Origin: Capsaspora owczarzaki ATCC 30864
Lineage: Eukaryota; Opisthokonta; Filasterea
Length of the DNA stretch: 64,000 bases
Assembly (NCBI RefSeq): GCF_000151315.2
Contig: NW_011887293.1
Location: 1,093,585-1,157,584 of the forward strand
Reading direction: 5' to 3'
Numbering within the stretch: position 1 is the first letter of the stretch; every line of letters starts with the position of its first letter. The notes beneath the pieces were generated by a model, which searched no databases, was not told where the DNA came from, and was given only the letters and a program-made list of their open reading frames with translations. Made by a program: the position numbers and the translations under genes. Below are positions 1 through 64,000 of the stretch, in pieces.

Positions 1-1579
1 GGATGCCATCAGAACCCATGGGCATGACCATTTCGGTGCAGCTCTGGTAGTCCCAGCCGAGAACACCAAGATCGGAGGTTGCCTGGGAGCTGATGTTGTT
101 GCAGGCGGTTTGGCCAGTGTAGTTGTAGTAGACTCCGACGGCCGTGTTCAAGGCAGCGACCGAGTCAGAGGTTCCAGCCTAATGATGGAGAGGATCAGTC
201 AGAGCCCAGACCAACATTTATCCAGCAGAAAATTGAGGAAATTGAACTCATTCCCCTTTTTTTACACTCCCATCCAAACACAACCAATCCCAACACAAGA
301 GACTTTTCTGCCACAACAAGTCATGCTCCAGCTCTTACAAAAGTAGAAAGAAGCGCCTTGCAGGAGGCGTCGACTGGCCAGGCAGGCATGGGCTGGAGGA
401 AGTTGCTCGCGTAGGGATAGTCAGTCATGGCCATGTACGTCAGGCCCGCTTCGAGCCAGCCAATGAAGGTAGCGTAATCGGCGGGCTGCAGAGTGCCGCA
501 CAGCTTGAAGGCCTTGGAGATGGACTGGAGACCAGCGGCGGTCTTGGAGAGCGCGTCGACCTTGCTAAAGCCGTCACGGATGATGTTGGGGCAGCGCGCG
601 TCAGTGAGGGCAAAGTCATTGGTGGCAATCTCGTTGAAGATTTCAGTCGACGTCAGATCCTGGAAGTAGACAATCGGGGCTGATGCGGCAATCGCTCCAT
701 CAACCACATTCGGGTACTTGAGGCGGAACCAGCCCGCAAGCATGCCGCCATACGAGCCACCAAACGCGACGACCGGCAGGTTGGGCACGTTGAGTTGCGC
801 CTTGAGCGCCGGAATCAAGATGGCAAAGTCCGCGAGGGCCTACCATCGCATTGCATACATGCGAGTTCAGTTCGCGTTCAGTACCAAATCAGTGTGCCTT
901 TTTTTTTTTTCATCTTGCCAATCATACCTGCTCGGTCGTCAGATACCCGACCTTGTCCAGATCGAACGACTTGTCTCCGAATGGCATCGTTTGGCCATAG
1001 TAGCGATGTTCAGCGAACACGACCAGTGCGTTGTACTCGGCAGCGATTTCCCACACAAAGCCAGTGTTGTCGGCAAACCATTCAATGTCGCCTTCGTTGC
1101 CTGTGATCAACAAGCAATTTCAAGCGTAAAAATTTCGTCCAATTCATAAGGTGAGTATCGTACGATGATGATGATGATGATGCTGATGATGATGATAGTA
1201 TCGACCGAGTATTATAGGAACCAGGCACGCGCTGCTGTCCCCCATTCGCCGTCATCACTTTGAGCGCCCCCTTACCAGTGTAGAAGAACATTGGTCCGTA
1301 GCCATTCCAGTTGGCCGTGCTGATCAGGTAGCGCTGCTGGAAGGTCGCGTTCGTGTCAAAGCGGAAGTGGTCGAGCGTTTGGGTAAACCACTTGACATCG
1401 TAGTTGTACTGGCCCTTCAGGCGTTCCGACGTGGCCTCGGCAGGGGTGGAGCGAAGGCCGGCGGCGACAGACAGCGGCAGGCGGCGGCCGTGCGACGCGA
1501 ACGGAACGGCCGCAGGGCTCGCTTGCACGGCGGCAATGGAAACGGCAGCGATGGCCAGCAAGAGCGTAATGCAACGCAT
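1..1579 (-). CDS. PRCP: Lysosomal Pro-X carboxypeptidase (S28 family, PRCP-like), 3' end outside the window
   Basis: Serine peptidase of family S28, which removes C-terminal residues after proline in the lysosome or secretory pathway. Exons read on the minus strand are 1576..: 1579-1276, 1100-928, 839-339 and 178-1 (running out of the window); introns are GT-AG and phases match (385 codons visible). The start MRCITLL opens a hydrophobic signal peptide of about 20 residues; an upstream in-frame extension is less likely. Visible family motifs are FYTGNEGDIEWF, FAEHRYYG and the nucleophile motif GGSYGGM, followed by YPYASNFLQPMPAWP and WDYQSCTE, which match PRCP more closely than DPP7. The catalytic Asp and His should lie in the missing C-terminal part. 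Intron 1 holds a GAT-rich microsatellite. Upstream on the same strand is the 3' end of the ASH2L-like gene, 183 bases away. Confidence 0.9.
1163..1197 (+). repeat. GAT trinucleotide microsatellite
   Basis: About eleven GAT/GCT-type triplets lie inside intron 1 of the PRCP-like gene, so they are non-coding. Confidence 0.85.
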
Positions 1580-1762
1580 TCGACTCCAAAGGCAATGAAT
1601 GAAAGAAAGAAAGAAAGAGTGGTTATACAGTAACAAAATCAAATGAGAACAACTTAGATGGACAATGAACAGCAACAACAAGAACAACAGCAAGCAGCAC
1701 ACAATTCAATCCGATCCAACGAGCAGCAAAAATCCCCTCCTCCCAAAAAAGCAAGCTACAGC

Positions 1763-4516
1763 TCATTGCAGACGCATCCCAGATGAGCCACCATACTCGG
1801 CAGGAGGATGCTGGCCGCCATACGCACTCGGATTCCCACCATAGGGGCCTGGGGCGGTTCCGAACGACGACGGTGCTGCGTGCGAATGATACATGACTTG
1901 GGCTGGGGCGTGGTAAGCCGGCTGGCCGTATGCGCCAGGGGATGGAGTGTAGATACCGGCAGCTTGGTGATGGGCTTCGGCGGCCTGCGCAAACACTTGT
2001 TGACGCAAAGGTTGTGTCGGCTGATGGGGCATCAGAACTGGCTGCGCCATCAATGTTGGCTGGCCCCAGGGTGCATGGCCTACGGCAGGATTGTACATGG
2101 CCTGAGGTGGTAGAGAGGAAGACGAGGGAGAAGCAGCAGGAGGAGCGTGAGGCAATGCATTGAAACCGGGACGGCTTGCTGGAGTTGAAGTGGCGGATGG
2201 AAGAACGAGGGCGCTGTGCTTCACATCCGGAGCTGATGCGGCGCCCGCCGACGAGCTCGAGGCTGCTGATACTAATGCCATTGCTGCTGAGGCCGCGGCT
2301 GTGGCGGCTGCTGTAGCTGCGGCGGAGGCGGTGGCAGCCGCGTCGGCTTTCCGGCGCTCGTCCTCGGGACAAGACGCAAGATCAAACTTGCTGAGAAGGT
2401 TGTGCATCACCAAACTGGCCATATGCTGGTGAGCCGCTTCAGAAAAGGGACGTGGCAAATTTCGAGGGCGATCGCTCGCGCCGAGTTGCGACACCTTGGT
2501 GGGAAAGTGCTTAAAGTCGGGACCAAAGTTGACTTTGACACGTCCACCGCGGAACAAAGACACTGCAGGAAAGTAGGTGCCCTGGCCAATATTCGACCAA
2601 GCCACCCCTTGAGATTTTCCATTCTTGAAAAATTCAATGCAACTCGCCTGCAGCGGCTCGGGGTGCTGCTTGGGCACAGTCACGTTTTCCTCGTAGTACA
2701 CAAACCCCTTGTAGTCGACGAGAGTTCCAAAATCTCTCGCAAGCTCGTCGGTCGATGGCTGAGCGGTTGTCGGCAAGTCGATCAGCAATCCAATGACATC
2801 CCCAGGACCGTATCCCTGGCCGTACGGCTGACCTCGGCTCTCGTGGAACCTACTACCATCAACATCACGGTAACTATAGCTGAACGAGTCGAAGCCGACC
2901 GGCCCTTGGAGATTTCCTGGAATTCGCGCGGACAAAATGAGGACAAAATGAGTGAAATACACGGAGCATGTTTTTTTGGGTGGCTGGAGTCAAGCAGAAT
3001 AAAGTGATTCACTACACAATTCAACTTACCATATTTTTGCGACCAGCCGAGGCGCGCATGGCCTTCCTCAACCGGCTTGAGCACATTCACCTCAAAGTAC
3101 CAGCAGCCTTTGTCAACCCCGACGGCTGCACGCGCGGCGCTATAGCCTTTCTCGCCCGTGATGGTCAGTCGATTGGCTTCAATGTGCAATTGGGGAGCGC
3201 GATCGTGCAGCGACATGAGTACAGTGTGCTCGTCTGGATGAGCCACGCGGAAGGCTTCCGTCGTGCTGAAAGGATCGGGCTCGGCGTAAGTGTACCGAAA
3301 GTTGAGTTTGTTCATTGGGTGATCAATCGTTGGTAGCATTGCGCTGTTAAAGTGGAAGGCACGAGTAAAGAGAAGAGAAGAGAAGAACAAGACAAACAAA
3401 AAACACAAACAAAACAGAGACCAAGAGTTTGGTGAGTGCCCACCATTCAACCAGCGAGCCAAACCCTCTTTCATTCACTAGCCAGCTGCCCTTTGCCCCC
3501 CCCCCTTCGCGCTTCAAAATAACATACGCTGTTAGCGGAGTCGGCATCTTGCGTGTCTTCTTTTGGATGCCAGCAGCAGGGTCGGCTTTCCGCTTTGAGG
3601 TCACAGCATTGCTGGCAAGGTTGGCAGCATCCGGCGCCGCGGAGGTGTCTGGTGGAAGCGCCAGCGCAGTGCCAACTGCCGTCAGATTTTTTTTGCTCTT
3701 CTCATAGTCTGGCGTGAGCAAGAGCAGGCTGGTGTAGGTCAACCGATAGCTCGCATGAACACCGCGCGTGTTGTTGTTCAACGCCGTGAACACTGCGTTT
3801 TCCGACAGGCATTGGCCGACCGCCGACATGTTCAAGCGCGAGCGACCTGTGGCCAGCTGGGTCCACTTGGATTCAATGAATGCGCTCACCTCCTTGCGAT
3901 CCGAGTACGCGTCTTCCAGTGCGAGTGTGCCGCCGCTTGCAAGCACCTTGCTGACCATGAGGTTGGCCACCGCTGTGATTGTAGTGTCCTTCTTGTTTGA
4001 CATGACTCGTTCAAAGTACTCTGCGCTCGGCGGCAACAGACCGTCGGTGGTGTTAGACGAGGACGATGAGGCAGCAGCAGCGGCGGCGGCGGCGCAGTTC
4101 TCGCAGTGAAAGACATAGTTCCCGACGAATGCCACAGTGGACGCCGCGATCGACTCACCGAGCGCGCGGTTGGACAGGCACGCCGGGTGGAACCAGTTGC
4201 GGCAGTGCAAGCACTGGACTTCGAGCAGCTGCGACATTGCGTTGCGATCGCCGCCGCAGTAGCAGTACGACTTTTGCGCATTGGTCGCGTGCATGTAGTC
4301 CCACTCGAGGGTCGCCGGGTCGTACGGCAGTGGGCGTCGCAGCAGACCGGTGGCTGGCGGTTGGCTTGCCGCAGCAGCACGCTGCTGCTCTGCCTGACCG
4401 AGTCCCATCGCTGCCGCCCCAGCAGCGTCGTGGGAATGAGCTGTCGTGGTGCCATTGCTCAGCGTGGATGTGTTGGTTTGGCTCGCATCGGGCTGCGTGT
4501 CCATCATCGTCGCCAT
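1763..4516 (-). CDS. ASH2L: ASH2L-like COMPASS/MLL complex subunit (PHD, winged helix, SPRY)
   Basis: Core WRAD-type subunit of H3K4 methyltransferase complexes, acting in the nucleus. Exons on the minus strand are 4516-3528, 3343-3030 and 2916-1763, giving 818 residues. From about residue 60 there is a zinc-finger module with the order C-x-C, CLHC, HPAC and HCENC, a full C4HC3 PHD spacing. A winged-helix-like segment (MVSKVLASGGTLALEDAY to CLSENAVFTAL) follows. The SPRY domain starts near FRYTYAEPDPF and carries LHDRAPQLHIEANRLTITGE, GCWYFEVNVL, ARLGWSQKYG, GYGPGDVIGLLIDLP and YFPAVSLF, in the ASH2L order. Beyond the usual end of the family there is an extra tail of roughly 190 residues, alanine-rich then Pro/Gln/Tyr-rich. 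Start chosen at MATMMDTQ; an in-frame upstream extension is low-complexity. It is divergent from the helicase gene, 418 bases apart. Confidence 0.92.
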
Positions 4517-4934
4517 TTTGTATTGTTTTTGGCGCCGTTTTGGATTTCCCGCCAAAAAAAAAAAAAGAAAAAAGAAAAAAAAAGAGGATTGGCGGTAGTT
4601 TCTCAGACTGGATTCTGACATTAACGACGGAAATTCAATAATCGACGACAACAAGGAATGACCAAAAAATCCCATCCCTGTGAACGGACCATCGATGAGA
4701 GCTGGTTTGTGCAGTTCAACTCAGACTGCGTTCCACCATTCCCTCAGACACTGCGGATGCAACACGACGATTCGTAGAATGACCACCCCCTATCATACGC
4801 AACATGGATGCAGTCGGAGCGGGTGCTGCATTCACTCTCAGTCTCAGTTCTCAGTCTCAGTTCTCTATCTCAGTTCTCAGTCTTTTTTTTTTCGCCCCCC
4901 CCCTTTCGCTTCATTGACCCATTTTGACCAACAA
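4517..4934. other. Divergent intergenic region between the ASH2L-like and DDX52 genes
   Basis: 418 bases between two divergent start codons, so it should hold both promoters. It contains an A-rich run (4553-4584), and just before the helicase start a CT-rich stretch of repeated CAGTCT/CAGTTCT units (about 4834-4882) followed by T and C runs. No gene is supported here. Confidence 0.6.
4834..4882 (+). repeat. Short CTCAGT-type direct repeats in the DDX52 leader
   Basis: Four to five imperfect copies of a 6-13 base CAGTCT/CAGTTCT unit in tandem, ending in a T run and C run about 25 bases before the helicase ATG. Confidence 0.7.
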
Positions 4935-7900
4935 ATGCAGGCTGCGTTTGCTCAGTTGTCGCAGGGTGCATCGTTCAGCCGACGCGATCGTGCCAAGCTG
5001 GCCGACGACGCCCGCCCAATGCAGGCGCAGCAGGGTCGCTCGGTGCCGCTGAACGCGGGCGGGCTCGGCGCGCACATCCCAGCCAAGCTCGACTTTTTCG
5101 CCTCTGCCCCGACTCCGGCTTCTGCCTCGACTGCGACTTCTGCTTCCGTGTCGCGGGGCTCCAAGCGAGCGGCCGAGAGCGATGGCGACGACGACGACGA
5201 TGATGATCAGGATGACACACGAGGTAACAGCAAAGCCAACGCCGCACGACGCACAGTCCTCGCGTCGTCCATTTGCGTTGCGAAGGGGGGGGGGTGTGAC
5301 GCGTGTGAGAGCCTCGTGTCTGTTGCTTGCTGCTCGAGAGTGGCGTGGCGACCGACCGACCGACGGTGCGCTTTACGGAACTTTGTACTTGGTCGATCTG
5401 CTCCATGTGGCAGTGTGCCATTGTGACGAGACTGCCAACTGCGCATGCCATCCTGCTCCTTCATTGCACTGGAACAAGTTGCTCAACTTGGATCCGAAAT
5501 GCTCATTTTGTTGGGCTGTTGTACAGGTCGCAAGAAATCCGTCGCTGCTGCAGCGTCCAAGAAGCCGCGACACCAGACTGAGGACCTCGACGACGACGAC
5601 GAGGGCGAGGCAGATGGCGCCAATGGTGCTGCTGGATTGAACAAGAAGAAGGCTGCCAAGCAGGCTTCCAAGGCGAAGGATCGTCGAGGCAAAGGCACTT
5701 CTGCTGATGATGAGGACGAGCAGCAAGTCCATCTCTTTGCTCAGAGCAAAGCCCAGGCTGTCAAATCCAAGGCCGCGAAGGCCAAGGCGGGGAAGAGTGC
5801 TGCCGATGCAGAGCAGCAGGAAGCTCAGGACGATGCAGAGGCAGAGCGTCGTCGCGAAATCAACCGTCACCAGCAGGAAGTTGCGGTATTTCGAAAGCAG
5901 CTCGGCATTCACATTCATGGCGCAGAAGCTCCGGAGCCGATGCGCACGTTCGATGCCACAAATCCTCGTACCAACAAGCCCTACTTTTCCAAGACTGTTC
6001 AGCGCAACGTTGCCGCACTCGGATTCACCGAGCCAACGCCGATTCAAATGCAAACAATGCCTGTGCTTTTGCAACGCACAGAACTGCTCGCACATGCGCC
6101 CACCGGCTCTGGCAAGACGGCTGCCTTTGCGCTCCCCATCATCGAGGCGCTCGACCGTCACGTCTCTGGCGGCGGCGTCCGCGCGCTGATCATTTCGCCG
6201 ACGCGCGAGCTTGCACAGCAAATCCATCGCGAATTCAGCCGCTTGGCCGAAGGTCGTGGGCTGAAAATCTCCCTGCTCACCAAGTCTGTGGCTGCTGGTG
6301 CGCAGCTTCCGACACGTGGCATTGTGGCTGACGATGACTCCAGCGATGACGAAGAAGATGAGGAAGATGAAGATGAGGAAGATGAGGATGAGGACGACGA
6401 CGAAGACGCCCTCAGCGACGATGATGTGCCAACAACCAAACACAAGGCTCTCAAGAGTGCCCAGAAATCCAAAGGCAAGGCCCCAATGGCAGTCACCAAG
6501 TCCAAAAAAGCACCGCAAATGGAGGTGGCAGACGAGCAACCCGCGGTCAAGCCCCGCGTCGCCACCCCCGATTTCGACGTTCTCGTTACAACCCCGATGC
6601 GACTCGTCAACATTTTGCGGCAGGTCGAGTTGTCGCTGGCCTCGGTCGAGTGGCTGATTTGCGACGAGGCCGATAACCTTTTCGGCATGGGCTTCCTTGA
6701 GCAGGTGGATGAGATTCTTGCTGCCTGCTCCAACCCGAACATTACCCGAGCGCTGTTTTCAGCGACCATGCCATCCGGCGTTGAAGAGGTGGCCCGAACT
6801 CTACTCAACCAGCCATTGCGTGTTGGCATTGGTGCCGGGTAAGTGACCAGCGGATTGATGGGTCTGCCTTTTTTTGCTCCAGGGTTTTATTTGATGCTGA
6901 CTGATTATTTTCCACCTCTTCTACGACTTGGGCACATACAGAAACATGGCCACGGAGAATGTCAAGCAACAGCTCTTGTTTGTTGGGCGAGAGGAAGGCA
7001 AGATTCTTGCCATTCAGCAAATGATCCAAAAGGTTTGTTCACACGGCGCCTTGATGATTTGAGTTGTCTTGATGTTTGTGGATGTTGTGCTGATTATCGC
7101 ACGTTTGCTTTGCTTTTTGTCGAATGACCACGCTTGACGCATCTAGGGCGTTCGGCCACCGATTCTGGTCTTTGTGCAATCGGTCGATCGCGCGAAACAG
7201 CTGCATCGTGAGATGCTTTACGAGAAGATGAATGTTGATGTGATTCATGCTGAGCGAACATCGTTGGAGGTACAAGCCTTTCTCTATTGCGCAAGGTGCT
7301 TGGGTCATTCTTGCGCTCGACATTGACCTTTTTTTTGTTTTCTTGCATTTTTTTTTTCGTTCGTTCTTGTCGCTTTGGTTTGGACAGCGCGAAACGGCAA
7401 TCAAGAATTTCCGAACAGGCAAAACGTGGTTTTTGATTGCTACCGAGCTGCTTGCTCGCGGCATGGACTTTAAGGGCGTCAATCTTGTCATCAACTTTGA
7501 TTTTCCTCAAACGGCTGAGAGCTATATTCACCGCATTGGTAATGATTCCCAGCGAAACGCTTGTGATGGATCTAAGCTTGGCACCTTCATCGAGTCACTC
7601 ATCCTGGCGTGCCTCCTCTCTTGGCTACTTTGCGTTGCACTCTAATAGGTCGTACTGGTCGTGCCGGTCGTCCCGGTGAAGCAATCACGTTCTTCACCAA
7701 AGAAGACTCAATCAACCTGCGCACCGTCGTCAACGTCATGAAAGAGAGCGGCTGCGACGTTCCCGAGTGGATGCTTTCGCTGCAGAAACCAAAGTATGCG
7801 AAATTCACGAAATTCACGAAATCTGCGGAAAAAAGGGTTGTACCTGCACGTTCTCATTTCTTTCCCCACCCCCTTCTCATTATTCGCAGTAAATCCACGC

Positions 7901-8135
7901 GCAAGCGACTGGCCAAGAAGCCCATCCAACGCGATGACATTTCTGCCACTTCTGCGTATGATCGGGAGCGTCAAGCAAAGCGAAGGTGATTTTTGTTGTT
8001 GGTGGCATTGGCAAAGCACCCGTTGGCATTCGTCTCATTACTCACGTTATTGTGCTCCACAGGCAATTCATCGAGCACAGCAAGGCCAAGGGCAAAGGCG
8101 CCAACAAGCCCAAAGCAGCCACCAAGTCCCAATAA
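4935..8135 (+). CDS. DDX52: DEAD-box RNA helicase DDX52/Rok1
   Basis: ATP-dependent RNA helicase of the small-subunit processome (18S rRNA maturation, nucleolus). Eight exons: 4935-5223, 5527-6838, 6942-7032, 7147-7269, 7388-7538, 7649-7793, 7890-7985, 8063-8135; all phases agree, 759 residues. Motifs in order: Q motif [11 protein letters not shown], motif I APTGSGKT, Ia [10 protein letters not shown], Ib TTPMRL, II DEAD, III SAT, then [28 protein letters not shown] and [22 protein letters not shown] and [13 protein letters not shown] are typical of DDX52. Motif II is DEAD, where I recall DESD in the human protein. The N-terminal 240 residues are charged and low-complexity. An acidic insertion of about 90 residues, with runs of Asp and Glu, sits between motifs Ia and Ib. 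It converges with the desaturase gene 178 bases downstream. Confidence 0.95.
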
Positions 8136-8313
8136 TCGAGCGATTGAATCTTGCACCACACATTTTTTTTTTTTTTTGCAAAACAAAAGAAAAATACTAT
8201 GTACTCTGACCAGTTGCATACCAATCCAAACCGTTCTCAACATGCAACACGCCAGTTAAAATCAGATGAATGAAATCCGCAACTATTTGTTGTCTTCGCC
8301 CTTTTTTTTTTTT

Positions 8314-11124
8314 TTACTGGGTCTTCTTCTCGGACGAGGCATCCTCGATGCGCGCCATGCGAAGCGTCTTGAGAATGTTGCGAGCCGCAAGCGAATGATT
8401 GTAGCTCATGCCGTTGAAGGCAAGCGAGGCATCCTTGCAAATGTACGACTTGAGGAGAGGTGCGCCGCCGGGGTGCTGGTCGGCAAAATCGCGGACATCG
8501 TGGACGATGCTGTCAACGACGAGCAGCATGGCACCCTCGGCCACGCGATTGCTCATGTCCTGCATGGTGATGAATGGCAGCGAGTCGATGGCAGGGCCCC
8601 ACTCAATCTTGCTCTTGGCCTCGTTCAGGCGCTTTTGCTGCATCTGTAGCTTGCCCTTCTCAATCACCTCGTCGGGGAAGCGCTTCAGGTTCCACGCCAG
8701 TCCGAGCATCTCCATGGAGGCAATGACCCATTTGCCGGGGTCGTAATGGAGCGCACGAATGCCGTTGCGGTAGTCGTACGGGAATTCGTGGTGGAAGCAG
8801 TGGTAGCCCTCGCCGAAAGTGAGCAGCGAGACAAAGTACGAGTCACGGGGCGAGCGTTGGTCGGAATAGGTGGCATCGCCCCAGAAGTGAGCGAGACTGT
8901 TGATAAAGAAGGTGCATTGCTGCAGGAAGACGGTGCGACCGACGCCGGCGATCAGGAAACCGCCCATCCAATCACCCCAGCCAAAACCTGCAATGAGGGT
9001 AGGCAGGACCAGACCAGTGAGCATGGCCAGCAAGGCAAAGTAGCGGTGCTGGAACTGGAGCCACGAAATCTTTTGCAGGTCGGAAATGTCGCTGAACGTG
9101 TGGCGCGTCTTGTTCTTGAACAGCAACCAGCCCATGTGCGCGTACCAGAAGCCGCGATTGACGTTGTAAGGGTCGCGGTCAGTGTCCGTGTAGCGGTGGT
9201 GTGCGCGGTGGTCGCTGCACCACTCGAAAACAGAGCCTTCAAAGCTCGAAGTGCCCATGACCGTGAGAATCATCTTGGGAATGGTTGCCGCATCGTAGGA
9301 GCGGTGGGAGAAGAGGCGATGGTAGCCAGCAGTGATGCCGATGCCGCCGAGCTGGTACAGGACAAAGCCAAGAACGAACGTCTTCAGGTGCCAGTCGCAA
9401 GTGGCGAGGCCGTAAATGGACAGCAGCGGGGTGACGGTCAGCCAAGTGGCCGTGACCCAGTTGATGCGCGAAATGAGGGAGGCTTGCTTGTCGTCCGCAG
9501 GGGCCTTGATGGGCTCGGACGGAGCGTCAAGGGGCGAGGTGACGGCAACATCGTTGGCGTGCGTCTCGTTGAGGTCGGCGTCCGCAACGCTAACAGGCGA
9601 GCTCGCCGGGGTCACTGGCTCAAACACGCTCGACACGGCAGGGGTCGGTCCAAACACATCGCTGCCAAAAAAGTAGTCGAAAAAGCGAAGACGCCAGCTG
9701 TCGATGCGCAGGTTCTTGTCGGCAGCTGCCGAGCGGACGGAGGCCAGCCACTGCGAAATTTCGTGGACGGCAGACTCTGGCACCTGCTCTAGACGAGCAA
9801 TCAGCCTATGGGCACAAGATTTTGCGGTGGAAGCGATGAGTTGAAGTATGAGCGAGAGTGGCGGAAGGCGAGAAACCCCCCCCCCCACACACACACACAC
9901 ACGCAAAAAGTCAACAAAACACTTACGACTTGTACTGTTCGGCACGCTCCTGAAGGAAGCGAATCTCGACAGACATGGCGAGACGCACGCGAATGGACGA
10001 GGACATCCAGAGGTGGTAGACGAGGAATGGACCGACCCAGAACTTGAGCAGACCCCAGTAGCCGACCAGGTAGACCATGACCGGGAAGAAGACCGCGGCA
10101 AAGGCAAAGAGGATGACGTGGTTGATGACAAAGTAGTACCACTGGTCACGGGTGAAGACGATCGCCGAGCCAATCCAGTCGACAAAGCTGGACAAGTACC
10201 ATCCGTACCAAAGCGAGCCAACGCGCTCGACAGCGGCATCGACGGCGTGGATGGCGGTGGTCTTGGAGTCGGCGATGGCCTGGGCGACCAGGCGACGGCG
10301 GTGCTTGAGGCTCTCGAACGAAATCAGGACGGGAAGCAGCGCGATGGTGCCGACAACGCGGTTGATGAGCTTGCTGCTGGTGAGCGAGTCGTCCGAGCAG
10401 GCAGCGGCCACCGAGAACAGGCCGTACAGGGCGGTGCCGTACACGGCCCACCACAGCGGCAGCATAAACCACGGCAAGCCATAGTAAAACGCAGCGACAC
10501 AGGCGCCGATCAGTGCGGTGGCCGTGAACAGGCGCGTGAATCGGTTGAGGTCTTGTCTGGCGCTCTGTTGGGATACATCCAATGAGCACATGATTTCGAG
10601 GTCAGTTAGAGCGATCGTGATAGTGATAGTTAGTGATAGGGCTTGCATAAGATGAAGCCAAAAAAGCCACAAGACCAGCTCCAAAACGAGAATCAGCCGT
10701 TCGTTCATTGGCTTTTCCTGCACTCGTGGGATCAAACGCCGCACTTCCAACATGAAAATGCTGACGATGCTGATGATAGGTGATGATGGTGATCACAACT
10801 CCAATGCCAACAATCAGCACAGCACTTTTTTTGGATGAGAAAGTGAGAGCGTAGCAGATGTCATTGATGATTGCAATTGCCCGTTGGTTGAAGCATGTGC
10901 TCGAGTGCATTGAGCGTTGGACGTAGAGTGGAGAATGGAACAGAGTGGCGATTGGAACAGAGTGCTGCATTCCTCAAACCAAATACTGTTGCAAAAAGAG
11001 GGGGGGGGGATGACGCGTTTACCGTGGTAGGGATGAGGGTGAGCAGCGTCTTGAGCGAGTCGGCGTCGCGCGAACTCTGCCTCGACAGCGGCACTGCAGC
11101 GTCCATCGTCGCAGCAGCCGTCAT
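8314..11124 (-). CDS. Delta-9 acyl-CoA desaturase-cytochrome b5 with an N-terminal desaturase-like domain lacking His boxes
   Basis: Three exons on the minus strand: 11124-11023, 10564-9927, 9805-8314; 743 residues. The central part is an acyl-CoA delta-9 desaturase with all three histidine boxes: HRLFSH (409-414), HRAHH (446-450) and HCFHH (582-586, in GEGYHCFHHEFPYDY). The C-terminus (about 650-735) is a cytochrome b5 domain with HPGG (His691) and a second haem-ligand candidate His717. This layout is known from fungal Ole1-type enzymes, which desaturate stearoyl- or palmitoyl-CoA in the ER. Residues 35-245 are an extra hydrophobic domain that lines up with the front half of plant FAD2-type desaturases but has no histidine box (see finding). 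Start MTAAATMD is the first ATG in a short exon; the first intron is about 460 nt. It converges with DDX52 and diverges from the gene at 11904. Confidence 0.9.
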
Positions 11125-11903
11125 CTCAGAGTCAGAAACAAGCCACACAGAAAGAGAGAGAGCGCGCGAAAGAGTCAAATCCTATTACAACATTATCGGT
11201 GGTGAGTGAGCACTGAGGTACAACAACTGTGAAGCTCGTTTTGCATTGGGAGGATAACAATTGGGAAACTGTGCGAAATCGGCCGCCTTCTTCTCTTTGC
11301 CAAAGGGTTTGACTCGCAATCCAATGGCAGCACTACTCTCTCCGGCTTCTCTTCTTCTTCTTCTTGTTCTTCTTCTTGTGTGCTTGACTGGAGTGAGCAT
11401 TGTGAATGAAGAGCGGGGACTTTTCCATTATGTTTGTCTTTTTCGTTTTGCCCCAACAAAACGCTCCACCCACGAGTGCAATGGAAAGATCACATTTTCA
11501 CCAAATGGTCGATGGTCAGTCGCACCACTTGGTAACGAATGGTCAGTCTCAGCGGAAGTGAATGAGAGATGGAAATTTGAAGAGATGGGAAGGGAGAGAG
11601 TTAGGAAGGGAGAGAATGAGAATGCCAAACCTGAAGCTCGAATGAAAAGAAAGAAAGAGTGGCGAGAACTCGTTCGACAAAAATGGGGGCGAAAGAAGAG
11701 TACAATGGAAATAACAACGTTGGACAGGGGGGAGCAGAGGGGAGGAAGAGGAGGAGAGAGAGGAGTGGGCGAATTGTTACTGAGCAGTCGCCGTAAAAGC
11801 GCCTCAGTCTGCTCCCATGAGGCTGTCATCCTCTCATTCAGCTGGCTTTATTCGAGATGATCGTTCAGTCTTGATTTTTACTTGCTTTGTTGGTGGTTGA
11901 GAA
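11125..11903. other. Divergent intergenic region, purine-rich
   Basis: 779 bases between two divergent genes. It holds GA-rich and TTC-rich stretches (about 11140-11170, 11340-11380, 11590-11760). Short open frames here have no domain and no splice partners; I see no gene. Confidence 0.55.
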
Positions 11904-13906
11904 ATGTCTGCGACTGGCAACTCGAAGCGACAGCTCGAAGCGGACAATGCTGCTCCTCCTACAACTGCTGCTGGACCATCGCGAGGTGAGGATGCTTGTT
12001 TTGCGTTGTGGTGATTCACTTGCTCATAGACACGGCTGATTCAAGCTCAAACAACTCTCCGATGAACGTTGCTCTGTCGGGCCAGATCGCAAGCGACAGC
12101 GGATCACACGCGAGTTGGACGCCGAGTGCGACGAGGTCGAGCTGGACTTTGGAGGCGAAACCCTCACTGCTGTGGAGCTGCTTCAGTTTGCTCGCCAGGA
12201 AGCAGCGGCGGCAGCGGCAGTAGCAGCAGCGGCAGGGGCAGGCGACTCTGATGCTGCTGATGACCAACCCACTGGAACACTCGTCCATGTGGACGACGAC
12301 AATACGATCGTGCAAGCACTGTCCAGCAAGGATCGCTCGCAATATCAAAGCAAAGTAGTGCAAGTAAGGACTTGGCTGGAGTCGCAGCAGCCTGGCTAGA
12401 CAACCTCTAAAGAACTCGGATTCTGAGCCGTTCTGACACACGCGCCCAATTTGGTTTTAATTTGGTTTTGACAACCCCCCCCCCCAAATCAATTCTAGGC
12501 ACTCATCGCAGCCAGTCTCCAACGCTTTGAAAAGGAAGTCAAGGACGACGCAGCTCTCACAAAGTCATTCTCGCATTGCAAGCAGTGGGCTGAAGCGCTC
12601 GCATTTGCAACTCGTCAGGCGCCTGTAAGCTTGTGACTGGTTTTTTCAAGAGTGCAAAAGCGCGAAAACGTTGGTGGTGCTCATGCCAATTCCATCCACC
12701 TGCAGTCGAGCGAACTGTTGGCAGCTGCCATTCAGAAAGGTGAAGAAGCGCTGGGCGTGGCTTCTCCGACAGACAACGTGCACACTCTCGTCGATTTCCT
12801 CGCCGACTCGTTGTGGGAGCTGGTACGCAAAGTTCACGACATAGATGCCGATGCTGCCATGAAGGACAGACATTCGGGAACTGCTTGCTAACTGGGCTCG
12901 CGCTTTTTGCCGGGGCATGCTTAGGTGCAAGACGAACAATCCATGGATGACGGAATCAACCTGCAGAACGACGACCCAGAGCAGCCGTTTTCGCGGAAGG
13001 TGCAGTCACTCATCAAGCGAGCGACCGAGCTCACAAAACGTGTAAGACGAAACTTCGGTCGTGTCGACGGTCCCCTTTTGGCATCTGCTTCTCACCACTT
13101 TTTTCGGCTGTTGGTGATCGCCATCGAAACAGAGCATTGCGTATCATGCGACAGTCAGCGACATTGATCAAGCAAAGGCCAGCTTGAACTCTTTGGATGC
13201 AATGCTTGGCGTTTCGCGAGTCACCTGTAAAGCCACGACAGCTTTCTGATTGCTTTGCTCGCCTGTCTAGTCTCGTCGATACTAACATTGGACTTTGCAA
13301 CCATTCAGTATCCTTTGACACACTTGTCGCCTGGAAAAAGTCACTGGAAGCAATTTTCCAGCAACCAAAGTCTTTGGCCAGCCAACTCTCCGAGGAAGAC
13401 CAGATTCGCGTCCTTCGCGTTGAAGCCCACTTGTCACTCATGGGTATTCCTCCAAACCACGCAGACCGGCTCCCAGCGTTGCGCAACGCAATTGCTCCGC
13501 TCAAGGCCGCGTTGGAGCAGACTTCCAATCTGTCAAAGGTGAGATCCCGCATTCCCCCAGAAGGCGAGTGATTGTGCCATCCTAAACCCGTATCGTGCAT
13601 GCACCTTGGACACAGGCGGTGACGGGAGCCGTGTACACGGATCTCGCGACCTGGCACTTGGACATTTCGATTCAGACCGAAGATGATGCCGTCAGCGAGG
13701 AGCACATGATGCTGGCCGTTGAAGCAGGCACGCACGCAGAAGAGGCTGGGTACACGAGCAGCGCCTACCAGCAACTGAAAGCCACCTTGGAAGGCCAGGA
13801 CGTCGACGGCGATGACCAAGAGCAAAGTGATCATGATCATGGCGAGCATGACGATGCTAGCGATGAAGATGACGAGGATGAGGACGAGGATGAGGACGAG
13901 GCATAG
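11904..13906 (+). CDS. Unrecognised 444-residue helical protein with acidic tail
   Basis: Eight exons: 11904-11985, 12086-12363, 12499-12624, 12706-12822, 12925-13041, 13133-13226, 13309-13538, 13616-13906; phases agree and sum to 445 codons. The second acceptor (12085/12086) was chosen because it is the only nearby AG that keeps frame past an upstream in-frame stop. The protein starts with a basic, nuclear-localisation-like stretch (RDRKRQRITREL), has an alanine run, then a helical middle with several regularly spaced alpha-helical segments that could be TPR-like, and ends in about 45 residues dominated by Asp, Glu and His. I do not recognise the family. The basic start plus acidic tail suggest a nuclear or nucleolar factor; that is only a guess. 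An AATAAA lies at 14114, inside the gap before the convergent TM9SF gene. Confidence 0.75.
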
Positions 13907-14162
13907 CCACAACAAGTTGTCTTTGTCGTTGCCGAATTCAGTTGGAAAAAATCATTGCCGAGGTACTTTGCATTCAAAATATAACAAAGAACACTTGAAA
14001 GCACCCACTGCAGCAACTGAAACGCACGACATTATCGATAACAACAACAAGGGCAACAAGAGCAACAAGAGCAACAACAACAACAACAACAAAACCAGAA
14101 ACAAGAAACAAGAAATAAATCAGCCAACAATAATGCGGGTTTGTGTCGTCGAAAGAAAACGA

Positions 14163-17063
14163 TTAATCCACCTTGATGGAGCCGTAAATCTTGCGCACAA
14201 AGTAAAAGCACGCATAGTGGCCAATGACACCAGTTGCGAAGAACACGAACATGCAAATGATGATCGAGTAGCCAAAGTAGATGACGGCGTTCTCAACGCC
14301 AACCAGGCGGTCGGAGGGCAGACGAATGTAAAAGAAGAGCACATAAATAAACAGGTAGAAGGACGTCGAGGCCGCCGACAGGAAGGAGCGCCACCACCAG
14401 TGGTAGTTTTCAGAGCAGAGCTGGAAGTATGCCAGGAGAATGGAGACCTCCGAGCACGTCACGAGGAAGATGATGGCGACCAGGAACAGGAAGCCAAACA
14501 TGTAGTACATGAGGTGCGACCAAATGCTCGAAAAGATAAAGTACAGCTCGATGAAAATGGCACCAAACGGCAGAATGCCGCCAACAAGAATGGCTGGGAT
14601 GGTGCGCAGATAGACGGGCTGGATTGGGATTTGGCGCGGGATTGGGTTGGTGCGGAGAGGGTGCGTGATGGCTGGGCGGCGGAAGCCGAAATAGGCGCCC
14701 ACAAAGCACAGCGGCGCCGAGACGAGCAGCCACATTGCGAGCAGCTCGAACATGGCGCTCAACGAAATGGCGTTGGACGATTCGCGGTGCCAAAGAACGA
14801 GGTTGAGAATGGTCATAATGATGAAAGTGACACTGCAGGATTTGGAGGATTTGGGGAGGAGGGGGAGGGAAAAGGGGAAAAGGAACGTAAGTCATCACAA
14901 ACTCCAACTGAAGGCAACACACACACACAAAACCTATTGCCAAAATGCCGTACCCAGGGAAGAGCAGCGCCGACAAGAGAACATTCAACTTCCATCGCTC
15001 GCCACCAAGCATCTTGTACTCGCGAGCAGACGAGTAGCCGGCCACACCACCCAGAGTGACGTAGAAGGCGAGAGCAGCCGTGGAAAGGTAGCCGCGGTTG
15101 GCGGGGGACAGAATGCCGATGCAGGCAAGGAAAATGGCCACAAAGCCCATCACGAGAAGCTGCATGCCAATGCCAGAGAAGACGGAGAGAAGCAGCGCTT
15201 GCCGGGGAGGGCGGAAAACATCGCCGTGGCACAGCTTCCAGCCAAACTCTTCCTCGGCTTCCTCGTAGTTGGCATCAGTCTTGTTGTAGCGAGCAATGTC
15301 CTTGTGCAGGGTCTTGAGCAGAATCATGGCAATCATGAACGACAGCAGGACGACAATGACAAGCGAGTTGATGATGCTGAACAAGTGGACGCGCTGGTCC
15401 TTGATCTTGAGGTAGTGATCCCAACGGGTGGCCCAAGTGACGTCGCTCTTGACATACGTCACAGAGTACGTGTAGACGACGCGGTACGAGTCCATCGAGT
15501 CGGTGGCGCGAGTGTACAGGAACTGTTCTTTGGCCGTTGCAGGGCACTCAAACTTGTTGTTGGCAATCTCGGCGTCGGAATGCTCAATGCTACGGATCTT
15601 GATGCTGGCACCCACAATGCGGTGGTCGCCGTTGACATCGACCTGCAGATCGTAGTGGTTGTAAAGGCGCAGATGCGTCGGGTCGTTGGCGGGAACGCGC
15701 GAGTTGACGCTGCCAACGCGGAAGCCCAGCTGGTAGGTCTCTTCGTCGTGCGACGTAGCCACCTCCGCAACAGGGAGGGAGTCGACCGACCAGTGGTGCA
15801 GGTACACCTTCTCGATGGCCGTGGCGAGGTTGGCAATCGCCGTCTTTGAGTTTTCGTCCTTCAAGTTGTACTTTTTCGTGCACAACAGCTGGCACGCGAC
15901 GTTGTTCTTGAAGTTTGTCTGTGCGTGCAGAAGCCAGGTCATGGCAGCAGTGGTGAGTGTGTCATGACACATAACGATAGCCAAGAAATCTTCAAAATCT
16001 TTACCTTCAGGGACGAGACGTGGAAGCGATCGCCAAAGACAGATTCGCCGAGGTTTTCGGGAACATCATTGTCTTCGAGCACGGGGCAAAAGTCAAAGTG
16101 CTTGTATTCATACGCGAACGCCTCCTCGTCCGAGTCGAGGCGGTTGACCACGAAAAAGACCGGATCGAGCTGTGTGTTCCAAGAATCAAAAGCACGCAAA
16201 CGACAAACCAAGTACAAACACGACGTTGGTTAGTACAAGCTTGAGATGCAATGCAGCAATGGTTGACACCATCGTAGGGTGATGTATGCTCGAAAGAGTG
16301 CAATAGATCGTCAGCGGAATCCCCACTACTCGCTCTTCCACCCTTCCCCTCTTCCTCCCCTCCGGCACCCGCAGCGTTGCACTTGCGAGACAACGCTGCC
16401 CCGCCACAGTTGTCGCAGAGGTCTGTCCGCAGAAGCCCGCGCTCGCCAGGCGTCATCCTCGCTCGCAGCAGCAGCGGAAAGCGTTATTGCAGTTCTCGCT
16501 CTCCGCCACCCCCGCCCCTTGCCGCCGCCGCGTGCTACCCGAGCCTGAGCACGAGCACACGTGCAACGGGCACACGTCTGTGTGTGGGGTGGCACTCAAA
16601 GCGAGGCAGCCGCAGCAACCCGCCTTTTCAATGTCAAGGGTCGCAACGTGGCGCTTCTCCTTGCTTTGGTTCTTCTGCTGAGCTGAGCTCGAGTCGCACC
16701 CCCCCCCCTCAGTGCCCCTCAGTGCCCCTCTGCCCACATCTCACCCACGCTGTCATTGCCCCACTTCTGCACACAGAGACACGCAACGAACAAAAACCAA
16801 GCACTCCAGTATTGTCGTTCGTAAAAGCGAAAATGCAACGGCCGTTTGAATGTCTGCTTGCCCCTCGTAAACCCCTCGACTCTCCAATCCCAAACCCAAA
16901 CCCCCTTTGAGGACACAAGATTGGGAGGGAACTCAAGTAAAGGCAGACGCACATCATTGTACTCGACGGCAGGGACGCCGGGAATGACCATGGCGCGCGC
17001 AGTTGCAGCCAAGCCAAGCAGCATCAGCAGCGCTGCTAGGACGCTCAGACGATGCATTTGCAT
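14163..17063 (-). CDS. TM9SF2/4-type nonaspanin
   Basis: Endomembrane (Golgi/endosome) nine-pass protein of the EMP70/TM9SF family, linked to membrane-protein sorting and, in several organisms, phagocytosis and adhesion. Exons: 17063-16953, 16169-16005, 15918-14954, 14832-14163; 636 residues. Exon 1 codes a cleavable signal peptide (MQMHRLSVL to ATARA), then PGVPAVEYND. Lumenal landmarks are YEYKHFDFC, ENLGESVFGDR, CQLLCTKKY and HHWSVDSLPVA. The membrane part carries LHKDIARYN, GWKLCHGDVFRPPR, LSPANRGYLSTAAL, YFGFRRP, RTNPIPRQIP, ILPFGAIFIELYFIF, YYMFGFLFLV and CSEVSILLAYFQLC. The C-terminus KIYGSIKVD fits the KxD/E Golgi-retention signal described for the family. Lumenal CTKKY resembles TM9SF2, the last segment resembles TM9SF4, so I do not choose. 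Intron 1 (16170-16952) is unusually long. Confidence 0.95.
16170..16952 (-). other. Long first intron of the TM9SF gene
   Basis: 783 nt, five to ten times the other introns here. It is C/G-rich with C runs near 16697 and has open frames on both strands without domain content. Direct joining of the flanking exons gives a normal TM9SF N-terminus, so no extra exon is needed; an alternative exon or internal promoter cannot be excluded. Confidence 0.6.
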
Positions 17064-17286
17064 TGAAATGAAAAAAAGAAGAAGGAAAAAAAAAAAGATG
17101 AACTGAGAAAGAGAATGTTTATGGAAATGGTGATGTGAAACCCACGACCGACGCAGTGGACGAAACACTTGAGCGAAGGAAAGGTTCAGAACGAAATTGA
17201 ATTGTACAGACAGCACTCGACAAAGTCAGCCCCAAGAAACAAGAGCATCAACACTGCCGCCCGAGCATGTGCAGCCGAGAACATCA

Positions 17287-18622
17287 TCACGTCGAGGTCA
17301 GGACAACAGACAGCTCGGGAACATCGATCGGTGGGAAAGTGCCGTCCGAAGCTCGATCCAGAAGATGCGTTTCAACGATTGCACTCCGGGGACAGGGCGA
17401 ATAAATATGCGGGAAGAGCTTGGTGTTGAGAGCGGCAATGTTGGCCGCTTGCGCGGGGCCAGCGGGCTCGGCAGGGGAATCTGTCTTTGGATGCATGGGA
17501 CCTTCGAAGACCAGCTTCTCAAGCTTGCTGGCTTCGAGAACGAGTAGCACAAATGGCTCTGACAGTGGCTGATGCTGTTTCAAGAACAGGTTGGAAATGT
17601 GGTGCATTTCCTCCAACGAGCCGCAGCAATGGATGAAACCGTCGGCGTCGTAATCTCGCGGCACATATGGCTTGGAGGCATCCTGTGCGTCAAAGTACGA
17701 CTTGGGGCACATGTGATAGACGAAAAGCGTGGGCTCTCGGATAAAGTTGGCCCACTCTGTTGCCCGCACAAAAAAAACAAAAAAAAAAGTTAGAGAATTC
17801 GAAATGCCACATCCCCTCCAAATAAAACAATCCTGTGACGATGACCGGACTGTACCGGGATGCTGGTTCCACAGTGCAGCGTTTTCTTTGACAAACTGCC
17901 CAGTCGAGATGAACGACCTGTCGTGGAAGGAGAATCCGGGCACGACGCTCTCCGACACGAGCACGAAATCCGACGCATCCGTTGCCACAAACTCTGCAGC
18001 CTTCCACCAGCCGCTGGGAATAGTGAAGGTAAGTTTTTCGCCTTTCGCGGCGTCCTTGCCGAGGTCTACCTGATGGAAGACGTGATCTACGCAGATGTGG
18101 GAGGAGGTGAGTGTTGTTGCATTGCGAGCTCGTTTCCTGTCAATCGCGATACGTTTCTCCATAACGCATCACGATCACTTTTTTCTCATTCAATCATAAT
18201 GATGCGTAATCGCATGCAATAACATGGGGGATGTTGCACATTTTACCAGTATCGATGAGGTAGAGACGCAGAGTGCCTCCCGCGTGCCAGAAGGTGGCAA
18301 TGTCGGAGAGGTTGACGTGCCAGACCAAGCGCGGGTCGTCCTTGGACAGCATAAAGTGGATGATGGTGTGCAGCAGTCGCTTGCCACCCTTGCCAGCCCG
18401 GCCAGTCTCGACCGTTTCAGTCGGCACCACGGGGTTGACGAGCGCAAGAAATCCGCCCTCTGCCCCCCAATACATACCCCAATACCCCCAAAGAGCAAAA
18501 GATGTTGAGCATTCGAGGTCTTTTCAATGTTGCTCCAACACGAATGGGACAATTGCAAGCGACAAACCAGTGTGCGGCTGCAGGTTGTAGCTCGCAATGA
18601 CTTGTGCTGCAGTCGCTGCCAT
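17287..18622 (-). CDS. Cupin DUF985 - DUF952 fusion protein
   Basis: Exons on the minus strand: 18622-18568, 18459-18247, 18086-17856, 17756-17287; 322 residues. The N-terminal half is a DUF985-type cupin (Cupin_5): QPHTEGGF at the start, VWHVNLSDIATFWHAGGTL for the metal-site strand region, IPSGWWKAAEF and ESVVPGFSFHD. The C-terminal half, after PEWANF, is a DUF952 domain: VYHMCPKSYFDAQ, DADGFIHCCGSLEEM and LFPHIYSPCP are the family signatures. Biochemical functions of both families are not established; cupins usually bind a metal and act on small molecules. EGGF is created across the first splice junction, which supports that junction. No signal peptide or membrane segment is seen, so a cytosolic enzyme is likely. 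It is divergent from the next gene, 339 bases apart. Confidence 0.82.
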
Positions 18623-18961
18623 TCAGCAAAATTGAAGGAAAGAAGTTAGACTGAGAAGCTGTAGGACCAGAGACTGAGACTGTAGTTTTGGTTGAAGGAA
18701 TCCATGCACCGACATGACTTTATCCACAGTATTGCTCAGCTCAGATCGGATTATTAGCTCAGAAAAATCAGAGCGCAGTCGTCAAAATTCAACGAATGCA
18801 GTACCATTCAGGTCACAGCGCTCAATGTGAGGTCTTTCGTGTTTGTTGGACTGTTGTGCAATCATTGTTACGTGCATTTCTTGCTTCCTACGTTCCGATC
18901 CGAGAGTTCTGAGAGTCTGAGATTCGAGAAGAAGAGCAAAATCGGCTCTCACTCGTACCCA
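18623..18961. other. Divergent intergenic region
   Basis: 339 bases between two divergent ATGs, presumably a shared promoter region. No TATA-like or repeated element stands out. Confidence 0.5.
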
Positions 18962-19948
18962 ATGACACACATACTCTTGACAGATTACTCTGACATCTCG
19001 CGGATCTTTGCCCAGCTCGAGTGGCAGCTCACCAACACGGCGGCTGCGGCGACGGCAACGGCGGACGATCCCTACTCGAGCTCTGGGCTACTGCTCGAGG
19101 ATGGCAGCGGAGCCGCCGCGTTCGAGCTCCCTGCTGGAAACGACTCGGCAGCATATGCACAGAACACGTACGCAATGCAGATGGTCGACGAGGCGTCGGC
19201 GCTGCTGAGCCAGGCCGGGCAGAACGGGATTGTCAACGACTTGCCGGCCTACACTCGCTACGGTCGCTCCATGGCCGGCATTGACACGTAAGCCGATGTG
19301 CTTTTGAGCGTTGATTCAGCACATCATGAAGGAAGCGTTTGTTGTGATTGGAATTTTGCAATCAAGCCGAGAGCGAGAGCGCACAGACAAACTCCAGGGG
19401 TACCAACTCCTCCTTGTATGAAACAGAAATCGCGACGCCGCACAGTACATCCTGGCTCAGCAGGCTGAACAAGACGAAATGTGGAACTCTGTTTCAGAAG
19501 AAGCAAGAATGCAGGCAGAGGGTTTGCTACCGCCGACGCAGGCAGTCATGCAGCAGCGATTTGCCGGCGCAGCTGCACATCCACCTCCACCACTGCTACA
19601 GCCAACCCCTGACGACGCAAGTCTCCGTTCGACGCGAAAACGCGGCTGGGAGCCTTCCGATGAAACCGATCAGACCGACCAGCAGCCTCGTGTAAGGTTC
19701 AATGAAAAGAAAAAAATGTACGCGTCGATGCTCTCCAACCTCGCCCCACTCACATCCCATTTTGGCAACAAATGCTATCTCACACGCAGAAACGCCTGGC
19801 CGACGACGTGCAGGACTACTCTGGAAGCCTGCAACTGCTGTACGAGGACAATATTCCACCAGCAATTCTGCAGCAACAGCAAGAACTGCAACTATTACAT
19901 GAGCAACAGCAACAACAACAGGAACAGCACGAATCACAATGGTCATAG
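18962..19948 (+). CDS. Unrecognised 249-residue protein, Gln-rich C-terminus
   Basis: Three exons, 18962-19287, 19427-19691 and 19790-19948, joined in frame. The first exon starts MTHILLTDYSDISRIFAQLE, is Ala/Ser-rich, and ends in a segment with AGQNGIVNDLPAYTRYG. Exon 2 codes a likely helix (NRDAAQYILAQQAEQDEMW to SEEARMQAEGLLPP) followed by a Pro-rich linker and an acidic stretch. Exon 3 codes KRLADDVQDYSGSLQLLYED and a coiled-coil-like run of Gln, Glu and Leu. No signal peptide or membrane helix. I do not recognise the family; helices plus a Gln-rich coil suggest a complex subunit or adaptor. A polyadenylation signal follows the stop at 33 bases. Confidence 0.7.
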
Positions 19949-19980
19949 TCACGGAATTTGCATGGAGATCCAATAGTGTC

Positions 19981-19986
19981 AATAAA
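19981..19986 (+). promoter_or_regulatory. AATAAA polyadenylation signal
   Basis: Canonical hexamer 33 bases after the TAG of the 249-residue gene, on the same strand. Confidence 0.65.
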
Positions 19987-20109
19987 ATGTCAATGTATAA
20001 TGTACACAAGGTCGTAAAATGAAAGTAGCATCGACACGACCACTCGCTCCGCATATCTACAGGAGAAGGAATGTGTCAGAAGAGAAGATCACCCCTCATC
20101 GGGTCCACT

Positions 20110-23100
20110 TCAACGGGTGGTCGAGGAACCATCAGCACTACTGTGAGACACATGAGCTGAAGATGACAAGGGCGCTGAGGGCGTGGCGGCAGCTGACGGA
20201 CTGGCAATCAGACGCCGGGCCAGCTGCCTCAATGGAGCGACGGCATCCACCTGGGACGGGAAGTAGGTGAGGAAGATACGAAGTCCATCCACCCATTTGG
20301 CAAGGTGAGGGGGCCATCGACGTCCGCTGGCGCCGTGAGTCAGCGCGCATGGGCCCAGTGCAGTAAACACCTCTTGATCGAGCAACAGACTGAACAGCAG
20401 CGTTGCGAGCTGGAACAAGAAGTGAATCGAGAAGCTATTCAGGCCAGTGAAGACGAGCTCGTCCACAATGTACACGTAATCGAGGAGAAGTTGCTCTTCC
20501 AGCGACTCGTGCAAAAGCTGGAGCTGGAACTGGTCCAGAGAAGTGAAGCTGGGACGTGGGGATGTGCCAGTCCGAGACTTGTTCAACGCGCTGGTGCCGG
20601 AGGAAGGCACATTCATGGACGTGGCAAGGTTGCGGGACATTTGAGCGGTCGCGCGGTCGGACGTGGTGCTCACGTCGGTTTCACAAAGATGCAGAATGGG
20701 CCGAAGCTGCGAGTTGAATGCTGCAACAAACCGGACCACGTGCTCTTCCAGGCTCGAGTACAGGTGCGAGTTGCGAGGACCCGGTGCTCGATGGAACTGG
20801 GAAAAGTGACCGAATGCCAAACGCAGGGAAATGATGTACTTTTCCGTGGAGCGGCGCCGATTGTAGATGGTGATGTGTTCATACAAGTACTTTTCCTAGT
20901 GTTGGGAAGAATTGGCAGCAAGGAAGAAACAAACAAGAAGCACAGGAGTGAGTTGCAAGGAATCGCATCTGAAAAACAGTTGTGTCAAAAATGCACGTAC
21001 GGCCATGATCTGCCGAAGATTGGCGCGGATGGTGTCCAGCTTCAACGTGATACAGAGCATGTAAAGCGAGTTGGACTCGAGCGAATGCATCAAGACACGA
21101 TTCATGGGAACGGCCGCGGACTCGTTGCGGAGCGACACATCAAAATACATGGTGTCGTTGCGAATGATACAGCTGTTGAACACAAACGAAAATTCCGAGG
21201 ATGAGCGCAGAATCAACACCAACATTGAACAGTGAATGGAAATGAGAGGATGGCAGCAAAAATCACACCAGAAAATCACACAAAAATCACACCCAAAAAC
21301 CGTACCCAACTGCAGAAGAGGCACGATTCTCCAAAATGAGACTCGTTGTCGAAGGATCGATGGCAAAGGCATCACTGCCACCGGCGGTGTTGATTCGGCC
21401 CTTGAAGAAGCAGCTGCGGTCAGGCATGTAGAACGCAGGGTGTCGCATCATGGCCTGAACCGTCACGACCCGCTGGAAGTTTTTGATCAGCCGGCAGTTG
21501 ATGGCTGCGCGAAACACACAATTGAACAAATGAGTGCACCCAAATCAAACGCAAACACAAAAAAGACGCAAAATTACAAGTCAAGGTCAGCCGAGACAGA
21601 CGCTGCATAACAACAACGACGAGCATCTTACAAATTTCAATTTGACGCCAGATGCCTTCGTTGAAACTTGCAGAAGAAGGATCGACAGTCTGACGCGATT
21701 GCGGGAAGAGATGCACAAAGACGGTCACGAAACTTTGCGGATCGACGGTAACGGTTTTGCACAGCTTTGGTGACAAGCGAGCGAGTGATAAGACCAGCTC
21801 TGTGGGGTCATCAGAGGGCAAATTCGACGACAGCAGGAACTCGAGCGGGAGGGCCGAGCGATTTTGGATGATAAAGGAGCGTGACATGTACGTGTGGCCG
21901 TAGAACACATCGCCGAGGTTGATGACCGCAGGACCGTTATCCAATCCCTCGACAGTGATGGTAAACAGAGCGTCAGGAGACAAATGAAGAAGCGAGCTAT
22001 TGGGCAAGGACGACTGGGCAGAAGCTGACCCAGACAACGACGTGGAATTTGCTGGCGCGCCTGGATCGTTAGCGGCGAGAGCGATGCCGAACGCTGAAAG
22101 AAGCGTGTTTGGCGTCGAAACGTCTTCTAACGATGGTATCGAGCCATGCAACAAGATGGGGGAGGCAACATCATCGTTGTTGTGGGGTACACTCGCTGAA
22201 GCCAGAGGATGAGAAAACATGTTCGAGCTGCTGGACACAGCAGGCGTGAGTGCAGTGCTCGTTGTTGATGTTGACATGGTGACTGCCGCCGCTGGGCTGC
22301 CCATGCCGGACGGCAGAGCAGGGAAGAGCACAGCCATCGCACTGGGACCGACAGCAACGACTCCGGACATGCTTGCGCCGGAATATGAGGATGCGGCAGC
22401 TGGGCCTGCGAGGTTGCTGCTGCCCAAACCGCCAGCACCGACTGGGACGGCGCTCGTTGACGACTTTGATTCCAAGCCGGATGCGGTGCCTGCGCCTGGC
22501 TGTACGCTGTTGGCAGAAGCGCCACTGACACCTGGCGCGGCCAGCGCCTTTTGAGCTTTGCCCGTCTGTTGAACCAGGGCAAAGACAACCTCGGCAGTCA
22601 CGCGGATGGTTTTCAAGTCTTGGGTGTTGGTCAAGTTGTCCAGGACGATAAACGTGGTCTGCACTCCAGGCCGCGAGGTCGACACGGTGATGCTGACCGT
22701 GTGCGATGCGTCTTGCGATGTCAAGCGCAACGAGTTGGGAGCCAGGACGCCTTCGACTCGACTAAGGGAGAGCCACTGGCGATCCTCCGCACGAAGCAGC
22801 CGCAGGCGATACTCGACGCGCTCAAACGACAAATTCTCCAGAACAAACTCGCGCTGAACAGACCCACTGTCCCAAGGCAGTTGGCCCAAGTCGAGCTCAA
22901 AGTTTGATGTGAACTGACTGACGTGGGTTTCCATCACTGGAGCACATCGATGGAGCATGATGAAGGTTGCACAAAGCTCCAGAGGATCGCGTCGCGAGTA
23001 AAGCAACTCGACCCCGCTCGCGCGCAAAGGCAGCAGGTCGGCACTTCCTGGTGAGGAAGCCAGCTCGCCGTCCGGGCGCGCGGACTGGTTCAGGGGCATC

Positions 23101-26100
23101 ATCAAGGCAGAGGACGATGACGATCGCGTGTGCTTTCTCGAGTACAGCCGAGACACAAAGGCTCCCGGTGAGAGCGACGTGCCTGCGCCAGAGGACGGCG
23201 AGGTCGAGAGCATTGCGGCACCATCCTCTTCAGCAATCACAGAGTGCACCGACTGTGTGCGCCCTAGAAGGAATGAGTTGGAATCGTCCATCGAATCGCT
23301 GGACATGCCACTGCTGCGTCCTGCCGACGAAGCACGCCGCGTTGGGGCAGATGAACGGTGGTTTATAGGCGAACCGTCGTACGGCTGTTGCTCCTGACCA
23401 CGCTGCTGCCACATGGTCAGCTGGTTGGACAGCACCAAGGGGTGAGATGCCACCAAAAGCGCAGAAGGCTCGGAATGGAAACCTCCAGAACCGCCGAGGG
23501 CAAACAAGGCCGACATGCGCTCGTGCTTGAGCGAGCGGCGTGGTTGGCTTGCCACGTCGGTGGTCGCTCTTGTTGGAGCCACGCCAGGCTCACTCGACCC
23601 AGAGCCAGAGCCGGATCGGTCAAGCAGCGCGAGGCGATTGTTGACGTCGACGTCATCGTCATAGTCGAATGAATGCTGCAACCGAAGGCGAGATGCCACT
23701 GCATCACTGTGGGCCACAATCTCGACTTCAAGGACGGCCGCGAACGACGTGTCAGGATGCACGTCGAGCACTTGCAGCTCAACCACGAATGAGCTCTCAA
23801 TGTCAAAATCATCGCTCAGTCGGACGGTCAACGTCATGGTGGCGCCGGGTGGAATAGCCCCGCTCGATGGCTCCACAAGAAGGAGGTGGTTGGCTTCGGA
23901 ATCCTCAGCGTCGCTCGCAGGGCTGACTGCGCTGTCGCTGCCGTCAAAGGACTGCTGACGTTGATCTGGTTGCTGGTTGACGCCCTTGACGAGAATGCGA
24001 CCCGTCCTGAACAACACGGACGTGTTGACGCAAGGGTTGCGCAGCACAACCGTTTCAATTTGTTTGGCTGGGACCAACATTGGCTGCTGTCGCCGTGGCT
24101 TGCGTGTCTTGTGCTCTTCCCGTCGTGTCCGCCGGTCTAGACCGTGCCGCCGTTGTCGGTTGGAAGTGGAGCCTGTTGGCAGATCGTCATACAAGTCGCT
24201 CACAAATTGCAATGGCTGTCGCTCGTCTCCAAAGTCCTGGTCGGAATCGGAGCCGTTCTCGTCGTCGTGGTCGTCCGAGGATGAATGTCCCTCGGAGGAC
24301 GAGTTGGATTCGTCGGAATAGTCGAGGGGGCGGGCAATAAGCTGGAGCGCGGTGGGCGCTAACAGGAGCGTTTTGCTTGCCGCGAAAGACCCAACAATGC
24401 AGACACTGACGGCGGGAAGCAAATCGATCGCATCCGCATGAACGGATCGGAACTTGAGGAAACCGATGACCAACTCGTTGTCTTGCAACATTGGCATGGC
24501 AAGACCAGCGGATTTACGCTCCACCTCGCAAGCCAATCGAGCTGCGTCCAGCAGAGCGCGAGTCGGCGCGCGGTGACTGGAGCGAGCGGTAGCCCGCACG
24601 CGCATCTCTAAATATTCACCAGTCGCGAGGGAAAATTCACTGACGGTCCGGGTCGATAAGCGGAAGAGGAGCTGCGCATCAAGGCAATCGCGGAGCGGCT
24701 CCAAAAGCTCGCACCAAACGCTAAACTTGACGCTCTCGTCGGACGGCACGCTGTTTTGGACGGAAATCCATTCTTCACAGACGGCCGCATCGGTGACGGC
24801 GGGAATGGCCACAGAGGGGAGCCTCATGGTACGCGGCTCGGTCGCGCTGAGATGCCCGAAATTCAACTCGAAATGCGTGACTTGAGCAACGACGGACAGC
24901 TGCATGGCGTTGTGGGGATTGTTCAAGTTGACGAGCGAGATCGAAAAGTGCTGGGAACCAGCACGCTCTGTGGCGATCAAACGTGGATGGAGCGTTGCCT
25001 CGAATCGGCGAGAGGACTTGGCCGGAATGCATCCGACCCCGTTCGACTTGGTGTCCAAGTCTGCAACAGTAATGCACGAGGAGATTGGCCCACTTCGATA
25101 GTACAACGGAACGGCCGAGAGATTACTCACAACAAAGTAAAAGTCGACCGGTTTCCAAGCATTGCGGTACCCGACAACGCCCAAATGGACGGAGGGCCGT
25201 TCGATACGACCGACGGAAAGCGCAAACTGGCAATGCAGTTCAATGACCTTGACCATCTGCCGTCCAATGCGGTCGGCCGTGGAGGCGTGCGCCGCAGCGG
25301 AATCGAGTGGCAAAGCGGAGGCCATTGGATCGGCCTCTTGAGGAGCCGAGTCTTCAGCAGCAGAGCGCAGGGCTCCGGGCGTCTGTGGCCCACTCGCGTC
25401 CAGTCCCACTCGCTCGAGCAGCAAGATGCCATAGTACTCGACCGTCTCGCCCTCGAGAATGCGATCCCACTTGTTGCGGCTCAGTTCGAGAGGCGGTGGA
25501 TAGGTCACCTTCAGAGGCAGGGCAGAAAGCCCGTCAAGCGTGAACGTGCGCCCGCACGGACGCACGTCCGTCTGACCCAGCGCATTGGCTGCCACACCTT
25601 GCAGCTGCTGGAGGTGTGGAAGGGCATCCTCGTCACTGGACGTCAGCTTTCCAAAGTCCGTGGTGACTTGCAAATTCAAATCCGTCAACGGCCGCAAGCG
25701 GTATGCGTCCGGCTGCGAGCTCAGCAGCATGCAGGTCTGGAATCGATGGACAGTCCGCGCAGACAACTCGGGCAAGTCCGTCGAGATGTGGTGTTGCACC
25801 GTCCACGGGGTTTGGTTGGACATGCCGCGCGTGAGGCCAACAGCGTCCTCGGGACAAATGTACACATTGCCAAAGTCGAGCAGCTGCACGCCGTGGTCGC
25901 CAACAGGCAAGTCCGTGTCCACAAGCCCTTCGTCCACGAAAAAGCGAACGACAATCTCCAACTCACGCGAAGGATGGTGACGATTGACAACGCGGAGTCG
26001 CTCTTGGTAAAAGCCAAACGAGTCGCAGCGGCACTCGAGCAGAACCGACTGCTGCGCGGCAGCAGGAAGGAGTCCAGCAAGGTTGCTCGAGCTCGCAGAG

Positions 26101-29100
26101 CCAGTTGCAGAGTAACCAACGCCTGCAGGCGCGAGGACTCCCTGCACGGGGGTAACGGTCATGTTGTTCGGCGCAACAATCTCGTAGCTCAGGGGAAGGT
26201 GCGTGGAAACGTTGCTGAGCACAAATGTGCCGGAGAGCACGGTGCCCAGTTCCGATGCGACGCCCAAGTTGAGGAGATTTTGCGACGTTCTGGCAACGCT
26301 TTGGCCCACAACAGCGCGCAGCTTGACGACAGATTCGACCACAAGGACCAGGCTGGCTGCTGGCGATGCGGAAGCTGCTCCGGGCAGTTGAATCGCAGTT
26401 GGTGTTTGAGGGACGCTTCCGCCAGAAGGCGTGCGCTCCAGAGCGCTGTGCGGGCGTTCGCCGCGTTGGGTGTACTCGAAGGCTTTGACTTTCACGCCTC
26501 CAATGAGCTCGCGACAAGCGCCTTGCTCCCGGCCCTGTTCGCTGAGCTGAGGTTGGATGGCAACGTGGACAACAACCGTGCCCTCTGCTGCACACGGCAC
26601 ATCCTCTGCCGGGATGGTCGCGGCAGCATCGACGAAAAAGAAAATCTGCTTGGCCAGGTTGGATGAGAATTGCAAGACCAGCGGCTTGGACGACAAATTT
26701 TGAACGGTGAGCGGCAAAACCTTGGAAAAGCGCTGAGATCGGTCCACGTAGCAGAGACCACAATCAAACACGAGGTCGTTGTCCGAGCTGACAAGCGAAG
26801 CTGGGGTGCTCGATGCGGGATTGGCAGTCTCGGCGACGGTACCTCCTGCGAGAGTGCTCAGCTCGGGGAAGCGAAGATACTGGGGACGGCGACCAGTCAC
26901 GTTCACTGTGAGGATGGACTCGGTCTTGGAGTGAATGTTGCGAACGATCACAACATGGCGCTGACGACCTGCAATCTGGGGTCGGAAGGTGAAAGAGATG
27001 ACGCGTTGTTCCCCAGGTGCAATGGAGCCATTCAGAGTGCTAAAGCGGAACCCGGAAGGGCCGACCGCTGTGGGCATATTCGAGACTGCCGAACCACCAG
27101 TGGATGAAGGTGGGACGCTATAGCTGTTTGAGGCCGCTACCAGAGGAGGCAACGCAAATCCGCCAGCGCTTCCTGTGACGCCACCCACGCTTCCAGCAAT
27201 GCCACTTGCAAGCCCTGGTGACGCGGCGGCCGCACTTGTCGCAATGGCGCTCGCAATCGCAGCGGCACTCGAGGCTGGGGGTGAAGTTGGGACAAGTTGT
27301 CCGAACGACGTCAAAAACAGGGGAGAAGGTCCGATTGGGGATGCCAGGGCCGAGGCAGGCAACGACCAAGCTGACGGGGTGGCTGAGGCCGACATGGTAA
27401 AGTGCCCAGACGACGGCGCAATCGCGGAAGCGGTGTAATCGCGTCGCTCCAAAATGACAAAGACAACTTCCGTCATGCCCGTATTTGTGATGGTGAAGGA
27501 CGACTGCGTGGGACAGTTCACGTCAACTTCGCCAAGGGAGATTTCTGTCGGGGAAAGCACAAGCACGTCGCCGGTACCTAAAGCCGACGGAGTGAGCGTG
27601 AACGGCTCTTGCCCCAAACTGTCTGCTGCAGGAACAGCGCTGGTGAGGGCATTCAGCGGGGTTGTGTTCGCTTGCGCGTGTGGGGAGCTGCCAGGCGTGG
27701 AGGCCAGCTGCGGAGAGATTGGAGAAGGGCCTGGGGACATTGCGTCCTTTTGGGCCGAAACACCGCCCGCGGGCGACGCCGAAATGGATGACGATTTCGA
27801 CGATGAAGCGGTGGTGCCGGCGTCGTAGAGGGAAGCGCGGGAATCCAACGGATCACGCTCTGACAAACCAGACATGCTGCGCGCTGCCAGGGGCTGCGAC
27901 GACGACACGCCAGAGCCGGCGTCTGTTGGTTTCACAGCGTGCGAGCTACTCGCATACTCGAGCGGAGAGCTGGGAGCAGAAACATCGAGAGCGATTGTGG
28001 CGGTTCGGCGGATGACTGCCGCTCGCTGGGTGAAAATGGCCAACGTGGAACAAGCGCTCGCCTTGATGGATACTTCCTTGTACACGTCGGCATTCCGCTG
28101 CTCGTGGACGAGCAAGCTTGACGACACGTCCACAAACGTGACAGGCGAGGACGCGGAAGCATCGCGCCGCTGCTCCACACGAAAGTACACAAGCACCCGC
28201 TGAACTCGTCCAGGCTCGACCACAAAAATCAACTCGTTTTCAACGACCCGCGGTTTCAACGAATGAGCAGGGCCCGTGGAAGGAGTAACAGAGACTGACC
28301 GAGAAGCGGAAGATTGGTGCCGCGGCAGCGTTCCCGAATCGGTCGTGGTGTCGTCCTCGTCGTCCGTCAAGACGTCAGAGGCAGAGGCGTTGTCGTCCTC
28401 GTGATTGCCGCCGATGGATGACTGCGTTGAGAGCGGCGGATGGTCCCCAAACTTGAGCTTTTCGAGTTTACTCGTCAGTTTTTTCACCTTGACAGTGTTT
28501 TTCTTGGTCGCAGCAATCTTGATCTTTTGCTCAATCTGTTCGATTTGCTCCTCGGTCTCCTTGGTGAACCTGATACCGCCAGACGAAAGGTCCAATTCAA
28601 ACCAAACGCGAGACGTGAACGCGGAGGATGGAACCAAAGCAGCAGGGGCCGCGGCATTACTATCATCCGCCGGTTGGTGCACGACCTGTTGCGTTCGAGA
28701 CGAATCATAGGAGATCTTGAACGTGCGCAGTTTGGTCGACGTGTTGGTCACGATGACCTCATGAGCCTGAGAAAGCAGATTCAACATGACCGCGCCAAAG
28801 TCAATGCGCCGCGTCTTGAGTGAGAATGTCGGGGCTCGCTTGACGTTCGCCTTGAATTGCAGCACCACAAAATTGGCCGGATCTTGAACGTTCTCGATGG
28901 TCACCGGCTCATCAAATCGACCTGCCATCGTGGGGCGGAAGACAAAGTTCACATCTCGACTGCCAAACGGCACAATCACGCCCAAACGGCCTTCGCTGAA
29001 GCCCAAGTCGCTCGACGCAACCGACCCATTTCGCTGGATGCGGTAGAGCAAGGGGACTGAAGCGCCGTTCAGAATGTGCAGGGAACGGGCTCGCTGCTCG

Positions 29101-32100
29101 TTCCGCATCAGGGAGCCAAAGTTGATGTGCTTTTGTGTGACGTGGATGGTCGATCGACACAGCTTTGCGTGCGTCGGGATTTCACGAACAGGCAACGGGC
29201 GACCATCAATGCGCAGGCTCAAGCTGTCGTATGCTTCATTCGCGGTGGCTCCAAGATTCGCGAGCTGGTGATGAGCAGCTGCCGCCGAAGAAGACTGCGC
29301 TGCTGCAGCGGAACTGCCCGGAGAAGCCTTTTCCGCACTTCCGCCGGTTTCGTAAATGCCAGAATACGTCTCGATAAGGGCGCTAGGCTGACGGAAGGAG
29401 GTCAAGACACGAGTGGTGTCTGCACGAACCAAGCGAATGAAAATCTTTTCCTCGACGTTTTTGAGTTTGCCAGTCACTTTTGCGACAAGAGAGGGCGAGG
29501 TCGGCATGAAGATGACAAAGACACGCACGCGAGACTCTGGGGCAATGTCGAGAAACGAGCAGCGAACCAAACGGCGATCATGCACGGCCTTTTCCAGCTC
29601 GCGACGCAGTGCAAACTGCTTGCGGATGTATTCCTCCTCGAGAGAAGGGTTGGTGAAGGTTCCAGCCATGGTTGCACGTTCTTCAAAGTCTTTCGCCAGG
29701 TCATCAAGCGTGCGAGTGGCCGGCATGGCACCAAAGGTCGAGGGTGCGGTGGACGCAGGTGTAGACGACATGAAGCTTGCGGCCTCCACCTCGGAGACAG
29801 CACTCGAATCAGGCAACAGACCTCCATGAGCAGATCCCCCTGTCGCTGATGACGTTGATGCTGCTGATGCTGCTGCTGCTGCGCCTGTTGCTGCGCTGCT
29901 CGCGGCTCGAGACGGAAGGGCGGAGAAGGCAGAGTGTGTCCGGGCAGTGGTGCCAGCGCTTGATTCACCGGGTGGGGCGGTCGACCCAACAGCGTCAGCG
30001 AGAGCGGCAAGCCGTCGTTGGAGTAGCTGCGCGTCGTCGGCGGTAGACAGATTCTTGGTACTCGAGCTCTTGCCGGCGCTCAATCGTCCAGACTCTTCTT
30101 CATCAGCAAAATTGTCGTCCGTGTCCCCGGCTCGCTCATGCAGCCATGTTCGAGGCGAGATTGTCCCGGCGTCCTGGTACTTGCGAATAGCGGCGATGGG
30201 AGCCGCCAAATCAAGGTACTGTGCAATGGGCGTAACAGAAGGTTCGGATGCTGTGGTGGCGATGGCCGACAAGGGAGTGGGCCGGCTCAGCCGCGTCGAG
30301 TGCAAATCGATCGTCGAATCGAGCAGGGCCAGACGATGTTCTTCGAAAAAGAGCTGCCAGGCAGGGTCGCTGCCAGAAATTGTAGCAGATGCTTTCAAAG
30401 GATACCCAATCTCGGCGTCTCGAGGTGGCGGACGGAATGAGGAGCGCTGGCTTGCCGAACCACGCCGCAAACCAAGCACAGTCGCATTTCCATCCAAAGC
30501 CATTGCTGTTGCCGTGGATGGTAGCGTTTGAGAAGCATCCAACGGTGTCGGTTGCGGTGAAGTAGTAGTCGCATTGCTCAATTCCAGGCCTGTTGAGTGA
30601 GCTTGCTGGGCGGGATGGGACTGGGGTTGAGGAGAAAGGAGCGTTGACGTGTGTTGGTGCTGCTGTTGCTGCTGCTGTTGTTGCTGCTGTTGTTGCTGTT
30701 GCTGCTGTGTGAAGGTTGTTGTTGCTGTTGCTGTTGCTGCTGTTGCTGCTGCTGTTGCTGTTGCGACGCTTGCTGAGAAGGCTGAGACGAAAAACCGCGG
30801 TCTAGTTTGCTCGAGAACGCGCGGCGCGCCTCCACCCGCTCAAGAAACTGCTCCTTCTTTTCAGACTGCGGCTTTTGGGCAAGAACGGTGCCAACAGGAA
30901 CCTTGCGACCTTGGGTGTTGGCCTCCGAGGAGGCGGCGGCGGCTGCGGCTGCCACCTCAATGGACGGTGCGGGAATGTGGAAGGACGGGGTAAATGATGC
31001 CGCCAGTCCGCTCGCCACAGGTTGGGGAAGCGATGCCGGAATGTACGCCGCCATGTCTCCAGGGCAGGTCGATGTGAGGTGGAGGGTCACTGGCTTGTCT
31101 GTGATATTTCGAATCACCATGACGCGAAGGCCGGGGCTGTTGACCACCACATTCTCAAAGTGGATGGCGCCCTTCGGGAATCCAGTCTGCACAGTGTAGA
31201 AGAGCGAGTGGAAGGTAACGCCGTGCTGATCAACGTTATTGGAGGCAATGCTCAGGACTTGGTTGTCTTCACGGTTGCAAAGATTGGACACGGTGATCTG
31301 TTTGCGGTACTCTGGATTGACCTTCCGGGGACAGATGGCCACTCGCAAGTCCTGGACCTGCCGAGGAGCAATCACAATGACGTCCGTGCGACATGTGATA
31401 ATCTTGCTCTGATACCGGACTTGAATGCGCGCCGGCAAATCAGACAAGTTGGTTATTTGCACATCGACCATCTGAGCAGTTCCAACATCCGAATCGCCAA
31501 AGTTGATTGAGCTTCGCGAGAGCTTGATGCGTGACTGACACACGCGGGATCGGCAATGCAGCGTCCGCCGTTCAAGCTCCACGTCGTTGGCATCGAGACC
31601 ACGGAGCAGCAACCTAAAAGTGCGTCGCGTCAGCCGCGTTGAGGCGGCTGGAGGATTTGCGGGAATGGCGGTGGTACTTGCGTCCAAACCGGCCGGGGCT
31701 CCGGAGCTCGAGGTGACAGTATCCGCACCCGTGGGTTGCCCTGATGCGTTGTTTGAAGCATTGCTGCCACTATTAGTGACTGTGGTGCTGTTGTTGCTCA
31801 TGTTGCCGGTACTAGTATTGGTGTTGGTGCTGTTGTTGCCAGTGTTGCTGCCGCTGCTGTTGCTGCCACTGTTGCTATTGCTGGCATCCCCATCGCCGTC
31901 TCCCGTTGTTGTTGTTGTGGCAACCTCGACCGTTGTTGGGATGTACCGCAAGGCAACGTGTTGGTGACGACCGGGTGGAATGTTGCACTCTTCAATGCGC
32001 TGGCTCTCTTCGCGATTGCCAGACAGCAGCTGAAGCAAAAGCTGGGACAAGTGTTGTCGACGATGCCGTTGGGCGACCGTGGTCGCAGAGCTCAGCGCAG

Positions 32101-34411
32101 GAAGCGGGTCGCGGACGAGGGCGTTTTGCTGTTGCTGCGACATGAGGTTGATGGCCAGCACCACATCTTGCTCGGAAATGTCTGCAGGGGGCGTGAACAA
32201 GTGCGCAGAGATTTCCTTGGAAAGGCAGCTACGAAAGTCAACATCCATGCTTGTGTCGGTGCTGTTGCGCAAAGTGACAATGCGCATGCAGGGCATGGCC
32301 GTGTAACAATCGCCAAAATCCAAATTGGAATTGCCGAGAATTTCCAAGCTCGTCTCGCGACTGCTCAGGGTGGTGTGCGTGTGCAGAGCAATGCTTGCGG
32401 TATTGCTGGAGTCCAGTGCATTCTCGAGCAGGATGACAAAATCGGCCTGGCCTGCTTGCCGCGGCTTGAAGGCGACGCGCACGCGACACTGCGAAAATGA
32501 CAACAGTGTCGCTTGTTGCAATGGTAGGCCCGTTTCGTACTCGGTGCACTCGACAAGGAAGCCACTGGCAAGCTGCAAGGACGCCGGGGCTGGTTGCTGC
32601 TCGTCGCCGAGTGAGGAGGAGCCCGTGTCAGAGCGCACACGAGAACCCATGCCCGCGTTTTGGGTCGCGGTCGATGTGGGCTCAACCAAAGTCTTGCCGA
32701 GCGCGGTTTGGCCATCCCTGTTGAGTTGCTCGGACGATTGCGATGCACTCAAGTTATCAGACGATGTGGAAGCCGAGAGAGTCGATCCCTCCGTGCTGTC
32801 GCCGCCGTTGTTCGTGCTATTGTTGTGGCTATTGCTGCCGATCGCACTGCTGCTGCTGGTGGTGGCTTTGCTGAGCGAATGGTCAGCATTGGCACTCGCG
32901 CCCTCGAGAGCGGGCACACCAGGATGCCACATGACACTTTCGCCTCGCTCGGTCGAAACGGTCACAAAGAAGGTCACGGGAATGTCAGAGCGATTCCACA
33001 CAGTAAACTCCTTGACATAGGCCCCGCCCACAACGCAGTCGTCGAACGCGAGCTCGCGGTCGGTCAGATCGATGCGAAAGACCGACTTGCACACATGAGC
33101 ACGAAACCGGACTGTGAGTTGTCGAGGCACTGTATCCGACTGAAGATTGACGGGAGCCCCCGTCACGTCGCTGTTGAGACCAACGATAGGCAATGGCGGA
33201 TGTGTCGATGCGTGCGAGGACGACGACGACCCAGAAATGCTGGTTGGCGATGGCGGCACGGAGGGCTCTGGAGAAATCAGGTCGGGCAACAGCAGACTGC
33301 TGGTGAAGAGCAACTTGCCCGAGATATCAAACGACTTGTATGCCTCGAGGTTGATGCTATCGCGATCGCTGTCCGCGACCGCAGCACTACTGGACGCCTC
33401 GCCGCGACGCGCCTCTGGTTGGAACGCCAGCACGAGCCGCCTTGATTCAAACGGCGACAGCACGACTTGATCGACAATGTCGACATGGTTGAACAGGACG
33501 TTGCATTCGGTCACTGGCTTGGTCGACCCGTCCTGCAGCAGATTCTCATTGTTGGATTGAAAGTGGATTTGCTTGCCCAGCGTTGAAGCGAGGCGGACCA
33601 TCACGGGCATTGCGACCAGGCTCGTCACAGTGAATGTCCGCAGCGTGTGCATCTCGCTCAGCGTCACATTGTCCAGCACCAATCTCTGCGACGACGACGA
33701 CGACGACGCCGGCTGCTGCTGGAGCGATGCAGGCGGCGTAGTGACAGCGCCCGCGAACGGCAGTCCAGCCCCGACGGCGCCCGTGGTCACCGACGAGGTC
33801 GAGCTCGACGACGAGGACATGGCCATGGCAGCAGCAGCGGCGGCAGCAGCAGCGGCGGCGGCGGCTGAAGCCGGGTCGAACGAGACTGAGATGAGTGGCG
33901 CGAGTGAAGCGTCGACCGCGTCTGCAGCGTCCGCACCGCCGCCACCAGCACTAGCAACACTGCCCATAGACATGGACGGATTCAAGTAGTGCCGCGTGGT
34001 GCCGCCGCCGCCGCCGCCGCTGCTGGACGCCGAGGCTGCTGACTCTGGCTCGAACGAGTGCAAGAAGCGCCGCCGAGTCGACGCGATCGCTGCAGTGGTC
34101 GTGCCACCATGTCCAGCAGCAGCAGCATTAACATTGGCAGTCGCAGTAGCAGTACCAGCAACGGCGACGGGCGAGCTGGCTGCAAACGACGACGGTGGGT
34201 ACTGCTTGGTTGGAGTGCTTGGCTGCTGACCGCCTCTGCTACTATGATGATGGTGATGGTGGTGGTGTTGGTGGTGGTTATTGTGGTGACTATGGTGATT
34301 ATGGTGGTTGTGAGTGTGGTGATGGGCGTGTGGATGGAACGGCTGCTTGGTTGGGGTTGTCGGCGGACCACCTCCTCCGCCGCCGCCACCTCCACCTGCA
34401 GAATCGCTCAT
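20110..34411 (-). CDS. Giant ASH/PapD-like repeat protein (about 4,645 residues)
   Basis: Exons on the minus strand: 34411-21632, 21504-21306, 21172-21001 and 20895-20110. The first exon is 12.8 kb with one frame break near 30706-30718 in a poly-Gln tract; summed length is 13,937 nt, so one missing base would restore 4,646 codons. The N-terminus has a Gly run, a long His/Asn-rich run and Ser/Ala-rich linkers. At least twelve segments share the ASH/MSP pattern of a short strand with FG or LG, then a strand and N-x-S/T near a second strand: NLDFGDCYTAMP, SINFGDSDVGTA, HINFGSLMRNE, RIDFGAVML, EISLGEVDVN, LNLGVASELG, LLDFGNVYI, SVHLGVVGY, ELDLGQLPWD, VINLGDVFYGH. The last 700 residues lose the repeats and look alpha-helical. 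Such domains scaffold centrosomal, ciliary or membrane-contact complexes; no specific orthologue is claimed. No membrane helix seen. Confidence 0.8.
30655..30780 (-). repeat. Two CAG/CAA (poly-Gln) tracts flanking a frame break
   Basis: On the minus strand two imperfect CAG/CAA runs are separated by a 12-base interruption at 30706-30718. Before it the giant ASH gene reads Gln; after it the same frame reads Ser/Asn while the neighbouring frame continues Gln and leads into the 3,000-codon downstream frame. Confidence 0.85.
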
Positions 34412-34801
34412 AGTGAAACGATAACGATGGGAGAAAAGAAAAGAAGAAGAAAAAAAAGAATGAATGAACGAACGAAACGAAACACAGAGAGGTGAACTAC
34501 GAGTCGAGTTGTTGGGTTTTGAAATTTCAGCCTTCTGAGCACCTGTGGAGCAACTTCTGAGCAACTGTGGAGCTGTTGTGTGGTGCAACAAGCTCCGAGT
34601 ATCACAGGCCTTGCATGCGGAAACAACTTGTGGCAATTGTGTGGTGCAACAAGCTCCGAGTATCACAGGCCTTGCATGCGGAAACAACTTGTGGCAAAAA
34701 TAACAAAGTACTTGGAGCTGAAACGACAAACACAAAAGCAATCTACACACAAAACGGAGAAGGGCCAAACCAGTTGGTAGCTCGGAACATAGCAACACGC
34801 T
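34412..34801. other. Leader/promoter region of the giant ASH gene
   Basis: 390 bases between the start of the ASH-repeat gene and the stop of the PH-domain gene, both on the minus strand. An in-frame open extension upstream of the chosen ATG is hydrophobic and covers a tandem duplication, so I treat it as untranslated. Nothing else is recognised. Confidence 0.5.
34577..34698 (+). repeat. Perfect 61-bp tandem duplication
   Basis: Two adjacent copies with period 61 (TGGTGCAACAAGCTCCGAG at 34581 and again at 34642), identical over the full unit as far as I can read, 166-290 bases upstream of the ASH-gene ATG. Confidence 0.9.
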
Positions 34802-35959
34802 CTATCGTTTAACACTAGGGAAAGAGGATGCCGACCCGGTTGGTGAAGTAGCAGGTGCTGGTGCAGGTGCAGGCGAAGGCAATCGAGGGCGGTGGAAGAC
34901 GAGCCGATGGCATTGCACCACAGCCTTATCCGTTGGCGTCTGACTTTCGGCCGCAGCGCAGCTTTGTAGTTGCCACTCGTGCTGTGTCATGAGATTGAGG
35001 ACGTCTGGGAGAGCGACAAATCTATTGCAAAACCTGCAAAAAAAGCACCAAAAAAGTCACACAAAGTGTTGTTGTTTGAGCAAATGTGAGAGAGCAATCG
35101 TGCGTAGAAATCGCGCGCAAGGAAGACTTTGACCATCACCACTCATTCACCAGCAGCGGCAACAACAACGCTTGCCTCCAAAACCCGCGAAAATCTTCAA
35201 TGTCAACAATCACAACCAAATCACAACCAAATCTCGGCCAAAGCTCGGCCACCGGCCACCTTCAAGCTCGACAATCTCACACAATCTCAGACAATCTCGA
35301 CAATCTCAGACAATCTCAGACAATCTCGACAATCTCAGACAATCTCGACAATCTCAGACAATCTCAGACAATCTCGACAATCTCAACCTCGACAATCTCA
35401 ACAATCTCAACGCCGCCCCCTCCTCGTTCTTCCCCAAAAAAATTCCTTACCAGCCTCGGACATCTTCAATCTTCTTGGCACGCTTGGCAGGGTCGATGGG
35501 ACGCCCGTCAAAGTCGCTGAGGACTGCCAGAATGTGCGGCTCGATGGAACCGTCGACGCGAATCCCGCGCAGAGTGAAGCACTCGATGGTGACAAAGTCC
35601 ATGACGGGAGCGCCTGCGACTGCGATGGGCTTCTCGCGGCGAGTGAGGAGTCGGATTGCAGCCATCCACTCGTTGTGCTCGTCCTCGCTGCAGCGGAGTG
35701 CGAGGGTGGCGCCGTGCGACGTGCCAATCTCAAAGCCAAACTGCTGCCCTTGCTGGCTGACGAGCGGCTGCACGCTGGTAATGTCCTCGGCAAACAGCAC
35801 GTCCAGCGGTGGCTGCTGGTGCTCAAACTGCAGCAGAACGTCCTTGTCGTCCTTGTAGACGCAGACAGCAGTGTCTTGCACAACGCACCAGCGCCGCTTG
35901 AACGACTTGACCAGGCCGCTCTCCTCCCGCTGCACCCAGCCAGACATGATGTGCGACAT
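34802..35959 (-). CDS. Small PH-domain protein
   Basis: Two exons on the minus strand, 35959-35451 and 35033-34802, 246 residues. Residues 4 to about 115 form a pleckstrin-homology domain: SGWVQREESGLVKSFKRRWC at the start, a VCVYKDDKD strand pair, and the closing helix with CSEDEHNEWMAAIRLL containing the invariant Trp. PH domains bind phosphoinositides or proteins at membranes. After it come two conserved-looking stretches (VMDFVTIECFTLRGIRVDGS, ILAVLSDFDGRPIDPAKRAK), then a Pro/Ala-rich tail with no recognised domain. Start MSHIMSG was taken because MSGW aligns with usual PH starts a few residues on. The intron (35034-35450) contains a minisatellite. It lies 313 bases downstream of the SZT2 stop on the same strand. 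Confidence 0.85.
35271..35410 (+). repeat. ACAATCTC minisatellite in the PH-gene intron
   Basis: Fourteen head-to-tail units of ACAATCTCAG (10) or ACAATCTCG (9), in an order that itself repeats, ending in two degenerate units. Entirely inside the 417-nt intron of the PH-domain gene. Confidence 0.92.
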
Positions 35960-36272
35960 GGTGCCAAAAATGGGGGGAAAGTGGAAAATCTGAGAACTGA
36001 GCAGTCAAACAAAATAGGATAAAGTGGTCACATCAAAGAGTGCTGTGATACTCGAGCTCAGATGCTGCTGCTTCTGTCCTGTCCCTTCCTCCAAGTCTCG
36101 TCCCCCAATAACAAAACCCCTGAGTGTGCATTGGTTTGGCATCTCTCGCATCACCACCCAACCATCCGATCCGAGCGTTTGCACAGCCATATGACAACTA
36201 CCTTCATCAAAATCAATAAACATTCAGAAAAGATATACAAAAAGTACAAAAAACACTCATCGGCTCACATTT
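35960..36272. other. Intergenic region between SZT2 and the PH-domain gene
   Basis: 313 bases, 3' flank of SZT2 and 5' flank of the PH gene. AT-rich near 36200-36260. No gene or repeat seen. Confidence 0.5.
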
Positions 36273-38652
36273 CTAGTCATTGAGCATGAGCGTCCACATG
36301 AGGGTGGAAATGACATTGACGACGCTGGCGGCATGCTGCAACTCGCTCGCGCGGGCGTCGTCGGAAACAGGCTCCTCGCGATGGACAAAGGTGATGGAGA
36401 ACTTGCGCGCCACACGATCGTGTTGGAGGTGCAGCAAGACGTCGGCAAATGCCGGATTCAGGAGCACGACGTGGCGAACAGACGTGCCGCTTCCAGGCAC
36501 TGGATTGCTGGAGAGCGTGACTGCGCCAGACGTCGACCCTGGAGCATACGACGTGGTCACATAGGACCCAGACAAGCCCATCGTGTTGGACATGACAGAT
36601 GAAGGCGGCGCCAGAGGTGATGCAAGCCCTGCGGACGTCACGGACGTTGCCAGCGGGGAGGTCAGGCCGGTGGCTACCTCGACCGTCGCGGTCGTGGCCG
36701 TTGGGATAGGGACGACTGGTGTTTTGCGGCCAAATCCGAGCGACGCAAAAAAGCCGCCGCTGCTGCTACCGGCACCGCCACTGGGGCCACTGCTAGACAT
36801 GCGCCGCTGCGGCGGGACAGCCAACTGGGCAGCAGCAGCCACAGACGACGACAACATGCCTTCTGCCGTGCGAGTAGACTCGGGCATTGGAGTCACGGGC
36901 ACCAAACTCAGATTGACGCTGGACGCAGGGACGGGCGGAGAGATGGACGTGTCGGTGAGAATGTCTCGCACGTCCTTGCCGAATCTGGCGACGACGGAAG
37001 AAAGCACCTTCTCCCACGGAACAGGCATGCAAAGCACGCTCGCAACGGTCGGGTCGGTGAGTGCAAAGTCCTCGCGCTGGCTCAGCTGCATCAGCCGCAT
37101 AAACTCGGTCGCCGTGAGGCCTGCCTTGTTGGGCTTTTCGGTGCCTTGACGAAGAGCCTCCCACGCAGTGTCGCGGCGAATGGTGCAGACGGCCCTTGGT
37201 GGATGAGGACATCGAGACGCAAAAGCGCCGAGCGAACAACATCTTGAATGCGGGGTACAAGCGGAGAGAAGAGCGGGTTGTTGGCTGGCAGGGAGGGGCT
37301 GCCAGTCGGGCGCGCCGTCGAGAATATGGGGGACGGCGCGCGATCGTCGGCTGCACCAGCGGTGGAGCGGTTGAGCAGGGCTCCTAACACAGCCGCTGCA
37401 GCCGCCGTGGATGGCGCCGACGCTTGGGCAGCCTGCCAGTTCAAAATCGGGAACGTGGTGCGGACATTGGTCGCCAGGAGAACGTAATTCAGAGTAAAGC
37501 TACGCGCATCAACATCCGTAAACGACCCTGTGATCGGGCTAACGTCTAACGCCCTCGGAGTCACGCGATTGGCCACCGTCGACAGTCTCAATTCCGCCGG
37601 AGCAGTGGCTGCAAGTCTGCCATCCTCTGGGAATACGAGCAGCAAGTAGTCGTAGTCGCCTTGCGAAGAAAACTCGATCGCGCCTGTTGGACGACGCGAG
37701 TCGGCCGCGGACGGTCTCCCTCCTGGAGTCAAAGCTTGCGACTGCAGCTCCCCAAGACCGAGGTCGGGTCTGCGCGAGAGCAAAAAGATGGCGTCTGGAG
37801 AAGACGAGGACGACGACGACGACGGCACAGCTCCATTCATATCGGCAATAAGAGATAGCTCGTCAAGCGAGTAAAAGCCGTAATGCGACGCACGACGGCT
37901 AATAAACGCAAAGAACTCGTCGGGCGAGGAGATGTTCGGGTCGAGCGCCACAGCACCCTTGTAAATCCGGTTCCGGGCAAAGGTGGACGGCATATTCAGT
38001 GCCATAAAGTCTTGGAGCAAATCCAAGAGATGGAGCGAAGGATAGCGCAACGTGCTGTCCACGATAAATTGCTGGAAATAGCGCAGGTGGAAATCGTAAG
38101 TGAACGAGTTGATGTGCAGGTAATCCTTGAGACGGGCGCACTCTTCGGTGAATTTTCGCGATTGCTCCACAGCTGCCTTTCCCGAAAGGGAGACGACATA
38201 GGCAGACGTGGAACTGGAGCTGCTCGCCAGCTTGTTGGCTTGCTGCGATGAGGTCTGCGAGGCATACATGGCCTGTTGCATGCTGTCGCTGAAAGTGGAA
38301 GTCATCGGAGCAAATGGCTGCTGGATAGCCCGCATGCGGGATCCTTCCGTGGCGTACATGTTGATGCAGACAAAGACATCTCGGAACGATACCTTGACGA
38401 GCACCATGCCGCCAGAATACACTTTTTGCAAAAAGGTACTCGAGGTCAAAAGTGCGAGAGGGTTTTGTGCGACTGCGGCGGACAGAAGCTCGCTGCTCGT
38501 CCGAACCTGAGACGTGCTGCCACTAGAAGAGCCGGACGAGAGTGGTGGGTTGGTCGCAGTGACGGGTGGTTGTGCCGAGCGCGATGTCTGTCGTCGGCTG
38601 CTCAACCCAATCACCAGCGACGAACTGCTGCTCGAGTTCGACGCAGAAGGCG

Positions 38653-38689
<37 letters not shown>

Positions 38690-41600
38690 CGACGATCCGG
38701 CAGGCGAAGAGGCAGCTGGGCTCTGAGAGTGCGCGTGTTGCACTGGCGAAGCGTACGAAGTTGCATCACCGCTGGAAGCATTGTCGACAACCCCAATCAG
38801 GGAAAATCCAAGTGACTCCAAATAAGACACATACTGCTTGATAAACCGCGCAAGCATTTCCAAGTACCATCGCTGGTCAGCCTCTGTAGCCGCAAGAGCG
38901 GCCAATTCGTTCGAGGCAAACGAAGAAACAGACAGAGCTTGCTGAGCACTCGCGCCGCTTTTGCCCTCAAAGACACCGTCAGCGCTTCGTTGGCGCGCAA
39001 CAGGCGTCGAACCGGTCGGTCCGGATTGGGCTGTAGGCAGACTTGACGTTGGTGGAGCAGTAGACAATGCGCTTGGTCCTGTCGGCGCAAGCGGGCGACC
39101 ATCGTCTTGGATCAGGGTTTTGCGTCGCGAGCTGAACAGCAAAGGTTTGCGGCAAAAATGGACGAGCCGCGAGGCACGTTTGATGATGCGCACATTGCTC
39201 GCCAGAGCTTTGCGCTGATCCTCGGCGGACGCCTGCGCAGATTGACTGCTTGGGCCGGCACCAGACGACGAAGAACTCGGTGGTCCAGAGCGTTCGCGTC
39301 GAATCCAGCGCTGGTAGAGCTCACGCATGCGTGTGTGTCGCTGGAGTTGTCTGTTCAATGCAGCTGACATTTCGAGGAACTGGAAGCCGTGGCGCGTCAA
39401 TGGGTCGGAAACAGTGCTCACGTTGGTGAGATGCATCGGATGGGTCGGTACAATGCTCTTCAGCACGAGCTCAAACGACGCCATGGCTGCCAGACGGCGT
39501 CGCTGGCGCTGCTCGGCATCATCGGAGGAGGGCGTCGAGGTCGTCGAGGAGGCTGCTGTAGGTGCTTGACCGCCAGGTCCAGAGCGACGTTGCAAGTGCG
39601 CGGGCCGGAATCCCGGAGTAACTGACCCTGTGGGTTGTGAGCCACCAGAGGACGCACCCGAATTGTTTGTGCCGCTGCTGGGCGACGCAGCTGTAGTCGA
39701 AGGGGAGGAAGTGGACATGGAGCCCGACGAGGACGAGTTGAGCACTGTATCCGCGGCTCGGCGCGTAGGCATTGTACTGCTCATGAGGATTTCAACGTTT
39801 TCGAGCGTGAGACGAGCGTTGCTTCCAGGAATGACGGAAGTCGCCGAGCCGCCGCTGCTGCTCAGACCGGATCCAGACCCAGACGCAGCAACATTGGTTG
39901 ATTGGCCTTGTGAGCCGGACGGCTCGGTGGTCGCAAGCGTCGTCGACAGCTCGAGCGGCGGGGCGCTGGCTGAGCAGTGGGCAAACAAGCCCATCTTTTG
40001 ATGCAAAATATGCGAGAGGGTGTGGGAGCGGATGTGATGCCACGAGGCAAGACGCAGGAAGGCGCTTGAGAAACGCTCGCGCGCGCTGGGTGTCCAATTG
40101 TACAAGAAGATGGTCACAGACTGAGGACGAATGGAAATGTGCAAGAAGCTTGTGCGGTGCTGAGCGTACACGGCGTGGAATTGCTCGGAAAGGAGAGCAG
40201 GCACCTCCTCGCTGGTTGTGACCGTTGGGACGGGCACGTCCGCTCCGGGAACCTGCAATGATGATGGAGCGTGGGAACGAACGCTGGCAACGGAAATCAT
40301 ACTCGCCCCAGCGGCAACTCGACCGCCGGGGACCACGCGGTGCTGTTGGACGGAGCGAATGTGAGCAGACGCCGTGCTTCCCACCACCACATAGTGGAAA
40401 TCGCGGGAGCTTCGAGGTGCGTCGTGCTGGCGCAGCGATCCAAAGCGAGACTCCACGAGTGGAACATTGTCGCGCACGTGGGTGGGTGGTGCAGACTGCA
40501 GCCCAGAATCGATCGTCGTGGGAATGGCTATGATACCGGCAGCCGATGAGCGGAAGGACGCCGAGCTGGAGAAGGAAGATGCTGCGGTGTGATGTCCAGC
40601 AGAGGACGAGACCGCCGCAGCCGTCGAAAGCATAACGCTGCCAGAGCGCCGAGATTCCAACGGTTGGTATGCAATAAACGACTGTCGGCGACTGACGGGA
40701 CCTGACGCCGATGGCTCGTCGTCCATCACTTGGACTCCGCTGCCCGCAAGAGATGTTAGACCATACAATTGTGGGCACAAGTCCGGGCGCATGTCGGCAA
40801 TGCTGGCAAGGAGCTCGGACAGCGCGCGATCGACNNNNNNNNNNNNNNNNNNNNNNNNNNNNNNNNNNNNNNNNNNNNNNNNNNNNNNNNNNNNNNNNNN
40901 NNNNNNNNNNNNNNNNNNNNNNNNNNNNNNNNNNNNNNNNNNNNNNNNNNNNNNNNNNNNNNNNNNNNNNNNNNAAGTGGATGTAGAAGTGGAAGCACCA
41001 TCGGTACCCAACGCTTCGCCCACAATGGTCATCGGGGTGGATGAGGGTCGAACGAGCATGCGCTGCTCCAAGATAAAGTCGCACAGGGTTTGGTTGAGCG
41101 AAGTGGTAATGCGATCAAGCAGCGCGTCCGGGTTGACCGCTCCACGAGTGAAGAGCCTAAACGACAGGACAAGCCCTGGCGCGGTTGGTGGTGGATGTTG
41201 CGCTTGGTTGGAATCGACGCTCGCCTCGGACGCAGAAGGGAAAGTGTAGCGATCGCAATGCAACAGCGACACATCCATTGTATGAATGTCAAACGTCGTA
41301 TCTGCAAACGGAGCGCCAATGGGGACGGAGCGAAGCGCCTCGCCGGAAACCTTGTCCAGCGGCTGCAAGTAGATGCAGGCCATTCCTTGACCGACCGTTG
41401 TGGCGAGCGGAGTTGGGGTGGCCGCCGCGCCCAGGCAGTTGTACAAGAACACAAAATCGCTCAAGTTGAATGCAGCCGCGGTCGGATCGGGATTGCTCGC
41501 AGCCAAGCTGACGCTGTCGGTGGAGTGCTGGGCACCTCCGCCCGCGCTGACTGTGTCGATGCTGATAGTAGCACCTGTGGCTGCCTGACTAGACGCCGAA

Positions 41601-44600
41601 ACGTGAAGAGGGAAAGGGGACGATGCGCGACTCAGCTGAGCCTGCGAAGAGGACGCCGCTGAACCAGCTGCAGCGTCTGTCGCCTCAATGACGCTCAGCG
41701 CATGCACCCATTGCAACAAATTCAGGCGGAGATAGGCCAAGAAGGCTGCGTGATTGTCAACAAATGCTGGGACGGAGAGACACACGGTGCGCGATGGCTC
41801 TTCGTTGGGCTGCCTCAAAAACTCAAAGTCTTCTGGCGTGAGTTTGATGGTGACATTGCGCGACACGAGCGTTGAGATGAGGTTGAGCGTGACGGCGCTC
41901 AGTCGGCTCTTGAGGAGCTCAACAAATTGCACTGTAATCTCCTCGCCAGCGTCCGAGATGCCAAACACCTGCAGCATGATGCTCTCGCGAGGGACTTTCA
42001 GGGGAGTGTTCGACTCTCGTCGACCGTTCGCGCCCGCGGGCTGCAAGGATGGTTGAGCAGTCGCCAGATCGTCGGCCAGCGAGCCGACCGAGCCAGAGCG
42101 AGTCATGCGGGGTTGGGTAGGAGTTTCCGAGGCCTCGATCGGCTGACGATGCGTGACCACCAACGAGTTACCCTCTGTCGTGCAGGCAGACTCGTCGAGG
42201 CGGAAGTAAAAGACCGCGCCACTTTTCTCCTGATAGACGTAAATGTTGGGTCGATTGGACACGGCAAAAGGATCTAGCACTCCCTTCAAAGCGCGCAGCG
42301 CCTGATCGGACTTGAGGCGGCGATGCAAAGGAATGTGAGCCCGCCAAACACACTGGCATTGGAACTGGGCGTCACGGAAGACGCCGCCGCGCTCGCCACT
42401 TCTCGTGAAGGCGACATCCATTGAGTCGGCAATTCGCTCTTCCGTGAGACTTTGCGCGGCGGGCACCAGGAACGGAGAGCAGGTGCGGGTTTCATGAAGC
42501 TGGCGCAACAGAAGCACCTGATTGACACGCTTGCACGCTTCCTCGACCAGCCCAGACAGCTGATCGAACAGCTGGTAATAAGAGCCGGTCCCGGCGGTGT
42601 GACTGTCTCGGACGTGGAAAAAGTACCGCACTCTCGCATGATCAACGTACACAATAAGCCAAAAGGGCACAACCCCGGTGGGAGCAGCATCCGCGACGAT
42701 TTGGGCCACAGTGCGTGCGTCCTCGTTCTGGGTCTTTTCCAGACCCAAAATTGCTCCGGAAGTGAAAGCATCGGGCGCGTTGCCGGTACTCGACGTGGAG
42801 TCCTGTCGGGTGTCGGCAAAGTGACGGCGAGGGGTGGTGGGCGGTAGCGCGCCACCGGGTGTCGTTGAAGCTGCTGTGGCTTCATCGTCAGGAGCAGCCA
42901 CCAAGCGCGCTTCGAGCTCGTCGAAAGAGCCCTTCAGCGTCGAGGGGTCAAGATTGGGAATATGGCTCGACATGGACAGCAATTGAGGTGTCATCGCGAC
43001 AACAGCAGCTGGAGAATCAGAAGCATCCGTCCGAGGCAGGGCTTGGCTTGGATTGAATGTGAAGAAGCCGAGCTGCCCGTGAGTTTCAACTCTCAGCCCC
43101 ATCAACTGCAAGTGATGGAAGGCAACGGCAAAGAGCTCCGAGCTGAAGGCCTCTTGAACAAAGGACAGCTGCAGATCTTTGAAACACGCCAGGGGGTTGC
43201 AGGTGGCGGGTGCCGGCTTGAGCACGTGAGTGACAACGGCATCCAACGTCGATGAATCCACCTTGGATGAAAAGCGGAGGGCAGATACAAGCTCGTCCGA
43301 AATAAACCACTGGATGGCCTCGCATGTCTCGGTCAAGGCGTTGCGGTGCACCGGACCCAGCAGCTTGCCTGCATCACGAACGAGTTGCACATCGTCGTCC
43401 AGAGCGAGGCTATCGTCGTCGTCATCATCGTCATCAGCATCATCATCATCATCATCCTCGTTGTCGTTGCCGGCATCGGAGCTGCGGTCGCTGCCGTCTT
43501 CTGGTCCCGCGTTCTGCGCCAACAGATGATGAGCACCAGCGCGGCCAGTGCGGCGAGGTCCAAGTTGATTGCGTCGACCCCCTCGCGCACTGTCGCCAAG
43601 GATGCTGCTTGTCGTGTCGAACGACGCGCCGCCATCCGAGCGCTCTTCGTCGTCTTGGCCGCTTTCAGCAAGGTCGTTGTTGCTCCTATCGGCCTCCTCG
43701 CTGGCAGCTTCGTCATCGTCTTCATCGCTGCTCGAAGCCGAGGCGGTGGCATCGGCAGAACGATTCGTCGGGGAAGCAAGCTGCCGTGTGCCAGCAGCAC
43801 CACCATGCTTCCCACGACCAAGACGCCGGCGGTGCTGACGAGCGCCCACCGAGCTCGATCTCGAGGACGCGGCCGACCTTCCTTGCTGGGCCTTCTTGTT
43901 GGGACGCCTGCTGCCGCCCCGTGCATCCATTTGCCATCGCAAATCGGGAGGGCCAAATTCCACATCGGGTGTTGTCGGAGCAGAGCGACCAAAGCGGGAG
44001 TCGCTCCAGTCGGCAAATGGATCATCCACGTCGTGGAAGACTGCATCGCTGCCGCTGCGGAGCGAGGTCGCAATGTCCGCCGGGTTGAAGAGAAGAGATG
44101 CCTCGTCGTCCAGCTCGGCGGGCAGCGTCAGGCAAATGATATGGAGAGTAACTGACAGGCCTGCCAGCGGGTCGGCAGCAACCGTAGCCGAGGCTTCCTC
44201 GGATGTAGAGCGGAAGGACACGGAGGCATTTTCTGCCACGACGCGCAAGCCCTCCAAAAGCTTGGCGCCCTGACGCTCGTCTTCAACGAGCTCGGCGAAC
44301 GTCGTGGGTATGGTATCAATCGGAACGTCGGCGTAAAACGAGCTCTGCGTTGCCGTTCGCGAGCGGCGGACTGAGCACTCCATCCGAATAAACAGCGGCT
44401 GGGTATCGTTGAGAAGCAGAGTTTCGGGCAAAAAGTGCAGCCAATCGAGATTTGCAAAGAATGCAGCGTCAATAGCATCAAATCCAGCCTGAGGGAAAGT
44501 TTCCACAAGGGTGGGAGTGGCTGCTGACGAGGCTGAAGTGGAGCTTCCGGAAGCCACAACTTGCTCCTTTGTAGTGAGCTTTGACAAAAGCGAAGGCGGT

Positions 44601-47600
44601 TGTGCCTGTGTCTGTGTCTGTGCCTGAGTCTGTGGCTGTCGCTGTTGTTGTTGTTGTTGCTGCTGCTGCTGCTGTTGAATTCGGAACTCCCGCTGACGAG
44701 CCTGGAGGGTGCTGCGCAGCTGCATGAGATCCGGCAACGCAAAGTAGTAGTATTCGCCGCAGTTGGGCACCTTGCGGAAGTGTTGTCCAACGATCGCCTC
44801 AAACCGCTCCTTCATGCTCTTTTGAAGAGCAGCAGCTGCTGCTAAACTCGCCGCCTCGGAATTCGCAGGACCGTGCTTGGTTGCTTCGTCCAGCACGGCG
44901 CGATCCACTGCCAGCTGCGAGGCAAGCACAAACTGGGTAATGTCCATGTCCTCGTACGACTCCTCGCACCCATCCATGGCGTTCAAAAAGTCGCGGTTGG
45001 AAACGCTCACGCCAAGCTGCAGTGCATAGTACATGGCTGTGACAATGTCGCGAGAGTGGAGCTGATCGAGCAAGTAACAGGTTTTAGCCGTCTCCCGCGC
45101 AAGCTCTAGCGGCACTCTGCGACGAGCCGAGACGTGGCTTGGCAGTGGTGGAGGTTGCGTCGAGAGCGGGCTTCGAGGCGGCAATGGAGTCGCTGCGCCG
45201 AGGGCCGCAACAAGGTCAAAGCTGGCAGTCGGAGAGCTGAGCAAGGCTTCTCTGGCGCACTGGAACATGTGCACGTTGAGGCCGGACGGCTGTGCTGCCA
45301 GGAAGCTGGCTGGAAGGGATGCACGAGCAGAGTACAATGCCAGGGCATTTTGCCATTCCCAAGAGGGGGTGAGGGAGAACAACAAATGGCCCCCTTCGAC
45401 CATTTTGAAAAAGACACGGCAAAACGGCGACGCAGGTGCTGTCAGAGACGTGGGCAGCGGTTGCGTCGTCAGACTGGCAACGCGAAGAGGCTCGAGCAGC
45501 ATATTGAGCAAGGCCTGTTGGTCGTGCGGCTGCAGCGAAAGCTCGGCATCGCTCAACGAGAACAGAGACCGCTCCATCAGTGCGAACAGCAAGGAATTGG
45601 CCAAATTTGTGTCATAGGCTTGTGAGGAAGCCAACAAGTCCAGCGGGTGCGGGCCAACTGGCACTGCAGCCGGAGTTGTTACTTCTGAAACGTTGAAAAA
45701 TGCCGAGTGTGAATGTGAGGCAGAGCTAGGAAGCGGCGCCGTGCTCGAGTTGAACGTAGCAAGCACCGATGGTGTGAGAGTCAAGGGTCCGGCCTGCGCC
45801 ATCTTCCCTTGGGCATCATTCGGAGTCGCAAGTCCGTGAACACCGGCGGAGGGGCTCAACAGAGCCGTCGCTCCAGCGATCAGATCGCCAGCTTCACCTC
45901 CGGTCTGTCCTTGGGGCTGAAACCACGAGAAGGTTCGCACTGCGTCATACAAATGGCTCATGAGCAGGGCTGGCCGGAAGGTGAACGGGACTAGCTGCAA
46001 ATCTGCCTGTAAATCCCAAGAGTGCTCGTACTGCGGAGGCAACAGCGTAAATTTGTGACTTGGAGCCGATGCCAAGGTGATTGCAGTCTGAGAGTACTGC
46101 AGGGTGCTTGGAAAGGAGACGAGAGGCTGGGACGCAAGATGCTGGTAGCCCGTGTGCAGTTGGGTGATTGGCACACTGAGTTGCTGGCTGGGCGCGAATC
46201 CCGGCAAGATGGATTGTGATTGCCCAGCGGCTGACGCATGAGGCATTCGGGCAACGCCTCGGCCGACGGAAATAATGTGATCAAAGGTAGCAATCGCTGA
46301 AATAAGATTCTTATCGTGCGCGGCGAAAAGTTGCGCAAGCTGCTCGTGAGACGGTGCGGCGACCACCGCGGCGGCCTTGCTGGTACTACTGTGAGCGGCG
46401 CCATGAGGCGTGCTGCCGTTGAACGGTGGCAACTCGGCAGACAACGCAATCGTTTCCGGGACTCGCCAGGCAAAACCAGCCTGCGGCTCCATCCACAGCT
46501 CGGTAATCACACGAGTTTCGTGACTCGTTCGGTTGAGGAAGACCACATACTGGAGCAGGAACGGAAGCATTCGATACTCGATAGATGTCGAAGAAGCTTG
46601 AGCATCCCGAACGAGGGCCATGTGCTCGTCTTTTGCGCGACTCACGAGAGGCATCGACGTCGGCACAAGCTGAGTGAGCTCACGCACCATGGTCAGGGAA
46701 GCCGAGTCAGACACAACGACGACAAACCCTTCCTCGAGGCGCGCACGCACGAGAGCTTCCACGATCAACGCTGGGGTGCTCATGGAGTGACAAGTGACAG
46801 CGGTGGAATCGGCCGCTGGACCACGCGAAGAGAAGGCAGCGTCAGCAAACTGCCCGTCCAAGGAGAGGGGACGCATGTTTGGCATTTTGGCTCCCAGCCC
46901 TGGACTCGTCGAGGGACTTGCGCCAGAAAAGATTGGCGGTCGAACCGCGGCCGGCCTCGATGCAGGATGGCCCAAGGTGGACGAGCGGGGAGATGCTTGT
47001 AAGGCGGACGACTTTGTAGCTGTTACAGACGTGGGCAAGCACGTTACTGCCCACATGAAGCGCCGGCGAACAAAGTGCGAGCCCAAGAGCGGAAGGGGAG
47101 TTTTTCGAGGCACCTTTGGCCCAGAGCCTGCGAGACTCGGATTCGATGCTGACTGGGACAGGGACTGCGAGAAAGCCATGCTGGATTGCGAGACACCCCC
47201 GCCATTCATACTTGGTGCAGATGGCGAGGGTGCGACACGCGAGACTGGCGACGATGGCTTGTCGCCCGGCAAAGCCGACGGGCGAACACCTGCTGCTGCT
47301 GCATTTCCACGAAGCTCAACGCTGGACGATGCCGGCTGCAAACGGCCGCCCGTCCCGATCGCATCTCTTGGTGGCTGTTGCGCCTCGAGATCATGGAATA
47401 CCACCAACTCTCGCAGCGGTTTGGAGACGAGGTGCATAACCGGGGCGAATTGAAGTGATTTTAGCTCTTCCTCATCCACGGCGTGACGACCAGTCCCGGT
47501 GGTATCTGATCGCGGCGTTGGAGCTCCACTATGAGAGGGAGAGCGGAGTGACCGAGTCGTCTCAGATTCTGAATCCGTTTCGTTTCCTGCAGTGGAAGAA

Positions 47601-50600
47601 CCAGAGCCATCAGAGCCTTCGCTACGTGCATTGCTGGAGTCACGTCGATCGCGAGCAAGAGACAAGCCCTCATCATCCTCCTCGCCACTGCTGGTCTCGT
47701 CATCACTGGCACCTTGAAGCGACCTGTTCAGAGAATCGGCATTGGCAGCCAGGCGTAAATGAGCGACACCGCTGTCCTCGGGGGCGGAATCATGGACAGG
47801 GTCTGTGGTAGAGTCCTGCCGCTGCTTGGACTTTTTGTGCTTGTGTTTGCGCTTGCGACTGGCGATTGCCGGTGATTTGGTCAAGTCGTTGGAACTGCCG
47901 CTGCGCGTGGAAGAGTCGGAAGGGCGCCCATACGGTGTACTGCGCTTGCTGGCATCGGTGCTGCCGATCGTGTCGGAAACGAGCGAAAGATGGCGCATCG
48001 CATTCTCCATGTCGGTTAAAACTGCATTCCGAACTGTCAGATTGGTGTTGAAAAATCCGATCGTGATAACCACGAGGCAAGGGCTTTCCCAGGACAGACG
48101 GAGCAGGCAAAACGCATCGAACTTGTTGTCTGGGTGGTTGGGATCCGTGTCAGGGGAGTCCCTCGTGTTCGTATGCCGGGTTTTGCGCAGAAATCGGACA
48201 AACGAGGTGTTGGCGACGAGCACGAAGGAACACCACTCGCGGAGGAATTGAAGCAGCGCGCTCGTGGAGCGACCAAAACGGGGCCGCATATTCACAACGG
48301 ATTTGGACGTCGGCGAGCTAAAGGTTCCATCTAAAAAGGCATCGGCCACCAAAATGGTCGTGATGCGATGCACATCGAGCCAGCGTCCCCATGTGCTGGT
48401 GCCAAACGCAGCAACTTGCTTCCAATACGAAAGAAAGAGGGACTCGTGCAGAGCAGGAACAATCGCTTGATGTCGCAAGACGGACGAAGTGGTTGCTGAG
48501 GTCGACGGGACGGACTGTGTCGATGCTGCCGGGGTCGTGCTTGTCAAGCTCGGCGATGCAATCCCAGCAGAATTGGAGCTAGCGCCTGTTTGTGGCTCGG
48601 TGGTGATGTCAGGCTGCAACGGCGCTCCACCTGCGGCAACGGCTGCGGCAGCGGCGGAGGCTGCGGCTGGTGCATTGCTGCTGTCGACATCTGAATCGTC
48701 AAAAGCCATACTCAACGCAGAGAATGGCAGCAAGACAATCGGTGTCGATGTCAGCGAGGTCAGCGAGGTACCGGACTGGGCTGAAGGCGCGTGGAATTGC
48801 TGCTCAGCGAGCGCACCGACAGCAGCCAGCGAGGTGCCACGCGAGTCCTTCGTGGATTGGTCGGCCGATGCAGCAGGCGCCGCAGGGGCCGCCGACGACG
48901 CAGAGGCAGTGGACAGTTGCGGCGTTTGGTCAAACAGGGCAAGCATGGAGGGCCGCGGCAAGCAGTGGAAGGACTGATTGAGCGAAAAGGCATGGAACGA
49001 CCCAAACAATCGATCCGTGTCGGCCAACAAGTTAATGAATTGACTGAGTTTAATCGCAGCGCCGGCAAGCGGAGATACTGAGGCGGGAGGCTGTGCGGTC
49101 AGCTCCTTGACCTTGCTCAAGTGTCGGTGGAAAGAGTAAGGAGCAACCACTGTCAGCGTGACACGAACTTGGCACATGTCCATGGGTTGGAAGATGGAGG
49201 GCAAAATCCTGCAAGACACTGGCGCCGCAGAGCTGCTAACAAGTGGCGGCGGTGCGTCCTCGGGATGTGGAGCCGACGAGTGGCGAATAAACTGGGTCAA
49301 CGCCTGCGGCGTCCACAAGGCCTCAATGTTGTACTCGAGAGTGACGTTTTGTTTCCAGGGCAAAACGAGGCGTGCGGAAGAAGGAATCCACGCCTTCCCG
49401 TGCTGCTGGATGCCAGTCGTGTTTGGGAGCGAAGACGGAAAGCCGCCACTGCTGGCAGCAGCAGCTTGTTGCGCATTTTGGGTCGCGACAATCACGGGCG
49501 TGGTTTTGATTTCGCGCAAGGTAAAGCCCTCGCGAAGGCGCATGGACACGGCGCAGCCAATGCCTCCGCAGGCCAGTGTATACTCCTTCCCCGTGACCAG
49601 GCGACGGAGAACAGGAACGCAGGGCGGAGCGTTCGCAGACCAGGGAAAGCCGCCATCAACCGCAAAGTAAAGCTGGAGAACAGAGGTTGGCTTGACGAGG
49701 ACCTCGGGCGAAATGTCCTGGCGCGATAGTGGTCTCGGCACGGCGGGAACGAGCTCACGCCAGAGCTGGTGAATAACTTGTGTCCACGCCGACGAAGCCG
49801 GTCCAGTCGGTGCTGACTGTCTGTGCGCAAAGTAGGCCGGGAATGAAGCGTTTACGGGCGACTTTGAGGTGGATTGGACGGTCGCGAGTGCAGGAAGCGG
49901 TAGCAACGGACCGTAGCCTGTTGTGCGTCCGCCAGAGCTGAGAAAGGACACAACCGGCAGCACCTGCTCTTCAAGCAACCGATCATGGCCAAGATGAAGG
50001 TGCTGGCAGAGCCACGAGTCATGAAAGATGTTCATCATCAGGGGACGATCGGCCGCTTGCGGGGAAGTTTGGGGTGGCGCGGTAGTAGTCGTCTCGAGTG
50101 CAAAGCCTTTGCCGCCAAGAGGAGAACTCGGGGTGCCAGTGCTGCTGCCACGCGGACTGCTGGCGCTAGAGCTGCCGACTGAAGCCGAAAATACGCGCTG
50201 GCTGCTCCCAGAATCAGCAGAGGTATAATCTTGCGATGGTGTAGCAGAAGGGGCGAGGGAAACAAACAGCGGCGGGGCGGAAGGCTGGCCCTGGTTGAGT
50301 GCGCGCCCGCCACTAAGAATGTCCTTGCTGTACAAGAAGCTGCCACCCGTGGAAGCTGCTACAAAATTCAAAACTTCAGCGTTGGAAACAAGTCCAAAGC
50401 TACACCCTGGCCGATAAGCGGAAGAAACGTGCACGAGCGAGCACGCGACATCGCGCCGACCGAAAAGCGTCAAGACATTGTCCAGGGCAGAGTTGCCCTC
50501 CGGCAGAGTGACAGCGCCGTCAGTCAGCACAATAACGGCAGGGGTGGCATGTGACGGTAACAGATTGAGTGCGAAAATGGCATTTTGAAGGGTATTGGCA

Positions 50601-52375
50601 AAACCCGTGTCGGCAGGCATGAGTTGTGAGAGAAACGGCGAAAAGGAGGATGAAGGAGGCGGTGGCGCAGGGTTCATGACGGAGCTTGGCCCAGCTGTTG
50701 ACGCTGCAGGCCCTTGATTGGCCCCTGGAGAAGTGGCGCGATTCTTCATGGTTGCAGTTGCAACCGCCCCTTTGACCGAGGGGGCGAGAGTCGATGGTGT
50801 GGTGGACGAGCTGGCAAGCAATGTTGTGAGATTGCTCGGTGGCCCAGATCCAGGCTGTGGGAGGGTGAGGGCAGCAGTGAACGAGGCCAAGCGGGATTCG
50901 AACTGCATGAGCCGTTTCTTGATGTGTGCTGACACGTGACGAGCGTTCTTTTGGGTGATGCGCACGCCATGGACCAGGACTTTAACCGGAGGAATCGGAT
51001 CTGTAATGGAAGCGGTTGTGGATGACGGCCTCGCTGGATTCACGCCAAAAGTGGGCGCCTGCGCTGAAGGCGCACCGGGGCGCGCTGACAAGCCCGTCGT
51101 CGTCATGTACTGGTTGAGGGCATGAGTTTGCGCGTGACTGGGCGGATTGATGGTGGACGCAAGGAATGGCGACTGGGCGATGACCGAGAGGAAAATTTCG
51201 GGGGCCACGACAAGATCTGTTCCAGGCACGAGGAATGGAGCCGCCAAACCCTGCAGTGACTCGTCAATGGAGCGATAGAGCTCTTCAAAGACGACCGACC
51301 CTGAACCGCCGTCGGTTGTCGCCATCGAAACCGAGACATCCACGGATAACACCAGGCGATAGCTTGAAGAGAGAAATGTGACCTTGGTGTCGGGCACCAC
51401 CACGCACGGTTGCGATTGCAGTTGAGATGCCCATGACGACGAAGACGAGGTGTGACTCTGCAAGTCTTCATTGGTGGCCAGCCCAGCTTGCTGTTGCTGG
51501 AGGGCTTCTCGATGTCGCGATTGAAAGGCAGCAGAGAGCAGCATGTTCGGAGCGTCGCCGCTCGACTGTGTCGGCTGCTGCTGTTGTGCGTTCGCGTTGC
51601 TACTACTTGGAGATTCGTGCTTGGGTATCACGGAGAGCACGATATAGTTGTCTTTCGACGCGGGGATTGGCCGGTCGCCCTGTTCGTCTTGAACGCGCGA
51701 CGGCGTGGATTTCCAGCAGACATGCGCCAACTGATGCGGCAAGGTCTGTCAACGGCATTTCAACCCGAGCAGAGAGATCAGCCAACCGAAAAGCGAAGAG
51801 TGAGTGGGGATGCAGCAGCAGCAGCAGCACGACTTGAGTGGAGAGTCCATTGCATTGGATGAAAAGCCCCCTTTCTCGCAGCAGAAGCGACTCCCGCTGT
51901 TCCTACGGCCGTGCCAGTGGTGCGTAGCACTACACATACACACATGTGCAGACCTTTCTTTTCGACCGCCGAACGCCCCAAGCCAGACAGGATCGTCGCT
52001 CAATCCGCTTTGCATCTCATCTCACTTCGCTTCTTCCCGCGCGCTCAACAAAAGGGCGAGATCTCGCTTCATCGTGCGCTGTGTGACAGTGTTTACCTGA
52101 GTTGGACGCACAACTTGGTGCAGATGGTCGACAAGCCACGCAGCGCGCTCGGATCGCGACGACTGGCTCGGCGTGCTGGCGCTGGCGGCCGCTGGAGTGG
52201 AGCTTGCTGCTGGATGGGCGGACGACGGTCCAGTCGCAGCAGCAGCAGCAGCAGCAGCGCCGCCACCGAGGGGTGCGCCATCGTCATCGCCACTGGGTGC
52301 GCGGCTGGATGTCTTGAGTAGAAACACATGCGCAGCCTCACGAATGGTGAGCAGCCGCGATGAGACGTCCGACAT
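36273..52375 (-). CDS. SZT2: SZT2, KICSTOR complex scaffold (about 5,230 residues)
   Basis: SZT2 holds the KICSTOR complex together and recruits GATOR1 to lysosomes, so that amino-acid loss turns off TORC1. Exon 1 is 52375-52097 (EAAHVFLLKTSS and RAAWLVDHLHQ match the human N-terminus). Exon 2 starts at 51679 (or 51745) and runs to 36273 as one 15.4 kb exon. Landmarks: KVTFLSSSYRLVLSVDVSVS (about residue 200), CSFGLVSNAEVLNFVA, SMRLREGFTLREI, WGRWLDVHRITTILV, LREWCSFVLVANTSFVRFL, CKRVNQVLLLRQLHETRTCS, LKSDQALRALKGVLDPFAV, NIYVYQEKSGAVFYF, VTIKLTPEDFEFL, and the C-terminal VVNVISTLMWTLM. It is about 1,800 residues longer than human SZT2 because of Ser, Ala, Gln and Asp-rich linkers. 140 N interrupt it at 40835-40974, and the frame shifts by one missing base near 37150-37205. 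Confidence 0.92.
37150..37205 (-). other. Apparent 1-nt frame break near the SZT2 C-terminus
   Basis: The long frame reads DVVRSALLRLDVLIHQG and then loses family character before a stop at 37091; the neighbouring frame picks up TIRRDTAWEALRQG and carries the conserved C-terminal 290 residues. The offset equals one missing base. There is no room for an intron. Confidence 0.75.
38652..38688 (-). repeat. Poly-Ala GCT repeat in SZT2
   Basis: About twelve GCT triplets coding an alanine run inside a Ser/Ala linker of SZT2. Confidence 0.8.
40835..40974. other. Assembly gap (140 N)
   Basis: A run of 140 N inside SZT2. Flanking sequence is in the same frame on both sides if the gap length is right, though 140 is not a multiple of three by itself and true length may be arbitrary. 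Confidence 1.
44640..44680 (-). repeat. Poly-Gln CAG/CAA tract in SZT2
   Basis: About thirteen CAG/CAA codons, followed by a Gln-Thr/Gln-Ala dipeptide stretch, in a linker of SZT2. Confidence 0.8.
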
Positions 52376-54193
52376 TGTGGAAGGTGGGAACAAGTTGAGT
52401 TGCGCGATTGTCCAAGTACGCCTAAGCAACCCGCGTTTGTCCCCCCAACGAAAACAATAACAAGAAAAAAATAAAAGATACACTAAAGTGAAAAGTGGAG
52501 TGATGCTGTTCGTACAGTGGTGAAATGGGGTCAAGGCTGATGTTGGAGAGCGCTGCACTGAAATGGGATGATCAACGCAGAAAGACAAACGCGCCACACG
52601 AACTGCAAGAATATAGTTGCCTGCGCAAGGGCGAACAATGTCCAATGGAGTATCATGCATGCAGGACGGCGAGGGACAGCACAAGACGACTCGGCGTTGA
52701 AAAGTCACACCGATTACTTCTGCAAACTTCGTTCGGCCTGAGATGGATTGTATTGACCGCGCCATTGAGCAGCTGACAAATGTTGGCAGCATAAGCACCG
52801 TGGCTTGCAAGCACGCTTTGAGCACGGTTGGCACACGCGACCTCCCTGTCCAGAAGTCGAGAGGTCCGAAGCTGAGTGTTGGCTTTTCTGCTCGCAACAA
52901 CACCCCTGCATACATCGAGCGTACTTGGCTTGTAGAGACGGGCTGGTAACGCCATAGAGCAGGACGCGTTTGCCGACGTCCTCGTGGAACAAGAGAGTCT
53001 AGTCTCACTTCCTTCCGGATGTCCGTCGTTTCTCGGTTTCGTCGTGCCTCGGGTCAGAGCTCCTTCACCCACGCACGTTCGTTGACGCCCTGATCGACGA
53101 ACAGGGGCGTTAACCTCCAACCGATTTCCATTTGATGAGTCTCGCGATGCAGCTCGTTGGCACCCAGTCGAAACCTTCGGGGGAAGTGTGGGGTGGAACT
53201 GGTGCGACTCGATTCTCTGATCGAGTTTTTTCGAATGTGCGCATCGTACACGGGGGTGGTCCTAAACAAGAGTAGGTTGTTCGGATCTTGTTCACAGACA
53301 CTTCAGATCTCAGAGGCTCGAATTTTGTCCAAAGTTGGAAAGTCAATGCTTTGTTTTGTCGTTTTCGTTTTCCTCTTTCCTTTTCCGTGTTCCGCATTTT
53401 GTTTCCGTGGCTCACTTCACAATCCACCGAAAGGTACCAAACAATACAAACAAAAAAAAAACAATCGCGAATGAAAAAGCGATCCGTCGGTCGTTATCCA
53501 GCATTTGTGTCTCATGATCGAGCCTAGCAACGCATCCGGCTGCTATTGTCGCTGATTGCTGGGCGTCGCTCGTGATTCGAGCCTTGCGGAAAGTGGTTGT
53601 TGAAATATCGATCCATTTTATGAGCTGGGCGACGCGAAGAGACGCGGCGTTGACGAATGACCCTGAAAAAAGCGTGGAAGGAGGAAAAAACAAAAAAATG
53701 GCGGAGGTGCCAAACAACAAGGGAAAAACAAATGGTCATCGCGAGAGGAAAATCGAACGGAGGCAGGTTCAGCCCAGGGCAGGGCGTCCTGTACACACCT
53801 GCTTTCGTCTCGTACCTGACTCGTTGATAATAGTGGACCGCTCGATGCAGGGGCTTGGTGCCTGAATCCCTAAAAATGCGCGCTCTGTCAGGCAGGCGAC
53901 AACGGCAATCGAGTCAGCCCAGCAATCAAAAAAAAAAAAAAGCGACTCACCCCCGTGCCCACGAACTCGCAACCTCTGCGACCCCCAATTTGGGCACTTC
54001 TCGCGCGAGCAACGAATGACAGCAGCACCATTGAACCACAGCAACTGTGATGACCACAGTGCGCGGGACGACGCTTCCATTCACAAATTTTAAAACAAAA
54101 AGATTCGTTGTGGATCTAATTCAAAATTTCCAATTTTGGTGGTTGTTTTTGTTTTGGTGTTTTTTTGTTGTTTTGTTGTTTTTCGTGTAGATC
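52376..54193. other. 1.8 kb divergent intergenic region without a supported gene
   Basis: The largest gene-free stretch, between the SZT2 and LRR-receptor starts. Open frames near 52650-53120 on the minus strand lack domains, splice partners and low-complexity features of the neighbours. Near 53955-53997 there is an inverted repeat (GTGCCCA and TGGGCAC) next to an A run at 53931-53942. The last 100 bases before the LRR start are T/G-rich. It may hold promoters or decayed repeats; I cannot name any. Confidence 0.5.
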
Positions 54194-57100
54194 ATGATGC
54201 GCTGCTCGATCCGTCATCCTCGAGCAACGCTTCTCCTTGTGCAGCTGCTGGTGGTTGTGCTCGGATGCACAACGCTGCTTTCACCTGGCGCTCTCGCGCT
54301 GCATCCGTGCTCCGTGTGCAAATGTCGAGAGGAAACCATCGAAAACTGCAAACCCGGCGTTGCAATTTTCCCGTCGATGCTCTCGCCGTCTCCAATTCGG
54401 ACCCTGTGAGTCACCGTTTTGCGTCGTTCTTTTGGTTCTCGGTTGCACCGTCGAAATGAGCGCCCGTCTGTCGCTGACTCGAAGCTCGATTTTTGCAGCG
54501 ATCTGAGCGGCACCAGCATCAGTTCAATCCCGTCGAATGCGTTCGACCATTTCACCGACTTGGAAGTCTTGTGCGTCAAGTTTGCTGTTTGATGAGTTGG
54601 ATGGTTTGTGCCAGGAGGCTCCTCTCACCAATCATAATATCCAGGAAGTTGAGCAACACCAGCATTACATCCATCCCAAGCTCGGCGTTCGCGCAGCTGA
54701 CCCAGCTGATCACCCTGTAAGACTCTGGTGTCGTTTGGGTTGGTTTGGGTTGGTTTGGTTTGGTTTGGTTGCCGTCCTCGTTTGCGGAACATCTGAGAGC
54801 ATTCCGATTGCTTAATCTCTTTGCATTGCTTGTAGCAATCTCCCACTGACACTCGAGGAGTTGCAGTCGAACGCCTTTCAGGGACTTGCCGCGACCGACA
54901 TGTACGAAAAACACTCGTTTCCGTTCGTTTCTATTTGCTCATACTGACCCGAGGTCCCTGTTGTGTAGCGAACTTGGCTTTACAGCTACCGCGAGCGTTG
55001 CCGCCAACGCTTTTGAAGGACTTTCGTCTGTCACCACACTGTATGGGATGCTGGTTGTGGTGGATCCAAGTCCTGTTGGATGCGCTAACCGATTCATGTT
55101 TTTGTTTTTGTTTTGTTTTTTTTTTTTCAGCCACCTCTCGGTGAGCGAGATCGGTACCATCACTAATCAACTGTTCGCGGAACTTTCTCAGCTTCGAAAA
55201 CTGTAAAGAACTTGTCACCAGCACTTGGCGAGTAGCTCATACGCTCACAAACAACTGACCGCTGGCAGCGATTTTTCCGGTTCGTCGCTGACACGCCTCC
55301 CGTCCGGTGCCTTTGCATCCTTGGATAAGTCCGCTCTCACATCCTTGTACGGTATTCTGAATGCCAAAGTGTTCGTGGTAAAAGTCCAGTTCCTGACACT
55401 TTGTTTGAACAGTTCCCTGAGCAACACGCAACTCTCCACCATCGTCGGGAACGAGTTGGAATTGTTGGATAAATTGGAAAGTTTGTATGGCAGCAGTCCG
55501 ACTAGTTTTGAGCTGTGTGTTCCTTGGACCGTCGAGTTTTCTCACAATCTTTTGAACAGGAACATTGCCAACAGCAAACTCACGGCGATTTCCAGTAGCT
55601 TGTTTCCTGCTTCGTTGCTGACTCTGTGAGCACCAAACTGCACAACGTCGCGCATGCTGTGACCACCTGTCTCACATCCTGCTTTGAACCCCAGATCCCT
55701 GGCTGGCAACCCAATTACGGACATTCCTGCTAACCCTTTCGCAAACCTGAATCTTTTGCAAACACTGTACGCAACAGCCCGGTTTGTGTGAGATCAATGC
55801 TGCCAGCTCGCTAACTTGACCTTGTAGCGATCTGTCCGGGCTGCCCTTCACATCGCTTCCGCAGGCATTCTTGAATGACTTGACGACAACGCTGACCACC
55901 TTGTAAGCTGGAATCGGTTTGATACGTTTAGCAGTGGCAGTCCGTTGCTGACTAGAGTTCCCCTTTCAGACACCTTACGGGCTGTGCCATCACGACCTTG
56001 CCCTCGAGCGCGTTTCCGGGAATGAGTTCCCTGGTAACTCTGTAAGTGCGATTCAACGGTTGACTGTGTGTGCAAGATTGTGCAACTGACTTTTCCTTGA
56101 CGGCCCTTGGTAGCATGTTGCGGGACAACCCGATTGAATCCGTGGCAGACAACGCATTCACTGGCCTTACGTCGCTGCAAAACTTGTAATCATTCTTGCC
56201 TTGAGATCAGCCACACTGTCTCAAGCTCATGCGGGTGCGTTTTGCCTTCTGGTAGAGACTTTTCGTATCTTCCCGGCGTAACTGTGTCAAGCATGAGTTT
56301 CGTCGGGCTGAGTCAGCTGACTTCACTGTTCGTTCTAAGGATTTGCGGAAATTACACGGGAGGGAGGGGGGGCTTGCTGTTTGATAAATAACTCACTGGA
56401 AAACAACATTCCGCGCTGCGTAGGGGCCTTTCGGTCGCAGCTCTCGATTCGATTTCCGGCCAATTGTTCAACGAGCTGACGGCCTTGTCTCGCATGTAAG
56501 GCTCGTTGGCTTCGTGTCGGCGGCACTTGAAACCCTGCTCACTCGTTTCACTCGGTTTGGGGCAACCAGTGGTATCATCAACTCGCCCTTGACGTCACTG
56601 CCTGCGGCGGCTTTCGCAAGTCTTGGCACGCTATCTTCCTTGTACGTCCTTGCCATGATCCGTGTGCAAGGCTGCCGAATGCAAGCTGACTTTTGCACTG
56701 CTCACTTTGGCAGAACAATTGACGGGGCGCCGCAATTGACAAGCATCCCCGCAAATGCGTTTAACGGGCTGACATCCCTCCTTAAGATGTAAGCGCTCAG
56801 GACTGTAAACGCGAGCAAAAGAAGGGCATTGGCTCACTTGAAAAATCCCCTGGTCTTTTGACAGAACGGTGACACATGCAGCAGTCACTAGTGTGCATGC
56901 ACAAGCTTTTAATGCTCTTTCTCTCTTGACATCAGTGTAAGGTGATTGAGGCTGGTTCACGTTCGATCAAGTCTCACATTGTTTTTTCGTTTAGGAAATT
57001 GAACCTGCACACGCACGTCCCGACCAGTTTGTTCGATGGCCTTGCTGGTCTTCAGGTCTTGTATGTGGAGAGACCGCACCTCGCCTTCTCCAGTTGTCGG

Positions 57101-59059
57101 TTTACCACATTGTTGCTGCGTTCCGCCCTTGTAGGTCGTTGGATGCGCCTTCCATCACAGTCGCCACGAACGCCTTTTCGACCCTGCCGTCTCTGACAAG
57201 CTTGTACGAGCTGTTGACGTATTGGTTGTTTGTTGGTTTGTGTGTTTGTTTGAGTGTTTGTTTGTGCGTTTGTTTGTGCGTTTGTTTGTTTGTGTGTTTG
57301 TTTGTTTGTCTGCTATGAGGGAAGTTCTGCCAACTCACTTTCCGACTGTTGACAATTGTAGCTCGCTCGCGGGACCGATTTCTGGATTGAACTCCTTTGC
57401 AAACTTGCCCACGCTGACATCGATGTACAGCCCTGCTTCATCTTTGAGGCGGTGATAAGAGATGTGCTGTGCAACTAACTTGGCTTCATTGTAGGGTGTT
57501 GGACCTGACACCAAGTGCCAGCATTGCTGGTAATGCTTTAGCTGGGCTTCCGTTGCTCACTCAATTGTAAGGATTGGATGCTGCTTCAAAGTGTTACGAA
57601 AGCCAAATCGCATTCTCACCGTCTGGAGACCAAGATCTCTGGGAATCACACAGTTCGGTGGCGCTACTTCGTCACTGTTTGCCCAACTTCCCGAGCTTCA
57701 TATGCTGTAAGCTGATAGACTCGGAGCTGAGTCGTGTACAGCAGTTTTCACTGACCACCAGCTATGCTCCCTCTGTTTGTTAGTGACATGAGCAGATCCA
57801 AAGTCGGTGTTCTTCCTGCTCACGCCTTTGAAGGACTTTCTCAGCTGCAATCGCTGTACGTCGACCGTTTTGAAGAAGCGAAGAGTGGAGAGATTGTACC
57901 CAGCTGGACATGCTTTCGTCCTAATCCTGTTTTCTGGTCTGTGTCACCAACCGCAGAACTTTTGGTTCCGAAGGAATCATCACGGCAGTCTCCAGTCAAG
58001 CCTTTTCCGGGCTCACTGTAATGTCTTCTCTGTACGTATCACTTTTCCGAGTTCATGTAGCTGGCTTCGCGCTGCCGGCGCTTTGCGGGCTCACTGATTT
58101 GAATCGTGCTACAGCTCTATGTGTTGCAATCCGGGGCTCAGTAGCCTCCCAGCAGATCTCTTTAAAGGCTTGACTCTCGCTATCATCGATCTGAGCAACA
58201 ACGGGTTGAGAACCCTGCCCCCTGGCTTGTTCAAAGGTCTGACTCGGTTGTCAAACACTACCTCCCTTCACGGCAACCCGTTCCCCGGTCCGAACGCTCC
58301 GCCCAGTACGTACGGAGACTACTACAATCCCAAGCGTAAGTATTAGCCCGCGCGTCAAATGCCAGATAAACTGACTGGTTTTCAGAGTTGGAAATGGAAC
58401 ACTGTGCTGACACGAACGTGCTCGCAGCCTGCCACGCTTTGTGCGCAACCTGTTTTGCTCAGGGCGCTGCTTCGTGTTGCAGCAGCAACTGCCTGTATTG
58501 CTCCTCGTCTTCCAACTGCTCGGTGTGCTACCTTGGCTTTAGGTTGGAGAATGGTACTTGCACCGTCGCTCCAACTGGCAACGATGACAACTCCTCCATC
58601 TATCCCATCATCGGCGCCGTTGTTGGTGCCCTTCTGTTGCTACTTTTGATTCTCGCGTTGATCATGCGTCACCGTACCCGCCCCTCCTCCAAACCCAAGC
58701 CGGCTCGCAAGTCCCGTCCGACGACATCCAACGCAACGCCAATCTACGCAAACCCGATCGGCGGCAGCAAGGGCCAAGGCGTCAGCAGCAAGCCTAGCAA
58801 TCCTCCTGTCCAGCCCAGCTCCTCTCACACGTACGCGACAATGTCCGTCGGGCAAAACCCCGTTTACGAACCGCTGTCGACAGACACCACGTACGCCCAA
58901 CCGGGAGAAGGCCATGTGACTTACACCGTTCCGGGCGGTGCAATGGGCACTGTCACCTACGCAGAACCCGCAGTGACGGCCAAATCTACTGCGTTGCCGT
59001 CAAAGGGCGGTGCCACAGCGTATGCCACAGTTGCCAATGCCAATCCGACTTACAATTGA
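54194..59059 (+). CDS. LRR single-pass membrane protein with Tyr-motif cytoplasmic tail
   Basis: 27 exons, 939 residues. Exon 1 54194-54405; one-LRR exons 54499-54570, 54645-54716, 54836-54901, 54969-55040, 55131-55202, 55269-55346, 55413-55484, 55560-55625, 55695-55766, 55828-55902, 55970-56041, 56114-56185, 56256-56327, 56424-56495, 56570-56641, 56714-56788, 56865-56936, 56995-57060, 57135-57203, 57362-57424, 57495-57566, 57635-57706, 57784-57855, 57957-58031; then 58115-58335 and 58386-59059. Signal peptide to about residue 36, LRRNT-type cysteines (CSVCKCREETIENC), 24 one-exon LRRs of mostly 24 residues (pattern L-x-x-T-x-I-x-x-I-P-x-x-A-F-x-x-L-x-x-L), two more LRRs in exon 26, a Cys-rich segment (722-774), a membrane helix (about 788-809) and a 130-residue tail with eight Tyr. 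It resembles a cell-surface receptor or adhesion protein; the ligand is unknown. The donor after 56327 is a weak GTTCGT. Confidence 0.9.
54735..54773 (+). repeat. TTTGG microsatellite in an LRR-gene intron
   Basis: Six to seven imperfect TTTGG/GGTTTG units inside the third intron. Confidence 0.75.
57226..57310 (+). repeat. TGTTTGTT microsatellite in an LRR-gene intron
   Basis: About 85 bases of GTTT/GTGT units with scattered C, between exons 20 and 21. Confidence 0.9.
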
Positions 59060-59326
59060 CGTCGCTGCACTTTCTGTCTGAGTTGGCGTTTGTGCGTTGG
59101 GGGGTGGGGGTTTGCGGGGACCTTCTATGGTGCTTTGTTTTGATTGTGCTTGTGCTGGTGTGTGCGTGTGTGTTTGTGTGCAAGGTTGTTTAGCCCCCGA
59201 TAAAATGCGCAGTATGGATGTAGTTGAATCCCACACCCATCCAATCCAAGTTTCTCAGTCTCTATTTCGCCCTTTTTTTTTCTTTTTTTTCAATTTCACA
59301 TTCTTCTCAGAAACTTTTTCATTGAT

Positions 59327-60707
59327 ATGGCTGGCGAGGGAGCATTCAAGAAGGCCAACAAGGGGCTTCGCCGGACGCACAAGGAGCGGTCTCAGCCGGC
59401 CGACCGCGCTCGGTTTGGCCTGCTTGAAAAGAAGAAAGACTACAAGCTGCGAGCTGCTGATTTCCACTCCAAGGAGCGGCGGCTGCGTGCGCTGCAGCAG
59501 AAGGCCAACACGCGCAACCCCGACGAGTTCTACTTTGGCATGATCAAGTCGTCGACCGACCGCGGCGTGCACAAGGCCCGTCGCAACGACAACATGCACT
59601 CGTCCGAGTACCAGCAGGGCGGCAAGCGTGGTGGCATGAGTGCTGCGCGGATTGAGCGCAAGGCAAAGACGGACGCGCACCACCTCAACCAAAGCGAGCT
59701 CCGCGTGCTCAAGACGCAAGACCGCAGCTACGTCAACTCAAAGAAGGTCAGCGATCGTTGTGCAGCACCGTGTTGCTTTGATCTTGGCATGCGTTGGTTT
59801 CTGTGGGTCTGGGAGTTGGCAAAGGCGAGCAGCTGGAAAACGATTGAAGTTTTCCATGTGGCTCTTCAAGCTCGCCAATGTTAACGCTCGAGGTCATTCT
59901 GAGATGATCACCCCCACCCATTGGAGATCACGTTGGCTCATTCGCTTGTTTGTGTCATCCAGTTGGTGTTTTGGCTGACGTTCTGCTTTTTTTTTTCTTC
60001 TTCTTTGTTTGTGTGCTTGTTGACAGATGATGGAGCGAAGCAAGATTGAACAACTGCGCGCTAGTCTGCACATGATTGACACATCCGCTCTCCCTGTAGC
60101 AGCTTCGACTTCGAGGCAAGAGCAGCGCCAGATTGAGAAGGTTGCGCGGGCATCGGCAAGAGCTGCAGCGGCTGCGGCTGCTCCTGTCGGCGTTGCACTG
60201 CCCGACAATGGCGACGGCGACGACGACATTGACGAGGAAGCCGAGGACGCTCCAGAAACCCTTGATGACGACCAAGACTACGATGACAGCGACGCGGACA
60301 TGGACGATGCACCTCCTCCGGTGCACCGACCGAAGGGCAAGACCCAGCACATCGTTTTTGTCGATAACGAGAACGAGGCAAACCAGTTTGACGCCGCAGA
60401 GCATTTTGAAACACTTCCGTCGCTGCTAGGGCGCAAGTTCAACCGCCCACGCGTCAAGGATCTCGTTGAAAAGCCCCTGATGGTCGCACAGCCCGATCGG
60501 CGGTCGATGCAAAAGCTCGAACGAAAGCGCGCAGAGCAGTATCAAGAACTTGCCGCTCGTATCGCCCGTGAAAAGCAGCTCGGCAAGATTTCGCAGCAAA
60601 TGGAACTTGAGAAGAACTTGATGGGCAAGGGTGTCAAGCGCAAGATTCGTAGTGCGGATAGCTCCAAACCTGCAGTTTACAAATGGAAGCAAGAACGCAA
60701 GCGATAG
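59327..60707 (+). CDS. UTP11: UTP11, small-subunit processome protein
   Basis: U3 snoRNA-associated factor needed for early 18S rRNA processing in the nucleolus. Two exons, 59327-59746 and 60027-60707, 366 residues against about 253 in human. The N-terminus has [20 protein letters not shown] and [18 protein letters not shown], then [14 protein letters not shown], the best-conserved block. After [16 protein letters not shown] exon 2 gives [13 protein letters not shown], then an insertion of about 75 residues, Ala-rich and then Asp/Glu-rich, before [20 protein letters not shown] and [10 protein letters not shown]. The C-terminus is basic with [12 protein letters not shown], as in the family. 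Both exons start or end on codon borders. It converges with MUTYH, 164 bases apart. Confidence 0.95.
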
Positions 60708-60871
60708 AAGCCGATGTTGTTTGGGGCTTTTGTTCTTTTCTTGTGTGTGTTTTACGGTTTTTTGATAAACAAATCAAACTCTTTTGGTCATACTGGACAA
60801 GCGGAGGCTGGAGTGTAGAGTTTTGTTTTCATTTAACCCATTCACAAACAAATTGTCAAACGTGCACTCGC

Positions 60872-63088
60872 TCAATCATCAGACACATCGACAGTTTCGG
60901 ATTTAACCACGCGACTTCGTTTCACGAGGAAGGAAGCTATGGAAGGCGTTGCAGATGCGGACGGTGGTTGGCTGGCTCTGCGCTTGACTCGAGGAGTGGG
61001 AGTGGCGGTTTTTGATTCGGCTTCAGCATGGACGGTCTTGAGCGATTTCGAGGTCTTTTGAGCAGCCTGGGTAAACAGTTCAAATGCCTTCATTACGGCC
61101 GTCGGAACGGCGGATGCGAGCATGTCATTGGCGGTCAGCCAGCGCGACTCGACCTGCAGCTGTGAAAGAAGCACATCAGGCGCCACGGAAGCCTTCAGAT
61201 CGACCACTTCCACGTGGTATGTCTGTCGGATGTGAGAAAAGAGGTGCACAGTGGAACCAACCGCTTTTCGCGACTTTTCGTCAATGACATCGGCAAGCGG
61301 AACAAGACCGCCTAACAACGTGGATTCGAGGTAGCCGTTCGTGGTGGCGCGGCAGACCTGTGCCAGAGCATCGTGGGTACTTTGCGCAGCGGACTCGTCC
61401 AAGGTCTGTTTACGAGCAGCAGCCATTAGCGTGGCAGTTGCCGACGCTCCCGCAGCAGCATCGACTTTGGTTTCGGTCGTGGTCGAACTTGAACTGCTGC
61501 GGCGACGGTTTGACGGCAACGTTGCCCTGCCTTCCGAGTCACTGTCATCGCTGCTTTCGTCTCCAGCAGCGGCTTCCGTGTCAGTGGCACCGGCGTTGGG
61601 CAGGGAACAGGTTGGGAACTCCCATAAATTTGCCAGGAGCCCCTTGTCTGGACGCCGCACCATCAAATACCGGTCGACAGGACCCGTGTGGCGATCTACT
61701 ACAATACAAACAGCGGCGTGCTCTTCTCGTTGCCGCGTCTTTTTGAGCTTCCGAGGATAGAGTGTGACTGAGGGGTTTCCGTTTGCCCAAGCGTCGGCAG
61801 GCAAGCAAAGTCCGCAGTTTCGCGCTAAATGTTCAGCTGACTGGTCTGGTGAGCGCTCTTGATCACGGTATGCCATGCACTCAGTCTGCAAGGGACATGA
61901 TCCACACTGTGGACTGGTTGGAGTGCAAACGGTCGCGCCGAGCTCCATCATTGCTTGATTAAAGTCCCCTGGCCGCGTAGCATCGACCAACCGGTTTGCA
62001 ATGCTCCAGAGAATATTTTCGACGGGTACGGCACGTCCGGTCGCAGCCGCACTTGACGACGATGATGACTTCAAGGCAGGTTTGGTCGAGGTTGATTTGA
62101 TCGGTGGTTTGGCTTCCGAAACCTCTGTTGGTGCCGGTTCAGTCACCGGTTTCGCTTCTCCCGAGGTGGAGGCTCGTTCTTCTGCACAGACTGCTGCGAC
62201 AGACCCGGCAACGTCGGCGCCAATGGCAAAGAGCCGAGTCAACACCCTCACTACATTCCCGTCCACGAGCCCGACCGGCTCATTGTACGCAATAGACGCA
62301 ATTGCTGCAGCGGTATATGGTCCGACACCTGGTATTTGAGCTTGTAGCTCCTTTGCAGACCGAGGCAAGGCCCCGCCAAGCTCTCGATGAACCTTGACCG
62401 CTGCCTCACGCAGTCGTCGCGCGCGCGAGTAGTATCCCAGCCCGCGCCATGCTTCCTGCACTTGCTCTGGCGTGGCTGCAGCCAGATCGGCGATACTTGG
62501 CCAGCTGTCCATCCATCGCGTGTAGTAACGAATCACGGTCGCGACCTGCGTCTGCTGCAGCATGATTTCCGAGACCCAGACGTCGTATCCGCGGTCTCGG
62601 GTCAGGTTCTTGCTCTGGCTACGATGAAGTTGGATCTGATCCATGCATGAATCTTGCTGGTCGCTCTGATCGTCTGATTGATTTCTGCTGTCGTCTCGAG
62701 TCAAGTCGAGGTTCCTGCGATTGCGCTTGTCTTGAACCCAATCCACCCTCGAGCCCTGGTCTTGCTCTTCTTCCTGGTCTTTCTCTTGCTTTGTCTTGTC
62801 TGTCTGCATGTGCGTCTGCGGTGGAGCGCGCCATGGCAGTGTGCGCGCATTCGCATCGTACCACGCGAGCAGGCGGGCTCTGATCGCGGCAACTTGGCTC
62901 TCGCTGTCCGGCCCATGCCGTGATGATGGTGCAGCACTGCTCGTTTGCCAGCGCGGGCACTGCGGCGGGACCATCCGGAGCTCAAACTTGGTCTGTTTGG
63001 TGGTCATCCTGATGCAGTGAAACCAACAACTCACTGTAGTCGAGCACGGGGTTTTAAGATGACTGATCAAGCTGGAAATCCCAGACAT
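60872..63088 (-). CDS. MUTYH: MUTYH, A/G-specific adenine DNA glycosylase
   Basis: Base-excision repair enzyme that removes adenine opposite 8-oxoguanine, in nucleus and possibly mitochondria. Single exon, 738 residues. The HhH-GPD fold is clear: TLPWRAP, VSEIMLQQTQVATVIRYY with the catalytic Glu, AWRGLGYYSRARRL, the hairpin IPGVGPYTAAAIASIA, VDGNVVRVLTRLFAIG, and DFNQAMMELGATVC with the catalytic Asp. The 4Fe-4S ligands follow as C-x6-C-x2-C-x5-C (CTPTSPQCGSCPLQTEC). A NUDIX-like C-terminal domain begins at AAVCIVVDRHTGPVD (LLANLWEFPT) and extends to about residue 690. Two low-complexity insertions enlarge it: about 75 charged residues between LPWR and VSEIM, and about 60 Ser/Pro/Ala residues after LFAIGADV. 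Start at 63088 taken as first ATG; a second ATG at 63007 (MTTKQTKF) is possible, and the first 27 residues could be a mitochondrial presequence. Confidence 0.94.
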   Translation of the reverse strand: MSGISSLISHLKTPCSTTVSCWFHCIRMTTKQTKFELRMVPPQCPRWQTSSAAPSSRHGPDSESQVAAIRARLLAWYDANARTLPWRAPPQTHMQTDKTKQEKDQEEEQDQGSRVDWVQDKRNRRNLDLTRDDSRNQSDDQSDQQDSCMDQIQLHRSQSKNLTRDRGYDVWVSEIMLQQTQVATVIRYYTRWMDSWPSIADLAAATPEQVQEAWRGLGYYSRARRLREAAVKVHRELGGALPRSAKELQAQIPGVGPYTAAAIASIAYNEPVGLVDGNVVRVLTRLFAIGADVAGSVAAVCAEERASTSGEAKPVTEPAPTEVSEAKPPIKSTSTKPALKSSSSSSAAATGRAVPVENILWSIANRLVDATRPGDFNQAMMELGATVCTPTSPQCGSCPLQTECMAYRDQERSPDQSAEHLARNCGLCLPADAWANGNPSVTLYPRKLKKTRQREEHAAVCIVVDRHTGPVDRYLMVRRPDKGLLANLWEFPTCSLPNAGATDTEAAAGDESSDDSDSEGRATLPSNRRRSSSSSTTTETKVDAAAGASATATLMAAARKQTLDESAAQSTHDALAQVCRATTNGYLESTLLGGLVPLADVIDEKSRKAVGSTVHLFSHIRQTYHVEVVDLKASVAPDVLLSQLQVESRWLTANDMLASAVPTAVMKAFELFTQAAQKTSKSLKTVHAEAESKTATPTPRVKRRASQPPSASATPSIASFLVKRSRVVKSETVDVSDD

Positions 63089-63337
63089 AGTTGAGGTAGT
63101 GTGTGGTCAACTCTTACATGTCAACAGGATCACGAAATGGCAGCCAGTACAGTGAGATTAGTTTGAGATGTACCCATCCCAATCTCTCTGCGTTTGCTCA
63201 CGGTACCGGTGCAGCACTCTGAGCCCCTATCGTTTACTTTGCAGTATTATTATTGTTCATTCAGTCCCCCTATTTGTTTTTTCCGAGTTTCTGTTGCTGC
63301 TGTCGTGTCTGTTGCTGTTGTGACGGTTTTGGCGCAC

Positions 63338-64000
63338 ATGGAAGGGATGGATCAGACAGCCGAACTCAAGCCATTCTCGTCCCCGTCCAGCGTCGCCGTT
63401 CTGGCCGCCCAGCAGCATGGTGCGCTGACACGCGCATCCGTGCGCTTGGCTGGAAAGCGCGCTGCCTTCGCTGCGGCCGTCCTCGCCCTGCTTCTCAGTC
63501 AGCCCGCAAGGTGAGCAAGCGAGAAGCATTGAGGAGGAATCTTGTCCTCTGCCAGCCGCCGCCGCTGCTGCTGCTGTTGTTGCTGCTGTTGTTGTTGTGG
63601 TAGCGGTGGTGGTGTTGCAATGGGAGTGCGCTCTTTAGTGGTGTGCATGCTTGGGCTGGATGGTCCCGGCTCCAATCCTGGCTTCCTTTCCCTAAAGGCG
63701 AGATCTCGTCCCGCCATCGAAAGCGCAAACCCTCCTCCATCATGATGACGGTTTGCTAGTGCCGTTCATCAGTTGACTGTTACGCTCAACTCCAGTGTCG
63801 TGAATGCCGAGGCACAGTCGGTCCACCCTCCAATCTGACCCGTGTCGTTGAAACTGAAACAGTTTCAAAGCCCATTCATTCACTTTACCCTTTACCCGCC
63901 CTCTACCGTACCAGCTTGGCTGTTGGAACATTGCCAGTCGAGCACTTGGAAAAAAGCTTTACTCTGTTTTTGCTAACCTCGGTTTTATTCTCGTTTTTTT
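63338..64000 (+). CDS. 5' end of an unrecognised secreted or membrane protein, runs off the window
   Basis: Exon 1 63338-63510 (MEGMDQTAELKPF to SQPA) ends at AG|GTGAGC in phase 2. After a hydrophilic start of about 40 residues it has a hydrophobic stretch (FAAAVLALLLS) that fits a signal anchor or late signal peptide. A possible second exon starts at 63760 and would add SAVHQLTVTLNSSVVNAEA, which holds an N-x-S glycosylation site and looks like the first strands of an extracellular domain; its donor is uncertain. A CTG/TTG repeat (about 63560-63600) lies in the intron. Too little is visible to name it. Confidence 0.45.
63560..63602 (+). repeat. CTG/TTG trinucleotide repeat
   Basis: About fourteen CTG or TTG triplets in the first intron of the window-edge gene. 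Confidence 0.8.

Follow-up and report, generated by a model that had tools for sequence, protein, structure and literature searches.

A predicted fusion of a DesA/FAD6-type pseudo-desaturase module with a delta-9 desaturase and cytochrome b5

Gene structure at the locus

The window, which is the whole stretch of 64,000 nucleotides that was analysed, carries on its minus strand a predicted gene at 11124..8314 that consists of three exons and has a product of 743 amino acids. Predicted exon 1 (11023..11124, minus) comprises 34 codons, has an ATG at 11124 or 11106, and ends at a phase-0 junction. It is separated from exon 2 by predicted intron 1 (10565..11022, minus), which has 458 bases and the borders GTAAAC..CAACAG. 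Exon 2 (9927..10564, minus), flanked by CAACAG and GTAAGT, encodes residues 35-247 and appears to hold a pseudo-desaturase module of DesA/FAD6 type, the metal-binding boxes of which are lost. The bounds of exon 2 are exactly those that the first-pass annotation had given to the element, but the homology to desaturases already begins in exon 1 (11124..11023). The exon 2 frame is plainly coding. It has a GC3 of 0.83, the alternative frames have 0.56 and 0.43, and the codon choice of exon 2 follows that of exon 3 beyond 2,000 synonymous randomisations. Intron 2 (9806..9926, minus; 121 bases, GTAAGT..CCATAG) has no ATG and contains a GT-repeat and, after it, a run of G. Its donor forms an in-frame TAA stop in the exon 2 frame, and thus intron retention would yield the pseudo-desaturase module alone. 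Exon 3 (8314..9805, minus) encodes a linker of about 110 residues, a delta-9 desaturase domain, a cytochrome b5 domain, and the stop.

The delta-9 domain (8674..9447, minus; residues 367-624) contains GYHRLFSH, DHRAHH, NSLAH, and GYHCFHH intact. It matches the acyl-CoA desaturase chains 4zyo (E 3.5e-52) and 4ymk (E 1.1e-49) in the PDB and the family PF00487 FA_desaturase in Pfam (E 2.1e-16). Every ligand position of SCD is present (HRLFSH, HRAHH, NSLAH, HCFHH). The cytochrome b5 domain (8350..8568, minus; residues 660-732) matches PF00173 (E 3.3e-11) and has HPGG and the second haem histidine (H691, H717), so that the normal state which had been ascribed to both domains is confirmed at all ligand positions and haem histidines. 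A delta-9 domain followed by a C-terminal cytochrome b5 is the layout of fungal Ole1. By its sequence, the C-terminal part is an Ole1/SCD-type delta-9 desaturase with predicted regioselectivity and a predicted acyl-CoA substrate.

Other long frames lie on the minus strand of the window. Two open frames at 21423-34801 (3,139 and 1,407 amino acids) have weak matches to HYDIN/CFAP65/CFAP74-like Ig domains and are possibly flagellar proteins. No single stretch of the HYDIN/CFAP65-like matches passes alone, which makes them weak evidence for flagella, and the Pfam family behind the HYDIN-like matches has one match genome-wide; 4 of the 14 control genomes, some of them prokaryotic, have it too. A frame without stops, 4,885 codons long, spans 37094-51748, and the frame at 39795-41114 inside it has a stretch of N.

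Relationship of the module to cyanobacterial and plastid desaturases

The DesA profile was built from cyanobacterial loci that were fetched with a FAD6-like query; 58 loci were obtained, and 56 were used after two short ones were dropped. The resulting HMM scores residues 1-247 at 96.1 bits (E 1e-31), with a best domain of 92.8 bits (E 1.1e-30, for one target), and its match covers residues 5-239, which correspond to model positions 12-259 of 356. In contrast, the rest of the same protein obtains 0.1 bits. The maxima of 1,000 shuffles each are 13.8 bits for residue, 35.6 for block, and 12.8 for local shuffling, and among the 601 window frames of at least 60 residues, the best outside the locus reaches 3.1 bits. 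Two other desaturase loci of the genome, L004 with intact boxes (59.6 bits) and L006 (27.3 bits), both score below the box-less module. The desaturase match that the first-pass annotation had anticipated for residues 35-245 is therefore obtained with the HMM, and also with hhalign, which aligns the module with DesA at a probability of 99.4 (E 6e-22, 229 columns). For comparison, the alignment of the gene's own delta-9 domain with other delta-9 types gives 29% (E 6e-4). In the search of the whole genome (27.5 Mb, 29 contigs) with a single cyanobacterial DesA, the module locus is the top match (E 8.4e-16, 32% identity), followed by L004 (5.2e-10) and three weaker places. Blastp of the module against DesA gives E values down to 1e-25.

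The profile also bears on the first splice. The end of exon 1, LKTLLTLIPTT, runs on into exon 2 and is aligned with the DesA N-terminal motif lkdviktlpkevf; this motif spans the junction and thus supports the splice. Spliced residues 1-247 obtain the 96.1 bits given above, with an alignment that begins at residue 5, versus 85.8 bits for the unspliced frame of 289 amino acids.

General family collections do not recognise the module. The 222-aa frame around exon 2 has no Pfam family at E 10, PF00487 FA_desaturase included, and the matches to murD (0.058), surf_exc_IncI1 (0.24), and phrog_12203 (0.087) from NCBIfam, PHROGs, and Pfam were taken as chance. A search of IMG/VR for relatives gave nine pattern stretches, none of which was confirmed, and a second copy of the module was not found in its own genome at E 10.

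Within the desaturases, the module is closest to DesA. The blastp panel comprised 37 desaturase rows, 27 of them from four cyanobacterial genomes, six from the DesA set, and four from the same genome or gene. At E 10, 19 rows match, namely ten DesA (65-89 bits), four DesB (44-53 bits), and five others below 25 bits, and the other 18 have no match. The best of the 56 DesA proteins reaches 95.1 bits at 30% identity, and plastid FAD6, given as an approximate query, reaches 85.5 bits. Despite the 59.6 bits of L004 with the HMM, blastp does not match it to the module at E 10. The module had previously been likened to the front half of FAD2-type delta-12 desaturases, but the readable half of the genome's own FAD2-type protein, L008, gives it 16.5 bits (E 45). 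The order of scores, DesA above DesB above L008, indicates that FAD2 is the wrong subfamily and DesA/FAD6 the right one. L008 is a FAD2-type delta-12-like desaturase gene at G000:C1:1460577-1464062, with 1,012 bases of the locus being N. The gapless alignment that accompanied the FAD2 proposal does not hold either, since DesA has about 13 residues more than the module in the region where the two match, most of them past box 2.

A tree of 33 rows places the module inside the group of DesA and DesB (100/99), with a very long branch leading to it. The row L089, labelled DesB, is actually a neighbouring DesA frame. A placement beside FADL, a protein known from PDB structures, was set aside, as the branch of 6.4 changes per column makes it a likely long-branch artefact. 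Judged on these sequence comparisons, the module is DesA/FAD6-like (the cyanobacterial/plastid omega-6 type) and not FAD2-like.

Loss of the metal site and retained positions

At the position of box 1 (10388..10408, minus; residues 87-93), the module has AAACSDD in place of (G/A)HDCGHR of DesA. HDCGH has thus become AACSD, and both histidines are replaced (by A and D). At the position of box 2 (10289..10306, minus; residues 121-126), KHRRRL stands opposite LHDxHH; the alignment is gapped at this point, which makes the placement uncertain, and at most one box histidine is left. If H122 of KHRRRL is taken as the first histidine of box 2, two of the three histidines of this box are still lost. 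The histidine pair that follows helix 4 in DesA is R and L in the module. The region past helix 4, and with it the third box and the cap, is absent, and the search of the linker for a remnant of the DesA cap found none (score -1.3, equalled by 137 of 500 shuffles). It had been claimed that all histidine boxes are lost and that no iron-ligand histidine remains. This is correct for box 1, and box 2 is also mutated; on the other hand, box 3 is not mutated but cut away, and H122 can perhaps be counted as the first box 2 histidine, as it is in the alignment of the first-pass annotation.

Conservation was read from an alignment of 38 DesA proteins, which remained after 42 of the 58 loci were checked and four were dropped because the part that matched contained stops or lost its frame. 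Within the module, 65 columns are invariant among the 38, consisting of 55 non-histidine and ten histidine columns. The module keeps 29 of the 55 non-histidines versus one of the ten histidines (Fisher p 0.016), with three of the ten histidine columns sitting in an alignment gap. The best-kept stretches lie in and around the helices (PWF..LP..GTA..G.F and FP..G.WG..KFW..P.L.YH.WMS). The only invariant histidine that is retained is H218, located in helix 4 ten residues ahead of the lost pair, and its position indicates that it is probably not a metal ligand. Even with both H122 and H218 counted, the module could not form a complete metal site.

Structure prediction and topology

A fold model of the module has a mean pLDDT of 74.7 and a pTM of 0.64, and it was built with the DesA rows as its alignment and is hence biased to that fold. 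The only convincing PDB fold match of this DesA-guided model is FADL, and SCD-type chains are absent from its fold-match lists. The fold test thus returns a desaturase-type fold as had been predicted, albeit through a model that leans on its DesA alignment. The model from the single sequence has a pTM of 0.31 and was uninformative, with no Foldseek match (best E 3.3). The DesA-guided model is helical, but DSSP makes residues 139-211 a single helix, whereas a pair of membrane helices is expected there, and plain hydropathy finds three hydrophobic regions in the module versus the four expected. From the DesA family, we infer four transmembrane helices with both termini on the cytosolic side. A module that begins and ends on the cytosolic side could be added without flipping the delta-9 core.

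Genome context

Another Ole1-type delta-9 gene of the genome, L078 (G000:C12:1017500-1024500, match near C12:1018781-1019410, minus), also has an HPGG stretch that resembles b5. It shares 43% identity with the gene in the window over 339 aligned positions, with an intron read through. No DesA-like frame of at least 25 residues was found in the 7,001 bases examined at L078 (best 0.2 bits), and this gene without the module indicates that delta-9 desaturases do not need it. L078 is thus a ready natural comparison for the window gene.

T-box domains occur in three genes or gene parts clustered at G000:C9:400151-434694 and in one at C15:301383-302830, and no light-harvesting protein was found in the genome at E 0.001. 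Together, these results make it probable that the genome is that of a non-photosynthetic opisthokont. The organism is probably also single-celled.

Possible role of the module

The favoured reading, with a probability of roughly 0.45, is that the module is a non-catalytic scaffold or pseudo-partner of the delta-9 core. The gene product would be one 743-residue membrane protein with catalysis wholly in its C-terminal half, where an Ole1/SCD-type delta-9 desaturase would draw electrons from its own C-terminal cytochrome b5. The first ~240 residues would come from an acyl-lipid desaturase of DesA/FAD6 type that kept its membrane core and lost its di-iron site, and the cytosolic cap bearing the third histidine box would have been cut away from this ancestor. 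The module may lie packed on the delta-9 core and serve there as a built-in pseudo-partner, taking the place of a dimer partner, and the packed module may fix the membrane position, stability, or assembly of the enzyme. The first-pass annotation had proposed membrane placement, dimer formation, or substrate handover, all of which are candidate roles. The evidence on the module comes from one genome, and the oligomer or contact role is inferred. The delta-9 gene L078, which manages without a module, speaks against the scaffold reading. In addition, 26 of the 55 invariant non-histidine positions are changed too, and the comparison with the histidines includes the three columns in an alignment gap. 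The DesA bias of the fold model, the failure of the sequence alone to find a match, the single modelled helix at residues 139-211, and the three instead of four hydrophobic regions count against it as well.

The main rival is that the protein is the relic of a former bifunctional delta-9/omega-6 enzyme, in which the dead omega-6 half persists only as the source of the start codon and frame. DesA-type desaturases use the product of delta-9 desaturation, and this makes a former partner in consecutive steps plausible. The old activity could also have become redundant through another omega-6-type (FAD2-like) gene, L008, and the 26 altered non-histidine positions fit a relic as well. However, neutral decay would not predict that the non-histidine invariants outlast the histidine ones, and the strong codon bias, the frame that is intact over 212 codons, and the disappearance of the third box region with no detectable remnant are all against decay. 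A relic is regarded as rather unlikely.

Less probable still is an active part in lipid handling, in which the dead DesA fold holds an acyl-lipid or senses the state of the membrane, and hands substrate to or regulates the delta-9 core. Conservation is best in the helices and close to them, which is where one would look for a lipid-facing groove. On the contrary, DesA-type enzymes act on glycerolipid-bound chains and Ole1-type enzymes on acyl-CoA, which makes a direct handover chemically awkward, and the cytosolic cap that closes the substrate site of desaturases is absent.

If the gene model were in error, the module would be a gene of its own, closed by the in-frame TAA at 9923, and the delta-9 desaturase would start elsewhere; this appears very improbable. 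The exon 2 frame does meet a TAA exactly at the intron 2 donor, but a GTAA donor in this phase always reads TAA, and the stop is therefore expected. In exon 3, the earliest in-frame Met is residue 425, which lies within the delta-9 core. Intron 2 offers no ATG, and splicing exon 1 straight to exon 3 with exon 2 skipped breaks the frame. In the predicted gene, the fusion is thus the simplest route to a delta-9 enzyme at this locus, and it looks obligate. Possible alternatives to the predicted fusion are a non-ATG start and transcription that begins within exon 2. The proposal of a pseudo-enzyme module fused to an active-type desaturase agrees with the single predicted reading frame that runs on into the intact delta-9 and cytochrome b5 domains, and the identity of the protein as a pseudo-DesA fused to a delta-9 desaturase and cytochrome b5 is very probable. 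The notion that the likeness to desaturases is mere shared hydrophobicity of membrane helices can draw on the missing Pfam FA_desaturase match at E 10 and on a best phmmer E of only 0.075 against the PDB, but it is refuted by the 3,000 shuffles, composition-keeping block shuffles included, that stay at or below 35.6 bits versus 96.1, and by the window-frame and blastp controls.

With a pseudo-desaturase and an active one joined in a single chain, the purpose of desaturase dimers would become directly testable. Pseudo-enzymes are well known in soluble families, and to our knowledge few are known among membrane di-iron desaturases. A paper on moth desaturases (PMC2584044) reportedly uses the term 'catalytically inactive desaturase'. 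A broader and more speculative scenario is that a cyanobacterial/plastid DesA/FAD6 was acquired by a non-photosynthetic relative of animals or fungi, lost its iron site and cap there, and now forms an obligate structural part, one half of an Ole1-type delta-9 desaturase; this is rather unlikely as a whole. The protein would then be a pseudo-heterodimer in a single chain, with the dead desaturase influencing what the living one does. The fused protein would also show a lipid enzyme of cyanobacterial/plastid type put to structural use in a genome where no light-harvesting protein was detected.

Comparison with known systems

FAD2-type (ER) delta-12 desaturases have the general desaturase architecture in common with the module, which scores 16.5 bits against the L008 half. 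DesA/FAD6 proteins are much closer: the module has 27-33% identity to the 38 cyanobacterial DesA over its aligned length and shares the N-terminal motif and the signature of helices 3-4. It differs from them in the destroyed boxes 1 and 2, the missing box 3 and cap, the fusion to another desaturase, and a host genome with no detected light-harvesting protein. In the other half of the protein, residues 367-624 resemble fungal Ole1 and animal SCD, matching 4zyo and 4ymk with the ligands in place, and the C-terminal cytochrome b5 is like that of Ole1. In contrast to Ole1 and SCD, the window protein has the N-terminal pseudo-DesA module and the linker.

The claim that no protein with such a layout has been described is not contradicted by searches of an open-access paper library for inactive or fused desaturase domains, which is weak evidence, since most subscription papers lie outside their scope. 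An unfused DesA type with broken boxes, FADL, is already in the PDB. Each part of the window protein is of a known kind, and what may be new is the fusion of a pseudo-DesA to an active desaturase.

FADL, a fatty acid desaturase domain-containing subunit, is present as 8xks chain K and 8xqw chain M, with an identical sequence also in 8xqx. The PDB titles assign its complex to the Orf2971-FtsHi / Ycf2-FtsHi motor, with Chlamydomonas reinhardtii named in the title of 8xqw. This motor acts in chloroplast protein import. At E 0.01, the DesA profile finds one sequence only in the PDB, which is FADL (E 1.5e-45). With phmmer, the 222-aa frame has FADL (8xks chain K) as its sole PDB match, at E 0.075 and 16 bits in two collinear pieces; residues 1-298 give E 0.21, and FADL is absent from the matches to a 718-aa query. 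The histidine boxes of FADL are broken, with HECAMM, HLHHL, and MLPQA instead of the third, and whether FADL binds metal is a question of interest in itself. Judged from these boxes, pseudo-DesA proteins already have a precedent in FADL, and its place as a subunit suggests that a protein of DesA-type fold may outlive the loss of its site as part of an assembly. FADL is thus a possible counterpart of the module, being a DesA type with broken boxes and the sole convincing fold match of the alignment-biased model. In contrast to the module, FADL is longer, retains the C-terminal cap region, and shows no active desaturase fused to it in the matched PDB sequence.
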